Shown here: in pieces, positions 1 through 64,000 of the stretch
Layout of the letters: each line of letters starts with the position of its first letter
Position numbering within the stretch: position 1 is the stretch's first letter
Assembly: GCA_902801485.1 (NCBI GenBank)
Contig: CADCIP010000013.1
Coordinates: forward strand, 1-64,000
Length of the DNA: 64,000 nt
Source of the DNA: an uncultured Bacteroidales bacterium
GTDB lineage: Bacteria; Bacteroidota; Bacteroidia; Bacteroidales; Bacteroidaceae
Reading direction: 5' to 3'
Position numbers and translations under genes: made by a program
The notes under the pieces: generated by a model
What the model was told of the DNA's origin: nothing
What the model saw: the letters and a program-made list of their open reading frames with translations, nothing else
The model's database searches: none

Positions 1-133
1 ATTGCAAGCAAGAGGAAATTCTGTGGATGGAACGAGGAAACCAGGGACATTGTCCTAGGCATCAAAAAGCAATGTCAAAACTATTGAGCGTCTGCCCTGA
101 TAACGTTAGGGAACGGGAACCAATCCCTAGACC

Positions 134-168
134 GTCAATAACCAATAACCTATAACCAATAACCATTA
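134..168 (+). repeat. Degenerate 7-bp tandem repeat (ACCAATA type)
   Basis: Five consecutive heptads are visible: GTCAATA, ACCAATA, ACCTATA, ACCAATA, ACCATTA. The array is non-coding. A related array in reverse orientation (TAGCGGT/TATAGGT) lies at 46230-46257, and other period-7 arrays occur elsewhere in the window. Confidence 0.85.
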
Positions 169-369
169 AGACCTTAGATGCTAGACACAAGAAAAAAACA
201 AGAAAACCAGATTTTTTGGGTAAAATTCTGAATCTATAATATTGTAAAAACAGAATGTTTTCTCGGTTTTTCTTTTTGTGTAGTTGTAGTCCCATCGGGA
301 TTGTGATGAGGACGTAGGCTTTTGTCTGTGAGCTTGCTCACAAGAAAAAGGATATGTCATTAGCACTAA

Positions 370-410
370 AAGGCGACAGCCTTAACCACACAAAAAGGTT
401 TAAGGTTTTT
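370..410 (+). terminator. Terminator-like hairpin with a competing upstream stem
   Basis: CCTTAACC (380-387) pairs with GGTTTAAGG (397-405, one bulge) and is followed by five T. An alternative stem AAGGC/GCCTT (370-374 and 379-383) uses the same CCTT bases, so the two are mutually exclusive, as in an attenuator. No gene upstream in the window explains it. Confidence 0.4.
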
Positions 411-434
411 GTTATAATCTGTCACATCCGAAAG

Positions 435-466
435 TTGAATAATTGAAGAAGTTTTTGTACCTTCGC
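435..466 (+). promoter_or_regulatory. Bacteroidetes-type promoter for the VirE-like gene
   Basis: A TTG at 435-437 lies 20 bp upstream of TACCTTCGC at 458-466, close to the TAnnTTTGC -7 consensus. It excludes the longer reading-frame start at 443, which would sit inside the promoter, and favours the ATG at 497. Confidence 0.7.
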
Positions 467-496
467 AAGATTTTTGAACATTATATCACCATTTAT

Positions 497-2494
497 ATGA
501 AGGTAACAGTTTTAAAGAAGACAGGTAAGAAGGAAGTTATTAACCGTTTTGAGTTGAACGACCTGGCAGCAGCCATTCAGGGCGGTCAGATGATGCGAAC
601 CGTAAAATATACCAGAGAGATTTATCATCTGATGAATCCCCACAGGTTGGCAGACGGTCAGATTTCCACTCAATGGGAAGGAGGCATTAAGTTGCCACGT
701 ATCTGCTTTGCCGCCGACTATCAGACACAGAAGGGTGAATGGCGAATGATTAACTATAACGGTCTGGTGGTACTGGAGGTGAACGACCTGCAGACATACG
801 AAAAGGCTGTTGAAGTACGTGAGCTTGCCAAGAAACTGCCCGAGACCATGCTTTGCTTTCTGGGCGGCTCAGGAAGGAGCGTGAAGATTGTCTGTCGGGG
901 CGAATTGTACGGAGGCGGTCTGCCCAAGAAAGAAGATAAAATCCGTCAGTTCCACCTTAATATATATAATACAGCTCGCAGAGCCTATCAGAACCAGTTC
1001 AACTTCGACATAGAATTCCTGGAGCCCCGCCTGGACAGAACGGTCTATATGAGTGCTGACCCTGAGACGGGATTCAACCCCGATGCCCGACCGTTCTATG
1101 CCGACACCGAGCGTCATGAACACCCCCAACCCATTGCAATAAGCAGAGGAGAAGACCATCTGATGCCAGGACGAACCGCCACCAGAACCTATCATTTGAA
1201 CTGGACCTTCATAGTGGAGCAGGTAATGGGGCATTATTTTGAGTTGCCCGACGAGAACAAGGAGGCCACCCTGCTGATGCAGATTGCTTCGATGTGTCTG
1301 GATCAAGGCATTCCCAAGGCTCATGCCCAAGGGCTGACTATGCTGCACCCCGTTCTGAACCAAGACAAGATGCTGGTGGAGATGATTTTCCAGAGTGTCT
1401 ATAGTGTGGCCGAGCAGGAAGAATGGCGCAAGAAGCACAAGATCAAGCCCTTGAAGAGTGTTCCGGAAGATACCATTCAGGCTATGAAGACGGAGATTTT
1501 CCTGAATTCGAACTACGAGATGCGCAAGAATCTGCTGACGGGCGTTGCCGAGTATCGCAAGAGGTTCAGCAACGACCAGCGTTTCAAGCCTCTGACGGAG
1601 GAAGTCCGCAACGATATGACGCTGAGAGCCACAGAGTTAGGCATGAAATCGTGGGACCGCGATGTGAACCGTTTCATCAATTCTACACGCATTGAGCAGT
1701 TTGACCCCATCAACGCCTGGCTGGATAACTTACCCAAATGGGACGGTAAAGACTACATCAAGGAGTTGGCAGCCCGTGTGCCCACCAATCAGCCTAATTG
1801 GGAGAAGTATCTGAGATACTGGCTCGTGGGAATGGTGGCACAATGGCGCGAGAGTGACAAACAGCTGACTGGCAATGCGTTAACGCCGCTGCTGATAGGT
1901 AGACAAGGTTGTGGAAAGACGCGTTTCTGCAAGATTCTGCTGCCAGAAGAGTTGCGCGACTATTATAACGATAAGATCAACTTCAAGAACGAATTCGACC
2001 TGAATATCGCCCTGACCAGCTTTGCGCTCATCAATATCGACGAGTTCGACAAGACCACCTCGTCGCAGCAGATTGTGCTGAAGTACCTATTGTCATCAAG
2101 CGACGTGAAGTTCCGCCCACCATACGGCAAGACCATCAAGCAATTCCGTCGTTATACCTCTTTTATTGGTACCACCAACCAGATAAAGCCGCTGGTGGAC
2201 CCAACAGGAAGCCGCCGGTTTGTCTGCGTGGGTGTTACGGGCAACATAAATTTCGAGGACAACATCTGTCACGAGCAACTCTTTGCCCAAGCCCTTCATC
2301 TGTTTAAAAATGGGGAACGTTTCTGGCTGAACGACAACGAGATAGCTACGCTGATTAAGGAAAATGAACCATTCCAGAAGTTGAACGACCTGGTGGAGAT
2401 GATTGGCGAAACCTTCCGTTGCCCTAAGGACAATGAGCAAGCCAAGTGGTGGAGCTTGGGTAGACGCCCTTCCAGAAAATTGGCTCTGCCCTGA
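497..2494 (+). CDS. VirE/BT4734-family ATPase, frameshifted near its C-terminus
   Basis: The start at 497 follows the promoter and gives about 665 residues. The N-terminal third resembles the BT4734-like domain; the rest resembles the virulence-associated E (VirE) P-loop ATPase. Walker A is LLIGRQGCGKTRF (about residue 472) and a Walker B-like stretch is FALINIDEFD. Such proteins occur in mobile or phage-related Bacteroidetes DNA as primase/helicase-like proteins, but no other mobile genes adjoin it. The frame ends in an odd tail (RRPSRKLALP). The -1 frame from 2479 continues as IGSALNDVQFNFKSK... to a stop at 2569-2571 and reads like the genuine C-terminus. So the gene probably ran to 2571 and is frameshifted near 2460-2479, or the assembly has an indel. 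Confidence 0.75.
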   Translation: MKVTVLKKTGKKEVINRFELNDLAAAIQGGQMMRTVKYTREIYHLMNPHRLADGQISTQWEGGIKLPRICFAADYQTQKGEWRMINYNGLVVLEVNDLQTYEKAVEVRELAKKLPETMLCFLGGSGRSVKIVCRGELYGGGLPKKEDKIRQFHLNIYNTARRAYQNQFNFDIEFLEPRLDRTVYMSADPETGFNPDARPFYADTERHEHPQPIAISRGEDHLMPGRTATRTYHLNWTFIVEQVMGHYFELPDENKEATLLMQIASMCLDQGIPKAHAQGLTMLHPVLNQDKMLVEMIFQSVYSVAEQEEWRKKHKIKPLKSVPEDTIQAMKTEIFLNSNYEMRKNLLTGVAEYRKRFSNDQRFKPLTEEVRNDMTLRATELGMKSWDRDVNRFINSTRIEQFDPINAWLDNLPKWDGKDYIKELAARVPTNQPNWEKYLRYWLVGMVAQWRESDKQLTGNALTPLLIGRQGCGKTRFCKILLPEELRDYYNDKINFKNEFDLNIALTSFALINIDEFDKTTSSQQIVLKYLLSSSDVKFRPPYGKTIKQFRRYTSFIGTTNQIKPLVDPTGSRRFVCVGVTGNINFEDNICHEQLFAQALHLFKNGERFWLNDNEIATLIKENEPFQKLNDLVEMIGETFRCPKDNEQAKWWSLGRRPSRKLALP

Positions 2495-2556
2495 ACGACG
2501 TACAGTTCAACTTCAAGAGCAAGCGCAAGACCCAGCACATGGAGTACTGGCTCGTA

Positions 2557-2775
2557 GAAAAATTCAAATAAATTTGTTTTTTCGCTCGCTTATTCGTAAC
2601 ATTGAACTGCGTTCTAACTTACTCACGCTCGGAAAAGAAAAGAAAAACAAGCTTTTCTTTTGCTTTTCGCTCGCTTATTCGTAACTTTGAATTTTGTTCT
2701 AACTTACTTTCGCTCGGATAAAGAAATAAAAAGGTGTTTTTATTTCGTTTATCTCTCGCTTATTCGTAACTTTGT
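2557..2775 (+). repeat. 85-bp tandem repeats with hairpin spacers
   Basis: The core CTCGCTTATTCGTAAC recurs with TATTCGTAAC at 2591, 2676 and 2761, an exact 85-bp period; the third copy is partial. Each core is preceded by an A-rich/T-rich inverted repeat (2557-2583, 2632-2668, 2717-2753) whose arms differ between copies yet remain complementary. The last copy contains TAACTTTG (2767-2774), a good -7 element only 8 bp before the next gene's ATG. Confidence 0.85.
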
Positions 2776-2782
2776 CACTGAG

Positions 2783-3652
2783 ATGAAGAAGAAACATGGT
2801 TTTATGCGACTCTTGGCCGGGATGCCTTTACGCATCCTTTATCTGATTAGCGATGTGGCCTACCCTATTGTTTATTATATAATAAGGTATAGGCGTCGTC
2901 TGGTCAGGGAAAATCTTAAATGCTCCTTCCCGGAAAAGAGCGAAAAGGAAATCATCTGCATAGAGAAAGCGTTCTATCACAACCTGTGCGATATCTTTAT
3001 CGAGGCTTTTAAATGCCTGAACATTTCGGACGAGGAAATGCGCAACCGCGTGGAAATCGTGAACTATGAGTTACCCGAGAGGATTGCTTCTGAAGGTAAA
3101 AACGTATTTATGCTTCTGGGACATTGCGGCTGTTGGGAATGGGTGCAGGAAGTATGTACCAGATACAAGAATCCGAGGAAAAACTGCGAGATATACAAGC
3201 AAATCTCTAACAAGTATTTCTCTTCGCTGATGCATGAAATCCGCAGCCGTTGGAATACGGAGCAGATAGAAACAAAAAAAAGTGTACGCACTATGTTGCA
3301 ATGGAACAAAGAGGGAGAACCTTTCCTGTGTGGTTTTATCCAAGATCAGAGGATAAGCGGAACGAAATCAAAAGATTTAACCACTTTCCTGAATCAAACC
3401 ACTCCAATAATGCCCGTTGCCGAAGAGATTGCCCTAAAAGCAAATGCCGAACTGGTGTATCTGGATGTGGAGAAAACCCAACGTGGACATTACAGAATGA
3501 CATTCTGCGAAATGCCTGTACCTGAGGATTTAAGGCAACGCCCCTTCCCCCTGACTGTTCTATACTTCCGATTGCTGGAGAGAACAATACAAAGACAGCC
3601 CGAAATATGGCTTTGGTCGCATAACCGCTGGTGTAAATGGGACTTGGTATGA
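2783..3652 (+). CDS. LpxL/HtrB-like lipid A acyltransferase
   Basis: About 289 residues from the ATG at 2783; upstream in-frame Met codons lie within the repeat array and are unlikely. The protein resembles the lysophospholipid acyltransferase-like family that transfers secondary acyl chains to lipid A at the inner membrane. A hydrophobic N-terminal segment (about 10-35) is followed by RENLKCSFPEKSEKE, typical of the family. The catalytic H-x4-E motif is LGHCGCWEW (about residue 114). The gene overlaps the next by 4 bp (ATGA), so translation is probably coupled to the Stealth gene, fitting an envelope glycolipid operon. Acyl-chain and position specificity cannot be read from the sequence. Confidence 0.85.
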   Translation: MKKKHGFMRLLAGMPLRILYLISDVAYPIVYYIIRYRRRLVRENLKCSFPEKSEKEIICIEKAFYHNLCDIFIEAFKCLNISDEEMRNRVEIVNYELPERIASEGKNVFMLLGHCGCWEWVQEVCTRYKNPRKNCEIYKQISNKYFSSLMHEIRSRWNTEQIETKKSVRTMLQWNKEGEPFLCGFIQDQRISGTKSKDLTTFLNQTTPIMPVAEEIALKANAELVYLDVEKTQRGHYRMTFCEMPVPEDLRQRPFPLTVLYFRLLERTIQRQPEIWLWSHNRWCKWDLV

Positions 3653-4599
3653 ACATAGACGTGGTTATTACATGGGTGGACGGAAACGATCCTGTGCTGA
3701 ATGCCAAAAGAGCAAGTTACGCACAGAGAGACAACGTCTCTCCTATTGATGATGTGGCAGGTGCCACACGCTATGCTAACCGCGGCGAGATACACTGGTG
3801 CATACACTCCATCAATAAATTCATGCCTTGGGTAAACCGGATTTTTATCGTAACAGACGGACAGGACCCTATGGTTGAGAGCAAGATACCCGTTGAAATT
3901 ATCGACCACCGAACCATTTTCCGGGGTTTCGGGCAATACCTGCCCACATTCAACTCCCTTAGCATTGAGGCTATGTTGTGGAGAATACCGGGACTAAACG
4001 AACACTTCGTTTATTTCAACGATGATTTGCTGATATGTCGTGATATTAATCCCGACGTATTCTTTCCCCGTGAGGGCCATATCAACTGCCACGGTCACAA
4101 AGCATCTCTCCTGTGGACTGAAACCAGATATTTTTTCAAGCGTCTTACAGGCTATGCCCATAGCGTGAATCATGTGCAACAGATGATGGATGCCGCTAAA
4201 ATCGTTGGCAGCAGCCAATGGTTTATCCGCCTGTCGCACACTCCACGTCCCTTGCTTCGAAGCACCATGCAGCAATTTTACGAGACCCATCCCGATCGTC
4301 TTGTCCAGAATATCCGCAACCGTTTCCGCAGCACTGAACATTTCCGTACCGACGAATTGGTTTACCTGCTTCTGCAGAAGGAGGGACGCCTTCATATCAT
4401 CCCAGAGCATAACGTCCTTATGGAGTATATGCCACATGGCGGCCTAAAAAAACTGGAACGGAAACTCTACAGCGTAACAAGCCCGGACAGCCATGTATGC
4501 TTTGTCTGTTTTGGTTCATTGGACAAGGCTGACGATACCATATATTCCCGGATTTGCGACTTTGCAGAAAACATTCTAAAAGAAGAGAAGAAAGCATGA
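3649..4599 (+). CDS. Stealth-family hexose-1-phosphotransferase
   Basis: About 316 residues, starting at 3649 with an ATGA overlap to the acyltransferase. The opening IDVVITWVDGNDP is the Stealth CR1 signature, RIFIVTDGQDP (about residue 64) resembles CR2, and HFVYFNDDLLI (about 119) is the Asp-rich motif of the family. Stealth proteins transfer sugar-1-phosphate to build phosphodiester-linked capsular or exopolysaccharides, and a role in surface phosphoglycan synthesis is inferred. It overlaps the following glycosyltransferase by 4 bp (ATGA), indicating a three-gene coupled operon. The acceptor is unknown. Confidence 0.88.
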   Translation: MNIDVVITWVDGNDPVLNAKRASYAQRDNVSPIDDVAGATRYANRGEIHWCIHSINKFMPWVNRIFIVTDGQDPMVESKIPVEIIDHRTIFRGFGQYLPTFNSLSIEAMLWRIPGLNEHFVYFNDDLLICRDINPDVFFPREGHINCHGHKASLLWTETRYFFKRLTGYAHSVNHVQQMMDAAKIVGSSQWFIRLSHTPRPLLRSTMQQFYETHPDRLVQNIRNRFRSTEHFRTDELVYLLLQKEGRLHIIPEHNVLMEYMPHGGLKKLERKLYSVTSPDSHVCFVCFGSLDKADDTIYSRICDFAENILKEEKKA

Positions 4600-5450
4600 T
4601 AAGTGTGATTGTACCTATATATAATGTGGAAAGCTACCTACCTCGTGCATTGGACAGCATCCTATCCCAGACATACAAGGAATGGGAGGCTATCTTAGTG
4701 GATGACGGCAGTACGGACGGTAGCAGCCGAATTGCTGATGAATATGCTGCACGCGACCATAGATTTACCGTCATACATCAACCAAATGGAGGGCTTTCTG
4801 ATGCACGCAATACCGGCTTGGAGCATATTAGCGGAGAATACCTCGTTTTTCTCGATGCTGACGATTTCCTGCATCCACAGCTGATGGAACTTTGTCTGGA
4901 AGCTTCCCTCAGGGACAAATCCGACATGGTTTGCTTTACCTACGACCGTATCTATCGTACGTTCGGCATAATCAGGCATTTCCTGCATTTAGGAGATCCC
5001 ACTCCACACTTTAAGTACTACAAACAGCCACCTTATCTGGTTACTGATAACATCTATGACTATGCGACAGAATACTCCAGTCCCAAAGACATCGACAAGC
5101 GCTGGGCAGTGAAGCATTGTCAGGTATGGAGATGTATGTATAAAACATACGCCATCCGTGGGATTAAGTTCATTAAAGGAATCAATTACGAGGACTTCCC
5201 CTGGTGGAGCGAGGTACTGCTTCACATACATCGTTGCACCATATTGAACCTACCATTGTATTTCTACTACCCTAACCCTCTGAGCTATATTCTGTCAGCG
5301 AACCAGTCGCACAAGATTGATAGCCTCCGGAAAGGTATAGAAGCCGCCAAACAAGTCTATGCCACAGCACCAGAAGCCAAGCGCAATGCCTGGAAACGCA
5401 ACTTTCTGTTTCCCTTCGAGCAGAAACTCAGAAAGAAAGAAAGCTCTTGA
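4596..5450 (+). CDS. GT2 family glycosyltransferase
   Basis: About 284 residues from the ATG overlapping the Stealth stop codon. It starts MISVIVPIYNVESYLPRAL, the usual GT-A entry. The nucleotide-sugar signatures DDGSTDGS (about residue 32) and FLDADDF (DxD-type, about 86) are present. The protein probably adds a sugar to an envelope glycan at the cytoplasmic face of the membrane; donor and acceptor cannot be predicted. Its 3' end overlaps the convergent glycosyltransferase gene by 23 bp, so two glycan transcription units meet tail to tail. Confidence 0.88.
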   Translation: MISVIVPIYNVESYLPRALDSILSQTYKEWEAILVDDGSTDGSSRIADEYAARDHRFTVIHQPNGGLSDARNTGLEHISGEYLVFLDADDFLHPQLMELCLEASLRDKSDMVCFTYDRIYRTFGIIRHFLHLGDPTPHFKYYKQPPYLVTDNIYDYATEYSSPKDIDKRWAVKHCQVWRCMYKTYAIRGIKFIKGINYEDFPWWSEVLLHIHRCTILNLPLYFYYPNPLSYILSANQSHKIDSLRKGIEAAKQVYATAPEAKRNAWKRNFLFPFEQKLRKKESS

Positions 5451-6405
5451 TGTAGTACTTCATGTAGTTGAAACGGCGGGAAAGTTTGTCGAAGAAACCC
5501 TGAGGGAGTGCCATAAAAGTATCAGAAATCAACTTTTGAGATTTCACATAAACAGACAAGTATTTCCTCGGATACTTGCATTTGCTTACAAGATATGCAG
5601 CCTCTGTATCCGTAAGTTCAGTTCCAAAGACTTTATTATGAAAATTCCTTACGATACGTGTTTTTTCCATGACATTCAATTCCCTGTTCTGCTGGGAAAA
5701 ACCGCTTGCCAAAAATGTGGCAAAACAACAATTGACAAAGCATGCCTTATGACCTTCACTAACCATACGCAGCATCATGTCGTAGTCGGCGGCTAATCTG
5801 TATGTTTCATCATAACCGTCTGTTTCCACCAAAGCTGTTCTTCGAAACAACATAGATGGGTGTGGAAGAGTACAAAACAGGAAAAACTTATGTAAACGAC
5901 GTTGTGGATTGCGATGAGGACTGTGCTGTGTATGAGGACCTATAGGGTTGATGGGACTAAAAGTGAAGCTACAATCATTTTCTTCCAGAACTTTCACAGA
6001 ACGGGCAATTCCATCCGGACAATGAAAGTAATCATCGGTGTTTAGGAAAATTACATATTTGCCTTGCGAAAGAGCAATCCCCCTATTCATAGCCTCGTAG
6101 ATGCCCGTATCTGTCTTGCTCATGATGCGAATATCATATTGAGTATTTGAATAGGCTTTAAGGAAATCGATTGTCCCGTCGGTAGATGCACCGTCAATAA
6201 TAAGGTGTTCCAAAAGAACACCCGTCTGGTTCTGTACCGAATCAAGATTTTTAATGAAAGCATCTTTCCTGCCGTCTTTTAACGGATTGTAACAAACCGT
6301 TACGACAGTCACAACAGGAACATTATTACGTGTCGGGCAAGAAGCAGGTTTCAGGATTATGTCTTCCCGGAAAAAATCAGCGGAAGGAATATCAGATAAC
6401 ATCAT
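5428..6405 (-). CDS. GT2 family glycosyltransferase (WcaA-like)
   Basis: About 325 residues. The chosen start is the first of two adjacent ATGs at 6405 and 6402, overlapping the 3' end of the upstream gene; longer versions would intrude further into that gene. Motifs include VVTVVTVCYNPLKDG, IIDGASTDGT and FLNTDDYF (DxD-like). The order of motifs fits GT-A enzymes that extend O-antigen or capsule units. It is the last gene of a minus-strand set with another glycosyltransferase and an ABC exporter. Substrates are unknown. Confidence 0.86.
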   Translation of the reverse strand: MMLSDIPSADFFREDIILKPASCPTRNNVPVVTVVTVCYNPLKDGRKDAFIKNLDSVQNQTGVLLEHLIIDGASTDGTIDFLKAYSNTQYDIRIMSKTDTGIYEAMNRGIALSQGKYVIFLNTDDYFHCPDGIARSVKVLEENDCSFTFSPINPIGPHTQHSPHRNPQRRLHKFFLFCTLPHPSMLFRRTALVETDGYDETYRLAADYDMMLRMVSEGHKACFVNCCFATFLASGFSQQNRELNVMEKTRIVRNFHNKVFGTELTDTEAAYLVSKCKYPRKYLSVYVKSQKLISDTFMALPQGFFDKLSRRFNYMKYYIKSFLSF

Positions 6406-7237
6406 TGAATCTTTCGGGTATCTTAACAACAATCTTCAGCTCGAACATCGCAGGTTTGTTCAGCGCGTATGGCGGACGGCACCATGTCTGGCAGATTCGG
6501 GCAAAACGAGTACAACGGTCAAAATCACGTGCCTTCTTCTCCGTAGCATATTTGATAGTACGACTGCGCTTACAGATATGCTTCTCCCACCCTTGTGCTA
6601 CACGGTCTGCATCGCCCAGTCTTTCCCTAAGAATCTTGCTGTCGGCATAGCCGAAATGGAACAGATACAAATCTTCGGCAATATGATAGTTATGCCCTTT
6701 AACACGATGAAAGCCACTGCCCCATCTGCAGGATTGCGATATAATAGAAGGTTTTGTATAGCGTGTTCCTATCTGGGCGTAATGTCGCTGGCTTATGAAT
6801 GTTTTTGACAAGGAAAGGTCACCTTCTTCACCTATTTTCTGACCAAAATCAAGCCCCAACGGGGAGAGGCAGACGTTAATCTCCTTTAACGAAAGGAACT
6901 CTTTAAGACTCAAGCCTAAGCAAGGGTCAACAACAATATACTCGTCTGCATCTACTCCAATTACCAAATCATATCCTTCAGAAAAAAGCAAGGATGCCTT
7001 CTCGGACAGGAATTTCAGACGTGCTTTTTCTGCAGCTACTACATGGTTACCTATTTTGGGATGCACAAAAGCATTGGTCCCCTGGCAGAAGTCAGCAATC
7101 GTCTGGTCATCACCATCGTAATATATATACAGGTTTTCTTTTCCCAATTCTCGTCCATAATACTCGACCCACCTTTGCAGGAAAAAGTCATCATTACGGA
7201 CCATTGTAATTGCTGCTATATGTTTAAGTTGTGACAT
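6392..7237 (-). CDS. Glycosyltransferase family 2/92-like
   Basis: 281 residues. The start MSQLKHIAAITMVRNDDFFL, followed by WVEYYGRELG and VIGVDADEYIVV, matches the Glyco_tranf_2_4/GT92-like group, in which DADEY supplies the metal-binding acidic residues. WGSGFHRVKGH and LFHFGYADS resemble the usual His-rich C-terminal half. It is cotranscribed with the next glycosyltransferase (14-bp overlap) and lies 34 bp from the ABC transporter. A role in surface polysaccharide or lipooligosaccharide decoration is inferred from context. Confidence 0.82.
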   Translation of the reverse strand: MSQLKHIAAITMVRNDDFFLQRWVEYYGRELGKENLYIYYDGDDQTIADFCQGTNAFVHPKIGNHVVAAEKARLKFLSEKASLLFSEGYDLVIGVDADEYIVVDPCLGLSLKEFLSLKEINVCLSPLGLDFGQKIGEEGDLSLSKTFISQRHYAQIGTRYTKPSIISQSCRWGSGFHRVKGHNYHIAEDLYLFHFGYADSKILRERLGDADRVAQGWEKHICKRSRTIKYATEKKARDFDRCTRFARICQTWCRPPYALNKPAMFELKIVVKIPERFNDVI

Positions 7238-7271
7238 TTCAATTGTATAATTAACCTGTTCAATCCCACCC

Positions 7272-9107
7272 CTACAGCTGCTGCATATCGTAGAGACGTT
7301 TGTAATAGCCGCCTTTGGCTATAAGTTCGTCGTGCTGACCGCTCTCCACGATTTCTCCCTCGTACAAGACATGAATAACATCCGCATTCCTGATGGTGGA
7401 AAGACGATGAGCAATCGCAATGGTTGTACGACTCTTCATCAGCCGTTCCAATGCCTCCTGAACCAGGCGTTCGCTCTCTGTGTCCAAGGCAGATGTTGCT
7501 TCATCAAGAATCAGTATAGGCGGATTCTTCAGGATGGCACGTGCAATGCTTATACGCTGGCGCTGACCACCTGAGAGGCGTCCGCCCCGGTCGCCAATCA
7601 TCGTATCATATCCTTTCTCTGTTTCCATGATAAAGTCGTGTGCATTGGCAATCTTAGCAGCCTCTATCACTTGTTCCATGCTGGCATTCTCGACACCAAA
7701 TGTAATGTTGTTATAGAAGGTGTCGTTAAAGAGGATAGCCTCCTGATTCACATTTCCTATTATAGAGCGTAAGTCGCTGATACGTAAGCATTTTATATTT
7801 TTTCCATCAATGAGCACTTCACCTTTCTTTACATCGTGGAACCGGGGTATCAAATCGACCAGAGTAGATTTACCAGAGCCGGATTGCCCTACTAAAGCTA
7901 TGGTTTTTCCTTTAGGAACGGTGAGGTTAATATGCTTTAGGACATCCTTTCCTTCTGTGTATGAGAACGAGACATCACGTAACTCAATCTCCTTCTCGAA
8001 TGCAGTCATTGGTTGGGGGTTTTCGGGCTCCTTAATAGGATTATGTGCTTTCAGGATGAAGTCGATGCGGTCCATTGAGGCAAGACCCTGAGGTATCTGA
8101 TATGCGGCCCTTGAGAACTCTTTCAGCGGATTGATCACACTATATAGGATAACCATATAGAAGATAAAGGTAGAAGCGTCTATGAGGTTTGAATCGTTCA
8201 GAATAAGTGCCCCCCCAAACCACAACACTACCGTCAGGATGATGGTACCAAGAAACTCACTCATCGGGTGTGCAGCACCCTGACGTATAACCATAGCGTT
8301 CATGTCCTTGCGGTAGGAATTGTTAATCTGCAGGAATCGTTTCTCCATCTTCTTCTCTGCAATGAATGCCTTAATGATACGCAAACCGCCCAATGTCTCG
8401 TCAAGTTGTGCCATAATGCTTCCCCACTGACGCTGCACGGATTCTGACTGGCGCTTCAGTTTTCGTCCTACAATACCCATAAACCATCCGGCGACTGGTG
8501 CTACGACCAATACAAAGAGGGTTAATTGCCAGCTGACAGCAAACAGCGTAACAAAGCAAACCAGAATGGCAATAGGCTGACGGATAAGCATATCAACAGA
8601 GTTGGCGATGGACATCTCTACTGCCTGTACATCGGCACTCATACGGGCAATGATATCGCCCTTACGTTCTTCGGAGAAGAAACTCAGGGGCAACTTCATA
8701 ACCTTATTATATACTGCTGTACGTATATCGCGAACTACTCCGGTACGGAGAGGCACCATAATGGCCGATGAAGCAAAATAGCCTGTAGTCTTCAGGCCCG
8801 TCATCACAATCAGGGCCACACCCATGATGACTAATGTCAGAAAAGCCCCATGAGTATTTATCAGTTCCTGTACCCAAGCGTATGCGTTATTAACAACGAG
8901 GTCCTTGCTGAGCGTACTCCAAGTCCATTCTTTGTATTCATAAACGGTAGTGTCGATTTTGAACAGTATGTTCAGAATGGGAATAAGCAGGACGAAAGAG
9001 AACACATTAAGCCATTGTGAAACAAAGTTCAGGACTACAGACCATGCCAGGTACTTTCTGTACGGCCCGAGGTAGCGCGACATGACGGACAGGAACTGTT
9101 TCAGCAT
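7272..9107 (-). CDS. MsbA-like ABC exporter
   Basis: 611 residues, a half-transporter with an N-terminal six-helix membrane domain (about 1-320) and a C-terminal nucleotide-binding domain. The ATPase part has Walker A VGQSGSGKSTL, signature RLSGGQRQR, Walker B ILILDEATSALD and the H-loop IAIAHRLS. The family exports lipid A-core, lipid-linked glycans or drugs; location beside glycosyltransferases and a lipid A acyltransferase makes lipid A or a related glycolipid the likeliest cargo. It is separated by 8 bp from the upstream carboxyltransferase gene, so the two may share a transcript. Confidence 0.88.
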   Translation of the reverse strand: MLKQFLSVMSRYLGPYRKYLAWSVVLNFVSQWLNVFSFVLLIPILNILFKIDTTVYEYKEWTWSTLSKDLVVNNAYAWVQELINTHGAFLTLVIMGVALIVMTGLKTTGYFASSAIMVPLRTGVVRDIRTAVYNKVMKLPLSFFSEERKGDIIARMSADVQAVEMSIANSVDMLIRQPIAILVCFVTLFAVSWQLTLFVLVVAPVAGWFMGIVGRKLKRQSESVQRQWGSIMAQLDETLGGLRIIKAFIAEKKMEKRFLQINNSYRKDMNAMVIRQGAAHPMSEFLGTIILTVVLWFGGALILNDSNLIDASTFIFYMVILYSVINPLKEFSRAAYQIPQGLASMDRIDFILKAHNPIKEPENPQPMTAFEKEIELRDVSFSYTEGKDVLKHINLTVPKGKTIALVGQSGSGKSTLVDLIPRFHDVKKGEVLIDGKNIKCLRISDLRSIIGNVNQEAILFNDTFYNNITFGVENASMEQVIEAAKIANAHDFIMETEKGYDTMIGDRGGRLSGGQRQRISIARAILKNPPILILDEATSALDTESERLVQEALERLMKSRTTIAIAHRLSTIRNADVIHVLYEGEIVESGQHDELIAKGGYYKRLYDMQQL

Positions 9108-9115
9108 AGTCTGAT

Positions 9116-10891
9116 TTAGTTTCTGCGTATATATGCAATGGAATCGCCCTTGGAGACCTTGCTGCCCTGATTGGCACAGATTTCTACCAACTTGCCACCT
9201 AATGCAGCAGGAATCTCTGTTATCTGGCCAAATTGGTTTTGCAGGAAGCAGAAGCGTTCACCTTCCTTGTATTCCTTGCCTACCATGGGGGCGATGCTCT
9301 TAACGCATTCTGCATCACCGTTGATTTCCCACATTACGGTTCCGTTCTCAGGAGCAATAATGGCATCGGCCTCGGCGTGCTTGTAGGCAGCTACTTCCTC
9401 CAGAGACATGCCGTTCTTCTGCATCTCCTTATCCTTGGCAGCCTGCAAATCCTTCAGGAAACGCTCCTTAGCCACGCCGCTCTTGTAGTCGCGATACTGG
9501 CTCTCGTGCATGGCAAACTCGAAGAGTTCTTCGTCGTCTTCGCCACGCTCCCAGCCGTTCTTCTCCATCTCCTCGATGAAACGAGGCAGATCGTCTGGGT
9601 AGTTGCTCTGAGGATCAGCTGTTGTAAACTCGAAACCTTTTTCCTTGGCCAGTTCGACAATTTCGGGAGCCACCTCACCAGGCAGCTTACCGCTCTTGCC
9701 TAAGATCATACCCCAGATAGAGGGGTCCATCATGCTGTAACGGGGTTTACCCATAGACTCGGTAAGCAGGTTCATCAGAGCAATATTCTTAACATATTGA
9801 GAGAACGGGGTAACCAATGGAGGATAACCTACGCGTGGCCATACGTATGCTACTTCGTTGAAGAGACGAACCAGCAGGGCATCCTCGCTAAAAGGTTCCT
9901 CTCCCTTGTTCTTCCGGTTGTTGTTGATGGCATCCATGACACCTTTAAGGTCGGCCATCATACTTCCCATCATACCGCCGGGCAGACCGCAACCCAAGAG
10001 TAACGAAGACATCAGTTTGTTGGAAGGATTCATAAAGTAACCCAGGAAGTCATCGATGAACTCCTGTGTCAGCTTACGTGCCTCCATATAAGCTTCCATA
10101 TTGATTTCCGGCACATCAAAGCCATAGTTCTTCAGCATACTCTGAACAGAAATGATATCCGGATGAACCTTACCCCACGAAAGTGGTTCGATGGCAGTAT
10201 CAATCACGTCGGCACCATTCTTGCAGACCTCTAAGATGCTGGCCATAGACAGACCCGGACCACTATGCCCGTGATACTGAATAATAGTCTTGGGATGTTT
10301 CTCCTTAATCATCTTCACCAATTTGCCCAACATGGCTGGCTGACCGATACCAGCCATATCCTTCAGACAGATTTCCGGAGCACCAGCCTCAATAAGCTGA
10401 TCTGCTATGTTGGCATAGTACTCTGCTGTATGAATGGGACTGGTGGTAATACATAGGGTTGCCTGTGGAGTCATACCGGCTTCCAATGCATACTTGATAG
10501 ATGGAATGATATTTCGCACATCGTTCAGTCCGCAGAAGATACGAGTGATGTCAACACCCTGAGCGTGCTTCACTTTGTACATCAGACGACGTACATCAGC
10601 AGGAACAGGGAACATACGCAGCGCATTCAGGCCACGGTCCAGCATGTGAGTCTTGATGCCTACTTCATTGAAGGGTTTGGTAAAGGTACGAACAGCCTTG
10701 TTGGGGTTCTCTCCATACAACAGGTTTACTTGTTCGAAGGCACCTCCGTTGGTTTCAACACGAGCAAAGCAACCCATTTTTATAATAACCGGGGCAATAC
10801 GCTCCAACTGATCTTTGCGAGGCTGGTATTTTCCGCTCGACTGGAACATATCTCTATATACAAGACTAAACTGAATCTTTCTCTTTTCCAT
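9116..10891 (-). CDS. Carboxyltransferase subunit (oxaloacetate decarboxylase alpha / pyruvate carboxylase B-like), biotin site missing
   Basis: About 591 residues from MEKRKIQFSLVYRD; the longer start would overlap the promoter. The N-terminal HMGL-like TIM barrel (about 5-300) carries the metal-site motif YHGHSGPG, and a conserved carboxylase domain follows (about 300-470). The C-terminal 80 residues have the biotinyl/lipoyl hammerhead shape (ADAIIAPENGTVMWEI ... GGKLVEI), but where the biotinylated EAMKM loop should be the sequence is QNQFGQI, with no Lys. A separate biotin carrier protein is therefore probably required. The reaction is likely transfer of CO2 between biotin and pyruvate/oxaloacetate; which complex it serves is unknown. 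Confidence 0.82.
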   Translation of the reverse strand: MEKRKIQFSLVYRDMFQSSGKYQPRKDQLERIAPVIIKMGCFARVETNGGAFEQVNLLYGENPNKAVRTFTKPFNEVGIKTHMLDRGLNALRMFPVPADVRRLMYKVKHAQGVDITRIFCGLNDVRNIIPSIKYALEAGMTPQATLCITTSPIHTAEYYANIADQLIEAGAPEICLKDMAGIGQPAMLGKLVKMIKEKHPKTIIQYHGHSGPGLSMASILEVCKNGADVIDTAIEPLSWGKVHPDIISVQSMLKNYGFDVPEINMEAYMEARKLTQEFIDDFLGYFMNPSNKLMSSLLLGCGLPGGMMGSMMADLKGVMDAINNNRKNKGEEPFSEDALLVRLFNEVAYVWPRVGYPPLVTPFSQYVKNIALMNLLTESMGKPRYSMMDPSIWGMILGKSGKLPGEVAPEIVELAKEKGFEFTTADPQSNYPDDLPRFIEEMEKNGWERGEDDEELFEFAMHESQYRDYKSGVAKERFLKDLQAAKDKEMQKNGMSLEEVAAYKHAEADAIIAPENGTVMWEINGDAECVKSIAPMVGKEYKEGERFCFLQNQFGQITEIPAALGGKLVEICANQGSKVSKGDSIAYIRRN

Positions 10892-10920
10892 ATTATTATA
10901 TAAAATAACTACTTTTGACT

Positions 10921-10929
10921 GCAAAGATA
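10921..10929 (-). promoter_or_regulatory. -7 element TATCTTTGC of the carboxyltransferase gene
   Basis: Read on the minus strand this is TATCTTTGC, a perfect Bacteroidetes -7 match, 30 bp upstream of the ATG at 10891. No clear -33 TTG was found at the usual spacing. Confidence 0.6.
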
Positions 10930-10983
10930 TATAAAAGGTTCCAAAAAATTGTCATACCATGCACATTATTCAAAGAAAAGTCA

Positions 10984-10992
10984 TAGATTTGC
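10984..10992 (+). promoter_or_regulatory. -7 element TAGATTTGC of the sulfatase gene
   Basis: TAGATTTGC matches TAnnTTTGC and lies 17 bp before the ATG at 11009. It argues against the longer reading-frame start at 10949. It is divergent from the carboxyltransferase promoter 55 bp away. Confidence 0.6.
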
Positions 10993-11008
10993 AAAAAATC
11001 TACGTGAG

Positions 11009-12592
11009 ATGAAAATAAAAAACTTACGACATTATGGCACATTAATATCTGCTCTGTTGCCCATTGTTCCTCTTTCAGCCAAAACCCAAAAGAGTAATAC
11101 AGCTGTTAAGAACCGGCAACAGCCTAATGTCATCATCATTCTAGCCGATGATTTAGGATACGGCGATATAGGCTGCTTCGGTGCAACACGTGTTCAGACT
11201 CCCAACGTAAACGCTTTGGCACAGAGCGGCATCCGCTTTACCAATGTTCATGCCATTGCTGCAACAAGTACACCTTCCCGTTACGGACTTCTTACCGGTG
11301 AATATGCTTTTCGTCATCCCAACACAGACATTGCCAGAGGAAATGCCGGTATGATTATACGCCCCGAACAATTCACTGTTGCTGATGCTTTTAAAAATGC
11401 CGGCTATACTACTGCAGCCATAGGTAAATGGCATTTGGGTCTGGGCGACAAGGATGCGGAACAAGACTGGAACGCTCAATTACCCATGCATCCTGGCGAT
11501 ATAGGGTTCGACTATCATTATATTATGGCAGCTACGGCCGACCGTACTCCATGTGTCTTTATTGAGCAAGGGCATGTGGCCAACTACGATGCATCTGCAC
11601 CAATCATGGTAAGCTACGACGAGAATTTTCCTGGCGAGCCTACAGGCAAGGAGAATCCCGAATTGCTTTACAACCTGAAGGCCAGTCATGGACATAACCA
11701 AAGTATCGTAAATGGAATTGGCAGGATTGGATATATGAAAGGTGGCGGCAAGGCACTTTGGAAGGACGAGAATATCGCTGACAGCATAGCAGCGCACGCC
11801 ATCGACTTTATGCAGAAGCATCAACAGGAACCATTTTTTATGTATCTGGCCACCAACGACATACATGTCCCTCGCTTCCCCCACGATCGTTTTCGTGGTA
11901 AGAACCCAATGGGGTTTAGGGGCGATGCCATTGCTCAGTTTGACTGGACTGTGGGGCAGATAATCCGCGAACTGGAACGTTTGCACTTGCGAGAAAATAC
12001 ACTAATTATCCTCAGCAGTGATAACGGTCCTGTGGTAGATGACGGATACCAAGACCGCGCTGTAGAGCTTCTCGGTGACCATCGTCCGGCAGGCCCCTAT
12101 CGCGCCGGGAAATACAGCACCTTTGAAGGAGGCACTATGGTTCCTACTATTGTTTCATGGCCAAAGATAGTACAAGGAGGCCAGGAATCAGATGCACTTA
12201 TTTCACAAATAGACTGGCTGGCTTCACTAAGCGCTCTAATTGGGGCACGAATTCCCAAAGGTGGCGGCATAGACAGTCAGAACCGTTTAAGCACACTCTT
12301 GGGAAAAGACAAGAAAGACCGTCCATACGTACTGGAACAGGCAGCCAACCATGCTCTTTCGGTCCGCACCAAAAAGTGGAAGTATATTCCACCCAGCCAA
12401 GGACCGGCCGTCATAACCGGCCCTAACATGGAGAGCGGTTATGCACGAGATCCACAACTATACGACATGCAACTGCCATACGAGCAGGAAAATGTTGCTC
12501 TACAGCAACCCAAAGTGGTATTCGAACTGCAATCATACATTGAAAAAGAACGAAATGGTGGTGTTACATACACTTCACCAATATCAAAATAA
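11009..12592 (+). CDS. Secreted Ser-type sulfatase (S1 family)
   Basis: About 527 residues with an N-terminal signal peptide (MKIKNLRHYGTLISALLPIV...). NVIIILADDLGYGDIGCFG (about residue 35) supplies the metal-binding Asp pair. The catalytic formylglycine site is STPSRYGLLTG, with Ser rather than Cys in the (C/S)-x-P-x-R motif, so activation by an anaerobic radical-SAM sulfatase-maturing enzyme (anSME) is expected; none is in this window. GKWHLG and SSDNGP are further family motifs. It probably desulfates host or plant/algal glycans in the periplasm. A regulator gene follows 22 bp downstream. Confidence 0.88.
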   Translation: MKIKNLRHYGTLISALLPIVPLSAKTQKSNTAVKNRQQPNVIIILADDLGYGDIGCFGATRVQTPNVNALAQSGIRFTNVHAIAATSTPSRYGLLTGEYAFRHPNTDIARGNAGMIIRPEQFTVADAFKNAGYTTAAIGKWHLGLGDKDAEQDWNAQLPMHPGDIGFDYHYIMAATADRTPCVFIEQGHVANYDASAPIMVSYDENFPGEPTGKENPELLYNLKASHGHNQSIVNGIGRIGYMKGGGKALWKDENIADSIAAHAIDFMQKHQQEPFFMYLATNDIHVPRFPHDRFRGKNPMGFRGDAIAQFDWTVGQIIRELERLHLRENTLIILSSDNGPVVDDGYQDRAVELLGDHRPAGPYRAGKYSTFEGGTMVPTIVSWPKIVQGGQESDALISQIDWLASLSALIGARIPKGGGIDSQNRLSTLLGKDKKDRPYVLEQAANHALSVRTKKWKYIPPSQGPAVITGPNMESGYARDPQLYDMQLPYEQENVALQQPKVVFELQSYIEKERNGGVTYTSPISK

Positions 12593-12614
12593 AGAATCAG
12601 AATAAAAGAAAAAT

Positions 12615-13316
12615 ATGAGACAACAACAATATGCAGCCGTGGTGCTCTTTGCACTTATTATTGCCTCCAGTCTGACCAGTTTCGGTTGTTACAGTTGTAT
12701 GAGCAGACTGGTAAATGAGGATATGGATCGTGCTCTTGCCATTACTATGCAGGAACAACAGAGCGATGTAATCTGTCAGGATACTATACATATATTCAAT
12801 AGTCATCTGAAGATTGCCGACCTGAGAGGTAAAGCTACTCTGGCAGTAAATACACGCGGCAAACATTTCAAGGCATATGCACACTGTTCTGAGGCAACGA
12901 TTTTCAGACTATCAGACCAAAGACCAGCCATGTTATTATGGACCCTTTCATTTATGTGGGCACTATTTATGTGGTATAAACGCAATCGGGATAAAACTGA
13001 TACACAATTATTAAGTATAAAAAAGGAAGGATTTGGAGGTCTTACTTATTCTGAAGAAGAAGACCGATTCTATACTGCAGACGGACAGACAGTCAACCTG
13101 ACTCCTATGCAACATCAGCTCATGGGAATGTTTTTCCGGTCACCATCATACTCACTGACCAAGAATGAGATTTGCGATGCTCTATGGCCGAAGAAACCAG
13201 ATGCAAATGACACGCTCTATACCCTTATCCGTAGGTTAAAACCTGTAATAGAACAACATTCTAACCTGAAAATCGAATCCGACAGGGGAAAAGCATATAA
13301 GTTGAGAATCAATTAG
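12615..13316 (+). CDS. Membrane-anchored winged-helix transcriptional regulator
   Basis: 233 residues. An N-terminal transmembrane segment (about 7-27) is followed by a periplasmic loop of about 70 residues, a second hydrophobic segment (about 103-118, MLLWTLSFMWALFMW) and a cytoplasmic C-terminal OmpR/PhoB-type winged helix (about 155-233: LTPMQHQLMGMFF ... NDTLYTLIRRLKPVIE ... GKAYKL). This resembles ToxR/CadC-type one-component sensors, but with the DNA-binding domain at the C-terminus. The gene sits 22 bp after the sulfatase and just upstream of three 11-bp direct repeats that could be its operator. The ligand is unknown. Confidence 0.75.
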   Translation: MRQQQYAAVVLFALIIASSLTSFGCYSCMSRLVNEDMDRALAITMQEQQSDVICQDTIHIFNSHLKIADLRGKATLAVNTRGKHFKAYAHCSEATIFRLSDQRPAMLLWTLSFMWALFMWYKRNRDKTDTQLLSIKKEGFGGLTYSEEEDRFYTADGQTVNLTPMQHQLMGMFFRSPSYSLTKNEICDALWPKKPDANDTLYTLIRRLKPVIEQHSNLKIESDRGKAYKLRIN

Positions 13317-13325
13317 ATAGGTTTT

Positions 13326-13358
13326 TGTCGGACAAATGTCAGACAAATGTCAGACAGT
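13326..13358 (+). promoter_or_regulatory. Three 11-bp direct repeats, candidate winged-helix operator
   Basis: TGTCGGACAAA, TGTCAGACAAA and TGTCAGACAGT follow head to tail at 13326, 13337 and 13348. Each also contains the palindrome TGTCnGACA. OmpR/PhoB-type winged helices typically bind tandem 11-bp repeats. The array ends 28 bp upstream of the -7 element of the DUF2723 gene, a position suited to activation. Confidence 0.65.
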
Positions 13359-13386
13359 ATTTTCTTCACATAAAAGATTTTGTTCA

Positions 13387-13395
13387 TAGCTTTGC
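13387..13395 (+). promoter_or_regulatory. -7 element TAGCTTTGC of the DUF2723 gene
   Basis: TAGCTTTGC is a perfect TAnnTTTGC match 22 bp before the ATG at 13418. There is no clear TTG at the -33 position, consistent with a promoter that needs an activator bound at the upstream 11-bp repeats. Confidence 0.6.
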
Positions 13396-13417
13396 GTCGT
13401 GATTTTAAACGCAAAGC

Positions 13418-16291
13418 ATGATGCAACAAAAAACATTTCAGAAAATTAACACTTGGATGGCATGGCTGATGTTTGCCATTGCCGCTGTTGTCTATGGACT
13501 GACCGTTGAGCCCACGGCTAGCCTATGGGATTGTCCCGAGTTTATTGCGTGCGGCTACAAATTAGAGATCGGTCACCCGCCTGGGGCACCGGTCTTTATG
13601 CTGGTAGCCAATCTTTTTGCTCAGTTCGCCAAAGATCCGTCACAGGTGGCGTTGATGGTGAACCTGCTCTCGGCATTCTTAAGCGCAGGATGCATTTTCT
13701 TCCTTTATCTTACGATTACACATTTTGCAAGAAAATTAGTTTGCCCGTCATTTCAGAATTTAAGTCTTTCTAAAGTGATTACCATCGAAGCCTGCGGCGT
13801 GGTGGGAGCCTTGTCCTATACGTTTAGCGATACGTTCTGGTTCTCGGCAGTTGAGGCGGAGGTCTATGCCTTCTCCAGTTTCCTTACCGCGCTTATGTTC
13901 TGGCTGATTCTGAAATGGGAGGACGAGGCTGATGAACCTGGCAGCGATAGGTGGATTATCCTCATTGCTTATATTACGGGGCTTTCCATTGGTGTGCACC
14001 TGCTTTGTCTGCTTTGCCTGCCTGCCATGTCGTATGTGGTTTATTTCCGCAAGGCAAAACGTATTACAAGGCTGGGTATGTTAAAGACACTGGCGGCTGG
14101 TGCTTTGCTGGTGGCAATTATCCTATACGGTCTGATACCCGGTGTGGTAAAGATTGGCGGATGGGCAGAACTGCTGTTTACCAATGTGTTGCACTGCCCT
14201 TACAACACAGGACTCATCTGTTATATAACTGTACTGACATGTGGACTCGTTTATTTATATTATAAGCTGAAGCGCAGATTGGCGAAACTTTCATTAGCTT
14301 GTGTTCTGATGATCTTGGCAGGCTACAGCAGCTACGGCGTTATCTTTATCCGTGCAAATGCCAACACACCGATGTGTGAGAATGCACCCGGCAATATTTT
14401 CTCGTTAGGCAGTTATCTGAATCGTGAACAGTACGGAGAGACACCTCTTCTCTATGGACCTGCCTATTGCAGCGAACTTGAATATGAGCAGAAAGGCGAT
14501 TATCTGGTGCCAAAACAGAAAGAGGGGAAAGCCATATACCGCCCTTCTGCAGATTCTACCAGGGAAGAATATGAGGTTATCCGTCACAACATTAATTATA
14601 TCTATAAGGATAATATGCTATTCCCTCGCATGCATTCCAGTCGGCACAATAAGGCATACGAGCAATGGATGGGCGGTGTTAAGAAAAAAGGGAACTTACC
14701 AACCACATTGGAGAACCTGCGCTTCTTCCTCTCTTATCAGATAAACTTTATGTACTGGCGTTACTTCCTATGGAACTTTGTTGGCAGGCAGAACAATATC
14801 CAGGGGAATGGTGAGGTGGAACATGGAAACTGGATAACTGGAATCTCTTGGATAGACGATTTCCTGTTAGGTTGTGATACCTCTAAACTTCCGTCTGATC
14901 TGAAGAAGAATAAGGGCCGTAATGTTTTCTATGGTTTGCCGCTTTTGCTGGGTCTAATTGGCTTGTTTTGGCAATACAACAGGGGTAACGAGGGCAAGCG
15001 TCAGTTCCTGATGGTGCTGCTATTGTTTGTAATGACAGGTTTGGCCATTGTTGTTTACCTGAACCAGACGCCTATGCAGCCGCGTGAACGCGACTATGCC
15101 TATGCAGGTTCTTTCTATGCCTTTGCCATCTGGATTGGGATAGGTGTAGGAGCATTAAGTGAAGAGTTAAGAGTGAAGGGCGGAAAATATAAAATAGTCT
15201 TGTCTGTTTTTATCGGACTCGTCGGACTGGCAATCCCTATCCAAATGGCTTCACAGACATGGGACGATCACGACAGATCTGGCCGTTATACTTGTCGTGA
15301 TTTTGGCGCTAACTATATGGAGAGTACACAACATGAGGGCAATCCCATCATTCTCTCAAACGGCGATAACGACACATTCCCCCTGTGGTATAACCACGAG
15401 GTGGAGGGATTCCGTACCGATACACGTACCTGCAACATGGAATACTTGCAGACCGACTGGTACATAGACCAGATGAAACGTCCTGCTTACCAATCCCCTG
15501 CCCTACCCATCAGTTGGCAGCACAAAGATTATCAGGAGGGTAAGATGGAGTATGTTCCCCTCAACATAGACAGCATAGAAATAGGCGATATGGTTGTCTC
15601 GCTGAAAGACAAGAAAGGTTTGTACAAGAGTGAGCTGATGGTGCTGGAGATGCTCATGCAAGCAGACTGGAAACGACCTGTATACCTGTCCATCAGTGTT
15701 GGCCCAAGTGTGCTTCCCTTCCTACGAGACCACTTGGTCTTAGAAGGTCTTGCATATCGTATCAGTCCGACAGCAACAGGAAAGCAGGTTGATGTGGAAA
15801 GGCTTTATGAAAACATAATGCACCGTTTCCGATACGGCGGACTCAACCATAAGGGTGTTTATGTGGATGAAGACACAAAGCGACTGGCCAATACCCATCA
15901 ACTGATTATGAGTGTGCTCATCGATTCTCTTCTTCAGCAAGCAGATTTCAAACGGGCATTAGAAGTCTGCCGGAAATGGCAAAAGGAGTTACCGAATGTG
16001 AATGTACCCTATACCGAGTATGCTCTTTCTATGGCCCGCTGTTATTACCTGACAAGTCATACCGTAGAAGCAGATGAAATTGTAAACAATCTGCTACAAC
16101 GTTCCATTGAGTGGCTAACATGGATTGAGACTATTAACCGGCATAGGATTGAAGGCTCGTTACACTCTCGTTATGAATGGATGCAAACGATGTTGTTAAC
16201 ATACTCTCTTGCAGACCAATTTGACCGAAAAGAAATTATAAACAAATACAAATGCCAATATGAAAACCTTATTAAAAAAGAAACAAACTAA
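13418..16291 (+). CDS. DUF2723 membrane protein, TMEM260-like O-mannosyltransferase family
   Basis: 957 residues. The N-terminal half is a polytopic membrane region starting with the DUF2723 hallmark TVEPTASLWDCPEFIACGYK and HPPGAP (about 28-58), in which acidic and His residues correspond to the active site of GT-C enzymes. The C-terminal half is largely soluble with hydrophobic breaks and a TPR-like tail. Eukaryotic TMEM260, which shares this domain, is a protein O-mannosyltransferase, so protein or envelope O-glycosylation is inferred. Residues about 581-587 (SEELRVK) are encoded by three perfect-length 7-bp repeats. It overlaps the DUF3098 gene by 32 bp. Confidence 0.8.
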   Translation: MMQQKTFQKINTWMAWLMFAIAAVVYGLTVEPTASLWDCPEFIACGYKLEIGHPPGAPVFMLVANLFAQFAKDPSQVALMVNLLSAFLSAGCIFFLYLTITHFARKLVCPSFQNLSLSKVITIEACGVVGALSYTFSDTFWFSAVEAEVYAFSSFLTALMFWLILKWEDEADEPGSDRWIILIAYITGLSIGVHLLCLLCLPAMSYVVYFRKAKRITRLGMLKTLAAGALLVAIILYGLIPGVVKIGGWAELLFTNVLHCPYNTGLICYITVLTCGLVYLYYKLKRRLAKLSLACVLMILAGYSSYGVIFIRANANTPMCENAPGNIFSLGSYLNREQYGETPLLYGPAYCSELEYEQKGDYLVPKQKEGKAIYRPSADSTREEYEVIRHNINYIYKDNMLFPRMHSSRHNKAYEQWMGGVKKKGNLPTTLENLRFFLSYQINFMYWRYFLWNFVGRQNNIQGNGEVEHGNWITGISWIDDFLLGCDTSKLPSDLKKNKGRNVFYGLPLLLGLIGLFWQYNRGNEGKRQFLMVLLLFVMTGLAIVVYLNQTPMQPRERDYAYAGSFYAFAIWIGIGVGALSEELRVKGGKYKIVLSVFIGLVGLAIPIQMASQTWDDHDRSGRYTCRDFGANYMESTQHEGNPIILSNGDNDTFPLWYNHEVEGFRTDTRTCNMEYLQTDWYIDQMKRPAYQSPALPISWQHKDYQEGKMEYVPLNIDSIEIGDMVVSLKDKKGLYKSELMVLEMLMQADWKRPVYLSISVGPSVLPFLRDHLVLEGLAYRISPTATGKQVDVERLYENIMHRFRYGGLNHKGVYVDEDTKRLANTHQLIMSVLIDSLLQQADFKRALEVCRKWQKELPNVNVPYTEYALSMARCYYLTSHTVEADEIVNNLLQRSIEWLTWIETINRHRIEGSLHSRYEWMQTMLLTYSLADQFDRKEIINKYKCQYENLIKKETN
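15158..15178 (+). repeat. Three heptads inside the DUF2723 gene
   Basis: AGTGAAG, AGTTAAG and AGTGAAG make exactly 21 bp, or seven codons, in a loop between predicted membrane segments. They belong to the same period-7 family as the arrays at 49230-49250 and 61265-61292. Confidence 0.8.
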
Positions 16292-16478
16292 CAGAATAAT
16301 CCTGATTATTGCCTGCATTTTAATACTCGCAGGTTATGTTCTGATGTCAGGACCTGGAAGTACAGAAAATGCTTTCAATCCCGATATTTTCTCTGTACGT
16401 AGAATCGTTATTGCTCCTCTCCTTTGTCTATCAAGCTATATGCTGATTATTGTTGGTATTCTTAACCGATCCCGATAA
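16260..16478 (+). CDS. DUF3098 small membrane protein
   Basis: 72 residues with two hydrophobic helices (about 12-30 and 50-68). The central LMSGPGSTENAFNPDIFSVR followed by RIVIAPLL matches the DUF3098 family of Bacteroidetes, in which GFxLMSGG..FNPEIFSxRR is conserved. The start codon lies 32 bp inside the DUF2723 gene; no later Met precedes the first helix, so this start is preferred. Function is unknown. Overlap implies cotranscription with the DUF2723 gene. Confidence 0.75.
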   Translation: MKTLLKKKQTNRIILIIACILILAGYVLMSGPGSTENAFNPDIFSVRRIVIAPLLCLSSYMLIIVGILNRSR

Positions 16479-16527
16479 ATACGATCTAGTAGAATTGTCA
16501 CAAGTTAAAAACACCATAACTTGTAAG

Positions 16528-16600
<73 letters not shown>

Positions 16601-16610
16601 GAAACCGAAT

Positions 16611-16619
16611 GCAAAGGTA
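16611..16619 (-). promoter_or_regulatory. -7 element TACCTTTGC of tRNA-Thr
   Basis: Minus-strand TACCTTTGC is a perfect -7 match 10 bp before the first base of the mature tRNA, implying a very short 5' leader. Confidence 0.6.
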
Positions 16620-16682
16620 ACTCTTTTTTTCAAATTAGGGAAATTATACAAACCTTTTTTCTGTAAAGTACATATAATTATA

Positions 16683-16691
16683 TACTTTTGC
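16683..16691 (+). promoter_or_regulatory. -7 element TACTTTTGC of mltG
   Basis: TACTTTTGC fits TAnnTTTGC and lies 23 bp upstream of the ATG at 16715. No -33 TTG occurs at the usual spacing. Confidence 0.55.
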
Positions 16692-16714
16692 ATCCGTATT
16701 TCTGAGTTATAAAC

Positions 16715-17716
16715 ATGAATAAAAGAATAAAATACACAATAATAGGCTTTTGCGTTATTATCTGTGCCAGTATTATTGCCGTTAGCTACCTGTTTTTGGG
16801 CAAGTCAGGTAAATGTTCCAAAGAAACAGTTATATACATTGATAAAGATGATACAACGGACAGCGTATTTTACAAGGCAAGATTAGGATGGAGAGGAAAT
16901 GTAATCAACTTGGTTAGGCCATACGAGCAAGTGAGAACAGGAAGATATGTTATTGAGCCCAACATGGGCATCTTGACTCTATATCGTAAATTGAGAAACG
17001 GACAACAGGATCCTATCCAACTTACCATTCCCCCGACCCGAACAATGAGCCGTTTGGCAGGAGTTATATCCAAGAAACTGATGTTGGATAGCCTAACAAT
17101 AATCAATGCCCTCACAAACGAAGATTTCTGCAACAAGTTGGGTTACAATACCAGAACCATACCCGCTCTGTTTATACCCAATACTTACGAAGTGTACTGG
17201 GACATCTCCTTAAAGAATCTGATGAAGCGAATGCAGAAAGAAAACGAAGTCTTTTGGAACACGGAACGGGAACAGAAAGCCAAAGCACTGAATCTAACCC
17301 ATGAGGAGATATACACATTGGCCAGCATAGTGGACGAAGAAACAGCCAACGACGCAGAGAAGCCTATCATTGCTGGTCTATACCTAAACCGGCTTCACAA
17401 AGGTATGTTGTTACAAGCCGACCCAACTGTGAAATTTGCCGTAGGTGATTTTTCGCTGAGACGCATATTAGGCGAACACCTGAAGAAGGATAGTCCCTAT
17501 AATACCTATCTTAATATAGGACTGCCTCCAGGTCCCATCCGCATAGCCAGCATAAAAGGGTTAGATGCTGTGCTGAACCACAAGGAACATAACTATTTAT
17601 ATATGTGTGCCAAAGCAGATTTCTCCGGCACACATGAATATGCAGTAACTTTTAACGAACATAGGAAGAACGCGCAAAACTACATTCGAGCCCTTAATGC
17701 GAGGAACATACATTAA
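16715..17716 (+). CDS. mltG: Endolytic murein transglycosylase MltG (YceG-like)
   Basis: 333 residues. One N-terminal transmembrane helix (about 8-30) anchors a periplasmic YceG domain. LASIVDEETANDAEKPIIAGL (split by family alignment around the catalytic Glu at about 209) and NRLHKGMLLQADPTV are the conserved core, followed by SPYNTYLNIGLPPGPI. MltG cleaves nascent peptidoglycan strands and sets glycan length. The usual E-x..-ADPTV and GLPPGPI motifs are all intact. The gene ends tail to tail with malQ, sharing the four-base stop overlap TTAA at 17713-17716. Confidence 0.93.
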   Translation: MNKRIKYTIIGFCVIICASIIAVSYLFLGKSGKCSKETVIYIDKDDTTDSVFYKARLGWRGNVINLVRPYEQVRTGRYVIEPNMGILTLYRKLRNGQQDPIQLTIPPTRTMSRLAGVISKKLMLDSLTIINALTNEDFCNKLGYNTRTIPALFIPNTYEVYWDISLKNLMKRMQKENEVFWNTEREQKAKALNLTHEEIYTLASIVDEETANDAEKPIIAGLYLNRLHKGMLLQADPTVKFAVGDFSLRRILGEHLKKDSPYNTYLNIGLPPGPIRIASIKGLDAVLNHKEHNYLYMCAKADFSGTHEYAVTFNEHRKNAQNYIRALNARNIH

Positions 17717-20391
17717 GAGCGTCCGCTTTGATCAATCATCTGACGTATGGTTGAAATAAGTCCTTTATTGGCTTTGAGTTCTTCTATGTTAAGATGCATC
17801 CTATACCCCCAATAGTTCTTGGGATTAGCAGGTACGTTTATGCGCTCAGCTTCTATATCAGAAAAACGTACAGACTCATCTATAGAAAGCCAATCCTGCA
17901 AACTGATAATACAAAGCATAGATGGAGAGGCCAGATGGCGCGAAACGACCTCCTTACATAATTCACCCGAAATTTGCTTCGGAGCAAACCCTTGATGTTG
18001 AAGCACCTGATTATAATAACGCTGAGTGCGCTGATAATCTTCCTGCCACCAACCACGCAAAGTGGGCATATCATGCGTGGAGATGGTTGCTACACTGCAA
18101 TATGGGTTATCTTGCAGTCGGGCAAATGTTTGACCTAATGTCTTAGGCATAGTTTGTATTTCGAGTGAGAGAATCTTCAGTCTATCCAAAACGGGCGCAA
18201 CACAAGCAGGAACCATTCCTAAATCCTCGGCACATACCAGCATTCGGGTACACTGTATAAGGATGGGAAGCTTCTTCATGGCATGAGCGTACCAAAAGTC
18301 GTTATGCCTGTGGTAGAAATAATCTTCGTATAATTTTAGAAATGACTGTTGCTCATCCGACGAAAGAGACTGAAATACGCTATCTGTCGGAACCGAAATA
18401 CGAGGATGAAGCAATTCCGGGTTCACGGCATCGGCAATAAAGAGCACATTATTAATAAGTTTATACAACCCATCGCGAAGAAATGCGGCATTTTTCTTTC
18501 TTGAACCATCAAAGTAAGCCTTTACCTTACGCTGAGTAGAGAATTCCTCCTTGAGATCATAAGTTCCATCGCAACAGTCAATGAGAAATTGCTTTACGAC
18601 CTTCTCAGCTTCGGAACCGAATATCTGAGTCAGTACATTATCTGTAATATAAGGACGAGTAAAGAAATCGTAACGGTAACGGAGACCGTAACGCTCTATC
18701 TCGTCCACACTTAAGGGAAGGGAGGGAGAGAAATAGCCAATAAGACCTTGCACACTATGGAGGGGTATTTGCCATATACGGAAGAAACCCAACACATGGT
18801 CAATACGATAAGCATCGAAATAATCTGCCATCTTCTGAAGTCGCCGAACCCACCAACGATATCCGTCCTGAGCCATTCGTTCCCAATTATATGTTGGGAA
18901 ACCCCAGTTCTGACCAGTCACACTGAAATCATCTGGAGGAGCACCCGCCTGACAGTTCATGTTGAAATAATAAGGTTCGGACCAAGCCTCAACACTATAA
19001 CGGCTAATTCCGATGGGAATATCACCTTTGAAGACAACCTTATGTTTATGCGCATATTCCGTAGCTGCAGACAATTGCCGGTGAAGATGATACTGAACAA
19101 AGGAATAATAACCAAGTTCAGACTGATGGCTCTTGGCAAATAACAAGATTTGACGTTCGTCATATACACTATACTCATGCCACAGATTAAAGTCACAAGT
19201 CCCATTCTCATCGCGTAACAAACAGAAAGCGGTGTAGGGAAGAAGCCAGTCATTATTCTTCTGGCAGAAAGAGACATATTCCTTATCGTTTGCCAAAGAA
19301 ACAACCTGTTGCTGATAAAGCCTTTTAAGATACCGTTGCTTAAGCTTATTTACCTTTGTATATTGCAACTGTACTGACGCATTTAGTACTGCTCTTTCCT
19401 TCTCATATTCCTGCATAAAAGTCTCATCATCTATAGGCGGTAGTTGTCTGATATCTATATACATGGGATGCAACGCATAGATGCTGATGCTATTATAAGG
19501 GTAGCTGTCAGCATCAGTATGTGTTTGGGTAGTGTCATAGATGGGCAAAAGTTGTAAAATATGCATTCCTGACTGCTCTACCCAATCAACCATACTGCAA
19601 AGATCGCCAAAATCGCCAACGCCCTGACTATGTTCACTACGCAAAGAAAAGACAGGTATAACCAAACCTGTTGTACGCCATCTGCCTTCAGCAAAATGTA
19701 TAAAATTATCAGTTAAAACAATTATTCTGTTTGGTTCGACAGAAAAGCTTGGAGTACTGCGGTTTTCACCTTCTTCCCACGCAATAAGGCCACTCGTCTC
19801 CTCATCAAGAATTACATACTTATACTGGAAAGGAGTAACAATTCCTTCGGCACTGATAGCAAGCACCCATTCATTTATACCCGCACGGGTCATACGTAAC
19901 GAGAAACGTGGATCCCAAGCACCCAACTGAGGAATACTGCCCATCAAAGCCAACACCTGACCAGCTTGTAACTGTGGCGCTTGAACACGAAAAACAAATG
20001 TACGATCGTAATAAGCAAAATATGGTGGATTAGGGGACACATCAGATATACAATGTGTATAGGCAGAACTATACATGTGATTACACAGAGGTACATCACG
20101 CCAAGAATCAGAGAAGATAAAAACATGGTTGGGAGCAGCATTAAACATACGGGGAACAAGGTTCCACTCATGACGTATGAGTACGCCATTCTCGTATAAA
20201 ACGTATTGGTATGAAAAGGTTTGTGTGTCATGGTTATTATAAAAAACCTCTCCTTTCCAAAACAATCCGTCCTGAGTGTCAAGAAGAAAATTTTCTGTAA
20301 CACATTTGCCACCATTTAGGTAACGGGAAATAATAACACCAATCTGCTGCCCCCATACAGTATGATACTCTATTGAAAAGTGAAATTTCAT
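17713..20391 (-). CDS. malQ: 4-alpha-glucanotransferase with N-terminal starch-binding domains (DPE2-like)
   Basis: 892 residues, longer than plain amylomaltase (about 500-700). Residues 1-115 and about 125-235 look like two CBM20 starch-binding domains (YYDRTFVFRVQAPQL, MGSIPQLGAWDP). The GH77 catalytic part follows, with nucleophile Asp in YRIDHVLGFFRIW, acid/base Glu in CAEDLGMVP and the third Asp in STHDMPTLRGWW. This CBM20-CBM20-GH77 order matches plant DPE2-type enzymes and bacterial relatives acting on maltose and large glucans in the cytoplasm. A minus-strand -7 element TATTTTTGT sits at 20415-20423. Its stop codon overlaps that of mltG. Confidence 0.92.
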   Translation of the reverse strand: MKFHFSIEYHTVWGQQIGVIISRYLNGGKCVTENFLLDTQDGLFWKGEVFYNNHDTQTFSYQYVLYENGVLIRHEWNLVPRMFNAAPNHVFIFSDSWRDVPLCNHMYSSAYTHCISDVSPNPPYFAYYDRTFVFRVQAPQLQAGQVLALMGSIPQLGAWDPRFSLRMTRAGINEWVLAISAEGIVTPFQYKYVILDEETSGLIAWEEGENRSTPSFSVEPNRIIVLTDNFIHFAEGRWRTTGLVIPVFSLRSEHSQGVGDFGDLCSMVDWVEQSGMHILQLLPIYDTTQTHTDADSYPYNSISIYALHPMYIDIRQLPPIDDETFMQEYEKERAVLNASVQLQYTKVNKLKQRYLKRLYQQQVVSLANDKEYVSFCQKNNDWLLPYTAFCLLRDENGTCDFNLWHEYSVYDERQILLFAKSHQSELGYYSFVQYHLHRQLSAATEYAHKHKVVFKGDIPIGISRYSVEAWSEPYYFNMNCQAGAPPDDFSVTGQNWGFPTYNWERMAQDGYRWWVRRLQKMADYFDAYRIDHVLGFFRIWQIPLHSVQGLIGYFSPSLPLSVDEIERYGLRYRYDFFTRPYITDNVLTQIFGSEAEKVVKQFLIDCCDGTYDLKEEFSTQRKVKAYFDGSRKKNAAFLRDGLYKLINNVLFIADAVNPELLHPRISVPTDSVFQSLSSDEQQSFLKLYEDYFYHRHNDFWYAHAMKKLPILIQCTRMLVCAEDLGMVPACVAPVLDRLKILSLEIQTMPKTLGQTFARLQDNPYCSVATISTHDMPTLRGWWQEDYQRTQRYYNQVLQHQGFAPKQISGELCKEVVSRHLASPSMLCIISLQDWLSIDESVRFSDIEAERINVPANPKNYWGYRMHLNIEELKANKGLISTIRQMIDQSGRS

Positions 20392-20474
20392 ACACTATTA
20401 TTCATTTGTTTTGTACAAAAATATGGAAAAAATGAAAAAAAACAAGGTATTTTTAAAAAAAATAACGCGAACAC

Positions 20475-20506
20475 TTGCTTAAATGATAAAATGGAACTAT
20501 CTTTGC
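20475..20506 (+). promoter_or_regulatory. Promoter of the Bacteroidales-1 RNA
   Basis: TTG at 20475-20477, a 20-bp spacer and TATCTTTGC at 20498-20506 form a textbook Bacteroidetes promoter. Transcription would begin near 20513. Confidence 0.8.
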
Positions 20507-20512
20507 CAATAG

Positions 20513-20751
20513 AAGATGAGACTAAATACCGCACTGGTTTGATCGGGATACTCATCAGTAATATTTATGAAACCGAGAACGCTTCGCATGCTGATGGCGG
20601 GCCACGCCCATACGGGTAACCTTAGAGTCGGTGGATTACAAAGGCTGCGAGCACTCAAAACTTGTTCTTTCGGAGTTTCATCACATCACCAGTGCGGTTT
20701 TATATAAAATGAAGCGTGCCTCCCTATTAAAGAGAAGCACGCTACTTTTTT
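20513..20751 (+). ncRNA. Bacteroidales-1 RNA (possible 6S-like RNA)
   Basis: The transcript runs from the promoter to a strong terminator. A perfect 11-bp closing stem, ACCGCACTGGT (20528-20538) with ACCAGTGCGGT (20688-20698), encloses about 150 nt with further short pairings (for example AAACT/AGTTT). The Bacteroidales-1 motif is known for a Bacteroidetes promoter at one end, a terminator at the other and frequent location downstream of the L20 gene; all three hold here, with rplT ending 24 bp beyond. No coding frame is credible. A 6S-like role is an inference from the long closed hairpin shape. Confidence 0.8.
20713..20751 (+). terminator. Intrinsic terminator of the Bacteroidales-1 RNA
   Basis: AGCGTGC (20713-20719) pairs with GCACGCT (20737-20743), followed by TACTTTTTT. 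The reverse strand has only a weak T tract, but the hairpin may also end the convergent rplT transcript. Confidence 0.85.
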
Positions 20752-20774
20752 GTAAATCTCAGAGAGGACTGAAA

Positions 20775-21119
20775 TTACTTAACCTTAGAAACGATAGCCT
20801 TGAAAGCCTCAGGATGGTTTACTGCGAGGTCAGCGAGCACCTTACGGTTAATCTCGATACCAGCCTTGTGCAGAAGACCCATTAACTGTGAATAGCTCAA
20901 ACCCTCCATACGAGCAGCAGCATTGATACGCTGAATCCACAAAGCACGGAAGTTACGCTTCTTGGTGCGACGATCGCGGAAAGCGTAGGTAAGACCCTTC
21001 TCCCAGGTGTTTTTAGCAACAGTCCAAACATTCTTACGGGCACCAAAATAACCTCTGGTGAGACCCAGGATTTTCTTTCTCTTAGCTCTTGAAGCTACAT
21101 GATTTACTGATCTTGGCAT
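20775..21119 (-). CDS. rplT: 50S ribosomal protein L20
   Basis: 114 residues, normal length for the family. It starts [20 protein letters not shown] and contains [36 protein letters not shown] and [13 protein letters not shown], the classic L20 sequence. It binds 23S rRNA early in 50S assembly. It ends the thrS-infC-rpmI-rplT block, 105 bp after rpmI. Downstream lies the convergent Bacteroidales-1 RNA. Confidence 0.98.
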
Positions 21120-21224
21120 AATTTTTTTTCTTTTTGAACGCTAGCGCCGTCTATCTGAGGACGAACTTTGTGCTAACCGTTCGGTTAATAACTAAAGTTA
21201 AAAACTGCGTCTTGACTATTAGAT

Positions 21225-21422
21225 TTAACGCATACACAGGAGGTCACGTACCTGCTTCATGTTCTCAGTAACTACGATAGCACTGTGATCCAGGTTTCTC
21301 TTCTGTTTCTTGGTCTTCTTTGTCAAGATGTGGCTGTGGTATGCATGATGACGCTTTACCTTGCCTGTACCGGTGAGCGTGAATCTCTTCTTGGCACCGG
21401 AATTAGTCTTTACTTTTGGCAT
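21225..21422 (-). CDS. rpmI: 50S ribosomal protein L35
   Basis: 65 residues beginning [20 protein letters not shown], with [20 protein letters not shown], diagnostic for L35. It is in the conserved infC-rpmI-rplT order, 80 bp after infC and 105 bp before rplT. No separate promoter was identified, so it is probably expressed from the infC or thrS promoter. Confidence 0.98.
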
Positions 21423-21502
21423 AATTGTTTTTAATTTATTTAATTAATATTAATAATAGATGTGGCAACGCATATACCAGGGCGTTACGCACTATCTTTT
21501 TT

Positions 21503-22165
21503 TTAATCATCGAAATCCTCACCCTCAACCTTAGGTCCAGTATATTCTTTACGAGCTTTCTGTTGCGGAACTTTCTTCTCCTTCGGTTTATTGTTCACAA
21601 TTTCCTGGGCAGTACTTTCCAAGACCTTCTTAACCTGAGCCGGCTGTTTTTTGGGAGAAATAAACATTATCATACGCTTTCCCTCAAGCTGTGGCATCTG
21701 GTCCACTTTACCATATTCCTCCAAATCTGCTGCAAAGCGGAGTAAAAGCACTTCTCCTTGCTCCTTGAAAAGAATACTACGACCTTTGAAGAAGACATAA
21801 GCCTTAACCTTGTCTCCATCAGAAAGGAAGCCCTGAGCATGTTTAAGCTTGAAATTGTAATCGTGGTCATCAGTCTGAGGACCAAATCTTATCTCCTTTA
21901 CATCAACTTTAACCTGCTTAGCTTTAATTTCCTTCTGATGTTTCTTTTGCTGATAAAGGAACTTACTGAAATCAATTAAACGACATACAGGAGGCTCTGC
22001 ATTAGGAGATATTTCAACAAGATCTACTCCTTTCTGTTCAGCCAACTGAATTGCTTTAGAGGTTGGAAGAACAGTTGATTCTATACCATCTCCGACAATA
22101 CGAACTTCTCGCGCATGAATCTGTTCGTTGACGCGATACTGCAGTTTAGGGTTCTCTTTTTTCAT
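21503..22165 (-). CDS. infC: Translation initiation factor IF-3
   Basis: About 220 residues from [20 protein letters not shown]. The N-terminal domain has [22 protein letters not shown]-type residues (about 50-70) and the C-terminal domain [20 protein letters not shown] and RGRSI-like FFKGRSILF. About 28 C-terminal residues (rich in Lys, ending EGEDFDD) extend beyond the usual core. The ATG at 22165 is preferred over an upstream in-frame TTG at 22189, which lies in the -7 element TAATTTTGC (22187-22195). That promoter overlaps the end of thrS, so infC can be transcribed independently. Confidence 0.97.
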
Positions 22166-22186
22166 TAAATATTTTAAAATCGGGTG

Positions 22187-22195
22187 CAAAATTAA
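22187..22195 (-). promoter_or_regulatory. -7 element TAATTTTGC of infC
   Basis: Minus-strand TAATTTTGC matches the -7 consensus, overlaps the thrS stop codon region and lies 21 bp upstream of the infC ATG. Confidence 0.6.
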
Positions 22196-24144
22196 GAATT
22201 TTCTGTCATTTGACGTACTTCTTCGTTAATTTTCTTCGCAAAATCTTCAAATTTTATTGTTCCTTGCTCTCCTCCACCCTGTTGGCGATAGCTAACACTG
22301 CCTTCTGCTTGCTCTTTTTCACCAACAATAACCATATATGGAGTATGCTTCATCTCATTATCACGAATCTTACGTCCAATTTTCTCGTTGCGGTCATCAA
22401 TATATGAACGAACCTCCTGCGTATCAAAATAATCCTTAACCTGCTGTGCATACTCTACATACTTTTCACTTACAGGAAGAATAGCCACCTGATCAGGAGT
22501 CAGCCACAAGGGGAAATGACCAGCAGTATGTTCAATAAGTACAGCACAGAAACGTTCCATACTGCCAAACGGGGCACGATGAATCATAACAGGACGGTGC
22601 TTGGCATTATCCTCACCAATGTATTCGAGCTGGAAACGCTGAGGCAACTGGTAGTCAACCTGAATAGTACCCAACTGCCAACGACGACCGATAGCATCTT
22701 TCACCATAAAGTCGAGCTTAGGACCATAAAAAGCAGCCTCGCCCAGTTCGGTCTTAGCCTTCATACCCTTCTCGGCACAAGCATCGATAATGGCCTGTTC
22801 TGCGTTAGCCCAATCCTCATCGCTACCAATATACTTCTCGGTATCATTAGGATCACGGAGCGAAATCTGCACTTCGACACTTTCATCTGAGAAATTGAAA
22901 ATCTTAAATACATGCTGGATAATCTCCATAACCTTGATGAACTCATCCTTTACCTGATCGGGACGACAGAAGATATGAGCATCATCCTGCGTAAAGCAAC
23001 GTACACGGGTCAGTCCATGCAATTCACCACTCTGCTCATAACGATAAACTGTACCGAACTCTGCACAGCGGAAAGGAAGTTCCCTGTAACTACGTGGTTT
23101 GTTAGCATAAATTTCACAGTGATGAGGACAGTTCATCGGCTTCAGCAAATATTCCTCTCCTTCCTCTGGTGTTTGAATAGGTTGGAAACTGTCTTTCCCG
23201 TAGTGATCCCAATGCCCAGAAGTCTGATAAAGGTTCTTACCTCCGATGTTGGGAGTTATAACCTCCTGATATCCATATTTCTTTTGGATACGACGCAACA
23301 TTTCCTGCAAACGCAAACGCATATCCGTTCCCTTTGGCAACCAAATAGGCAACCCCTTACCCACACGCTCTGAGAACATAAAGAGTTCCATTTCCTTACC
23401 AATCTTACGGTGGTCACGCTTCTTGGCTTCTTCAAGGATTACCAGATACTCATCGAGCATCTTCTTCTTGGGGAAAGAGATTCCATACAGGCGCTGCATC
23501 TGGGCCTTAGTCGCATCACCACGCCAAAAAGCACCGGCGACACTCATCAACTTAACAGCCTTAATGATACCAGTTGAAACAATATGCGGTCCCTTACACA
23601 AGTCGGTAAAATTACCTTGCGTATAAGTAGTAATACTTCCGTCCTCAAGATCCTGGTCAATATGCTCGCATTTATAAGTCTGACCGGCTGCACCAAATAA
23701 CTTCAAGCTGTCTGCTTTGCTGATTTCCTTGCGGACAACGGGCTCATCCTTGCGAGCTAATTCAATCATCTTATCTTCAATCTGCTTGAAATCACCCTCT
23801 TTAATCATTTCTCCGTTAGGGAGAAGGACATCATAGAAGAACCCATTCTCTATTGCCGGACCGAAACCAAACTGAATGCCGGGATAGAGTTCCTGTAAGG
23901 CCTCTGCCAGCAAATGAGCGCTAGTATGCCAGAAGGCATGCTTACCTTCATCGTCATCGAACTTATACAGAACGACTTTGGCATCTTCATTAATCGGGCG
24001 GTTAAGTTCTACCGTCTCGCCATTTACACCACAAGCAATCACGTCTTGAGCTAAACGTGAAGAAATGCTTTCTGCTATCTGGTAACCTGATACGCCAGCC
24101 TCATACTCGCGTACAGAACCATCAGGAAAAGTAATCTTTATCAT
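22192..24144 (-). CDS. thrS: Threonyl-tRNA synthetase
   Basis: 650 residues, the full-length bacterial form. An N-terminal TGS domain (1-60, [17 protein letters not shown]) is followed by the editing domain with [12 protein letters not shown], then the class II core with [13 protein letters not shown] (motif with zinc-binding Cys), [12 protein letters not shown] and APFGSMERF, and the C-terminal anticodon-binding domain ([17 protein letters not shown]). It charges tRNA-Thr in the cytoplasm. A -7 element TATCTTTGC (24180-24188, minus strand) lies 35 bp upstream of the ATG. Confidence 0.98.
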
Positions 24145-24179
24145 ATGTCGTTTTAGTTATATTTTTCTAAAAATGAGTT

Positions 24180-24188
24180 GCAAAGATA
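24180..24188 (-). promoter_or_regulatory. -7 element TATCTTTGC of thrS
   Basis: Minus-strand TATCTTTGC is a perfect -7 match and lies 35 bp upstream of the thrS ATG. The -33 position lacks a clear TTG. Confidence 0.6.
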
Positions 24189-24241
24189 ATTATAAAATGT
24201 TAAAACAGGAAAAAGTCGTCTAAAAGATTTCTCTTATTCTG

Positions 24242-26218
24242 TTATTTTTTCTCGTTAGAGTACTTCTTTATCAAATTATATGCCGAATAAAGGCCTAACT
24301 CACCTGCTTGACTTAGGCTACTGAGTCCTTCTGGCAACTGATTATTCAATATATATGCTACGCCTCTGCCATAATAGGCTTCAGGGAAATGGTCGTCTAA
24401 TTCTATAGCCTTGCCAAAAGAATTAATGGCCGCAGAATAATCTGAAAGCTTAATCATCATACAGCCGATATTATAGTGAAGGTAAGGTGACTGAGGGAGT
24501 ATGTCGAGAGCTCTTGTATAATCCTGAAGAACCATTAGATATCCTAACCGCAAATCCGTAGCCAGCGCTGTTGAACTCGAAACCTCGAGTTGTGCATAGC
24601 GGCACTGTGCCCTTAACATCAGAGACAGAACATCTTCTCCGAACTTTAGCACATAGGAATCCATGTCAGCAATACCATTTTCAAAGTCCCTGACATGATA
24701 ATAATCCAATGCTCGCTTGAAAAGCAACTCCTTTATAACACCTTTTTCATCTATTGCCTTCGTTGTCTCTGTAATAGATGCCAAATGAGCATTTAGCTGC
24801 GACTCCGTCATATTTCCTTCATCATCCGTTAAATATAAGGTGGCCGGAAGTATGGTACGAGCATTCAGTTTATCCAACTCCTTACTATATGCGACATACA
24901 ATTTAACGTCTGAGGGATTCTTATAGTATGTAAAGATGTAAAGTGGTTCCGGTTTAAGCTCGGATTGTTTGTTCTGAACTTTTCCACGATATTCACTAGC
25001 ATACTGATTTTCTGTTTCGTGCGTATCCTCTTCTATAAGTTTATCATAGTCGGCAATATTGTGTTCACTCTTTTTGCGAGTCTTTCCTGAACTTTTGTAT
25101 GTTCCTGTAGCAACAGCCATCTGAGCTTTTAAAAGTTTATACTCATCACGTTCTGCCCCATAGACATCCCCAATCTTTCTGCGTATCTCAGCACGTTTAC
25201 GGTATCCTTCCCAAAATTCCGGGTAATCTTTTATTACAGCACTGATATCCTTAATTGCACCATTATAATCTCCTATGTTATCAAGGAGCAGAGCACGGTT
25301 ATAAAGAACAATAGTGTTATCCGGTTCCAACTCCAAGACTATGTTAAGGTCCTCGATGGCAAGATTATCATCTCCTACATTTGCACGTAAAAGGCCTCGA
25401 TTATAACGGGCAGAATAACTATTGGGAGCAATCTCTATCGCGGCATCATAATCAGACATAGCACCTCTGAGATTATCCTGATTATAACGCGTAAGTGCTC
25501 TGTTAATATAAAGATTTGCGACTTTGGGCGATTGTAAAATTGCTTTGTCAAGACTCTTCTCCGCTTCAGCATATTCCTTTCTTTTGGCTTGAAACATAGA
25601 TTTCATACTCCAGGCGCTACCCTCATAAGCATTCAATTCCAGAGCCCGATCCACCCACTTTTCTGCAGCAACAGTGTCAGTTTTCAGTAAAGCCACTTGA
25701 GCCTTCAGGGTCATGTTCTCTGGGACTTTGGGCCATTGCTTAATCATCACATCCAATGCAGAATCTGCCTGATCATATTGTTTTAATTCCATACGGGACA
25801 AAACTAGATTGTGCCAACAGGACTTCTCAAGTGGATTAATCTTCAGAGCTTGCACATAATCATCAGCAGCCAGAGCATAACGTTCCTGATTTATGCGACA
25901 TAAAGCACGGAGCATAAAATAGTTGCACATGTAAGGATTACGGTCCAAAGCACTTCCGCAATCTATCTCTGCGCCCTGATAATCTTCCAAATAGAATTTT
26001 GCCAGCCCTCTATAAAAATATGGTTCACCCAACCAAGGTTTGGCACTGATAACCATATTAAAACGCTGAATAGCCAGAATATAGTCTTCGTAATACAAAG
26101 CATTACGCCCCATCAGAAGAACCCTGTCTGTATTGATTTGAGCGTAACATTTGAATCCTTTTCCGTTTGTCAGAAAACAGAAAAGAATAAGAACAAAGAC
26201 ATATCGTAGGAATTTCAA
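24242..26218 (-). CDS. Secreted TPR-repeat protein
   Basis: 658 residues with a signal peptide (MKFLRYVFVLILFCFLTNG). Most of the protein is TPR repeats, for example YFYRGLAKFYLEDYQGAEID, LYINRALTRYNQDNLRGAMS, ARYNRGLLRANVGDDNLAIE and YYGRGVAYILNN, grouped at about 30-390 and 510-650. A charged, Lys/Glu-rich linker separates the groups. It is the last gene of the SPOR-ruvX-def-TPR operon, 13 bp after def. It is probably a periplasmic or outer-membrane-associated scaffold; the partner is unknown. Confidence 0.82.
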   Translation of the reverse strand: MKFLRYVFVLILFCFLTNGKGFKCYAQINTDRVLLMGRNALYYEDYILAIQRFNMVISAKPWLGEPYFYRGLAKFYLEDYQGAEIDCGSALDRNPYMCNYFMLRALCRINQERYALAADDYVQALKINPLEKSCWHNLVLSRMELKQYDQADSALDVMIKQWPKVPENMTLKAQVALLKTDTVAAEKWVDRALELNAYEGSAWSMKSMFQAKRKEYAEAEKSLDKAILQSPKVANLYINRALTRYNQDNLRGAMSDYDAAIEIAPNSYSARYNRGLLRANVGDDNLAIEDLNIVLELEPDNTIVLYNRALLLDNIGDYNGAIKDISAVIKDYPEFWEGYRKRAEIRRKIGDVYGAERDEYKLLKAQMAVATGTYKSSGKTRKKSEHNIADYDKLIEEDTHETENQYASEYRGKVQNKQSELKPEPLYIFTYYKNPSDVKLYVAYSKELDKLNARTILPATLYLTDDEGNMTESQLNAHLASITETTKAIDEKGVIKELLFKRALDYYHVRDFENGIADMDSYVLKFGEDVLSLMLRAQCRYAQLEVSSSTALATDLRLGYLMVLQDYTRALDILPQSPYLHYNIGCMMIKLSDYSAAINSFGKAIELDDHFPEAYYGRGVAYILNNQLPEGLSSLSQAGELGLYSAYNLIKKYSNEKK

Positions 26219-26231
26219 CTTATTGCAATTT

Positions 26232-26789
26232 TTACCTTTTAACCTTTACCTTGTAAGAACAACTGAATTTTCCTTTTATAATCTGCTGCAACTTGGCTTT
26301 TGTAAGTTGTTTGCGCAACCCTGTGAGATGATCTGTAAACACAACCCCATCAAGATGGTCAAACTCATGCTGCATTACACGGGACAGATACCCTGTCACC
26401 CACTCATTGTGTTCCTGAAAATTCTCATCAAGATAAGTTACACGTATTCTCTTAGGACGTTTAACACTTTCATGAACACCAGGTAAACTTAGGCATCCCT
26501 CCTCCATTATATCGGTTTCTGTTTCGTCATATTCCTCAATATACGGATTAATAAAAGTACGGATAAAACCCTTATATTCCGGATAGTCTTCACTAATAAG
26601 GTCAAGATTAATCACCACCAATCTAATATTAAGACCGACCTGAGGTGCTGCTAAACCAATACCCTCACTCCTGTCCAGAGTTTCATACATATCTTGAATA
26701 ATTTGCGTCAGATTAGGATAGTCTTTATCGATATCCTCAGCCACTTTACGCAAAACCGGTTGGCCGAAAGTATATATTGGCAATATCAT
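26232..26789 (-). CDS. def: Peptide deformylase
   Basis: 185 residues. The three deformylase motifs are intact: EGIGLAAPQVG (motif 1), EEGCLSLPG (motif 2, metal-binding Cys) and QHEFDHLDG (motif 3, HExxH metal site). It removes the N-formyl group from nascent proteins. It lies in an operon 37 bp downstream of ruvX and 13 bp upstream of the TPR gene. Length and motif spacing are normal for the type I family. Confidence 0.97.
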   Translation of the reverse strand: MILPIYTFGQPVLRKVAEDIDKDYPNLTQIIQDMYETLDRSEGIGLAAPQVGLNIRLVVINLDLISEDYPEYKGFIRTFINPYIEEYDETETDIMEEGCLSLPGVHESVKRPKRIRVTYLDENFQEHNEWVTGYLSRVMQHEFDHLDGVVFTDHLTGLRKQLTKAKLQQIIKGKFSCSYKVKVKR

Positions 26790-26826
26790 ATTATGCTGAT
26801 TATATGTTGGTCAAATTTGTTAGAAT

Positions 26827-27246
26827 TTATAGATTATTTTGTCCTTCCATCCAGCCTTGCAAGATGATAGTAGCACTAATTACATCCACCAATGCCTTAT
26901 TCTGACGGGCTTTCTTGCCTATGCCGCTTTGAAGCATTGCCTGATGAGCAAGAACACTCGTATATCGCTCATCCCACATGTCAATAGGGATATCAGGAAA
27001 GCATCTTGCAAGTTTATTCACAAAGTCACGCACCCTTGGCAGGTTATCACTATCGCGCCCGTTTGTCTGCTTTGGCAGCCCTACAACAAAACGTTCAACA
27101 GGCTCTTTCTTCAGATAATCCTGCAAATACTTCATTAATTGGGGAGTTTCAACAGTCGTCAGCCCACCCGCAATGATTTTCAAAGGGTCCGTCACAGCCA
27201 ACCCTGTTCGACGAACCCCGTAATCTATGGAAAGAACCCTTCCCAC
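26827..27246 (-). CDS. ruvX: Holliday junction resolvase-like nuclease YqgF/RuvX
   Basis: 139 residues, the usual size. It opens MGRVLSIDYGVRRTGLAVTD, with the first catalytic Asp in the RNase H-like fold. FVVGLPKQTNGRD and DMWDERYTSVLA carry the other conserved acidic residues, and the C-terminal KALVDVISATIILQGW holds the last Asp. Family members act in 16S rRNA 5' maturation and possibly recombination. It is in an operon 25 bp after the SPOR lipoprotein gene and before def. Confidence 0.93.
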   Translation of the reverse strand: MGRVLSIDYGVRRTGLAVTDPLKIIAGGLTTVETPQLMKYLQDYLKKEPVERFVVGLPKQTNGRDSDNLPRVRDFVNKLARCFPDIPIDMWDERYTSVLAHQAMLQSGIGKKARQNKALVDVISATIILQGWMEGQNNL

Positions 27247-27271
27247 TTATCTCAAAAAGAAGGAAGCACTA

Positions 27272-27766
27272 TTATTTCTGATATAACAGCCAAGCACCTG
27301 GGTACTGACCTTCGAGAGCAGCACGGCTTTGAGCAGCCTCAGATTTAGTGTCGTAACTTGTTGCCACCACACGATACCAGTCTGCACCATTTACAACTGC
27401 TTTGACAACACGTGGAGCATAGCCTTTGCTTGCCAATGTCTGGCTTAATGCCGTTGCATTGCTCTGTACACTAAAACTACCTATTACGACACTGTAAGCT
27501 TTTAATGGGGCACCATTTACAAGAGAAACATTCTCTGTACGAACCTGAACATTGCTATAATCAGCTGCAGGAGTAGTGGTCACAGGAGCAGTAGGAGTAA
27601 CAGCAACCGGAGTGGTAGCCGGAGTGGTAACAGGGGTAGTAACTACAGTTTCCTGCTGAGCCTTGGCCTTTTCGTATGCTTTTTTATAAGCACTTTCTTT
27701 ACTCTTACATGAAGTCATTGCAAATACTGCACAGATAGCAGCACCCATCAATAATGTTTTTTTCAT
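27272..27766 (-). CDS. SPOR-domain lipoprotein
   Basis: 164 residues. The signal peptide ends in the lipobox AMTSC (about residue 20). A low-complexity Thr/Pro/Val linker (about 42-68, TTPVTTPATTPVAVTPTAP-like) connects to a C-terminal SPOR domain (about 88-162: YSVVIGSFSVQSNATALSQT ... GADWYRVVATSYDT). SPOR domains bind peptidoglycan stripped of stem peptides, so a role at the division septum or wall turnover sites is likely. It heads the ruvX-def-TPR operon; the -7 element is at 27822-27830. Confidence 0.88.
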   Translation of the reverse strand: MKKTLLMGAAICAVFAMTSCKSKESAYKKAYEKAKAQQETVVTTPVTTPATTPVAVTPTAPVTTTPAADYSNVQVRTENVSLVNGAPLKAYSVVIGSFSVQSNATALSQTLASKGYAPRVVKAVVNGADWYRVVATSYDTKSEAAQSRAALEGQYPGAWLLYQK

Positions 27767-27821
27767 ACTCTTAATTACAAGTTTTTATAATTGTATTTAT
27801 TCTTCCGTTTTTATTTTTGGT

Positions 27822-27830
27822 GCAAAATTA
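27822..27830 (-). promoter_or_regulatory. -7 element TAATTTTGC of the SPOR operon
   Basis: Minus-strand TAATTTTGC lies 55 bp upstream of the SPOR ATG and matches the consensus. It is divergent from the ytxH promoter about 100 bp away. Confidence 0.55.
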
Positions 27831-27927
27831 ATAAAAAATCCTCACGTATGCAATACATATTTCCGAAAAAAGTGTTAAATAACAAATAAAATAACCTATA
27901 CAAGCAGGGGAATATGAAAAAAAAACA

Positions 27928-27936
27928 TATATTTGC
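27928..27936 (+). promoter_or_regulatory. -7 element TATATTTGC of the ytxH operon
   Basis: TATATTTGC is a perfect -7 match, 37 bp upstream of the ATG at 27974. Confidence 0.55.
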
Positions 27937-27973
27937 ATTGTTATACTCACAATTTTAAAAGAAATACATCATT

Positions 27974-28189
27974 ATGAAAGCAATTAATTATCTTTTAGCA
28001 TTCATTGGCGGTGCTGCCGTAGGTGCCGCTTGCGGTTTACTATTTGCTCCGGAAAAGGGATCTGACTTACGTGAGAAAATTGCCGAGGCATTACGCAAGC
28101 GTGGCATTCGTTTGAACAAAAAGGAAATGACAGATCTTGTAGAAGAGATTGCAGAAGAGTTGCAGACCGTTAAGGAAGACGCAGAATAA
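27974..28189 (+). CDS. YtxH-domain small membrane protein
   Basis: 71 residues. The N-terminal helix with small residues, LLAFIGGAAVGAACGLLFAP, followed by EKGSDLREKI, is the YtxH-family signature (gas-vesicle/stress protein-like). The remainder is a charged amphipathic helix. It is first in a three-gene operon with a holin-like DUF1469 protein and a small hypothetical protein, spaced 12 bp and 4-bp overlapping. Members are often stress-induced; the specific role is unknown. Confidence 0.85.
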   Translation: MKAINYLLAFIGGAAVGAACGLLFAPEKGSDLREKIAEALRKRGIRLNKKEMTDLVEEIAEELQTVKEDAE

Positions 28190-28201
28190 CAACTGTTATA
28201 C

Positions 28202-28582
28202 ATGTCAATGTTAGGAACAGGTAAATATACAGAGGATTTCAGAGAGATTATCCTGGAAGTAAGGCATTACCTGACTCTACAGAAAAAATATTTTGCAATA
28301 GATGCGGCAGAAAAAACCACCGTAATTCTTTCTGCCGTAGCTATTGCAGCTATTTGTATTCTATTAGGCGGTACGATACTTTTACTCTGCACCTTTGCAT
28401 TAGCTTACTGGATTGGTGACTTACTGAATAGCCTGCCATTGGGATTTCTAACCATGGCTATTATTGTGGCCCTCATATTACTTCTATTCTATTGCAAGCG
28501 AAATGCATGGGTTATCCAACCTATTGCCAGAAAGGCAGCGAAATTATTTATCGAGAACAACGAAGAAGAGGAGGAAAAATGA
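28202..28582 (+). CDS. Phage holin-like/DUF1469 membrane protein
   Basis: 126 residues. An N-terminal soluble stretch (1-38) is followed by two transmembrane helices (about 44-70 and 78-100) separated by WIGDLLNSLPLG, then a charged tail ending NNEEEEEK. This layout matches the DUF1469/putative holin superfamily III group, which is chromosomal in many Bacteroidetes and typically sits beside YtxH proteins. It is not evidence of a prophage. Its stop overlaps the start of the next gene (ATGA). Confidence 0.78.
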   Translation: MSMLGTGKYTEDFREIILEVRHYLTLQKKYFAIDAAEKTTVILSAVAIAAICILLGGTILLLCTFALAYWIGDLLNSLPLGFLTMAIIVALILLLFYCKRNAWVIQPIARKAAKLFIENNEEEEEK

Positions 28583-28848
28583 CAGACATCTCTTCTCAAC
28601 CTGATGTACTAAAAGCTCTTCAAGAAAGAAAATTACAGATTAAGAAAGAGCTGAATGCATCCAAAATACAATTAAAGGGTAAAGTTCAGAACTTTATTAC
28701 CCCCCCTCCTGAGTCCCATAGCAAAACGGCACGTATCAGCCGGCTTGTAAGCAATGGAATTGCCATATATGAGGGTATCCGTTTGGGGGCAAGTTTTATC
28801 TCTGCCTTCCGTTCCCTGTTTGGCAGTAAAAAACGTCATCGCTATTAA
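28579..28848 (+). CDS. Small hypothetical protein of the YtxH operon
   Basis: About 89 residues from the ATG that overlaps the previous stop; a longer in-frame version starting at 28492 would lie inside the upstream gene. The first half is a Lys/Gln-rich helix (VLKALQERKLQIKKELNASK), then a Pro-rich spacer and a weakly hydrophobic C-terminal half ending in the basic KKRHRY. No family was recognised. Conserved three-gene spacing suggests it acts with the YtxH and holin-like proteins. Confidence 0.75.
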   Translation: MTDISSQPDVLKALQERKLQIKKELNASKIQLKGKVQNFITPPPESHSKTARISRLVSNGIAIYEGIRLGASFISAFRSLFGSKKRHRY

Positions 28849-28869
28849 GTATAGGCAAGCCAAAGACGT

Positions 28870-30153
28870 TCATTTTCCAATAGTCGAATAATCTATCATT
28901 TTTCTGATAGCTCTTTCGCAAACAGGACAGAAAACCGGTGCCTCATTTATTTTCATCCGGCATTCTTGAACAGGTCTGTAAACACCCTTTGACCGATATC
29001 CACCTCCTTCATATACTCCTACCTGGGTATAAAGATTTGTACCCGAAGGTTTAGTGGGAATCGCAGTCGCAGAATCCAACATATCGGCCCATTTGCTCTT
29101 AAAATCCACCAGTGTTGTAATATTTGGCTCCCATGGCTCAGTGTCAGATGGATACATACTCTCGTATCCATCATCATAATTATATTCGTCGGCAAGACCT
29201 GCAAAGCTATGACCGAATTCATGAACAATTACAGGAATGCTCATATTATTATGAGCCGCAGACATCAAGTAACTGTTATAAATACCACCCCCGCCATAAT
29301 TATCGGTATTAGCCAAGATGATAATATGTTCATAAGGCAAACCGGACAAAGCATCATGCAATTTCTTCAAATGTAACGTTGTCAGATACCTGTTACTATA
29401 AAAAGTATCAAAATTGCTGCCGAGAGCAGTATTTCTCCATACATTATCATGAGGGATACTTACCCCACGCTGTTGCGAGGGTGTCATCACAGCAACGAAA
29501 TTAAACCTGTCGGCCATGGATTTAAAGGGCTCATGAGTTTTTAGTGCATCGATGGAGGTTACGCAATCTTCCAGAAAGACATTCATTTCTTCCAACAGAT
29601 ATCCTTCTGCAACAAAAGCCACATCTATTTTATCCTTACTATCGCCCGACTTGTCTAAATACTTCCATTCTATACTATTGTTCGAAAAAACAGGCTTTAT
29701 CAGAATGTCATCGGGATCTACATGATGAGTAAGAAAACTCTTAACCTTGTTATGTGTATCAGTTAGGGTAACAGTTATATCAACAGGATTCTTAGGAAAA
29801 GGAATCAGAAAAATATTTTCGAAGGATTTACGGACTTTTGTGGCTTCTTCTGTTGACTGCCATTCCTGAAAAAGAGTGCTGAACGAATATCTGTATAGCA
29901 CCCTCCCACTTTTGCTGTCTTTCACGCAAAGTTGACCGTTTCCAAGCAAAAGCAGACTGTCCAGATTTACCCTGCGTCCGTACCAGTTATCAGTCCACAT
30001 CATTTCATCTAAGGCTATATACTGATTTCGGTTATCACCAGAGAATGTATAGTTCAGCCTTAGCGTCTTATCTTGAAACCATGCATCAAAATCTTGTGCA
30101 CCAGCAAAAAAACACGAAAGCAGATAAAAAATAAATATTAGAACAAATTTCAC
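28870..30153 (-). CDS. Secreted M64-family metallopeptidase (IgA peptidase M64)
   Basis: 427 residues with a signal peptide (MKFVLIFIFYLLSCFFAGAQ). An N-terminal beta-rich domain (about 20-150, M64 N-terminal) precedes the catalytic domain. The zinc motif HEFGHSFAGLADEY (about residue 288) is the HExxHxxGxxD type of M64; QRGVSIPHDNVWRNTALGS and LANTDNYGGGG are also characteristic. The prototype cleaves IgA1, but most gut relatives have unknown substrates. It stands alone, convergent with the YtxH operon. Confidence 0.9.
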   Translation of the reverse strand: MKFVLIFIFYLLSCFFAGAQDFDAWFQDKTLRLNYTFSGDNRNQYIALDEMMWTDNWYGRRVNLDSLLLLGNGQLCVKDSKSGRVLYRYSFSTLFQEWQSTEEATKVRKSFENIFLIPFPKNPVDITVTLTDTHNKVKSFLTHHVDPDDILIKPVFSNNSIEWKYLDKSGDSKDKIDVAFVAEGYLLEEMNVFLEDCVTSIDALKTHEPFKSMADRFNFVAVMTPSQQRGVSIPHDNVWRNTALGSNFDTFYSNRYLTTLHLKKLHDALSGLPYEHIIILANTDNYGGGGIYNSYLMSAAHNNMSIPVIVHEFGHSFAGLADEYNYDDGYESMYPSDTEPWEPNITTLVDFKSKWADMLDSATAIPTKPSGTNLYTQVGVYEGGGYRSKGVYRPVQECRMKINEAPVFCPVCERAIRKMIDYSTIGK

Positions 30154-30171
30154 GGATCTTTTCTTTTTGCT

Positions 30172-30203
30172 GCAAATTTAACAAACATACTTCAAAACTC
30201 CAA
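30172..30203 (-). promoter_or_regulatory. Promoter of the M64 peptidase gene
   Basis: On the minus strand TTG (30203-30201), a 20-bp spacer and TAAATTTGC (30180-30172) form a full -33/-7 pair, 18 bp before the ATG at 30153. Confidence 0.7.
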
Positions 30204-30263
30204 ACAAAACATATATAATAATGTATAATTGGGAAACAAAACAGTACTAATAGTAATATACCA

Positions 30264-30295
30264 TTGCAAAAAAGAAAGATTAATTATACCTTTGC
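30264..30295 (+). promoter_or_regulatory. Promoter of nth
   Basis: TTG at 30264-30266, a 20-bp spacer and TACCTTTGC at 30287-30295; the ATG follows at 30322. Confidence 0.7.
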
Positions 30296-30321
30296 AACTG
30301 CAGAACAGAAACGCATAGGTC

Positions 30322-30969
30322 ATGACCAGAAAAAAACTATACCTGCAGATACAGGATTATTTCCAAAAGGCTATGCCTGAGGCGCAGACAGAATTACATT
30401 ATAACACCCCCTTTGAGTTGCTGGTAGCAGTAATACTTAGCGCTCAATGCACAGACAAACGGATTAACCAAGTTACTCCACGCTTGTTCCAAGATTATCC
30501 GACAGCCCATGATATGGCCAAAGCGACTCCGGAAGAACTTTACGAATACATACGCAGCGTTTCATATCCGAATAACAAAGCCAAACACTTATCAGAGATG
30601 GCAAAGATGCTGCAAAATGAGTATCAGGGAATTGTCCCGTCTGAATTAAAGGAGCTGATAAAACTTCCCGGTGTTGGCAGGAAGACAGCAAACGTAATTC
30701 AAAGCGTTGTTTACCAAAAAGCTGCCATGGCTGTTGACACGCATGTTTTCAGAGTCAGTCACCGAATAGGATTAGTACCTGACTCGTGCAAGACACCTCT
30801 AAGCGTAGAACGCATGCTTACTAAATATTTTCCGAAAGAAATCATTCCACTTGCACATCATTGGCTCATTCTTCATGGCAGATACGTTTGCAGGGCACGT
30901 TCGCCTAAATGCGGAGAATGTGGCATTCAACATATTTGTGCAAGAAAATTTGGAGAATTCAAGAAATAA
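30322..30969 (+). CDS. nth: Endonuclease III
   Basis: 215 residues, the standard size. The helix-hairpin-helix [15 protein letters not shown] carries the catalytic Lys in its second half of the family alignment, and [15 protein letters not shown] contains the catalytic Asp. The C-terminal CxxxxxxCxxCxxxxxC cluster ([17 protein letters not shown]) binds the 4Fe-4S cluster. It is a base-excision repair glycosylase/lyase for oxidised pyrimidines. pgk follows with its own promoter embedded in the 3' end of nth. Confidence 0.97.
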
Positions 30970-30981
30970 CTATAACTTTGC
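30950..30981 (+). promoter_or_regulatory. Promoter of pgk
   Basis: TTG at 30950-30952 (inside nth), a 20-bp spacer and TAACTTTGC at 30973-30981. This rules out the reading-frame start at 30909 and supports the ATG at 31029. Confidence 0.75.
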
Positions 30982-31028
30982 GCGGAATTAAAGAGACTAT
31001 TTGTTTTTATTTTAAATATAGAGAAAAG

Positions 31029-32297
31029 ATGACTATTAACGAGTACAATTTTGCCGGTAAGAAGGCTATCGTTCGTGTTGATTTCAATGTACCCTTGAAA
31101 GAGGGAGTTATTACTGATGACACCCGTATCCGCGGTGCAGTTCCCACTCTGAAGCACATTCTTGAAGGTGGTGGTGCACTTATCATCATGAGCCACATGG
31201 GTAAACCCAAGGGAAAGGTTAAGCCAGAACTCTCTTTGGGGCAGATTAAGGATGCTGTTGCCAAAGCACTTGGAGTTCCTGAAGTTAAGTTCGCCCCCGA
31301 TTGCGCTAAGGCTGCCGAGGCTGCCGCAAACTTGAAGATGGGCGAGGTCTTGATGCTTGAGAACCTGCGTTACTATCCCGAAGAGGAAGGTAAACCCGTA
31401 GGTATTGAGAAGGAAGATCCTGCTTACAAGGCAGCTAAGGAAGAGATGAAGGGCCGCCAGAAGGAATTTGCGAAGACTCTTGCCAGCTATGCAGACTGCT
31501 ATGTAATGGATGCTTTTGGTACTGCACACCGCAAGCACGCTTCTACAGCTGTAATTGCCGATTACTTTGACGCTGACAATAAGATGCTTGGTTACCTAAT
31601 GGAGAAAGAGGTGCAGGCTGTTGACAATGTTCTTTCAAACATCAAGCGTCCCTTCGTTGCCATCATGGGTGGCTCTAAGGTTTCATCTAAGATTGGAATC
31701 ATCGAGAACCTGTTGGGTAAGGTAGATAAGTTGATTATCTGCGGTGGTATGACCTATACGTTTGCAAAGGCACATGGTGGAGAAATTGGCGGTTCTATTG
31801 TTGAGTTGGACAAATTAGATGTTGCCTTGAATGTTGAAAAGATGGCCAAGGAGAACGGCGTAGAACTCATATTGGGTGAAGACAGCGTATGTTGCACAGA
31901 CTACGACTTCTCTACATTTACTGTTAAGCCAGGTGCAAAAACAGAGGTATTCAAGTCAACAGAGATTCCTGCTGAGTACGAAGGACTGGATGCCGGTCCT
32001 ATCAGCCGTGCTAAGTTTGCAGCTGCCATCAAGGGTGCTAAGACAATCCTTTGGAACGGTCCTGCCGGATGTTTCGAGTGCGACGATTTCTGCGCTGGTT
32101 CACGTGCTGTAGGGGATGCTGTTGCCGAGGCAACCGCAGAGGGCGCTTTCTCACTGATTGGTGGTGGCGACTCCGTTGCATGCTGCACCAAATTTGGCCT
32201 GACCGATAAGGTTTCTTATATCTCTACTGGTGGTGGTGCATTGCTCGAGGCGATCGAAGGTAAAGTTCTGCCCGGTGTAGCTGCCATCAAAGGTTAA
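31029..32297 (+). CDS. pgk: Phosphoglycerate kinase
   Basis: About 422 residues starting [20 protein letters not shown]. The signature [12 protein letters not shown], the MSHMGKPKG substrate loop, the [16 protein letters not shown] hinge region and the C-terminal [13 protein letters not shown] and [13 protein letters not shown] nucleotide motifs are all present. It makes ATP from 1,3-bisphosphoglycerate in glycolysis. The codon usage is strongly biased, as for a highly expressed gene. A lipoprotein gene follows 29 bp downstream. Confidence 0.98.
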
Positions 32298-32326
32298 ACC
32301 GAAAATTTAAATCAAGTAACTGAAGA

Positions 32327-33289
32327 ATGAAGCGGTTCATTTCATTCTTAACAACTATTATCATTCTGGCCTCCTGTGCTCATAAACAGGAGGCCATACT
32401 TTCGGTACAGGAAGATAAAAAGACTGACAGTTTGGCTCTGCATATTGCCCTGATGCCCACGTTGGGATGTCTGCCCATCTATTATGCTCAGCGAACAGGA
32501 ATTGCAGACTCTCTCAAACTAGATATATGCTTACTCCGTTATACTGCACAAATGGATATAGACACAGCAATCGTCAGGGGGCATGCAGATATAGCCTATA
32601 CAGACATCATTCGTGCCATCAGGCTTTCCGACTCTTGTTTTGTCACAGCCTTTCTCTCTGCCAATGAGCCTCTTTCTTTGGTCGCTCCGAAGGGGAAGCG
32701 CATCAGTAAGATGAAACAGATGAACGAGAAAATGGTTGCCATCTGCAGATTTAGTGCCACAGACTATTGGTGCGAAAAAATGCTTGACAGCGCTAAAATC
32801 AGCCAAGACAGCGTGTACAAACCACAAATCAACGATGTTAAGCTACGCTGCAAGATGTTGTGTACTGGCCTTTTGGAAAGTGCCATGTTGGAGGAGCCAT
32901 ATGCGTCACGTGCCAAACTGGAAGGTAATAAAAGACTTCAGAAAACACAGGAGAGTTCCCCCCAGTTCCACATTTGGGTTATGGCGGACAGTCTGGAAAA
33001 AGACAAAAGAAAGATTATTCAGGTACAAAAATTTTATACTGCTTATAAAACCGCAGTTGAAAACATTAACAAAGGACTCTACGCAGACACATTGCGTACC
33101 ATATTGGCAGATGAATACGAAATACCGGAATCAGTTATTGATTCTCTCAATATAACCCCTATGAAAGTTCCGTTTCTTCCCAAGAAGAACGATGTCGAGG
33201 AAGCTTTGAATTGGCTTTCAGACCGCGGATTTCTTCCCAAGAATTTTGTTCCGGACACCTTTATCAACACTACAATCTCCAAAGAATAA
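32327..33289 (+). CDS. ABC-type substrate-binding-like lipoprotein
   Basis: 320 residues with a lipoprotein signal (lipobox LASC, about residue 16). The fold pattern resembles NMT1/SsuA-type periplasmic binding proteins: LHIALMPTLGCLPIYYAQRT near the N-terminus, then the HADIAYTDIIRAIRL and SANEPLSLVAPKGKRISKM stretches. No permease or ATPase genes adjoin. It lies 29 bp after pgk and 2 bp before a TPR gene, so it is probably cotranscribed with the latter. The ligand is unknown; a sensing or lipoprotein role is as likely as import. Confidence 0.7.
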   Translation: MKRFISFLTTIIILASCAHKQEAILSVQEDKKTDSLALHIALMPTLGCLPIYYAQRTGIADSLKLDICLLRYTAQMDIDTAIVRGHADIAYTDIIRAIRLSDSCFVTAFLSANEPLSLVAPKGKRISKMKQMNEKMVAICRFSATDYWCEKMLDSAKISQDSVYKPQINDVKLRCKMLCTGLLESAMLEEPYASRAKLEGNKRLQKTQESSPQFHIWVMADSLEKDKRKIIQVQKFYTAYKTAVENINKGLYADTLRTILADEYEIPESVIDSLNITPMKVPFLPKKNDVEEALNWLSDRGFLPKNFVPDTFINTTISKE

Positions 33290-33291
33290 TA

Positions 33292-35358
33292 ATGGATAGC
33301 GCTACACTTAACAATATCACCGAATCGTGTAGGGAGGAACTCTCCTTGCTTTTCATCAGTTCGGGGTTAGAACAGTTAAAAATAATTGCACGCTATTGTT
33401 CCGACAGTCAGATTCTTACTCAGGTCGAAGAAATAGTCGAGAACTACCAAAGTATGCTCAACTTTCTTGCTAAAGGTGGAAAAGACAAGGACAGAACCCA
33501 GACGCAGGATGAAATCTGCAGAAAAGCACAGGATATACTGCGGATTGCGCATCGGGATATTCGCTTGCAGACAAAAAACGACATGTACTCTAAGGCTTTT
33601 CACGAATTACGGAGCCTGTATGGTACGGAGCAGGAAGAAGCGTTACTGGAGAAATGGGGAACAAATATGCTGCCGGAAGAGCAGTTGCTTACCCAAGACC
33701 ATTTATTTTTGCATATCTGGACCTCCCCGCTTTGGACGCAAAAGCAGACAGCACAGTGGTATGAGTTCTTAAGTCGTCAGACTGATAATGTTAAGATTCA
33801 TCTTCTTGGCGCGGTATTCCTTTCCATTTGGGAATATTTCGACGCCGAAAAACTCTCTTTGTTATTCTACTTCACCGATACAGAGAACAGAAAACTTAAT
33901 GCCCTCTCTGTAACAACACTCCTTTTTTTGGCAGAGAAATACAAACAGGAATTAATTCATCACCCAAATATATACTCATCCTATCAGGAAAAGCATGTCA
34001 GGTCTCACATCATAGAAGTCATTACCGAAAAGATGCGTATGCACCAGACCCTTATTGCCTTGAAAGAAGAAGAAAATATAATCTCATCTTTTTCTCTTTC
34101 AATGTCACAAGAGGAGATGAACCAGCTAATGGAAAGAAAAATCAATCATCTCCAGAGGATGATTGCTGACGGATTAGACATAAACCTAAGTAACCGAATG
34201 GCACTATGGAACAGGTCCGATTTCCTTCGCGACAACATCTCGCATTGGTGGATTCCCTTCGAGAAAACCTCACCCGCCATTCAGGACCTGCTTTTAGATA
34301 AGAATGGGAATTTCAAGGAAAAATCCTACAAAATGCTTGATATACCTAATGAATGCGACATAGACCAATATGCCATATATTCATATATGGCCAAGACAAA
34401 CATAAAGAACAATTTCCTTGACATCCTGGCAAAAGGTTTTGAAGAAATGGAACAGTCTTTAGACGGAGATATATACATAGAGGTTAACCATTATAAGGTA
34501 ACCATGCAAAACCTGTACCGCATCTTTGCTCATTCTCCCTTGAAGAACCAGATAGACAACCCCTTCTCTTGGCAACACCGCTTTTGGGAAAACCCCATTT
34601 TCCAGATCCAGTTTACAGAAAAAGAACACCTGCATATAATTCATGCAATGGAAGCTTCCCAATTTCATACCGAGGTTGTCGAATGGGTGGACTATGTTGG
34701 TCGAGAATCCGGTTTCGACTACTTTATGTTGGAGAAAAAAGCATCCAACCTAATGAAACTCGAGAAAGAAGCCCAAGCCATAGAGCCCTTAACACAGATG
34801 CTCTTCATAGATCCAGACAATAAGGACGCACTTCTTATGATGCAGGAATGCTACAAGCGCTTAGGAAAACGCGAGAAAGAAATGGAATGTATAACTAAGC
34901 TGCTGGAAGCTAATCCCGAGGACAAACTGCATATAAAAAATGCTGCCAATGCCCTCATGAAACTGAAACGTTACGAAGAAGCTCTGTCCTATCTGTTTAA
35001 ACTCGACTATCTTGATCCAGGCAATCCAATATGTATGCAAAACATCGAAAAATGTGCATTCATGTTAAGGAAATTCGATGTATCCCTACGATATGGTCAC
35101 GCAGTCCTGGAGATTCCCGATCTTAAATACAAAGAGGTCGAATATATGAATATCGGCCATGTGTACCTTGTTCAGGGAGACTGGCAAAAAGCACTTGAAT
35201 ACTACAGGAAATTCGTTTACGAATTTAATCGTTCGTACGAAAACAGCAAGTTTAAGCCTAAAGATATATTTCTCAGAGACGAAGAGATTCTGATTGAATT
35301 AGGTGTGAGTCTTCCAGATTTTCATCTGATTTTCGACATGATAAGGTTTGAGACATAA
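33292..35358 (+). CDS. Large TPR-containing protein
   Basis: About 688 residues from the ATG directly after the upstream stop. No signal peptide or transmembrane helix is visible, so it is probably cytoplasmic. The N-terminal 480 residues are alpha-helical and not recognised. The C-terminal 200 residues have TPR-like repeats: MLFIDPDNKDALLMMQECYK, LLEANPEDKLHIKNAANALM, LDYLDPGNPICMQNIEKCAF and IGHVYLVQGDWQKALEYY. It shares an operon with the binding-protein-like lipoprotein. Function unknown. Confidence 0.75.
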   Translation: MDSATLNNITESCREELSLLFISSGLEQLKIIARYCSDSQILTQVEEIVENYQSMLNFLAKGGKDKDRTQTQDEICRKAQDILRIAHRDIRLQTKNDMYSKAFHELRSLYGTEQEEALLEKWGTNMLPEEQLLTQDHLFLHIWTSPLWTQKQTAQWYEFLSRQTDNVKIHLLGAVFLSIWEYFDAEKLSLLFYFTDTENRKLNALSVTTLLFLAEKYKQELIHHPNIYSSYQEKHVRSHIIEVITEKMRMHQTLIALKEEENIISSFSLSMSQEEMNQLMERKINHLQRMIADGLDINLSNRMALWNRSDFLRDNISHWWIPFEKTSPAIQDLLLDKNGNFKEKSYKMLDIPNECDIDQYAIYSYMAKTNIKNNFLDILAKGFEEMEQSLDGDIYIEVNHYKVTMQNLYRIFAHSPLKNQIDNPFSWQHRFWENPIFQIQFTEKEHLHIIHAMEASQFHTEVVEWVDYVGRESGFDYFMLEKKASNLMKLEKEAQAIEPLTQMLFIDPDNKDALLMMQECYKRLGKREKEMECITKLLEANPEDKLHIKNAANALMKLKRYEEALSYLFKLDYLDPGNPICMQNIEKCAFMLRKFDVSLRYGHAVLEIPDLKYKEVEYMNIGHVYLVQGDWQKALEYYRKFVYEFNRSYENSKFKPKDIFLRDEEILIELGVSLPDFHLIFDMIRFET

Positions 35359-35369
35359 CCTTACCCCGT

Positions 35370-36599
35370 TTAAAGTAAGCCCTTTATCGACATATAGATA
35401 CGAGCTCTTATACGTCGGCACCTGGGGAATAATATATCCCATTTTTCCGGAGTTAGCAAATAACAATGTTGCTCCACATCTCTACAGAATACTTCCTGTA
35501 GTTCAACTGTTGTTTCTGGACAAAATATAAAAGAGTTCACTTCGTAGTCGAATTTTAGCGAGCGTGCATCCAGATTAGTTGTTCCTATGGTACAGAACAG
35601 ACTGTCTATCATCATAAACTTACTATGATGAAAGCCCCCTTGATAATAGAACACCTCAGCGCCTCGCTTCATCAACTTCCTCATTTCTATGCCCGTAACA
35701 TCAGCGTTAGCTTGCCCGTCGCTTTTTTCTGAAACCATAATCTGGACCTTCACGCCACGTGCCAAAGCATCATTCAATGCTTTTCGGATGGGATTGCTCA
35801 GACAAGGATAAGGATTAACAATCTGAATCAGATGCTGTGCATTGTCAATAGCCGTACAGTAAGTCTTACGCATCATATCGGGCGAAATATGCGGAATCCT
35901 GTCTGTTAAGCCAATAAGCACATTGTCACGACTCCGGTCTGGACCGTTATATGCCTCAGGTTGAAGAAATTCTCCTGTCACTACATACCACATTCGTTCG
36001 AAAATCTGCTCGTATCCCCTTACAATATTACCCAGCAGGCGTATGTGCATATCACGCCACTCCCCTACTTTTGGTTTTCCGTGCAAGTAATAATCAGCAA
36101 CATTCATGCCACCTGTATAGCAGATACTACCATCAATGATGGCAATCTTATGATGGTCACGATGCCACACATGATTTATCCACGGGAAGCGGAACTTGTC
36201 AAACGCCTCAATCTCTATGCCAGCGTCTCGAACCTCATTCAGGAAATTCTTGGATAGCGGCAAATCGCTGCATTTGTTTCCAAAGCCATCATATATAATC
36301 CTTATCTTAACACCTTCATGGGCTTTTCTCTTCAGAATCTCAAAAAGAACACCGCAGATACTGTCCTCCTGAAACTTAAAGTAATCCATGTGAATGAAAC
36401 GACGGGCTTTCTCAATCTCGGCAAACATATCCCGAAACTTGATGGGACCCGTTGTCAGTAGCCTGACCTCGTTACCTTCATAAAAGGGAATATCCATCTG
36501 CCGGAAGTCGGAAATGGTACGTTCATCAGACCGCTGGGCATAGCCTACAAGCAGACCAATAACAAAAAGAAAGAAAGAAAGAGACAGCCTATTTCTCAT
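35370..36599 (-). CDS. Phospholipase D-family / cardiolipin synthase-like protein
   Basis: About 409 residues from MRNRLSLSFFLFVIGLLVGY, an N-terminal signal or anchor; the longer frame is rejected because it overlaps the promoter TAATTTTGA (36607-36615). Two HKD motifs are intact: HHKIAIIDGSICYTGGMN (about residue 155) and HHSKFMMIDSLFCTIGTTNLD-type (about 325). This arrangement is typical of cardiolipin synthases, joining two phosphatidylglycerols. The usual second transmembrane helix is not evident, so a secreted PLD is possible. The ATG lies only 8 bp from the -7 element, implying a nearly leaderless mRNA. Confidence 0.85.
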   Translation of the reverse strand: MRNRLSLSFFLFVIGLLVGYAQRSDERTISDFRQMDIPFYEGNEVRLLTTGPIKFRDMFAEIEKARRFIHMDYFKFQEDSICGVLFEILKRKAHEGVKIRIIYDGFGNKCSDLPLSKNFLNEVRDAGIEIEAFDKFRFPWINHVWHRDHHKIAIIDGSICYTGGMNVADYYLHGKPKVGEWRDMHIRLLGNIVRGYEQIFERMWYVVTGEFLQPEAYNGPDRSRDNVLIGLTDRIPHISPDMMRKTYCTAIDNAQHLIQIVNPYPCLSNPIRKALNDALARGVKVQIMVSEKSDGQANADVTGIEMRKLMKRGAEVFYYQGGFHHSKFMMIDSLFCTIGTTNLDARSLKFDYEVNSFIFCPETTVELQEVFCRDVEQHCYLLTPEKWDILFPRCRRIRARIYMSIKGLL

Positions 36600-36659
36600 T
36601 TGCGGGTCAAAATTACATCTTTTTTTTAATATATCATGTAGAATCTCGCTCAAAATTGC

Positions 36660-36668
36660 TACCTTTGC
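36660..36668 (+). promoter_or_regulatory. -7 element TACCTTTGC of the MaoC-like gene
   Basis: TACCTTTGC is a perfect -7 match 26 bp before the ATG at 36695, supporting that start over the in-frame start at 36656. Confidence 0.6.
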
Positions 36669-36694
36669 CAAACGAAACACAAAAAATATGTATT

Positions 36695-37162
36695 ATGAGC
36701 AAAGTTGTTATCAATTCATACGAAGATTTCCTGCCATATGTCGGACAGGTATTGGGTGCCAGTGATTACGTAGAACTCCCACAGGAACGTATTAATATGT
36801 TTGCCGATGCCACATTAGACCATCAGTGGATTCATGTAGATGTCGAGAAGGCAAAAGCCGAGAGCCCCTTTGGTCAAACCATAGCACACGGCTACCTGAC
36901 TCTTAGCATGCTCCCCTATCTGTGGGACCAGATTATTGAAGTAAACAATCTGGAGCGTATGATGAACTATGGTATGGACAAGATGAAATTTGCCCAGCCT
37001 GTACTTAGCGGACAGCACATTCGCATGACGACAAAACTTGAGGAACTGGCCAATTTACGTGGTGCCATAAAGACCACCATCAAGTTTACCATAGAGATTC
37101 AGGAAACAGGCAAAAAAGCTCTGGAGGGTCTCGCAACCTTTATCTATTACTTCAAGGCATAG
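36695..37162 (+). CDS. MaoC-like (R)-hydratase
   Basis: About 155 residues. The hot-dog fold hydratase motif is clear: the catalytic Asp and His in ATLDHQWIHVDVEKA (D-x4-H), then SPFGQTIAHGYLTLSMLPYL. The family hydrates enoyl-CoA or related thioesters in the cytoplasm. YGMDKMKFAQPVLSGQHIRM is the usual substrate-tunnel segment. No fatty-acid or polyhydroxyalkanoate genes adjoin, so the pathway is open. It is convergent with the SLC13 gene, 7 bp apart. Confidence 0.9.
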   Translation: MSKVVINSYEDFLPYVGQVLGASDYVELPQERINMFADATLDHQWIHVDVEKAKAESPFGQTIAHGYLTLSMLPYLWDQIIEVNNLERMMNYGMDKMKFAQPVLSGQHIRMTTKLEELANLRGAIKTTIKFTIEIQETGKKALEGLATFIYYFKA

Positions 37163-37169
37163 CGCGCAA

Positions 37170-38582
37170 CTATTGCAGAGGGAACATCACAATCCATCCA
37201 AAACCCAGAAGAGCACCTGCAACACCTATAACAACTCCAACTTTCACCATATTAAGAGTAGGAACAAGGCCTGTAGAACTTGCTATGGCATTTGGCGGAG
37301 TAGAGATAGGCAATGTCATAGCCAGAGAGCAATTGATGGCCACATAAACAAGCAAAGATGTTGCACCGCCATAAGGAGTGAGGGAATCACCCAACGCAGT
37401 TCCCAAAAGGGCCAGTATCGGCATCACCATATTGGCAGCCGATGTGTTGGATATAAAAGTGGAGATAGCGTAGATTAAAAATCCGGATACAAGAATAACA
37501 ACCAAAGTTGACCAGGAAGCAAAGGGAATGACATGAAGGAGCATGTCGTCCAATCCCGTTTGATTGCAGGCAGTACCAAGGGCAAAGCCACCTGCAACCA
37601 TCCATAGTACTGCCCAGTCGATATTCGCAAAGTCCTCTTTTTTGAAGACACCGGTAACAGCAAAAATGGCAAAGGGTACCATAGCCACAACATTCGAATC
37701 GCAACCTGTCCACTCACCGGTAACCCAAAGCGCAATGGTAAGGACAAATGTAACGACCACAATCCAGTAATCACGGCCATGAGGTTTCGAGTCCTCAATC
37801 TCTACTACTATCGTTTCCGACTTAAAAGGATAGAGCCATAACAACAGTCCCCAGGCAAGAAACAACATTACTATTACATAGGGAACCATGTGCATCATCC
37901 ATGTTTGAAAACTCACTTCAATACCCATTGCTTCCAACTGTCCAATAGCGATAGCGTTAGGCGGTGTGCCTATAGGGGTACCTAATCCGCCCAAATTAGC
38001 TGCAACAGGTATAGACAGAGCCAGGCCTATGCGTCCTCGCTCATCCTTTGGCATCCGACTCAAAACGGGAACCATAAAGGTAAACATCATTGCTGCAGTA
38101 GCCGTATTCGACATGAACATCGAGAACACGCCATTCAGTAAAAGGAAACCAAGTAGCACGAACGCGGGACGCTTGCCAAACAACTGTAGAATATTTTTGG
38201 CAAGAAAAGCATCCAGACCGACTTTGTTAGCGCTGTTGGCCAATATGAAACCTCCTAGGAAAAGGATAATGATGGGGTTGGCAAAGGAAGCCATCAAGTC
38301 GGCATGACTTGCAGCAGTTCCTTCTGCAAAACTGCCATTAGATAAAGGTGTTAACAGAAATGCCTCGTTACTGACAGTAAAAAGCAAGATGGTGATGATA
38401 CTGACAGAAGTAGCCCATGCAGGAATAATTTCAAATATCCACATCAGAGCAGCAAAGACAAATACCGCCAATGCACGTTGTTGCAAGACTGTCATTGCAT
38501 CAAGGCCAAGCCACGAAACAGGCATGAACCATAAAAGTAGTGTTACAGCCATCACAACAATCAAACCAATAGATTTTCTCAT
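37170..38582 (-). CDS. SLC13/DASS-family sodium-dicarboxylate transporter
   Basis: About 470 residues from MRKSIGLIVVMAVTLLLWF, with 11-12 hydrophobic helices. Two SNT motifs that bind Na+ and carboxylate are present, FMSNTATAAMM and FISNTSAANMVMPIL. GTPIGTPPNAIAIG and ISTPPNAIASSTG are the matching repeat-hairpin segments. The likely substrates are succinate, fumarate or citrate imported with Na+. A weak -7-like TATTTATGC lies at 38609-38617. The next gene downstream is convergent. Confidence 0.92.
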   Translation of the reverse strand: MRKSIGLIVVMAVTLLLWFMPVSWLGLDAMTVLQQRALAVFVFAALMWIFEIIPAWATSVSIITILLFTVSNEAFLLTPLSNGSFAEGTAASHADLMASFANPIIILFLGGFILANSANKVGLDAFLAKNILQLFGKRPAFVLLGFLLLNGVFSMFMSNTATAAMMFTFMVPVLSRMPKDERGRIGLALSIPVAANLGGLGTPIGTPPNAIAIGQLEAMGIEVSFQTWMMHMVPYVIVMLFLAWGLLLWLYPFKSETIVVEIEDSKPHGRDYWIVVVTFVLTIALWVTGEWTGCDSNVVAMVPFAIFAVTGVFKKEDFANIDWAVLWMVAGGFALGTACNQTGLDDMLLHVIPFASWSTLVVILVSGFLIYAISTFISNTSAANMVMPILALLGTALGDSLTPYGGATSLLVYVAINCSLAMTLPISTPPNAIASSTGLVPTLNMVKVGVVIGVAGALLGFGWIVMFPLQ

Positions 38583-38662
38583 TTCATAATTATTTATTGA
38601 ATCGACTTGCATAAATAGAAAGAATGTTTGTTAAATCAAAATATTACTCTAATTTCTGCGTC

Positions 38663-39157
38663 CTATTTGCAATTTCTCAGTCTTTCGTTCAACAAATCGC
38701 ATAGTTGAGGAGACATTTTGACACCATCAATAGGTATGAGTTCATGAGGACCGTTAAAAATCTTGCTGGCAATACGTCCCCTGATGGTTGGACTATACAC
38801 TTTCTTTTCAACTTTCATATAGATAGACAGTTGCCTCGTAAATGGGCTGGAAATACTGAATGGAACACGCTCGATACGCTCTACTTCGACTAAGCGTATT
38901 ACCCAGTCTTTTCGGTTTATTCTAGTTTGAATAATACACTTATCTGTGATGGTCAAATACGGTTTACGAGAATTTTATATTGTAGCTTCAAGCATAAACA
39001 CGCCGCCAATACCGAATAAAAACAATGCTGTCCAACATCTTAAGTCGCCGGTTTTACCATGAAAAAGCGCAAAAATGCAAACCGCACTACATAATAAAGC
39101 GACTATGCCTGATAAATAACTTTTCCAATCAATACGATATATTACTATTGATTCCAT
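38663..39157 (-). pseudogene. STM3941-like membrane protein broken by an in-frame stop
   Basis: One frame encodes a 60-residue part (39157-38975: MESIVIYRIDWKSYLSGIVA, two hydrophobic helices, ending LEATI), a TAA at 38977-38975, and then, still in the same frame, NSRKPYLTITDKCIIQ through LLNERLRNCK to 38663. Together they give about 165 residues with the layout of STM3941-family proteins: N-terminal strand, two membrane helices, then a PH-like domain with DWVIRLVEVERIERV. A nonsense mutation therefore probably interrupted the gene. Its ATG overlaps the stop of the upstream gene (TAATG). Confidence 0.65.
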
Positions 39158-40038
39158 TATTTCCTCAATTTTTCTATATTATAAGGGATATAATATGTAG
39201 AATTCTTAATCTCTGAAACATATTCTCCGTTGATGAAAAGAGTTCTCCAGGGAAAGATTTCCATCAGCTTTTCTTTCATTTCCTTTGCCAAACCATCTAT
39301 TTCTATGACCTTCCTCTCGTCACCTTCCTTCCGAGATATAGTAGCCCTGACTTTGCAGTCAAGAAGTTGTCCCAATGAATTCAGCTGAAGCTTTCCTACA
39401 GAAAATTTAACAATCTTCACATCAGCCAGTTCCGGATAGTTTTCAACATGAAGGGGGAATTCTTGGGCTATTGACTCCGCTTTCTTGTCATAAAAACTCT
39501 TCTTAAAGGAGAAACCATTCACCGCCACCATATTATGATATGACTTACAGTCGGTTACCTTGCCATTTTTGATGGTAAAGATCTGCTCATATTCATGGTT
39601 TCTTTCATAGCCCATATGCTCGTAGTACAGTATAGGCCCTTTTGCTGCTCTGATGTTGTAATCCACCCATGAGGCCAAAATGTTTTTCTTCTTATAATAA
39701 TCTTTAAAAACACGTTGCATATCGGCCGTAGGAATCCGTACCGTATAGTCTTTCTTTGCTACTTCGCTATAACATTCCACCAATATGCTGTCAAGGAAGA
39801 GCTGTTTATTGTATATACTCCAGTATGCAGTATAACCGGACCAGTTGGAAGTTACCTCATCGCGATTTTCAGGAAGAATGGAATCCACACCGCGTCTTAG
39901 TATCGAGTCCGAACCTATGGGTTTTCCTAAAAGAAACCACTTCTCTCCGTTAATATAAATCACATCGCCTTCTTGTCCTGTTGCAAAAGCAACAAAGGAG
40001 AGTACAAAGGCATAAAGAAGAATAATGACCTTTTTCAT
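39157..40038 (-). CDS. Secreted protein of unknown function
   Basis: About 293 residues from MKKVIILLYAFVLSFVAFAT, a clear signal peptide; the start at 40074 lies in the promoter and is rejected. The rest is Lys/Tyr-rich with no recognised domain. The C-terminal part (KFSVGKLQLNSLGQLLDCKV ... EIDGLAKEMKEKLMEIFPW) looks like a TonB-C or energy-transducer-like beta-alpha fold, but I am not sure. Expressed from a promoter at 40071-40101 and cotranscribed with the broken STM3941-like gene. Confidence 0.7.
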   Translation of the reverse strand: MKKVIILLYAFVLSFVAFATGQEGDVIYINGEKWFLLGKPIGSDSILRRGVDSILPENRDEVTSNWSGYTAYWSIYNKQLFLDSILVECYSEVAKKDYTVRIPTADMQRVFKDYYKKKNILASWVDYNIRAAKGPILYYEHMGYERNHEYEQIFTIKNGKVTDCKSYHNMVAVNGFSFKKSFYDKKAESIAQEFPLHVENYPELADVKIVKFSVGKLQLNSLGQLLDCKVRATISRKEGDERKVIEIDGLAKEMKEKLMEIFPWRTLFINGEYVSEIKNSTYYIPYNIEKLRK

Positions 40039-40070
40039 CGTTCTGTGTGCTGTAATTGCTGATTCCTTTG

Positions 40071-40101
40071 ACAAAAGTAGGAATTATTTAAGGAATAACA
40101 A
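40071..40101 (-). promoter_or_regulatory. Promoter of the secreted hypothetical gene
   Basis: Minus-strand TTG (40101-40099), a 19-bp spacer and TACTTTTGT (40079-40071), 32 bp before the ATG at 40038. Between here and 40281 nothing else was recognised. Confidence 0.6.
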
Positions 40102-40280
40102 AAGGTTTCCCACAAAGAATCTCTTTTGTTTTGTATTATTTAACTATCGTTGATTTCCTCTCCGAGGAATAGTTGACAGTTTTCCTGGATTGGTTGCCTT
40201 CTTTCCTAAGAACGTATACTTCGTACGGATATTGTTTACTCTTCATCTGTTTTTCATAGAGGCACAAAAAATAAATATTA

Positions 40281-40304
40281 GGGCGCCTGCTTTCGCAAGC
40301 GCCC
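40281..40304 (-). terminator. Intrinsic terminator of the large surface-protein gene
   Basis: GGGCGC and GCGCCC arms (with a TTGC/GCAG continuation) close on a GAAA-type tetraloop; the minus strand then runs into TAATATTTATTTTTT. It lies 36 bp after the stop codon at 40340. The plus strand also has a short T tract, so it may act in both directions. Confidence 0.8.
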
Positions 40305-40339
40305 ATTTTTCGTTAGGATTAACTTTATCGTCCTCGTTG

Positions 40340-43300
40340 TTATTTAATTACAACTTTCTTACCGTTGATGATATTGAGACCCTTCTGCACCTTGCTCAGA
40401 CGCTGACCAGAGAGGTTGTAAATACCTCCAATGTTAATGTTAAGGTTAACGTTATCGTTGAAGTCAGCATTTTCTATTCCATCGGGGTCTTCGTCTTCGT
40501 TGTGATAGCCGAGAACATTATCATACAGAACCACCAGATGAGTTTTATCCAGTACGGGATGAGCATCCTCGCCCAATGTCTGGAACCAAACAACATTCTC
40601 GCCCTGATTGTCACCATTCAGACTATAGCAGATTTCTCCGCTTGCCAACTGAGCATCAGTAGCCTTTGTACCACGCTCAACAGCACCCGGAACCAGGCTC
40701 TGCTCTGCATAGTAAACATTATTAACCGTGCAGCCATTACGTGAGAGTACGTCAGAAGGATATGAGGTAGGTTCTGCGGCAGTATCATACTTAGAAAGAA
40801 CCAGGACATTAGTGAGAGTGAGGCTTCCGTCGCGCCAGCCACATACACCTCCAAAAGAGTTTGCATTCGGAGCGATGACAGTACAGTTGATGAGACAGTT
40901 GCTGACAGTAACATTTCCACCGCCTCTGCTACACCCCGTAACACCGCCGCTGGTAGCGTCACCTTCTATGTCATTGTGCATAACAACGGCAATCTCACAG
41001 TTCTCAATCTTTGTAGAGCCTGATGTATAGCGAGTAAGACCGCCCATGCGCTGCATATCGCCGTAGTATTCACCTGTCAGTTTCAGATTCTTGACGGTGG
41101 CGTTTTCCAGCTCGTAGAATAGAGCACAGCCACGTCCGCCTAAGAACTTGATATAAACGTTCTCCAAAGCATGGCCCTGACCGTCAAGTGTACCGCTATA
41201 GTTAATACCACTATCATTATTTCCTTCGGTGTTATTACCGAAAGGCTGCATCCCAATGCCTGTCATATCGATGTCATTCACAAGCTTCGCCTTGATAGAG
41301 TGGTTATAATTAAGGAAAAGGGCACGATATGCAACGAACTGCTCGGGAGTGGAGATGAGGTAGTAGCCATCGTTATCCACTTCAGGCACAATGTTGGCAA
41401 AGGCTACAGCTACCTCTTCTTCCATTGCTGTGTAAGGATTCAGAGCCTCTTCCGTGCTGTAAGTTCCGTTGTGGAATGCTGAAAGCATTGCTTGGGCAGC
41501 ATCGAAAATGGCATCACGATCTGCTTCACTGAATACCATTTCACCAGTTTCGTACCACTCGCCTTCATCGTCCTTTGCAACCAAAGGCAGATTTCCGCCC
41601 TCGATGTATTCAAGTGTAGATGCAAATTTGTAAAGGTCAACGTAAGCACGCTTGCCTTCGTAAACTTCCTGGAAGGTTTCAGAGAACTGTTTTGCAAGAT
41701 TGGCCTTAGCTTCAACAGTCTCTGCTGCGTCAATCGCACCGATGATTTCATGAAGCTTTCTTTTCAGTTCAGCAGGGAAGTTTGGACTTGCATTGGGATC
41801 ATCGAAGTCTTCATCAATGGTGTAATCGATGATAGCCTGAGCACGTTCCTTCATGTTCTCAAGCACCGTGCTGAAAGCATCGTCAGCCTCTTCTCCACAG
41901 TAAATCACCTTGATGGGCCCCCAGCCTGCCCAGTCGTTGCTGTACTTTGTACCTTGGCTCTTTATACCGATGGTGAGTTTGCCATCCTCACCTACGTATG
42001 CAATGGTGTATGCCTGATAGCGGCCTGCATTTGCAGCAGCAGCCATTCCATAAGGACCATGAACAGCAAAGCCGAGGAGTTCTGCGCCATTGTTTTCTGC
42101 CTGTTCCTCATCGGTAGAGGAGAAGTCATCGTAGATAGGGAGGTCCAATGCACCCTGACCATGCAGGTTACAGTTCACCTGATCAATGGTATCAGCAACG
42201 GCAATGTAGTCCTCAATGACAGTGGGGAAGTAATTGAAGATGCCGTTAGCATAGACACCTGCAGCATAGTTGGTGCTGTAGCGGTTGTTACTGGGACGGA
42301 AGGCACCGCTCAAGCCTACGAGGTAGTAACCGGACTTCATGCCTTCAACAGTCTGATACATATCGCCAGTTCTGTTCCAGGCCTCAACGCCCACAACATC
42401 CTTGCCGTTTTCATCCTTGACTGTGCCATAAGCGTTGCACCAGGCACCAGTCCAATATTCTGTATTCTTCTTGGCGAAGTCGCTATTGGGAATCAGCCAG
42501 CTAATGTCAGTGCCGGGAACATAATCCTCGGCAATGGCATGTTTCAGCCACTCGTCAACACGCTCAATCTCGGCTTGGATTTCCTCTGCGGTAGCGGTAT
42601 GCTCTTCGATGATATATTCGTAGGTGCCGAGAGGATTGTCCTCGCTGGGTTCGTCATTCTCCGAGAGATAAGCTTCGAGAGATGTACGAAGGTTACCAGA
42701 GAAAGTCTGGTCATTCTCGAGGAATGTCTTCACCTCTTCGCACTTGTCAATATAGGCCTTATATACCGCTGCGTTCTCCTGAACGGCAGCCTTCACAGCA
42801 TCAAGAGCATCGTAAGCGTCAGCAAGGCCAATAATAGTAGTTGCACTACCCAGAGCCGCAGCTACGGTCTTCCATTCGTCAAGCAATGTCTGAGTGGCAA
42901 TGACGCCTTCTTCTGCCTTTCCCTCCTCGTAAGACTGAATCACAGGAGCAATGCCCTTAATGTCTTCATCCTTCGTAGCAGTGAAGTATTGCTCAGCACC
43001 ATAGATAACTATACCATGTGTGGGGGATGGCAAAGGATTTTCATCAGTACCGATAGTCTGATACCATACGGGATTACGGAATTGACTGCCGTTTGCCTTC
43101 CATGCGAGGGAACCGGATACAATAGCTTCCTCAGGTAGGAAAGTTACATCTTCAGGATTATTTTCATAACCAGTTTCTGTAACACCAGAACCTTCCAAAG
43201 CATAACAGTTCTTTATAACAACGGTATTATTATTGGGGTGACGTGCCCAGCTGCGAGCAGGATCGGGGTATGCATCAATAGTACCCATAGCAAAACAGTT

Positions 43301-46054
43301 GGTTACCTCGGCATACTGACCCAGCCAGCCGGAGAACAAACCATTCTCTGTATGAGTATCGTTTAGGACATGTACGTTACCAATGAAACCGCAATTGCTG
43401 ATAGTCATGTGGCAAGCAGAACCCATAGCACAACCAAAGAGACCTGCACCGTTAGTACCGCCATCAACTGTTGCATCGCCCATATTCAGCACACCACTGA
43501 TGGTGATATGACCTGGCCAGTTGGCCGACATACCTACGACACCTGTGTAACCCTGACCCAGGATAGAGCATGTTTTGTCCAACACGACATTTTTTACAAA
43601 CACACCTTCTGCTGCCCGTGCGTCTTCTGCGCTAAGGCCGCCAAAACCATTTGATGGCTGGCTGTTCATTACACCGATAAGACCTGCGCCCCTCTTTCCA
43701 GGTAAATTGATTTGGAGGTTACTGATGGTGTGGTACTGACCATCGAAATTGCCATAGAAAGGAGTCGTCTCATTACCGATTTGCGGATAGCTGCGATCGG
43801 GATAGGTCGCACTGTACTCTTCCATGTCTATATCGGCAGTCAGACGTGCGCTGACACCCAAGTTCACCTCGGCGGCATAGTGGGCCCACCACATAAGCTG
43901 AGCGGCATTGCCAATCTCGTACCAGCCATCAACGGGAGTCATGTAGTTTTCATCCAAATGTCCGCAAATAGTACATATACCATCACTATATTGATGGCTG
44001 GGAACAATAGCACTATACGTATTGGAATATGTTACATCGCCTATAGGCTTGCCGTCGCAGCCATAGTTTTCGGCAGAGGTATAAACCAACGCGCCCTCCT
44101 TCTTAAGAGGCAATGGGTATTCGTCTTCGCCAATCTTCTGATAGAAGCGGTCGAGTCCTTCCTCCTTCTCATTCAGTAAATAGGCAAGTTCGCCACTCTT
44201 AACGGCATCTTCATTCTCTAATAAGGTGTATAGGGATACGTCCCCGCCTACATTATAATTATGAAGGCTATAGACATTTTTAGCACGAATAGAGCCAGGA
44301 TTACGGGAGATAGTCTGCGTGTCACCGCCTACGTTGTTAATCGTTCCGATGAAAGCACAGTTGGTTAAATAGTTCGTGCCATTTGCCCAGCCGCAGATGC
44401 CACCAACAGCTTCTGAACCTTCTACACCATTGATGTCGCCCGCATAGATACAGTTCTCAAAGGAAGCATTTGTGCCACCACAATTCAACAGACCACCGTG
44501 AGAACAGTCACCGGTATGGGTGGTGTTGATGGTAATATCGGAAAATACGTTGCGCACCTTATGGTTGCTGCCATAGATACGGCCGACGATAGAACCGGCA
44601 TTTCGTGCGTCAGTGCTAATCGTACCGTGCATAACAACATTCTCGAACACGGCTCCAGTTCCAGTAGCTAAGTACCATTTCGGGAAAAAGGCGGCATAGT
44701 CTTCTGTGATATCTACCATCTCGATGGTGAGCGTATGGCCCTGACCGTTAAAGCTACTCTCTATCCAGTCGTTGGTGTTGAAGATAACCTGGCCAGGTTC
44801 GGGCTTGCACTCCACATCGTTCGTCAGTTTCAAGTTAAACTTACAACCGTTCTGGAAGCGGTTCCAGCTTTCTGCCAGGAAAAGGTCTTCTCCACTGCTG
44901 ATAAGGAAAGACTTATCGGAAATATCGAATCTTTCGGGATTGTTGAAGTCGAAAGCGTTCCAATTGAACTGGCCGCAAGTGGTGCAGACACCATACTTGT
45001 CGTATGTGTGCTTTGTTGCTGTGTCGCTACCAATATTGGAGAAGGTAAGCTCACCTTCAGCCTGACCTTGGCAATTGGTTGCAGAAGATGCATAAACCTG
45101 ACCCGTGCCAAATACGGCTGGCACAGGATAGGGGTCTGTACCAATCCTCTGCACCCAACGAATCTGACTTTGGTCGCTGTTCAGCTGATAGCAAACCTTT
45201 CCGCTTGCCACATCTGCGGAAGACACAAGGGTTGTTGCCAAGCCGAGCTTGCCCCAGTCGTTGGTGACATAGTTATTGGCGCTGGCACCCGTGGGACGGT
45301 TTTTGTAGCTGTCGGCATTGTAAGTTTCCAGGTTCAATACTTCAAGAGGGGCATCGCTATAGCGTACGAGGCCGGCACTCTTGCCGTCTGACCAATTGAA
45401 GTCACTTTCTGCATCATTAATGACCAGACAGTTTGCGATATTTACGCGTGCTGCATCTATCCAGGCAGCAAGACCACCGCATCTATGCGTGGTGGAGCCA
45501 GTAATCTTGATTTTAGAAAGGCAGTTCTCGATGAGTGCTACCTTGTTCAGCTGACCGGCAATACCACCAATGCTGGCATCTGCATTATCCTCAAAACTGG
45601 CTTCTACATGCACATCAACGAAGCAGTCGCGGATGACACCTGAACTGTAATTGGCAATAGCAGCAGTATGCTTATACTTCCCTGCCCTAAGGGTTCCCTG
45701 CACCTTCAGTCTTTTGATGATGGCACGCTGATCAATAGAACGGAAGAGCGCAGGACCTTCACCGTCCGTACCTTCCGAGAAATCGATTGTAATGGTGTGA
45801 CCTGCGCCATCAAAAGTGCCGAGATAGTTAGAATTGTTGGCGGCAATCTTGGTGTTGTTGGTGCCGAGGTCAATGTCAGCCGTGAGGATGGCATTGGCAT
45901 CCTTTTCTCCACCATTGACGAGTTCGACGAAGGCGAAATAGTCTTCCGTCGATCCGATCTGGTAAACGCCGTTTATTTTGTCCAGCGCATACGCAGACAT
46001 GTTATAGACCACCATGATGGTCATCAAGCATGTGTTAAGTAGTTTTCTTCTCAT
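40340..46054 (-). CDS. Giant modular secreted surface protein
   Basis: About 1904 residues from MRRKLLNTCLMTIMVVYNMS, a signal peptide; the longer frame overlaps the promoter. Four modules share an opening such as GVYQIGSTEDYFAFVELVNG and GWYEIGNAAQLMWW, beta-helix-like repeats with cysteines (GLUG-like), and a closing WVQRIGTDPYPVP or FYQKIGEDEYPLP. Between modules are CxxC knuckles (GVCTTCGQFNW, GICTICGHLD). A galactose-binding-like segment lies at about residues 1105-1290 (GAWCNAYGTVKD ... YSNDWAGWGPIKVIYCG). The tail NLSGQRLSKVQKG...NGKKVVIK resembles the type A C-terminal secretion domain of Bacteroidetes. Probably a cell-surface adhesin or glycan-binding protein; ligand unknown. Confidence 0.8.
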   Translation of the reverse strand: MRRKLLNTCLMTIMVVYNMSAYALDKINGVYQIGSTEDYFAFVELVNGGEKDANAILTADIDLGTNNTKIAANNSNYLGTFDGAGHTITIDFSEGTDGEGPALFRSIDQRAIIKRLKVQGTLRAGKYKHTAAIANYSSGVIRDCFVDVHVEASFEDNADASIGGIAGQLNKVALIENCLSKIKITGSTTHRCGGLAAWIDAARVNIANCLVINDAESDFNWSDGKSAGLVRYSDAPLEVLNLETYNADSYKNRPTGASANNYVTNDWGKLGLATTLVSSADVASGKVCYQLNSDQSQIRWVQRIGTDPYPVPAVFGTGQVYASSATNCQGQAEGELTFSNIGSDTATKHTYDKYGVCTTCGQFNWNAFDFNNPERFDISDKSFLISSGEDLFLAESWNRFQNGCKFNLKLTNDVECKPEPGQVIFNTNDWIESSFNGQGHTLTIEMVDITEDYAAFFPKWYLATGTGAVFENVVMHGTISTDARNAGSIVGRIYGSNHKVRNVFSDITINTTHTGDCSHGGLLNCGGTNASFENCIYAGDINGVEGSEAVGGICGWANGTNYLTNCAFIGTINNVGGDTQTISRNPGSIRAKNVYSLHNYNVGGDVSLYTLLENEDAVKSGELAYLLNEKEEGLDRFYQKIGEDEYPLPLKKEGALVYTSAENYGCDGKPIGDVTYSNTYSAIVPSHQYSDGICTICGHLDENYMTPVDGWYEIGNAAQLMWWAHYAAEVNLGVSARLTADIDMEEYSATYPDRSYPQIGNETTPFYGNFDGQYHTISNLQINLPGKRGAGLIGVMNSQPSNGFGGLSAEDARAAEGVFVKNVVLDKTCSILGQGYTGVVGMSANWPGHITISGVLNMGDATVDGGTNGAGLFGCAMGSACHMTISNCGFIGNVHVLNDTHTENGLFSGWLGQYAEVTNCFAMGTIDAYPDPARSWARHPNNNTVVIKNCYALEGSGVTETGYENNPEDVTFLPEEAIVSGSLAWKANGSQFRNPVWYQTIGTDENPLPSPTHGIVIYGAEQYFTATKDEDIKGIAPVIQSYEEGKAEEGVIATQTLLDEWKTVAAALGSATTIIGLADAYDALDAVKAAVQENAAVYKAYIDKCEEVKTFLENDQTFSGNLRTSLEAYLSENDEPSEDNPLGTYEYIIEEHTATAEEIQAEIERVDEWLKHAIAEDYVPGTDISWLIPNSDFAKKNTEYWTGAWCNAYGTVKDENGKDVVGVEAWNRTGDMYQTVEGMKSGYYLVGLSGAFRPSNNRYSTNYAAGVYANGIFNYFPTVIEDYIAVADTIDQVNCNLHGQGALDLPIYDDFSSTDEEQAENNGAELLGFAVHGPYGMAAAANAGRYQAYTIAYVGEDGKLTIGIKSQGTKYSNDWAGWGPIKVIYCGEEADDAFSTVLENMKERAQAIIDYTIDEDFDDPNASPNFPAELKRKLHEIIGAIDAAETVEAKANLAKQFSETFQEVYEGKRAYVDLYKFASTLEYIEGGNLPLVAKDDEGEWYETGEMVFSEADRDAIFDAAQAMLSAFHNGTYSTEEALNPYTAMEEEVAVAFANIVPEVDNDGYYLISTPEQFVAYRALFLNYNHSIKAKLVNDIDMTGIGMQPFGNNTEGNNDSGINYSGTLDGQGHALENVYIKFLGGRGCALFYELENATVKNLKLTGEYYGDMQRMGGLTRYTSGSTKIENCEIAVVMHNDIEGDATSGGVTGCSRGGGNVTVSNCLINCTVIAPNANSFGGVCGWRDGSLTLTNVLVLSKYDTAAEPTSYPSDVLSRNGCTVNNVYYAEQSLVPGAVERGTKATDAQLASGEICYSLNGDNQGENVVWFQTLGEDAHPVLDKTHLVVLYDNVLGYHNEDEDPDGIENADFNDNVNLNINIGGIYNLSGQRLSKVQKGLNIINGKKVVIK

Positions 46055-46106
46055 TGAATAATGAATTAAAATTAACAAAAAAAATGTATAATGTATATTT
46101 TCCGAC

Positions 46107-46115
46107 GCAAAAGTA
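46107..46115 (-). promoter_or_regulatory. -7 element TACTTTTGC of the surface-protein gene
   Basis: Minus-strand TACTTTTGC fits the consensus and lies 52 bp upstream of the ATG at 46054. Confidence 0.55.
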
Positions 46116-46229
46116 GTGAATCTTTGCTTATGTTCGTTCCTTATCAGATAAGTTTTTTTTATTGCGGATATATGATGCAAAATAAATGCATGAAGACGGC
46201 AAAAATTACACAATTGTACCTCAATTGGG

Positions 46230-46257
46230 TAGCGGTTATAGGTTAGCGGTTATCGTT
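46230..46257 (+). repeat. Four degenerate heptads (TAGCGGT type)
   Basis: TAGCGGT, TATAGGT, TAGCGGT and TATCGTT follow without gap. The reverse complement resembles the ACCTATA array at 134-168. It lies in the intergenic space between the surface protein and the PP2C gene. Confidence 0.75.
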
Positions 46258-46295
46258 AAGGTTGAAAAAAGTGAACTGCACCAAGGGCTTGAATT

Positions 46296-46335
46296 TTTCA
46301 ATCCTGTCTGAAAACCTTTCAATCTTGTCTGAAAA
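46296..46335 (+). repeat. Pair of 19-bp direct repeats, 21-bp period
   Basis: TTTCAATCCTGTCTGAAAA (46296-46314) recurs as TTTCAATCTTGTCTGAAAA (46317-46335) with one mismatch, spaced two helical turns apart. It lies just upstream of the T-tract promoter and could be a regulator-binding site. Confidence 0.7.
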
Positions 46336-46357
46336 TTCAAAATAAAGACCAGGGTTA

Positions 46358-46390
46358 TTGTAGAAGATGCTTTTTTTTTTTTACTTTTGT
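46358..46390 (+). promoter_or_regulatory. Promoter with a 12-T tract in its spacer
   Basis: TTG at 46358-46360 and TACTTTTGT at 46382-46390 are 21 bp apart. Twelve consecutive T (46371-46382) fill the downstream part of the spacer, so slippage would change the spacing away from the usual 20 bp. Confidence 0.6.
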
Positions 46391-46396
46391 CTCACG

Positions 46397-46490
46397 TTAC
46401 TTTTAAAAGATATAGCCATGAAACAAATGAATATATAATGATTCAACTGGGTGGCAAAAGCACGCCGTTTGCCATTTTAACTCTTTTTAA
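46397..46490 (+). ncRNA. Candidate short terminated RNA
   Basis: The T-tract promoter is followed about 60 nt later by a strong terminator hairpin, defining a transcript of roughly 95 nt. It contains a tiny frame (ATG at 46419 encoding six residues) that is unlikely to be functional on its own but could be a leader peptide. No known RNA family was recognised. It could instead be an attenuated leader of the PP2C gene. Confidence 0.4.
46452..46490 (+). terminator. Terminator hairpin upstream of the PP2C gene
   Basis: TGGCAAA (46452-46458) pairs perfectly with TTTGCCA (46468-46474) across a 9-nt loop, followed by TTTTAACTCTTTTT. Confidence 0.7.
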
Positions 46491-46604
46491 TAACTTTCGG
46501 GACAACCTTATAATATTAATGTAATGGGAGTTCTCTTTAGAAAAATAACGAAATATTTTTGATAATTTGAAATTATTCATACATTTGTGACCAAATAATG
46601 GCCT

Positions 46605-48818
46605 ATGAACAATAAAACTAATACCCAAAAGGACTGGTGGCAACGAATTAAAAGATCTGCAAAGAACCCTGCCGGACTGACCGTTATCATTGTTGCAGCT
46701 TTGCTATTGGAATTATTGTCAGCTGTACAATACTACTATACTCACGAACTGATAGAAGATGAGCTGGAGAAACATGCCGAGATGGAACTGACTAGAAAGG
46801 CTATCATTACAAGAGACATTATAGACTATTCAGAGCGGTCAGTCAAAGGCCACATCATGGAGATTAAGAAGAACCTTGTCAACCCTGATTCGTTGGCAGG
46901 CATCATGGCATGGGCTCTTAAATTCTCTCCTCATGTGCTGGGTTATGGTATTGCATTCAATCCAGGTTACTACTCAGACAGAGATTCGCTTTTTGAGCCA
47001 TACGCCCTGAGAACAGACAGCGGCATACAATTTCTGCAAATAGCAGGCGAAAGGTTTGACTATACAAAGGATGGCTTTTTCAGATACATTCATGAAAAAA
47101 AGACCAACAGTTGGGTCGGCCCATACGACGATGCCTATCTCAAACAGAAACTGATAACCTACGCACTACCAATCTACGACTTCACAGGAGATACTGTAGC
47201 TGTGTGTGGTATCGACATTAGCTGCTACAATCTGGGAGATACGCTCAACAAACATAATATATACCCTTCATCGTTCGACTTTCTGCTTTCTGAAGAAGGT
47301 AAACTGATAGCAGGTCCAAATGACCCGCACATGAAGAGAAAGGTGGATAACGCCATCCGTGTTATTAACGACAGTACAATATCGAAAAACTGGATTATTG
47401 ACGGTAAGATACGTACAGCATATTATTATGATGAGGAGGAAGGTCAGGACCTGTCTCTGTTCTTTGCCACCATAGCAGGAGAAACTCCCTGGCAGATTGC
47501 TGTGGTTTGTTACGATAGCGAGGTTTACAGCTCGCTTAAACAACTGCGCATTCGCTTGCTCCTGTTTTCCCTGCTGGCATTCGGAATCCTGCTTTTCATC
47601 GTAGGTTGTTTTGCAAGAAACGAGGATAAACTAAAGCAGAAGACCATACAGGAGCAACGAATTGCCGGCGAACTACGAGTGGCCAACCAAATACAGCAAA
47701 GTATGTTGCCCCATCATCACCTTCAACAGGACAATGTGGACATTTACGGTTCGCTGGTGCCTGCCCGAGAAGTTGGCGGCGACCTGTTCGACTACTTCGT
47801 CCGAGACGAGAAACTGTTCTTCTGCATAGGCGATGTCAGCGGCAAGGGGGCTGCATCGGCTATGCTGATGGGTGTCATACACTCGTTGTTCCGCGCTTTC
47901 TCGGTTCATGAGATGAATCCTTCCCGTATCATGCAAGCTATAAACGAGGCAGCGTGTCAGGGTAATGAAACCAATATGTTTGTAACGCTTTTCATCGGCG
48001 TACTGGATTTGCCTACAGGACGATTGCGTTACTGCAATGCAGGACACGATGCACCCATTATCATCCCTACACTGGAAACAATACCTGCCAACCCGCATCT
48101 TCCCGTTGGTGTATTTGAAGACACTATGTATAAAACAGAAGAAACAAAGATTCTTCCCAACTGTACAATCTTCCTATATACCGACGGACTGACGGAGGCA
48201 AAGAACATGGATCGGAAACTTTTCGGCATGGAACGTATTGAGAAGATACTTGCTACCTGTAATGATATGCAGCCAAAGCAAATCCTAGGAATAGTCAGGG
48301 AAGGGGTGCAAAGATTTGTGGGCTATGCCGAACAAAGCGACGACCTGACAATGCTGGCTATCCGCTATACTCCCAAACAGTTTGTAAGCACGCTCACTGA
48401 GACATATATGCTAAAGAACGATATCCATGAGCTTACAAACCTTAACAGATTCCAGAAGTCTGTTTATGCCAAGCTGAATATAGATACATCAATGGCTCGA
48501 AAATTACAACTGGCTGTCGAGGAAGCCGTTGTGAACGTAATTGACTATGCCTATCCCAATGACATAGAAGGAAGTATCGAGGTACGCATGATGTCCGACG
48601 GCCAAAGCCTAAAGATTGTGATTATCGACTCTGGCGTTTTCTTCGACCCAACTGCAAAAGAGAAAACCGACACTACACTTTCTGCCGAAGAGCGTCAGAT
48701 AGGCGGATTAGGACTTCTGCTGGTACGTGAACTTATGGACTCTATCAACTACGAGCGCGAAGAAGGAAAAAATATACTAACACTTATAAAGAAATACAAC
48801 AATGAAAACAACAATTGA
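46605..48818 (+). CDS. Membrane sensor with PP2C phosphatase and kinase domains (RsbU-RsbW-like fusion)
   Basis: 737 residues. Two transmembrane segments (about 24-43 and 310-335) flank a periplasmic Cache-like sensor domain (KFSPHVLGYGIAFNPGYYSD, GPYDDAYLKQKLITYALP). After a short coiled coil comes a SpoIIE/PP2C phosphatase (about 385-590; REVGGDLFDYFV, GDVSGKGAASAMLM, QSDDLTMLAIRY). The last 130 residues are an anti-sigma-type HATPase (LAVEEAVVNVIDYAYP, DSGVFFDP, GGLGLLLVREL). So one protein may both dephosphorylate and phosphorylate a STAS antagonist. The STAS gene overlaps its 3' end by 17 bp. A weak promoter (TACATTTGT, 46580-46588) precedes it. Confidence 0.88.
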   Translation: MNNKTNTQKDWWQRIKRSAKNPAGLTVIIVAALLLELLSAVQYYYTHELIEDELEKHAEMELTRKAIITRDIIDYSERSVKGHIMEIKKNLVNPDSLAGIMAWALKFSPHVLGYGIAFNPGYYSDRDSLFEPYALRTDSGIQFLQIAGERFDYTKDGFFRYIHEKKTNSWVGPYDDAYLKQKLITYALPIYDFTGDTVAVCGIDISCYNLGDTLNKHNIYPSSFDFLLSEEGKLIAGPNDPHMKRKVDNAIRVINDSTISKNWIIDGKIRTAYYYDEEEGQDLSLFFATIAGETPWQIAVVCYDSEVYSSLKQLRIRLLLFSLLAFGILLFIVGCFARNEDKLKQKTIQEQRIAGELRVANQIQQSMLPHHHLQQDNVDIYGSLVPAREVGGDLFDYFVRDEKLFFCIGDVSGKGAASAMLMGVIHSLFRAFSVHEMNPSRIMQAINEAACQGNETNMFVTLFIGVLDLPTGRLRYCNAGHDAPIIIPTLETIPANPHLPVGVFEDTMYKTEETKILPNCTIFLYTDGLTEAKNMDRKLFGMERIEKILATCNDMQPKQILGIVREGVQRFVGYAEQSDDLTMLAIRYTPKQFVSTLTETYMLKNDIHELTNLNRFQKSVYAKLNIDTSMARKLQLAVEEAVVNVIDYAYPNDIEGSIEVRMMSDGQSLKIVIIDSGVFFDPTAKEKTDTTLSAEERQIGGLGLLLVRELMDSINYEREEGKNILTLIKKYNNENNN

Positions 48819-49104
48819 AGAAATCGACGGCAAGTATATTGCCACGTTAGAAGGAGAAATGGATACTGCAGCCGCTATGGAAGCAGAGGAAGTTCTGAAC
48901 CCACTTTACCAAAGTAACGGAAAAGATGTAATTATCGACTGTACCAATCTGGAATACATAGCTTCCAGTGGCCTGCGCATCCTGCTCCGCATCCTAAAGG
49001 ATGCCAAAGCCAACGGTAGTCGTGTAGTGCTAAAAGGTGTTAACGACGATATAAAGACCGTTTTTAAGCTGACAGGCTTTATTTCCATCTTCGAATTTGA
49101 ATAA
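48802..49104 (+). CDS. STAS-domain anti-sigma factor antagonist
   Basis: 100 residues, a single STAS domain: IEEIDGKYIATLEGEMDTAA, VIIDCTNLEYIASSGLRILL and LKGVNDDIKTVFKLTGF. The Ser in YIASSGLRIL is the site phosphorylated in RsbV/SpoIIAA-type proteins. The 17-bp overlap with the phosphatase/kinase gene indicates they work as a partner-switching pair. The sigma factor or effector that it controls is not evident nearby. Confidence 0.93.
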   Translation: MKTTIEEIDGKYIATLEGEMDTAAAMEAEEVLNPLYQSNGKDVIIDCTNLEYIASSGLRILLRILKDAKANGSRVVLKGVNDDIKTVFKLTGFISIFEFE

Positions 49105-49196
49105 ATAATATATGGAACAGGAAAATGAAGAATAATGAATTTGCCACCTCAGGAACGGTAAGAGGTTTCCGGTGTGAAGGAAGAAATTATGCAGTA

Positions 49197-50549
49197 ATGA
49201 AGCGAGCCTTATTTGGCGTAGCCATCCTTATTCTTCATTCTTCATTCTTCACATCATCATGCCGGGCACAGACAGATTCTACGAAGGCCAACAAAGTGTC
49301 TATGGATTTGCAATTTTTGGCTCATGGCGAGATATGTGCCGGTGGTCTGCCCAAGCCACCCGTCAACAATCCGGATCAGCCGGAAGCCAGTTTTTCGGCT
49401 TTTCTGTTAGGACGTACCCGCTTATCCGTTAACTACGAACGCAACTGGCTGGAGGCAAAGGTGACATTGCAGAACAATGCCGTTTGGGGTATGCGTAGCA
49501 ATATGTCGGTGGACCTATACGAAGGATGGGTTAAGATGAAATCCAAGAAAGGACTCTTCACTAAGATAGGACGCATAGCACTGTCATACGACGACGAGCG
49601 TATCATAGGTACCAACGACTTTGCCACAGCATCTCTTTCGCACGATGTGGCCATGGTAGGATACGAAGGACACGGACACAAGATACATGGAATATTCGCA
49701 TTCAACCAGAATAGCGAGAATGTGTACGACGGAACATACTACGATAACGGCTCGCAATACTACAAGACAATGCAGACCGTATGGTACCACTATGAATTTC
49801 CCAAGTTCCCGCTGAACGCTTCACTGCTCTTTATGAATTTGGGCATTCAGGCGGGCATCGAAGGTGATAACTATAACCCGCCAACAACTCAATTCCAACA
49901 GATGTGGGGTACTTATCTGAATTATCACCCAAAATATCTCACACTGGAGGCTTCGTACTATCGGCAAACAGGCAAAATGGTGAATGAAAAGAAATACTAT
50001 CAACCCATCAAAGCATGGATGACCAGCGTGAAAGCTACCATCACCCCCACAGACCGTTACGGATTCCGACTTAGTTATGAGTACCTGAGCGGTGATGACT
50101 ATGTGCCAGTCCCTTACGGCGGTACAGCGGGATTGCCCAGGCACGAGGTGCTGAAAGGCTTCACACCCCTCTATGGTTCACGCACCAAGTTCTACGGTAT
50201 TCTGGATTATTTCTACGCCAGTGCTTACATAAACGGTTTCACACCGGGTCTGCAGAATGCCTCTGTTGGTGCCTTTGGCAGACCTTTACCCAAGTTGCAA
50301 CTATCAGCCGACTATCATTATCTGGCTGTGGCTACCAATCTTGATAAACTAAGCAATACACTGGGGCATAGCATAGATTTGGGAGTCACATACGATTTCT
50401 CGAAAGATGTTTCACTTACTGCAGGCTATACCATGATGGCGGGGACAGAAACTATGAACAGACTGAAACAGGGCAGTGGTAGCAAATACGCTCATTGGGC
50501 ATGGTTCTCGCTGATTGTTTCCCCCACCCTATTTACCACAAGATTCTAA
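49197..50549 (+). CDS. Outer-membrane beta-barrel, porin/alginate-export-like
   Basis: About 450 residues from MKRALFGVAILI; the frame start at 49125 leaves no signal peptide at the N-terminus and is not preferred. The h-region of the signal peptide contains seven codons (ILHSSFF) encoded by three exact ATTCTTC repeats. The mature part alternates hydrophobic and polar residues with many aromatic girdle positions (RTRLSVNYERNWLEAKVTLQ, NASLLFMNLGIQAG, IDLGVTYDFSKDVSLTAGYT) and ends in Phe, as barrel proteins do. It lies 92 bp after the STAS gene and 33 bp before the NRPS gene. Substrate unknown; peptide or product export is one possibility. Confidence 0.75.
   Translation: MKRALFGVAILILHSSFFTSSCRAQTDSTKANKVSMDLQFLAHGEICAGGLPKPPVNNPDQPEASFSAFLLGRTRLSVNYERNWLEAKVTLQNNAVWGMRSNMSVDLYEGWVKMKSKKGLFTKIGRIALSYDDERIIGTNDFATASLSHDVAMVGYEGHGHKIHGIFAFNQNSENVYDGTYYDNGSQYYKTMQTVWYHYEFPKFPLNASLLFMNLGIQAGIEGDNYNPPTTQFQQMWGTYLNYHPKYLTLEASYYRQTGKMVNEKKYYQPIKAWMTSVKATITPTDRYGFRLSYEYLSGDDYVPVPYGGTAGLPRHEVLKGFTPLYGSRTKFYGILDYFYASAYINGFTPGLQNASVGAFGRPLPKLQLSADYHYLAVATNLDKLSNTLGHSIDLGVTYDFSKDVSLTAGYTMMAGTETMNRLKQGSGSKYAHWAWFSLIVSPTLFTTRF
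49230..49250 (+). repeat. Three exact ATTCTTC heptads in the barrel's signal peptide
   Basis: ATTCTTC repeated three times without mismatch gives 21 bp, seven codons in frame. Related heptads in the PI-PLC gene encode a similar peptide (SSFFTLHSSH). Confidence 0.9.
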
Positions 50550-50553
50550 TTTA

Positions 50554-50567
50554 TTATCTATTATCTA
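50554..50567 (+). repeat. Two TTATCTA heptads upstream of the NRPS
   Basis: TTATCTA occurs twice in tandem with degenerate neighbours on both sides, between the barrel stop and the NRPS start codon at 50583. Confidence 0.7.
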
Positions 50568-50582
50568 ATTACCCATTTTTTC

Positions 50583-53500
50583 ATGAAAACATTTGCACCA
50601 TTATCAAAAACACAGTATGGCATATATGTAGAGTGCGTTCAGCACTTAGGTGAATACTGTTACAATATAACTTATTTATATACTCTTGATGTCGGTTTGG
50701 ATGAAGAAAAGCTTAAGGCAGCGATAGAGTCTGTTGTAGCCGCACATCCTACGTTGTTTACACGCATTGAACTGGACGAACAAGGCGAACCAGTGCAAAG
50801 CATCGATGACAGCGAGACGTTCAGCCTGGAGGTAGAACGTATCATAGACATTGAAGCGGAAAAGAGGGGAATGGTGATGCCGTTTCATATCTTTAAAGAT
50901 CGGCTGTTCCGTATCCGACTGCTGAAAGACAGCGAGCATTTCTACATCTTAGTTGACGTTCACCATCTCATTGCCGATGGTACGTCCCTGAAGGTGATAC
51001 TTGCCGACATTGATGCTGCCTATAGTGGTAAGGAAATAGAGCCAGAGGTTTTGACACTGGCCGACGTGGCTCGTGCGGAAGCAGAGCAAATGAAGACACC
51101 AGCCTTCGAGGAGTGTAAGCAGTGGTATGCCCAGAATTTTGATTGCAGCGACACTTTCAGTCAGCTTATACCCGACAGCGAAGGGACGGATTCGAGAATA
51201 GGTCACGCTAAGCGGAAACTGAGTGTCAGTATGGAATCTATCGAGTCCTATTGCAAGGCACACGGTATCTTCAAGAACACGTTCTTTACAGCCGTATATA
51301 GCTATCTATTGGCGAAATACAACAACGACCAAGAGGCCCTGTTCAGTACTGTCTATAAGGGTCGCCAAGACAAGCGACTGTCACACTCCGTTGCGATGTT
51401 GGCCAAAACGATACCCTTATATGCGAAATTTGACAATGACACTACGGTTCTCGATTTCCTCAAGACTTTACAGAAACAGCTGACGGGTTGCCGAGAACAT
51501 GAATTATATTCCTTCACCGATGTGATGAGTGACCTGAATCTGCAGTTTGGCTCGTTTTTTGCTTGGCACGGAAGACTATTTGATCAAGTTGAGATAGATG
51601 GAAAGCGGACAGAACCTATCGAACTGCACTATACTACTTTGGAGGTACCGCTCTATGTAAAGGTCCTTGTTCTGGATGGTCATTATTATGTGGAAGCAGA
51701 CTACCAAATGGATGTCTATACGGAGCAGCTGATCAGCCAGTTCCTGGAGAGCTACGAGGCTGTCGTTGAAGCCTTCCTTAAGGAGGACTATCTGTGCGAT
51801 ATCAGCATTGCCACTAAGTCGCAGACAGAATTGCTCGACAGCTTTAACCAGACTGATGTGCCTTACGACAATACGCAGACCATTGTCTCGCTCTTCCGCC
51901 AGCAGGTGGCTCAGATGCCCGACAACATTGCTATGGTCTATCGCGACGTGCGGCTGACTTACAAGCAGGTGGATGAGATATCGGAACGCATCGCACAATA
52001 TGTCAAATCGTTGGGACTTGGCTCTGAGGATGTGGTATCCGTGCTTATTCCACGTTGCGAATGGATGGTACTCGCCTCGTTGGGTGTGCTGAAGGCTGGG
52101 TGTGCTTATCAGCCATTAGACCCGTCGTATCCTGCAGAGCGACTGAACTTCATGATGCAGGATGCTTCAGCAAAGCTGCTGATAGCCGACGAGGAGCTGC
52201 GCCCGTTAGTGGACGAATACAAGGGACTGGTGCTCTTTACCAAAGACATCGATGCTCTTCCTGCTGCTGCAACACCGGTTGATGCAGACATCACACCGTC
52301 ATCGCTGTTTATCATGCTCTATACTTCTGGTTCTACAGGTGTGCCTAAGGGTTGCCAGTTGACACATGGCAACCTGGTCTGCTTCTGTCATTGGTATCAG
52401 CGCTATTACGAGATGGCACCTGACAGGCGTGTGGCAGCCTATGCCAGCTACGGCTTCGATGCCTGCATGATGGATATGTATCCCGCACTCACCTGTGGTG
52501 CCTGCGTGCATATCATCCCCGAGGAAATCCGACTGGATCTGATTGCCCTAAACGACTACTACGAACGTGAACATATTACACATGCGTTCATGACAACGCA
52601 GGTGGGTTATCAGTTTGCCACAAGCATTGAGAACCACTCGCTGCTTTACCTCTCGACAGGTGGCGAGAAGCTGGCTTCGCTGACGCCACCAACCAACTAC
52701 TTATTGACAAACATCTACGGTCCTACCGAAAGTACAGTCTGCATCACCAGATTTCCTATGAAGGAGACAATGAAGGACATTCCTATTGGCAGGGCTATGG
52801 ACAACGTCAAGCTTTATATTGTCGATAAGGAGGGTCACCGACTACCTGTGGGTGCGGCTGGCGAGTTGTGGGTTGCAGGCCCACAAGTGAGTCGGGGTTA
52901 TCTGAACCGTCCGGAGAAGACAGCAGAAGTATTTATCGACAATCCGTTCGAAATAGGAAATAGTAAATACACTCGCATCTATCGCACAGGCGATATCGTT
53001 CGCTATCTTACCGATGGAAACATCCAGTTTGTGGGCCGCAAAGACGGACAGGTGAAGATTCGCGGTTTTCGTATCGAGCTGAAAGAGGTGGAGGGTGTCA
53101 TCCGCGATTTCCCAGGTATCAAGGATGCTACCGTGCAGGCGTTCGACGAGGAAGGAGGCGGTAAGTTCATCGCTGCCTACATCGTCAGCGACGAGCAGGT
53201 GGATATTGAGGCACTCAACAACTTCATACTCGACCAGAAGCCACCCTATATGGTGCCTGCCGTTACGATGCAGATTGACAGCATCCCGCTGAACCAAAAC
53301 CAGAAGGTGAACAAGAAAGCCCTTCCGGAGCCAGTCAGGTCTGTTGTTGGGTCACAGCAACTCAGCAATCAGGCCCCGCTGAATGTCCTGGAGCAGGAGA
53401 TACACAGCATCATTGCTAAGATTATCAATACCGAGGACTTTGGTGTGACCACCGTGCTGGGCTATGTGGGTCTGACGTCTATCATGTCCATCAAGCTCGC

Positions 53501-56500
53501 CATACAAATCAACAAGCGTTTCGGCGTTTCTCTGGATTCTAAGGCTTTGGCTAAGACAGGTAGTGTGCAGAGCATTGAGAACGAGATTCTGAAGGTAATG
53601 ATGAGCGGAGGTGGAGCTGCCAATAAGGAAGTTGATGAGGTGAAGCATGCTGACATGAGTAATATCCCTCTGTCTTACGCACAGATGGGTGTCTATGTCG
53701 ATTGCATGAAACAGCCCGAGTCCACCATATACAATACTCCTGTCATAGCAAAGTTCCCGAAGAATGTGGACATCCAGTTGCTTGTCAAGGCTATGGAGAC
53801 ACTCGTCAAAACTCATCCTATCCTACAGGCACATTTCGGAAGTGTCGGGGCTGAAATTGTTCAGACAGTTGACCCAAACCAACCTGTTGAGATTACTCAA
53901 AGCAAACATTCTGAAGAGGAAATTCCAAACTATAAGTTGGAGTTTGTAAAGCCTTTCAACCTCAGACAAGGACCTCTCTATCGCATAGAGATTGTTACTA
54001 CTGAAGAGCACGTGTATCTGATGATGGATATTCATCACCTTGTGGTAGATGGAGGTTCGTTCGATGTCCTCCTGGAACAACTGTTCGAGTTACTCAACGG
54101 ACAGGAGATAGAACCTGAAACCTTTACCTATGCCGACTTCGTGGCTGCGCAGAAAGAAGCTGAGAGCAGTGAGGAATATGCAGAGGCGCGTGACTTCTTC
54201 CAGGAACGCCTAAGCAAGATAGAAGGTGTTACGGAAATACCTGCAGACCTTACCAATCCAAAGGAACAGGGTACTGTAAGTACTATATACACACCGCTGA
54301 ACTTTGAGGAGATCGATGATTTCTGTCGTCAGCGTAATATCTCTCCGGCCCATCATATCCTTGCTGCCACATTCTATGCACTGTCACGCTTCGCCAATAA
54401 TGAGCAGTTGTGTATAACCACAATCAGTAACGGACGTTCCGATCTACGTATCAGCAATACTGTTGGTATGTTTGTCAATACCTTGGCATTGAGTGCTTTC
54501 ATTGAGGGACAAAGCGTGATGGAGTTCCTAAACGAGACCAGCAAGAACTTCGACGAGACGTTGCGCCACGAGAGTTATCCGTTTGCACGCATTGCCTCCG
54601 ACTATGACCTTACCGCAGAGATTATGTTCGCCTATCAGATGGGTATCTTCGCCGACTATAAGTACAAAGACCAGACGGTTGACATAGATACGTTCGAGAC
54701 GGAGACACCTAAATTCCGTATAGCATTCTTCATCCAGAATGACCCTGAGGGTAAGCCGAGCATCTGTCTGCAATACGATAACGGACGATACAGCCAGGAG
54801 TTGATGCAGAGTCTGGCGCAGTCAATCAGTAATGCTGCGAATATTTTCATGAGCAATCCTGATGCTAAGCTTAAGAGTGTTTCACTGCTCGATGACAAGC
54901 AGACAACTTTGCTCGACAGCTTCAACAATACTGATGTGACTTACGACAACACACAGACTGTCATTTCGTTGTTCCGCAAGCAGGTAGAGAGTGTGCCTGA
55001 CAATATCGCTGTGATATATCATGATGTTCGACTGACCTATAAGCAAGTGGATGAGATGTCAGACCGCATTGCTGCATACCTTATCCAAAAGGGACTTAAG
55101 AACGAAGATGTTGTTTCTATCATAATTCCTCGTAGCGAGTGGATGGTTGTAGCTTCTTTGGGTGTCCTGAAGGCCGGATGTGCTTATCAGCCTTTGGACC
55201 CAAGTTATCCTCAGGAGCGCCTGAACTTCATGATGCAGGATGCTTCCGCCAAGCTTCTTATAGCTGACGAAGAACTGCGCTCAATCGTAGATGAATACCA
55301 GGGTGAGGTATTGCTGACAAAGGATATAGAGAAGCTTCCGAATACTCCGATTCCTCAGAATATTCAGATTACTCCAAAGTCGCTTTTCATCCTGCTCTAC
55401 ACCTCTGGTTCTACGGGTGTGCCCAAGGGCTGCCAGTTGGAGCACGGCAATCTCGTTTGCTTCTGCCATTGGTATCAGCGTTACTATGACCTCAAACCTG
55501 GCAACAAGGTGGCTGCATATGCCAGCTATGGCTTCGATGCCTGCATGATGGATATGTATCCTGCCCTTACCACAGGTGCTTCCGTAGTGATTGTTGGCGA
55601 TGACATTCGTCTGAACCTCCCTGATCTGAATGCGTATTTCAATGAAGAGGGTGTGACCCATTCGTTCATGACGACACAGGTGGGATGCCAGTTTGCGATG
55701 AACTGTGACAATCATTCGTTGCACCACCTTTCTGTCGGAGGTGAAAAGATTCTGCCGCTTACTCCACCTAAGAATTATAAACTCCATAATGGCTACGGAC
55801 CTACAGAGTGTACCATCTTTACTACCACATATCAACAGACGGAGTTTGAGCAGAATGCTCCTATCGGCAAACCGCTGGACAATCTGCAGCTATACATTGT
55901 AGATAAGGATATGAACCGTCTTCCACTGGGAGCTGCCGGAGAGATGCTTGTGGCCGGTCCGCAGGTGAGCCGAGGATACTTGAACCTGCCTGAGAAGACA
56001 GCCGAGACATACATACAATGGAATGGTAAGCGCTGCTACCGCACAGGTGATGTGGTGCGCTATCTGGCTGACGGCAATATCCAATTCGTAGGACGTCGAG
56101 ATGGTCAGGTGAAGATTCGTGGTTTCCGAATCGAACTGAAAGAGGTGGAATCTGTGATTCGCGAATTCCCAGGCATAAAGGATGCTACAGTTCAGGCATT
56201 TGACTATGAGAATGGCGGTAAGTTTATTGCAGCTTATATCGTCAGCGATGAACAGATAGACATCAAGGAATTGAACGATTTCATCGGTAAGCAGAAACCA
56301 TCTTATATGATTCCTGCTGCCACGATGCAGATTGACAACATTCCTCTGAACCAGAATCAGAAGGTTAACAAGAAGGCATTGCCAGCTCCTGTCGTTCAGG
56401 TCGCTGATCACAAGTATGTAGAGCCGGCTAACGATACAGAGAAACTTTTCTGCAGTATTTTCGGCGAAGTATTGTCATTGGACAAGATTGGTGCTACCGA

Positions 56501-57863
56501 CAATTTCTTTGAACTTGGCGGAACATCACTCATGGTGACGAAGGTTATCATCGAAGCCGACAAGGCGGGTCATCATGTGGCTTACGGTGATGTGTTCACA
56601 CATGCTACACCGCGTCTGTTGGCACAACTTGTAACAGGCGAAACACCTGTAGAGAATACTGACGACGAGGTGACGAACTTCGATTATACTGGCATCGATG
56701 CTCTTTTGCAGCAAAACAATGCGGAATCATTCCGTAAGGGTGAACTGCAAAAGTTAGGCAATGTGCTGCTTACTGGTGCTACCGGTTATCTGGGCATCCA
56801 CGTTTTGCGCGAACTCATCGACTCTGATGCGCCTACAATCACATGTCTTGTGCGTGCTCAAGACCAGCCGTCAGCAGAAAGGCGATTGAAGAACTTGCTG
56901 TTCTACTATTTCGAAACATCGTTCAAGGAGCTTTTCGGCACACGTCTCTTTGTTGTTAACGGTGATGTGACACAGGATATGACAAGCATTTTACCAGAAG
57001 GACATCCTGTCATCAATACTGTCTTCAACTGTGCTGCCAATGTGAAACACTTCTCTAAAACTTCAGACATTGAAGATGTAAATATCGGCGGAGCACAACG
57101 TTGCGTGGAGTTCTGTCTGAAGACTGGTGCCAGACTGGTACATATCTCTACGACCTCCGTTGCTGAACTATGGATTATCCGCAACAGCGGTGAAGAGATA
57201 CCTAAACTCGATGAGCGTAAGTTCTGGTTCGGTCAGTTCCTCGATAACCGCTATATTCACTCTAAGTTCCTCGCTGAACGAATGGTTCTCGATGCTATTG
57301 CCCATCATGGCCTTAATGGTAAGGTGATGCGTGTGGGCAATCTGGCACCACGAAGCTATGATGGTGAGTTCCAAGCTAACTTCAACAGCAACAGTTTCAT
57401 GGGACGCCTCAAGGTGTTCTACACACTGGGATGCTGCTCTTATGACGATTACGACGAGCTTACCGAGATGTCGCCTATTGATCAGACGGCAAAGGCTGTG
57501 GTGCTCCTCGCAAGCACGCCAAAGGAGTGTAACGTATTCCAGCCGTTCAACAACCACACAGAACTGTTTGGTGACTTACTGCAACGCATGAGTAAGGTAG
57601 GAAAGGAGATACACTTTGTGGAGGGTGACGAATTTGAGAAGGCTCTTGCTGAAGCTGGTCAAGACCCTGAGAAGGCTAAGTTGCTCTCCGCCATGATGGC
57701 ATATCAGGATATGACACACGGTCAGAAGACGGGCATCATAGAAAGAGATAACCGCTATACCTGTGCCGTACTCCATCGCCTCGGCTTCCAATGGAGTGAC
57801 ACTGCCTGGGATTATATAGAGCGAATGCTTACAGCTATTAGCGGATTCGGATACTTCGAGTAA
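50583..57863 (+). CDS. Dimodular non-ribosomal peptide synthetase, C-A-T-C-A-T-R
   Basis: 2426 residues. Order of domains by motif: condensation 1 (HHLIADG, about residue 127); adenylation 1 (LYTSGSTGVPKG about 579, FDACMMD about 625, YGPTES about 712, RGFRIELKEVE about 827); thiolation 1 (GLTSIMS, about 964); condensation 2 (HHLVVDG, about 1151); adenylation 2 (LYTSGSTG about 1606, YGPTEC); thiolation 2 (FFELGGTSL, about 1975); reductase (LLTGATGYLG about 2062, Y-x3-K in YIHSKF). A terminal reductase implies release as an aldehyde or alcohol; an N-terminal C domain suggests N-acylation of the first residue. No phosphopantetheinyl transferase is in view. Hand-read specificity positions (DAMFLTIVC and DAMFLVGIF, then Lys) are tentative and match no code I can name. 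The two modules are very alike, indicating internal duplication. Confidence 0.95.
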   Translation: MKTFAPLSKTQYGIYVECVQHLGEYCYNITYLYTLDVGLDEEKLKAAIESVVAAHPTLFTRIELDEQGEPVQSIDDSETFSLEVERIIDIEAEKRGMVMPFHIFKDRLFRIRLLKDSEHFYILVDVHHLIADGTSLKVILADIDAAYSGKEIEPEVLTLADVARAEAEQMKTPAFEECKQWYAQNFDCSDTFSQLIPDSEGTDSRIGHAKRKLSVSMESIESYCKAHGIFKNTFFTAVYSYLLAKYNNDQEALFSTVYKGRQDKRLSHSVAMLAKTIPLYAKFDNDTTVLDFLKTLQKQLTGCREHELYSFTDVMSDLNLQFGSFFAWHGRLFDQVEIDGKRTEPIELHYTTLEVPLYVKVLVLDGHYYVEADYQMDVYTEQLISQFLESYEAVVEAFLKEDYLCDISIATKSQTELLDSFNQTDVPYDNTQTIVSLFRQQVAQMPDNIAMVYRDVRLTYKQVDEISERIAQYVKSLGLGSEDVVSVLIPRCEWMVLASLGVLKAGCAYQPLDPSYPAERLNFMMQDASAKLLIADEELRPLVDEYKGLVLFTKDIDALPAAATPVDADITPSSLFIMLYTSGSTGVPKGCQLTHGNLVCFCHWYQRYYEMAPDRRVAAYASYGFDACMMDMYPALTCGACVHIIPEEIRLDLIALNDYYEREHITHAFMTTQVGYQFATSIENHSLLYLSTGGEKLASLTPPTNYLLTNIYGPTESTVCITRFPMKETMKDIPIGRAMDNVKLYIVDKEGHRLPVGAAGELWVAGPQVSRGYLNRPEKTAEVFIDNPFEIGNSKYTRIYRTGDIVRYLTDGNIQFVGRKDGQVKIRGFRIELKEVEGVIRDFPGIKDATVQAFDEEGGGKFIAAYIVSDEQVDIEALNNFILDQKPPYMVPAVTMQIDSIPLNQNQKVNKKALPEPVRSVVGSQQLSNQAPLNVLEQEIHSIIAKIINTEDFGVTTVLGYVGLTSIMSIKLAIQINKRFGVSLDSKALAKTGSVQSIENEILKVMMSGGGAANKEVDEVKHADMSNIPLSYAQMGVYVDCMKQPESTIYNTPVIAKFPKNVDIQLLVKAMETLVKTHPILQAHFGSVGAEIVQTVDPNQPVEITQSKHSEEEIPNYKLEFVKPFNLRQGPLYRIEIVTTEEHVYLMMDIHHLVVDGGSFDVLLEQLFELLNGQEIEPETFTYADFVAAQKEAESSEEYAEARDFFQERLSKIEGVTEIPADLTNPKEQGTVSTIYTPLNFEEIDDFCRQRNISPAHHILAATFYALSRFANNEQLCITTISNGRSDLRISNTVGMFVNTLALSAFIEGQSVMEFLNETSKNFDETLRHESYPFARIASDYDLTAEIMFAYQMGIFADYKYKDQTVDIDTFETETPKFRIAFFIQNDPEGKPSICLQYDNGRYSQELMQSLAQSISNAANIFMSNPDAKLKSVSLLDDKQTTLLDSFNNTDVTYDNTQTVISLFRKQVESVPDNIAVIYHDVRLTYKQVDEMSDRIAAYLIQKGLKNEDVVSIIIPRSEWMVVASLGVLKAGCAYQPLDPSYPQERLNFMMQDASAKLLIADEELRSIVDEYQGEVLLTKDIEKLPNTPIPQNIQITPKSLFILLYTSGSTGVPKGCQLEHGNLVCFCHWYQRYYDLKPGNKVAAYASYGFDACMMDMYPALTTGASVVIVGDDIRLNLPDLNAYFNEEGVTHSFMTTQVGCQFAMNCDNHSLHHLSVGGEKILPLTPPKNYKLHNGYGPTECTIFTTTYQQTEFEQNAPIGKPLDNLQLYIVDKDMNRLPLGAAGEMLVAGPQVSRGYLNLPEKTAETYIQWNGKRCYRTGDVVRYLADGNIQFVGRRDGQVKIRGFRIELKEVESVIREFPGIKDATVQAFDYENGGKFIAAYIVSDEQIDIKELNDFIGKQKPSYMIPAATMQIDNIPLNQNQKVNKKALPAPVVQVADHKYVEPANDTEKLFCSIFGEVLSLDKIGATDNFFELGGTSLMVTKVIIEADKAGHHVAYGDVFTHATPRLLAQLVTGETPVENTDDEVTNFDYTGIDALLQQNNAESFRKGELQKLGNVLLTGATGYLGIHVLRELIDSDAPTITCLVRAQDQPSAERRLKNLLFYYFETSFKELFGTRLFVVNGDVTQDMTSILPEGHPVINTVFNCAANVKHFSKTSDIEDVNIGGAQRCVEFCLKTGARLVHISTTSVAELWIIRNSGEEIPKLDERKFWFGQFLDNRYIHSKFLAERMVLDAIAHHGLNGKVMRVGNLAPRSYDGEFQANFNSNSFMGRLKVFYTLGCCSYDDYDELTEMSPIDQTAKAVVLLASTPKECNVFQPFNNHTELFGDLLQRMSKVGKEIHFVEGDEFEKALAEAGQDPEKAKLLSAMMAYQDMTHGQKTGIIERDNRYTCAVLHRLGFQWSDTAWDYIERMLTAISGFGYFE

Positions 57864-57888
57864 ATAGATTCTTGGTTCACTTTCCATA

Positions 57889-57902
57889 ACTGCTATAGCA
57901 GT
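57889..57902 (+). promoter_or_regulatory. 14-bp perfect palindrome after the NRPS gene
   Basis: ACTGCTATAGCAGT is fully symmetric and lies 26 bp past the NRPS stop codon. It lacks a T tract, so it is not the terminator; it may bind a regulator or just be an RNA stem. Confidence 0.4.
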
Positions 57903-57986
57903 AAGCCAAATACTTTTCTTAAGGGCAAACTCTGAATAATTATATGAGTACGGCTGATTAGAGTCGGTTGAATAGAAGTATGAAAG

Positions 57987-58018
57987 AGTGCTATCCTAAA
58001 TTGGGTAGCACTTTTTCT
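57987..58018 (+). terminator. Terminator of the NRPS transcript
   Basis: AGTGCTATCC pairs with GGGTAGCACT (one mismatch inside), followed by TTTTTCTT. Its distal end abuts the -33 TTG of the next promoter. Confidence 0.85.
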
Positions 58019-58049
58019 TGCGTGATATATAAAAAAAGACTAAATTTGC
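58018..58049 (+). promoter_or_regulatory. Promoter of the discoidin/GH3 pair
   Basis: TTG at 58018-58020, a 20-bp spacer and TAAATTTGC at 58041-58049 make a full promoter. The 59-nt leader to the ATG at 58108 shows no further motif. Confidence 0.75.
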
Positions 58050-58107
58050 AGGCGAAAATATGAAAACAAGGGGCAAAGAACCTATGTAAACACAAATATA
58101 TAATAAT

Positions 58108-59034
58108 ATGAAAAGAAACATGATGAAAATGCTGGTACTGGCTGGTACCATGGGAATGGCAACAACAGTATTGGCACAGGAAACAATTAAGACAACACTG
58201 GTTAGCGGTACAGGTAACGATAGAGAGGAAGGTCCTGCTATGATTTGCGACGGAGATTTCTCTACTAAATGGTGTGTTGACGAACCTTCCCTTATGCCTT
58301 ATACTATTATTCTGGACGCAGGAAGTCCTACCAGTTTTGCAGAATACGGTTTTGTTACAGGTAACGATACACAGGATTATCCCGACCGCAATCCCGTGAC
58401 CTGGGTGCTGAGCGGTTCTAACGATAAACAGAACTGGACAGTAATGGACAAGCAGGAGAACGACCGCACACTACGCGACGAGAACCATCAGGAGTATCTG
58501 TTCAAACCTGCCCAAAAAGGACAGTTCCGTTACTATAGATTTGAGTTCCAGAAAGTGGCTGGCGGCACACGCATCCAGTTGAGCGAGATAATTCTGCACA
58601 AGGTAGGCAGAACTGTTGTCAAGGCTACATTCGTAAGCGGAACAGGAAACGGGAAAGAAGGTGCAGCAATGGTGAGCGACGGCCTATTCTATACCAAATG
58701 GTGTATAGACGAACCCAGCCGTATGCCCTACTCTATCGTATTGGATGCCGGCTCACAGATCTCCCTTTGTGAATACGGACTGGTAACCGGCGATGATACG
58801 CATAGCTATTCGGGCCGTAATCCCAGAAACTGGAAAGTATATGGTAGCAACGATAAGAATAATTGGAAGATGCTGACAGAGGTGAAGAACGATCGCAGCA
58901 TGCGCGACGAGAACGAGCAGGAATACCGATTCAGAGTAAAAGATGCTGCAGCGTATCGTTACTACAAGTTTGAATTCGAGAAGGTATGGGAAGACACCCG
59001 CATCCAACTATCGGAAATTAAACTGTATAAATAA
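58108..59034 (+). CDS. Secreted protein with two discoidin-like (F5/8 type C) domains
   Basis: 308 residues. After a signal peptide (about 1-23, ending LAQE) come two near-duplicate domains of about 140 residues, each opening TLVSGTGN or ATFVSGTGNGKEG, with DGxFxTKWCxDEPSxMPY, GSNDKQNWTVMD and the closing TRIQLSEI. This is the carbohydrate-binding F5/8 type C pattern. It is followed 29 bp later by a GH3 glycosidase gene, so it probably binds the glycan that enzyme attacks. Tandem duplication of one domain is evident. Ligand unknown. Confidence 0.85.
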   Translation: MKRNMMKMLVLAGTMGMATTVLAQETIKTTLVSGTGNDREEGPAMICDGDFSTKWCVDEPSLMPYTIILDAGSPTSFAEYGFVTGNDTQDYPDRNPVTWVLSGSNDKQNWTVMDKQENDRTLRDENHQEYLFKPAQKGQFRYYRFEFQKVAGGTRIQLSEIILHKVGRTVVKATFVSGTGNGKEGAAMVSDGLFYTKWCIDEPSRMPYSIVLDAGSQISLCEYGLVTGDDTHSYSGRNPRNWKVYGSNDKNNWKMLTEVKNDRSMRDENEQEYRFRVKDAAAYRYYKFEFEKVWEDTRIQLSEIKLYK

Positions 59035-59038
59035 GATT

Positions 59039-59052
59039 ATTAACCATTAACC
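59039..59052 (+). repeat. Two ATTAACC heptads before the GH3 gene
   Basis: ATTAACC occurs twice in tandem, followed by TAATCC, in the 29-bp spacer between the discoidin and GH3 genes. Confidence 0.7.
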
Positions 59053-59063
59053 TAATCCATGAA

Positions 59064-61199
59064 ATGAAAAGGATGGTCTTTTGCACCGCTTTGCTTGTTG
59101 CAGCATGCAACATGCAGGCTCAGACAAATAATGTAGATAACCGCTCACATCTGGAGCGTGCCCGTGAACTGTGCTCGAAACTGACACTGGAGGAGAAAGT
59201 CAGACTGATGGAGAACGATTCTCCTGAGATAGAACGTTTGGGTATTCCTAAATGGAACTGGTGGAACGAAACGCTGCACGGTGTGGGCCGTAACGGTAAG
59301 GCTACGGTATTCCCCATAACAATGGGTTTGGCATCGACCTTTGACGATGCGCTGGTTCAGAAATGCTTTGATGTGGCAAGCACCGAGGCACGCGCCAAGT
59401 ACAACATTGCCAGAAAAGAAGGACACATGAATATATACGAAGGCCTGTCATTCTGGACTCCTAACATCAATATCTTCCGCGACCCAAGATGGGGGCGCGG
59501 TCAGGAGACATACGGCGAAGACCCCTATCTGACAAGCAAGATGGGACTGGCCGTCGTACGCGGTCTGCAAGGAGAAGAGGGACACCGCTACCTGAAGCTT
59601 TATGCTTGCGCTAAGCATTATGCCGTACACTCAGGTCCGGAATGGAACCGTCATTCGTTTGACGTGGAAAACCTTCCGCCCAGAGATTTGTGGGAAACCT
59701 ATCTGCCTGCCTTCAAGGAACTGACCACAACAGGAAAGGTGCGCGAAGTGATGTGCGCCTACCAACGTCTGGACGGTGAGCCATGTTGCGGAAACAACAG
59801 ACTTTTACAACAGATTCTGAGAAAAGAATGGGGGTATGAGGGACTGGTAACAAGCGACTGTGGGGCAATAGATGATTTCTGGCGTCCGAACAGACACGGT
59901 TTTTCGAAGACAAAGGAAGATGCTATCTCGCATGCTGTTCTGTCCGGTACCGATGTGGAATGCGGAAACACCTACCATTCGCTGACCGAAGCAGTAAAAG
60001 CAGGAAAGATTACGGAAGCCCAGATAGACGAGAGCCTGATAAGACTGTTGAAGGGCAGATATGAATTGGGCGACCTGGACGATCCGTCGCTTGTGGAATG
60101 GAGCACCATCGCCCCGGACACCATAGACTGCCAGACACATAAAGACATAGCATTAGAGGCTGCCAGAAGAACCATCGTTCTGCTGCAGAACAATAACAAC
60201 ATCCTGCCCCTGAAACCAGAAACCAAAGTCCTGGTGATGGGAGAGAATGCTGTGGACAGCACCATGATGTGGGGAAATTACAACGGATTCCCCTCTCATA
60301 CTACTACCATTCTGGAGGGATTGCAGAAGATAGGGCAGAACGTGGAGTACTATGCCGGTATCCCTATGGTTACGCTGGCTGATGCCCCCTACTCTACCGA
60401 CGAGAATTTACTGCAGGAGAAAGTGAAGGCATCGGATGTGATTGTTTTCGTTGGCGGTATCACCCCAAGACTGGAAGGCGAAGAGATGGATGTTAAATAC
60501 CCGGGCTTCAAAGGTGGTGACCGAACCAGCATCGAACTGCCTGACGTACAACGGCAGATGATAGAGAAACTGCACAAGATGGGTAAACCCATTGTGTTCG
60601 TAAATTGTTCGGGAAGCGCCATCGCTATGGCTCCGGAGAAGAGAATCTGCAATGCCATCGTGCAAGCTTGGTATGGAGGTCAGTGTGGCGGTCAGGCTTT
60701 GGCCGAAATCCTTTACGGCAAGGTGAATCCTTCAGGAAAACTACCAGTTACTTTCTATGCAAGCACCAGTCAGTTGCCCGACTTCGAGGATTACCGCATG
60801 CTGAACAGAACATACAGATATTTCAAGGGCAAACCGCTCTGGCACTTTGGCGAAGGTCTGAGCTATACAACATTCAAACTTGGCAAGCCCGTTTATACAC
60901 CAGGTTCTGTAAAGGTGAACATTAAGAATACAGGTAAACGCGACGGTGAAGAAGTTATCCAGATTTACCTGCGTAAGGTGGATGATACAGACGGACCAAT
61001 AAAAGCCCTGCGTGCCTTTAAGCGTGTAAGCCTGAAAGCGGGCGAAAGCAAGGATGTTGCCATTCCGTTTACAAAGGAAAACTTTGAATGGTGGGATGTA
61101 TCAACCAACACCATGCGCCCAGTTGAAGGTAACTACGTGATGACCGTTGGTACCGACTCAAAGAGCGGACAACAGCTGAACATCAACTTTAAACCATAA
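59064..61199 (+). CDS. GH3-family beta-glycosidase (beta-xylosidase/glucosidase-like)
   Basis: 711 residues with a signal peptide (MKRMVFCTALLVAACNMQAQ). The GH3 N-terminal barrel has NETLHGVGRNGKATVFP, FRDPRWGRGQETYGEDP and KHYAVHSGPEWNR; the nucleophile Asp lies in GLVTSDCGAIDDFW. The second domain (NNNILPLKP, GGxxGGxALAEILYG-like) and a C-terminal fibronectin III-like domain follow. PEWNRHSFDVENLPPRDLWETYLPAFK resembles bacterial beta-xylosidases, but no PA14 insert is present. Aryl-sugar specificity is not certain. A periplasmic or surface enzyme in plant glycan use. Confidence 0.92.
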   Translation: MKRMVFCTALLVAACNMQAQTNNVDNRSHLERARELCSKLTLEEKVRLMENDSPEIERLGIPKWNWWNETLHGVGRNGKATVFPITMGLASTFDDALVQKCFDVASTEARAKYNIARKEGHMNIYEGLSFWTPNINIFRDPRWGRGQETYGEDPYLTSKMGLAVVRGLQGEEGHRYLKLYACAKHYAVHSGPEWNRHSFDVENLPPRDLWETYLPAFKELTTTGKVREVMCAYQRLDGEPCCGNNRLLQQILRKEWGYEGLVTSDCGAIDDFWRPNRHGFSKTKEDAISHAVLSGTDVECGNTYHSLTEAVKAGKITEAQIDESLIRLLKGRYELGDLDDPSLVEWSTIAPDTIDCQTHKDIALEAARRTIVLLQNNNNILPLKPETKVLVMGENAVDSTMMWGNYNGFPSHTTTILEGLQKIGQNVEYYAGIPMVTLADAPYSTDENLLQEKVKASDVIVFVGGITPRLEGEEMDVKYPGFKGGDRTSIELPDVQRQMIEKLHKMGKPIVFVNCSGSAIAMAPEKRICNAIVQAWYGGQCGGQALAEILYGKVNPSGKLPVTFYASTSQLPDFEDYRMLNRTYRYFKGKPLWHFGEGLSYTTFKLGKPVYTPGSVKVNIKNTGKRDGEEVIQIYLRKVDDTDGPIKALRAFKRVSLKAGESKDVAIPFTKENFEWWDVSTNTMRPVEGNYVMTVGTDSKSGQQLNINFKP

Positions 61200-61211
61200 A
61201 AGAGATAGTTC

Positions 61212-62363
61212 TTACAGAAAGACTTTCTTCTTTCCGTCGATAATGTAAAGGCCTTTCTTTACATGTGAAGAATGAAGAGTGAAAAATGAAGAATTGAGTT
61301 TTCTTCCTGAGAGGTCATAAACTTCCTCTTGAGATTTTTCACTTTTCATTCTTTCATTTTTCACTTCGCCTATGGCATCCTGAACTACCGAAGAGGTTTC
61401 AAGGCAATTATAGATGATAAGGTCTATGAGTTCCTGTCCCTGGTACTCATTGTCTCCGGCGAAATCCATCAGAACAAACCCCATGGGACCGCTCTTTCCC
61501 TGCATATAATCAATAAAAGCTTTATTGCAAGTACGGGCACACTCTTGGACACCTTCGAAAGTAGAATAAGAAATACCGAAGATAGAACCTTTTTTGCTAT
61601 AGCCTGAAGCATGGTTCAAGAAGAGACGGTTCTCTTTGTCCTTTATAGAACGGGCCAACATAGATTTGATGGCCGAAACCTTCTTAGCTAACTGACCTTC
61701 TGCTGCCACATCATACATATCCTGAGTGGACATAATCATAGAAGCGCCAGAGGGTCCGGAAAGCCTTCTGTCATACACGGAGTTATCAGCACCGCCATTA
61801 AGATAACCGCCAAAGGGTCCGCTTTCATAAGTGTCGCGACTCATAAGCAAAAGCTTGCCGCGCATATCCTTTACTGTCAGAGATGGTGAAAAATCTATAA
61901 TATAGGTTTTAAATTGTGTCAGGCATTTTCCCATCTGATTAGGCCATTCAGTCTTTTGGGAACTGGATTCACTATCATCCTCATGACGCATAATAACGAA
62001 AATAAATTCCTGCGGGTGAGCATCCAGAAAGTTGCAAAGCGTAGTCAGAACATCTGTAAATTTGACATTGGTAGAAACAATGCCATGATAAATCATCATT
62101 TCATTCCCTGTCCAGGCAGGACGAAGATCGAACATTCTTACGCCATGTTCTAACTGCTGCGCTATAGTATAAGTCTGAGTATGTGCACTTCCTGTTAAAC
62201 CACTACTACTGCAACTGCTGGTGGCTGCATCATGAGCACCAGGAATAGACAGTCTTTTCAGGAGAAGGTTATCTTCAAGTGACTGCATCCAATTCAGATA
62301 ATCAATAGCCCTAAGAGGCAGCAAGCAAAAGAACAGGGTAATCAGAAAGATGTTTTTTTTCAT
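61212..62363 (-). CDS. Secreted PI-PLC-like phospholipase with a disrupted sorting-type tail
   Basis: 383 residues with a signal peptide (MKKNIFLITLFFCLLPLRA). The PLC-X catalytic fold shows LSIPGAHDAATSSC with the first active-site His, VRMFDLRPAWTGNEMMIYHG with the second His region, and LLMSRDTYE. Such enzymes cleave phosphatidylinositol or GPI-type lipids in the periplasm or outside the cell. The C-terminal VYDLSGRKL ... KKGLYIIDGKK motif resembles the tail of the large surface protein, but the two halves are separated by residues SSFFTLHSSH, coded by 7-bp repeats (61265-61292). Confidence 0.85.
   Translation of the reverse strand: MKKNIFLITLFFCLLPLRAIDYLNWMQSLEDNLLLKRLSIPGAHDAATSSCSSSGLTGSAHTQTYTIAQQLEHGVRMFDLRPAWTGNEMMIYHGIVSTNVKFTDVLTTLCNFLDAHPQEFIFVIMRHEDDSESSSQKTEWPNQMGKCLTQFKTYIIDFSPSLTVKDMRGKLLLMSRDTYESGPFGGYLNGGADNSVYDRRLSGPSGASMIMSTQDMYDVAAEGQLAKKVSAIKSMLARSIKDKENRLFLNHASGYSKKGSIFGISYSTFEGVQECARTCNKAFIDYMQGKSGPMGFVLMDFAGDNEYQGQELIDLIIYNCLETSSVVQDAIGEVKNERMKSEKSQEEVYDLSGRKLNSSFFTLHSSHVKKGLYIIDGKKKVFL
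61265..61292 (-). repeat. Four degenerate heptads in the PI-PLC C-terminus
   Basis: On the plus strand GTGAAGA, ATGAAGA, GTGAAAA, ATGAAGA follow in register and interrupt a conserved C-terminal motif. Confidence 0.85.
61335..61363 (-). repeat. Second heptad array in the PI-PLC C-terminal linker
   Basis: TTTTTCA, CTTTTCA, TTCTTTCA (8 bp) and TTTTTCA lie just upstream of the VYDLSGRK codons and encode the Lys/Glu-rich VKNERMKSEK linker. Confidence 0.75.
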
Positions 62364-62435
62364 AATAAAAAGATTAAGCTATTTGATATATATGAAATAT
62401 TTTTTCCATTCTTCAACACAGACAGTATATATATA

Positions 62436-62450
62436 ATATAATGTACGCGC
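62436..62450. repeat. 15-bp direct repeat, copy downstream of the rep gene
   Basis: ATATAATGTACGCGC here and ATATAATGTACACGC at 63690-63704 differ at one base and lie in the same orientation on either side of the rep gene, in AT-rich DNA. Confidence 0.65.
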
Positions 62451-62470
62451 GAGATGAGTAGAAAAGATAT

Positions 62471-63655
62471 TTATCTGAAAGAGGGGTTTTCTACTTTGTA
62501 CTGAAGAGTCACCGGACCGAAAACTTCTTTAAGTGTAAGGAAGAAATCTGCTCCGCACTTCTCGATCTGCTCGCAAACAAATTTGGTAGGAGCAACAATG
62601 GTAAGATGTTTATCCGTTATGCTGTCAACTCTGCAGAAGACAAAATACTGACTGAAGAAAGGTTCCCCTACCCTCTCTTGAATTAGCTGCATAAACTTGT
62701 ACCACTTCTCTTGCTGCTCATCTGTAAGATGACTGGTATCAGAAGGAGACGAATGAACTTCTTCGTGAACATCGGCATCAGGAACAGCAGGATTAAGAAT
62801 AAAACGCACGCTGTCTGGATTACCTCTCTTCTTACCATTGTGATATACAGGCTCATATTCAAAAGTAAATTCTATCTCACCTCGTTTAGCAAGCTTCTCC
62901 ATTTCGCGCTGCGCAGGTTTCAAGACATCACGGTGGAATACTGCCCAAGTAGAACATTTGTCCTGAAGAACCTTAGTCCTATCCTTAGTATAAACCAGCA
63001 CACCCAGGAATTCCTTTAGTGCTTCATATCCAAGCGTACACATTCGGGCCTTCTTCCATGCACTCAGATAAATATACAAACGAGGTGTTCTGGGGCTTCT
63101 ACATAACTTAACTATACCACCTAAATGTTCAACGTAAGCACCACTTTTGTTAAAAACAAGATCAGCAACGGAAGCATTCATATCAATTTTTATAATACCA
63201 CTTCTACGTTCCTGACCTGTGGTTGTTGTATAAGTGGGTACATCAACATCAGTAAAAATTACACTTGTCTTTGTACGTTTCTGACCCGTTTCGTCTGTAT
63301 AATTAAATGTAGTATCCAATTTCGTCAGGGCTTTACATGCCTCGTGAACAGCAGCATACTCCTTGGTTTTAACTCCCAAAGACTGTAACGGGACCTCAAA
63401 AGTTATCTTGCCTTTCGACAATTCTTCTTTAGAAAAGAGCGGTCCCATCTTACCGTCAACGAAACATTCATTGATTCTGGTCTGCATTGTTGCAGCAATA
63501 GCAACAAGAACGTTTGTCTGAATAAGAGAAAAATCACCTCTTATCTGAGAGTAAACAAGTGGATTCTTAATATAATCTGAATTCTCCAACTGCTGGATAA
63601 GTTCGTTTTTCGGACTTACCATTTGCAATTTTCCGTTTGTTTTCTTTGTTGCCAT
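62471..63655 (-). CDS. Rep_3-type replication initiator with a DnaA domain I-like C-terminus
   Basis: About 394 residues from MATKKTNGKLQMVSPKNELI; longer frames overlap the promoter. The N-terminal two-thirds resembles RepB/Rep_3 tandem winged-helix initiators (NPLVYSQIRGDFSLIQTNVL, RSPRTPRLYIYLSAWKKARM). The last about 80 residues fit DnaA domain I by eye: W at the start, FFSQYFVF, LTIVAPTKFVCEQIEK (compare APNRFVLDWV of E. coli DnaA) and VTLQYKV. This domain would recruit DnaB helicase directly. Seven 22-bp iterons lie 130 bp upstream. Rep proteins bind iterons to open the origin and autorepress their promoter. Confidence 0.85.
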   Translation of the reverse strand: MATKKTNGKLQMVSPKNELIQQLENSDYIKNPLVYSQIRGDFSLIQTNVLVAIAATMQTRINECFVDGKMGPLFSKEELSKGKITFEVPLQSLGVKTKEYAAVHEACKALTKLDTTFNYTDETGQKRTKTSVIFTDVDVPTYTTTTGQERRSGIIKIDMNASVADLVFNKSGAYVEHLGGIVKLCRSPRTPRLYIYLSAWKKARMCTLGYEALKEFLGVLVYTKDRTKVLQDKCSTWAVFHRDVLKPAQREMEKLAKRGEIEFTFEYEPVYHNGKKRGNPDSVRFILNPAVPDADVHEEVHSSPSDTSHLTDEQQEKWYKFMQLIQERVGEPFFSQYFVFCRVDSITDKHLTIVAPTKFVCEQIEKCGADFFLTLKEVFGPVTLQYKVENPSFR

Positions 63656-63689
63656 TGATATTTTGGAAGTAAAAAACCCTATATTATAT

Positions 63690-63704
63690 ATATAATGTAC
63701 ACGC
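63690..63704. repeat. 15-bp direct repeat, copy upstream of the rep gene
   Basis: ATATAATGTACACGC overlaps the end of the rep -7 element and repeats the motif at 62436-62450 with one mismatch. Confidence 0.65.
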
Positions 63705-63711
63705 AAAGATA
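63703..63711 (-). promoter_or_regulatory. -7 element TATCTTTGC of the rep gene
   Basis: Minus-strand TATCTTTGC is a perfect -7 match 47 bp upstream of the ATG at 63655. It lies between the rep gene and the iterons, so a Rep protein bound there could autorepress. Confidence 0.6.
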
Positions 63712-63777
63712 TTGTTTTTTTTAATTGAAAAGAAGAAAAAATAAATAAAAAAATATCTTTACTTGTAAAAAGGGATA

Positions 63778-63930
63778 ACATTGTCCTCAAAAGGCAGAAA
63801 CCAAGTCCTCAAAAACAAATTACTTCCATCTCAAAGAGAGAAAACCAAGTCCTCAAGACAAAATAACTTTTTTCTCAAGAAGAAGAAACCAAGTCCTCAA
63901 AAACAAGATTACCTATACCTCAATAAGGAG
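63778..63930 (+). repeat. Seven 22-bp iterons (replication origin)
   Basis: CTCAA starts at 63786, 63808, 63830, 63852, 63874, 63896 and 63919: five intervals of exactly 22 bp and one of 23. Odd and even copies alternate (CCAAGTCCTCAA versus ACTTCCATCTCAA-type), giving a 44-bp super-period. An A/T-rich stretch (63945-63962) follows. Position beside a Rep_3-type initiator makes this an iteron origin of plasmid or chromid type. Confidence 0.85.
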
Positions 63931-64000
63931 GTAACTTTCTCCGCAAAATTATATTATATATGACAATTATAAGGTGCAAAAATAAAGCTTCATATCCCTA

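Follow-up and report, generated by a model that had tools for sequence, protein, structure and literature searches.

A predicted partner switch accompanies a reductase-terminated dimodular NRPS in Bacteroidales and, in archaeal and firmicute relatives, a MATE exporter with an RsbW-fold tail

In a computational analysis of 64,000 nucleotides of DNA from an uncultured Bacteroidales bacterium (hereafter the window), we found that a dimodular nonribosomal peptide synthetase (NRPS) terminated by a reductase domain is the last gene of a same-strand run of four, following a sensor phosphatase/kinase, a STAS protein and an AlgE-like outer-membrane barrel. The motifs tested in these genes are intact, the neighbourhood recurs with this type of NRPS, and in archaeal and firmicute relatives the NRPS usually adjoins a MATE exporter fused to a C-terminal domain of modelled RsbW fold that has lost its lid. 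Under the control of a phosphorylation switch, the operon probably directs the synthesis and export of a small reactive peptide. We propose, with about even confidence, that a partner switch governs a peptide-aldehyde pathway and that this control extends to export, at least in archaeal and firmicute hosts. Partner switches are mainly known for controlling sigma factors, and the reactive peptides of known relatives inhibit proteases. If our proposal is true, a domain of anti-sigma type can have a role in transport, both in bacteria and in archaea, and there would be a handle on gut and rumen chemistry in the signal that switches on the release of reactive peptides. What stands out is the arrangement of switch and exporter; the NRPS type is known already, as are, from one methanogen, phosphatase and antagonist neighbours. 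A preliminary description of this DNA had missed that archaea and Firmicutes, too, have the control module next to NRPSs of this type, and that the exporter there often bears an RsbW-fold domain. Among the papers listed in literature searches on partner switching, MATE transporters and NRPSs, none seemed to deal with the MATE-RsbW fusion; the primary dipeptide-aldehyde papers of 2017 and 2018 could hold an earlier report.

The NRPS is encoded by an intact open reading frame (ORF) with an ATG start at 50583–57863 on the forward strand (2426 aa), as given in the ORF list of the window. It is not a chance frame, because eight Pfam families fall in that single frame and full-length relatives occur in the genus at 41–75% identity. 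Pfam recovered two Condensation, two AMP-binding and two PP-binding domains with a NAD_binding_4 reductase last and, together with an alignment of motifs across 55 relatives of 2350–2530 aa in which every catalytic motif tested was present in the window copy, bears out the order C-A-T-C-A-T-R given in the preliminary description. The C1 domain (50595–51782, + strand, approximate limits; Pfam and alignment) carries HHLIADG at aa 127–133, of which H127, H128 and D132 are kept in 100% of these relatives and G133 in 92%; it is an intact N-terminal C domain that may be an acyl-accepting starter. The A1 core (51894–52904, +) is followed by T1 (53430–53612, +, approximate), whose Ser966 is found in 55 of 55 relatives within a variant core, GLTS. 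The canonical T-domain core is LGGxS, and since the G, L and T of the variant are kept in 100, 92 and 92% of relatives it is a family trait and no sign of decay. In the second module, C2 (53661–54911, +; PF00668 at aa 1027–1443 and motif alignment) has H1151, H1152, D1156 and G1157 kept in 100%, and A2 (55035–56192, +; TIGR01733 at aa 1485–1870) is followed by T2 (56448–56633, +; Pfam and alignment) with Ser1982, also kept in 100%. The terminal thioester reductase of SDR type (56769–57860, +; PF07993) contains TGATGYLG at aa 2064–2071, conserved at 81–100% by position, as well as Thr2190 and Tyr2224 (100%) and Lys2228 (98%). The copy in the window thus has two complete C-A-T modules and a terminal SDR-type reductase, and the usual motifs of its A domains and its intact reductase support the preliminary description.

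The specificity letters read DAMFLTIVC(K) for A1 and DAMFLVGIF(K) for A2, with an assumed position mapping and final K; by the general specificity rules they suggest at most a hydrophobic aliphatic substrate, at a resolution short of naming an amino acid. With A domains numbered by their order in the ORF and fragments included, 13 of 89 second A domains have the letters of A2, and there is more variety among first A domains (82 distinct sets in 118). The NRPS would couple two amino acids, of which C1 probably N-caps the first, and the R domain would release the dipeptide as an aldehyde, so that the predicted product is an N-acyl dipeptide aldehyde. The preliminary description had coupled this product with a pyrazinone formed from it. 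An N-acylated aldehyde has no free amine, however, and a pyrazinone could arise only after deacylation; the two products are therefore alternatives. An AMP-ligase-like gene, which may supply the N-cap, occurs at 14 of 120 loci (40 from the genus plus the best 80 of 502 relatives described below) and is not beside the window NRPS among the ORFs scanned around it. At L038, L042, L094, L128 and other loci this gene, which we take to be PaaK-like, is about 450 aa long and adjoins the NRPS; the Pfam AMP-binding match of the L038 copy is below cut-off. We found no phosphopantetheinyl transferase (PPTase) in the 64-kb window and a single PF01648 match in the genome, on contig C38, in agreement with the earlier view that activation depends on another locus. 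This PPTase has 205 aa from the first ATG and is at best 38–40% identical to cluster-linked PPTases. As the genome is only 85% complete by the tool's estimate, a second PPTase could be missing.

NRPSs of this kind are not rare in the group. A match at 1e-40 was obtained in 65 of 139 genomes of the genus, the weakest at about 30% identity, and a rumen survey gives 934 NRPS clusters in Bacteroidaceae (PMC8241843); the surprise that the preliminary description saw in a Prevotella setting for a class known mainly from Firmicutes does not hold up. That survey also notes similarity between archaeal and firmicute NRPSs (PMC8241843), and another source places dimodular NRPSs said to make pyrazinones in 13 of 981 rumen genomes (PMC9540692). 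We read 40 loci of the genus, picked from the match list by match and not by neighbours, and at 33 of them the NRPS frame measures 2350–2530 aa. A named genome collection was also scanned with an alignment of the PCP-R region, and the best 80 of 502 confirmed relatives were kept; by NCBI phylum they comprise 38 Bacillota, 24 Bacteroidota, 16 Methanobacteriota, 1 Actinomycetota and 1 Planctomycetota, a sample that leans archaeal, the alignment being headed by an archaeal sequence. In a quick R-domain tree of 96 rows, the nearest row to the window is a sheep-derived MAG of an uncultured Prevotella (L134, 89%), a supported group holds 15 of the 16 Methanobacteriota, and the genus rows L046, L047 and L050 group with a Eubacterium MAG. 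The latter grouping suggests transfer of the NRPS between lineages, with the reservation that bins can hold foreign contigs. At L060 and L061 the NRPS is longer than that of the window, at about 3,040 aa, probably by an extra module. At L134 a 1245-aa ORF (12369–16103), the start of which in our judgement resembles Cas9, lies shortly 3' of the NRPS.

Among characterised enzymes, the solved chain 6VTJ gives a full-length alignment with the R domain of the window (3.5e-94), and the R domain of AusA, the aureusimine synthetase, a poorer one (4e-45). We take 6VTJ to be the PCP-R didomain of Methanobrevibacter ruminantium; in the genome scan, a Methanobrevibacter MAG (locus L099) matched it at 90%. 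AusA is, like the window NRPS, dimodular and R-terminated, and the R domains align, but AusA begins with an A domain and the window NRPS with a C domain. Assignment to the AusA equivalog NF047350 was rejected because the score, 1150.9 bits, is far under the cut-off of 2500 and because the protein starts with a C domain. Gut dipeptide-aldehyde NRPSs, including that for ruminopeptin, were reportedly described by Guo in 2017 and by Schneider and Balskus in 2018. Their architecture is similar to that of the window NRPS; their products have been characterised, whereas the product of the window NRPS is a prediction. A review summarises the dipeptide aldehydes from such gut clusters, some of which were isolated as pyrazinones (PMC12327764).

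The four genes are closely spaced, with an overlap of 17 bp followed by gaps of 20 and 33 bp, and would form one operon with a single transcript (46605–57863). A candidate promoter of Bacteroidetes type (TTTG-N18-TAnnTTTG) lies at 46558–46587 (+), 17 bp before the SpoIIE start; it is predicted from the sequence, the window holding 7 such matches against 1.87 expected from shuffles. The first gene (46605–48818, +) encodes, by Pfam, a PDC/dCache sensor, a SpoIIE (PP2C) phosphatase and an RsbW-like kinase domain, with PF22673, PF07228 and PF13581 (HATPase_c_2) above their cut-offs and dCache_1 below its own. Its residues D393, D410, D527 and D580, presumably the metal-binding Asp of PP2C enzymes, are kept in 98–100% of 63 relatives, and the N-box, DxG and GGLG lid motif of the kinase domain are all intact. 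The second gene (48802–49104, +) encodes a 100-aa protein resembling STAS anti-sigma-factor antagonists (PF01740; TIGR00377 at 74.1 bits, cut-off 53.45) with a Ser55 invariant in 57 of 57 relatives. The PP2C Asp residues, the GHKL kinase motifs and the phosphorylatable Ser expected of a partner switch are therefore all present. In the mechanism we envisage, the PDC/Cache domain of the sensor protein would detect a signal in the periplasm, and the phosphatase and kinase domains of that protein would then determine whether the STAS protein is phosphorylated. The third gene (49125–50549, +) encodes an outer-membrane barrel modelled with about 18 strands (pLDDT 70.5, pTM 0.69), whose best Foldseek match is the alginate exporter AlgE (2.2e-15, TM 0.57); the predicted folds are alike but identity is 12%, and at 22.2 bits against a cut-off of 25.2 the protein falls outside the AlgE family (PF13372, Alginate_exp). 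This barrel could pass the product, or a related solute, across the outer membrane. Pfam and the barrel model thus agree with the preliminary description, which had noted a barrel and a signalling pair ahead of the NRPS that could serve export and control. The genes 3' of the NRPS encode F5/8 type C and GH3 proteins and look unrelated in the Pfam scan.

Regulators of this kind accompany the NRPS well beyond the window. A PP2C (SpoIIE), RsbW or STAS gene lies near the NRPS at 31 of the 40 genus loci and at 46 of the 80 named loci (best 80 of 502), the latter ranging from Methanobrevibacter to Clostridia; counting MATE as well, the figures are 34 of 40 and 62 of 80 (best 80 of 502). None of the three regulators is present at 34 of the 80 named loci (best 80 of 502), some of which are cut by contig ends, nor at L051–L054, where the NRPS starts at A1. 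It might be argued that this is an ordinary gut dipeptide-aldehyde or pyrazinone NRPS beside common genes whose association has no functional meaning: SpoIIE is indeed found in many genomes of the genus (105 of 139), and the best NCBIfam model for the NRPS is AusA, though far under its cut-off. We regard this as very improbable, since SpoIIE occurs at 25 of the 40 genus loci where its genome-wide counts would predict 0.66 (a Poisson comparison that ignores kinship among genomes and yields a formal probability too small to quote), and since the association with regulators crosses domains of life. Moreover, by coordinates, the sole SpoIIE of the genome is at the NRPS locus in four of five single-SpoIIE genomes (G142, G147, G152 and G162, not G141), which come from 31 genomes chosen with loci and neighbours known beforehand. 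An enrichment statistic for 31 named genomes (0.9 expected, 20 observed) was left unused, those 31 of the 80 loci having been picked with knowledge of their neighbours.

A related arrangement has been reported from an archaeon. The NRPS of M. ruminantium has phosphatase, antagonist and MatE neighbours, for which sensing, regulation and export were suggested (Leahy et al., 2010, PMC2812497). Like the window, that cluster (mru0068) has two C-A-T modules and a terminal domain, which the text calls a thioesterase and the legend of Fig. S8 a thioester reductase, and its NRPS is similarly flanked by an anti-sigma factor antagonist and two phosphatases of the serine type (PMC2812497). It differs in that a MatE gene is adjacent, whereas the window has no MATE at this place, a barrel instead, and a kinase fused to the phosphatase; the passages on that cluster make no mention of an RsbW-like domain on MatE (PMC2812497). 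In archaea and Firmicutes a MATE ORF of about 560–605 aa adjoins the NRPS and has an additional C-terminal domain; scored by family and a length above 540 aa, this extended MATE is found at 15 of 16 Methanobacteriota and 21 of 38 Bacillota loci, at none of 24 Bacteroidota loci (all within the best 80 of 502) and at 3 of the 40 genus loci. Where Bacteroidota loci have a MATE (13 of 24, best 80 of 502), it lacks the tail and is mostly about 440 aa long. Pfam found MatE plus HATPase_c_2 in four of five fusion proteins tested and MatE alone in the fifth, as well as in two further fusion proteins. The modelled tail (pLDDT 82.6) had anti-sigma factors of the SpoIIAB/RsbW/UsfX kind as all of its best 16 Foldseek hits, including UsfX-RsfB, SpoIIAB-SpoIIAA and RsbW-RsbV, several of them solved with their STAS antagonists. 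In the alignment, the lid columns 690–694 are gapped in 40 of 40 tails, which also lack GGLG; the N-box Asn is kept in 70%, the D of DxG in 85% and its G in 97% (n=40); the GGLG glycines are kept at 95–100% in 46 SpoIIE-fused and 20 stand-alone RsbW domains.

Within Methanobrevibacter, a match to the fusion, weaker homologues included, occurs in 50 of 67 genomes. We sampled 40 (every third of rows 1–118 of the match list), all of which have the tail by HMM, and scored as neighbours genes on the same strand within 300 bp. An R-NRPS lay within 24 bp on the same strand in 22 of the 40, another NRPS was near in one, and a gene like the ATP-grasp protein of L163 lay within 50 bp in nine. The remaining eight had neither neighbour by this rule; three of these are on contigs below 5.4 kb, and at L161 the NRPS is on the opposite strand. 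At L160 and L162–L169 the neighbour of the fusion, about 565 aa long, is an ATP-grasp protein and may be a peptide ligase; Pfam confirmed ATP-grasp in four of four tested.

The pair in the window resembles the SpoIIAB/SpoIIAA and RsbW/RsbV switches in having a phosphatase, a GHKL kinase and a STAS protein with a conserved Ser, and the anti-sigma fold of SpoIIAB and RsbW is shared by the modelled MATE tail of the relatives; the pair differs in the fusion of the kinase to the sensor phosphatase and, in the relatives, in the fusion of a lid-less copy to a transporter. A lid-less RsbW fold on an exporter is best read as a docking module for the STAS protein, and export would then be what the switch controls. 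Its probable target in archaeal and firmicute relatives would accordingly be the adjacent MATE, whose tail is a plausible docking site for the unphosphorylated STAS protein. The whole could also be a classical partner switch, in which an anti-sigma factor or other regulator encoded elsewhere would be under the control of the STAS protein, and with it transcription of the operon, with export ungated. This is a serious possibility, to which we give somewhat less weight. It matches the known SpoIIAB/RsbW systems, and the run begins with the regulators. Regulation of NRPS expression was proposed for M. ruminantium (Leahy et al., 2010, PMC2812497). The eight ORFs scanned around the NRPS, however, hold no sigma or anti-sigma gene besides the switch pair itself, and a classical switch leaves unexplained the RsbW-fold domain found on the exporter at 36 of 54 archaeal and firmicute loci combined (best 80 of 502).

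Our proposal gains support from the occurrence of the STAS protein. Among 42 listed matches of the window type (at least 64% identity), all are in genomes with an NRPS match, as compared by eye, and 33 share a contig with it. Of the other nine we read the surrounding 9–14 kb at eight, leaving out G106, and at seven of these eight further places in the genus the STAS gene stands without an NRPS, as a classical switch would allow; at the eighth, L193, it adjoins an NRPS end. The barrel is present at five of the seven and SpoIIE at four, so that in Bacteroidota the tie may be to the barrel. This persistence of the barrel favours a further alternative, that the switch controls the barrel or envelope with the NRPS as a passenger or that the STAS or kinase domain acts on the NRPS itself, and at L055–L057 the labelled genes are SpoIIE, STAS and NRPS alone. 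We consider it unlikely, because a cytosolic STAS protein cannot directly contact an outer-membrane barrel and because no STAS-binding feature is known in the NRPS. STAS-barrel or SpoIIE-STAS-barrel sets without an NRPS in the stretch read occur at L186, L188 and L190–L192. The NRPS C-terminal end at L193 (5187–5357, − strand; 96% identity to that of the window over 57 aa) is at the contig edge, convergent with a SpoIIE-STAS-barrel set.

To return to export gating, the NRPS in the window adjoins the barrel and the F5/8 type C gene, with no MATE gene beside it, and so lacks the adjacent MATE of the M. ruminantium-type cluster; the nearest MATE homologues in its genome are 22–23% identical. The switch may therefore act there on an unlinked transporter or on transcription. 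In a broader version of our proposal, archaea, Firmicutes and Bacteroidota of rumen and gut would use sensor and STAS protein to control, after translation, how small peptides made by enzymes are released. The STAS protein would dock on an anti-sigma-kinase domain that has lost its lid and that is, or once was, part of a MATE serving NRPS products and the ATP-grasp products of methanogens; the sensor may even read the exported compound, in a signalling loop common to archaea and bacteria. In this full form we hold it to be doubtful.

Other transporters and genes were seen near these loci. At L022, L023, L025, L060, L112 and L134, relatives of the window copy, the gene next to the NRPS belongs to one family, a sodium:neurotransmitter symporter by Pfam at L022, the sole one tested; homologues in the genome of the window are only 38–39% identical and located elsewhere. 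That genome has a second pair of SpoIIE-kinase and STAS genes (L194, G000:C24, 4888–9360), which flanks a CitMHS/TrkA_C transporter by Pfam. On the reverse strand of the window, a 1957-aa ORF without Pfam or NCBIfam match (40340–46213) is 29% identical over 1189 aa to an ORF of L186, and a protein with a PI-PLC X domain (61212–62363) and one with DnaA_N and weak Rep3_N matches (62471–63790) are also encoded.
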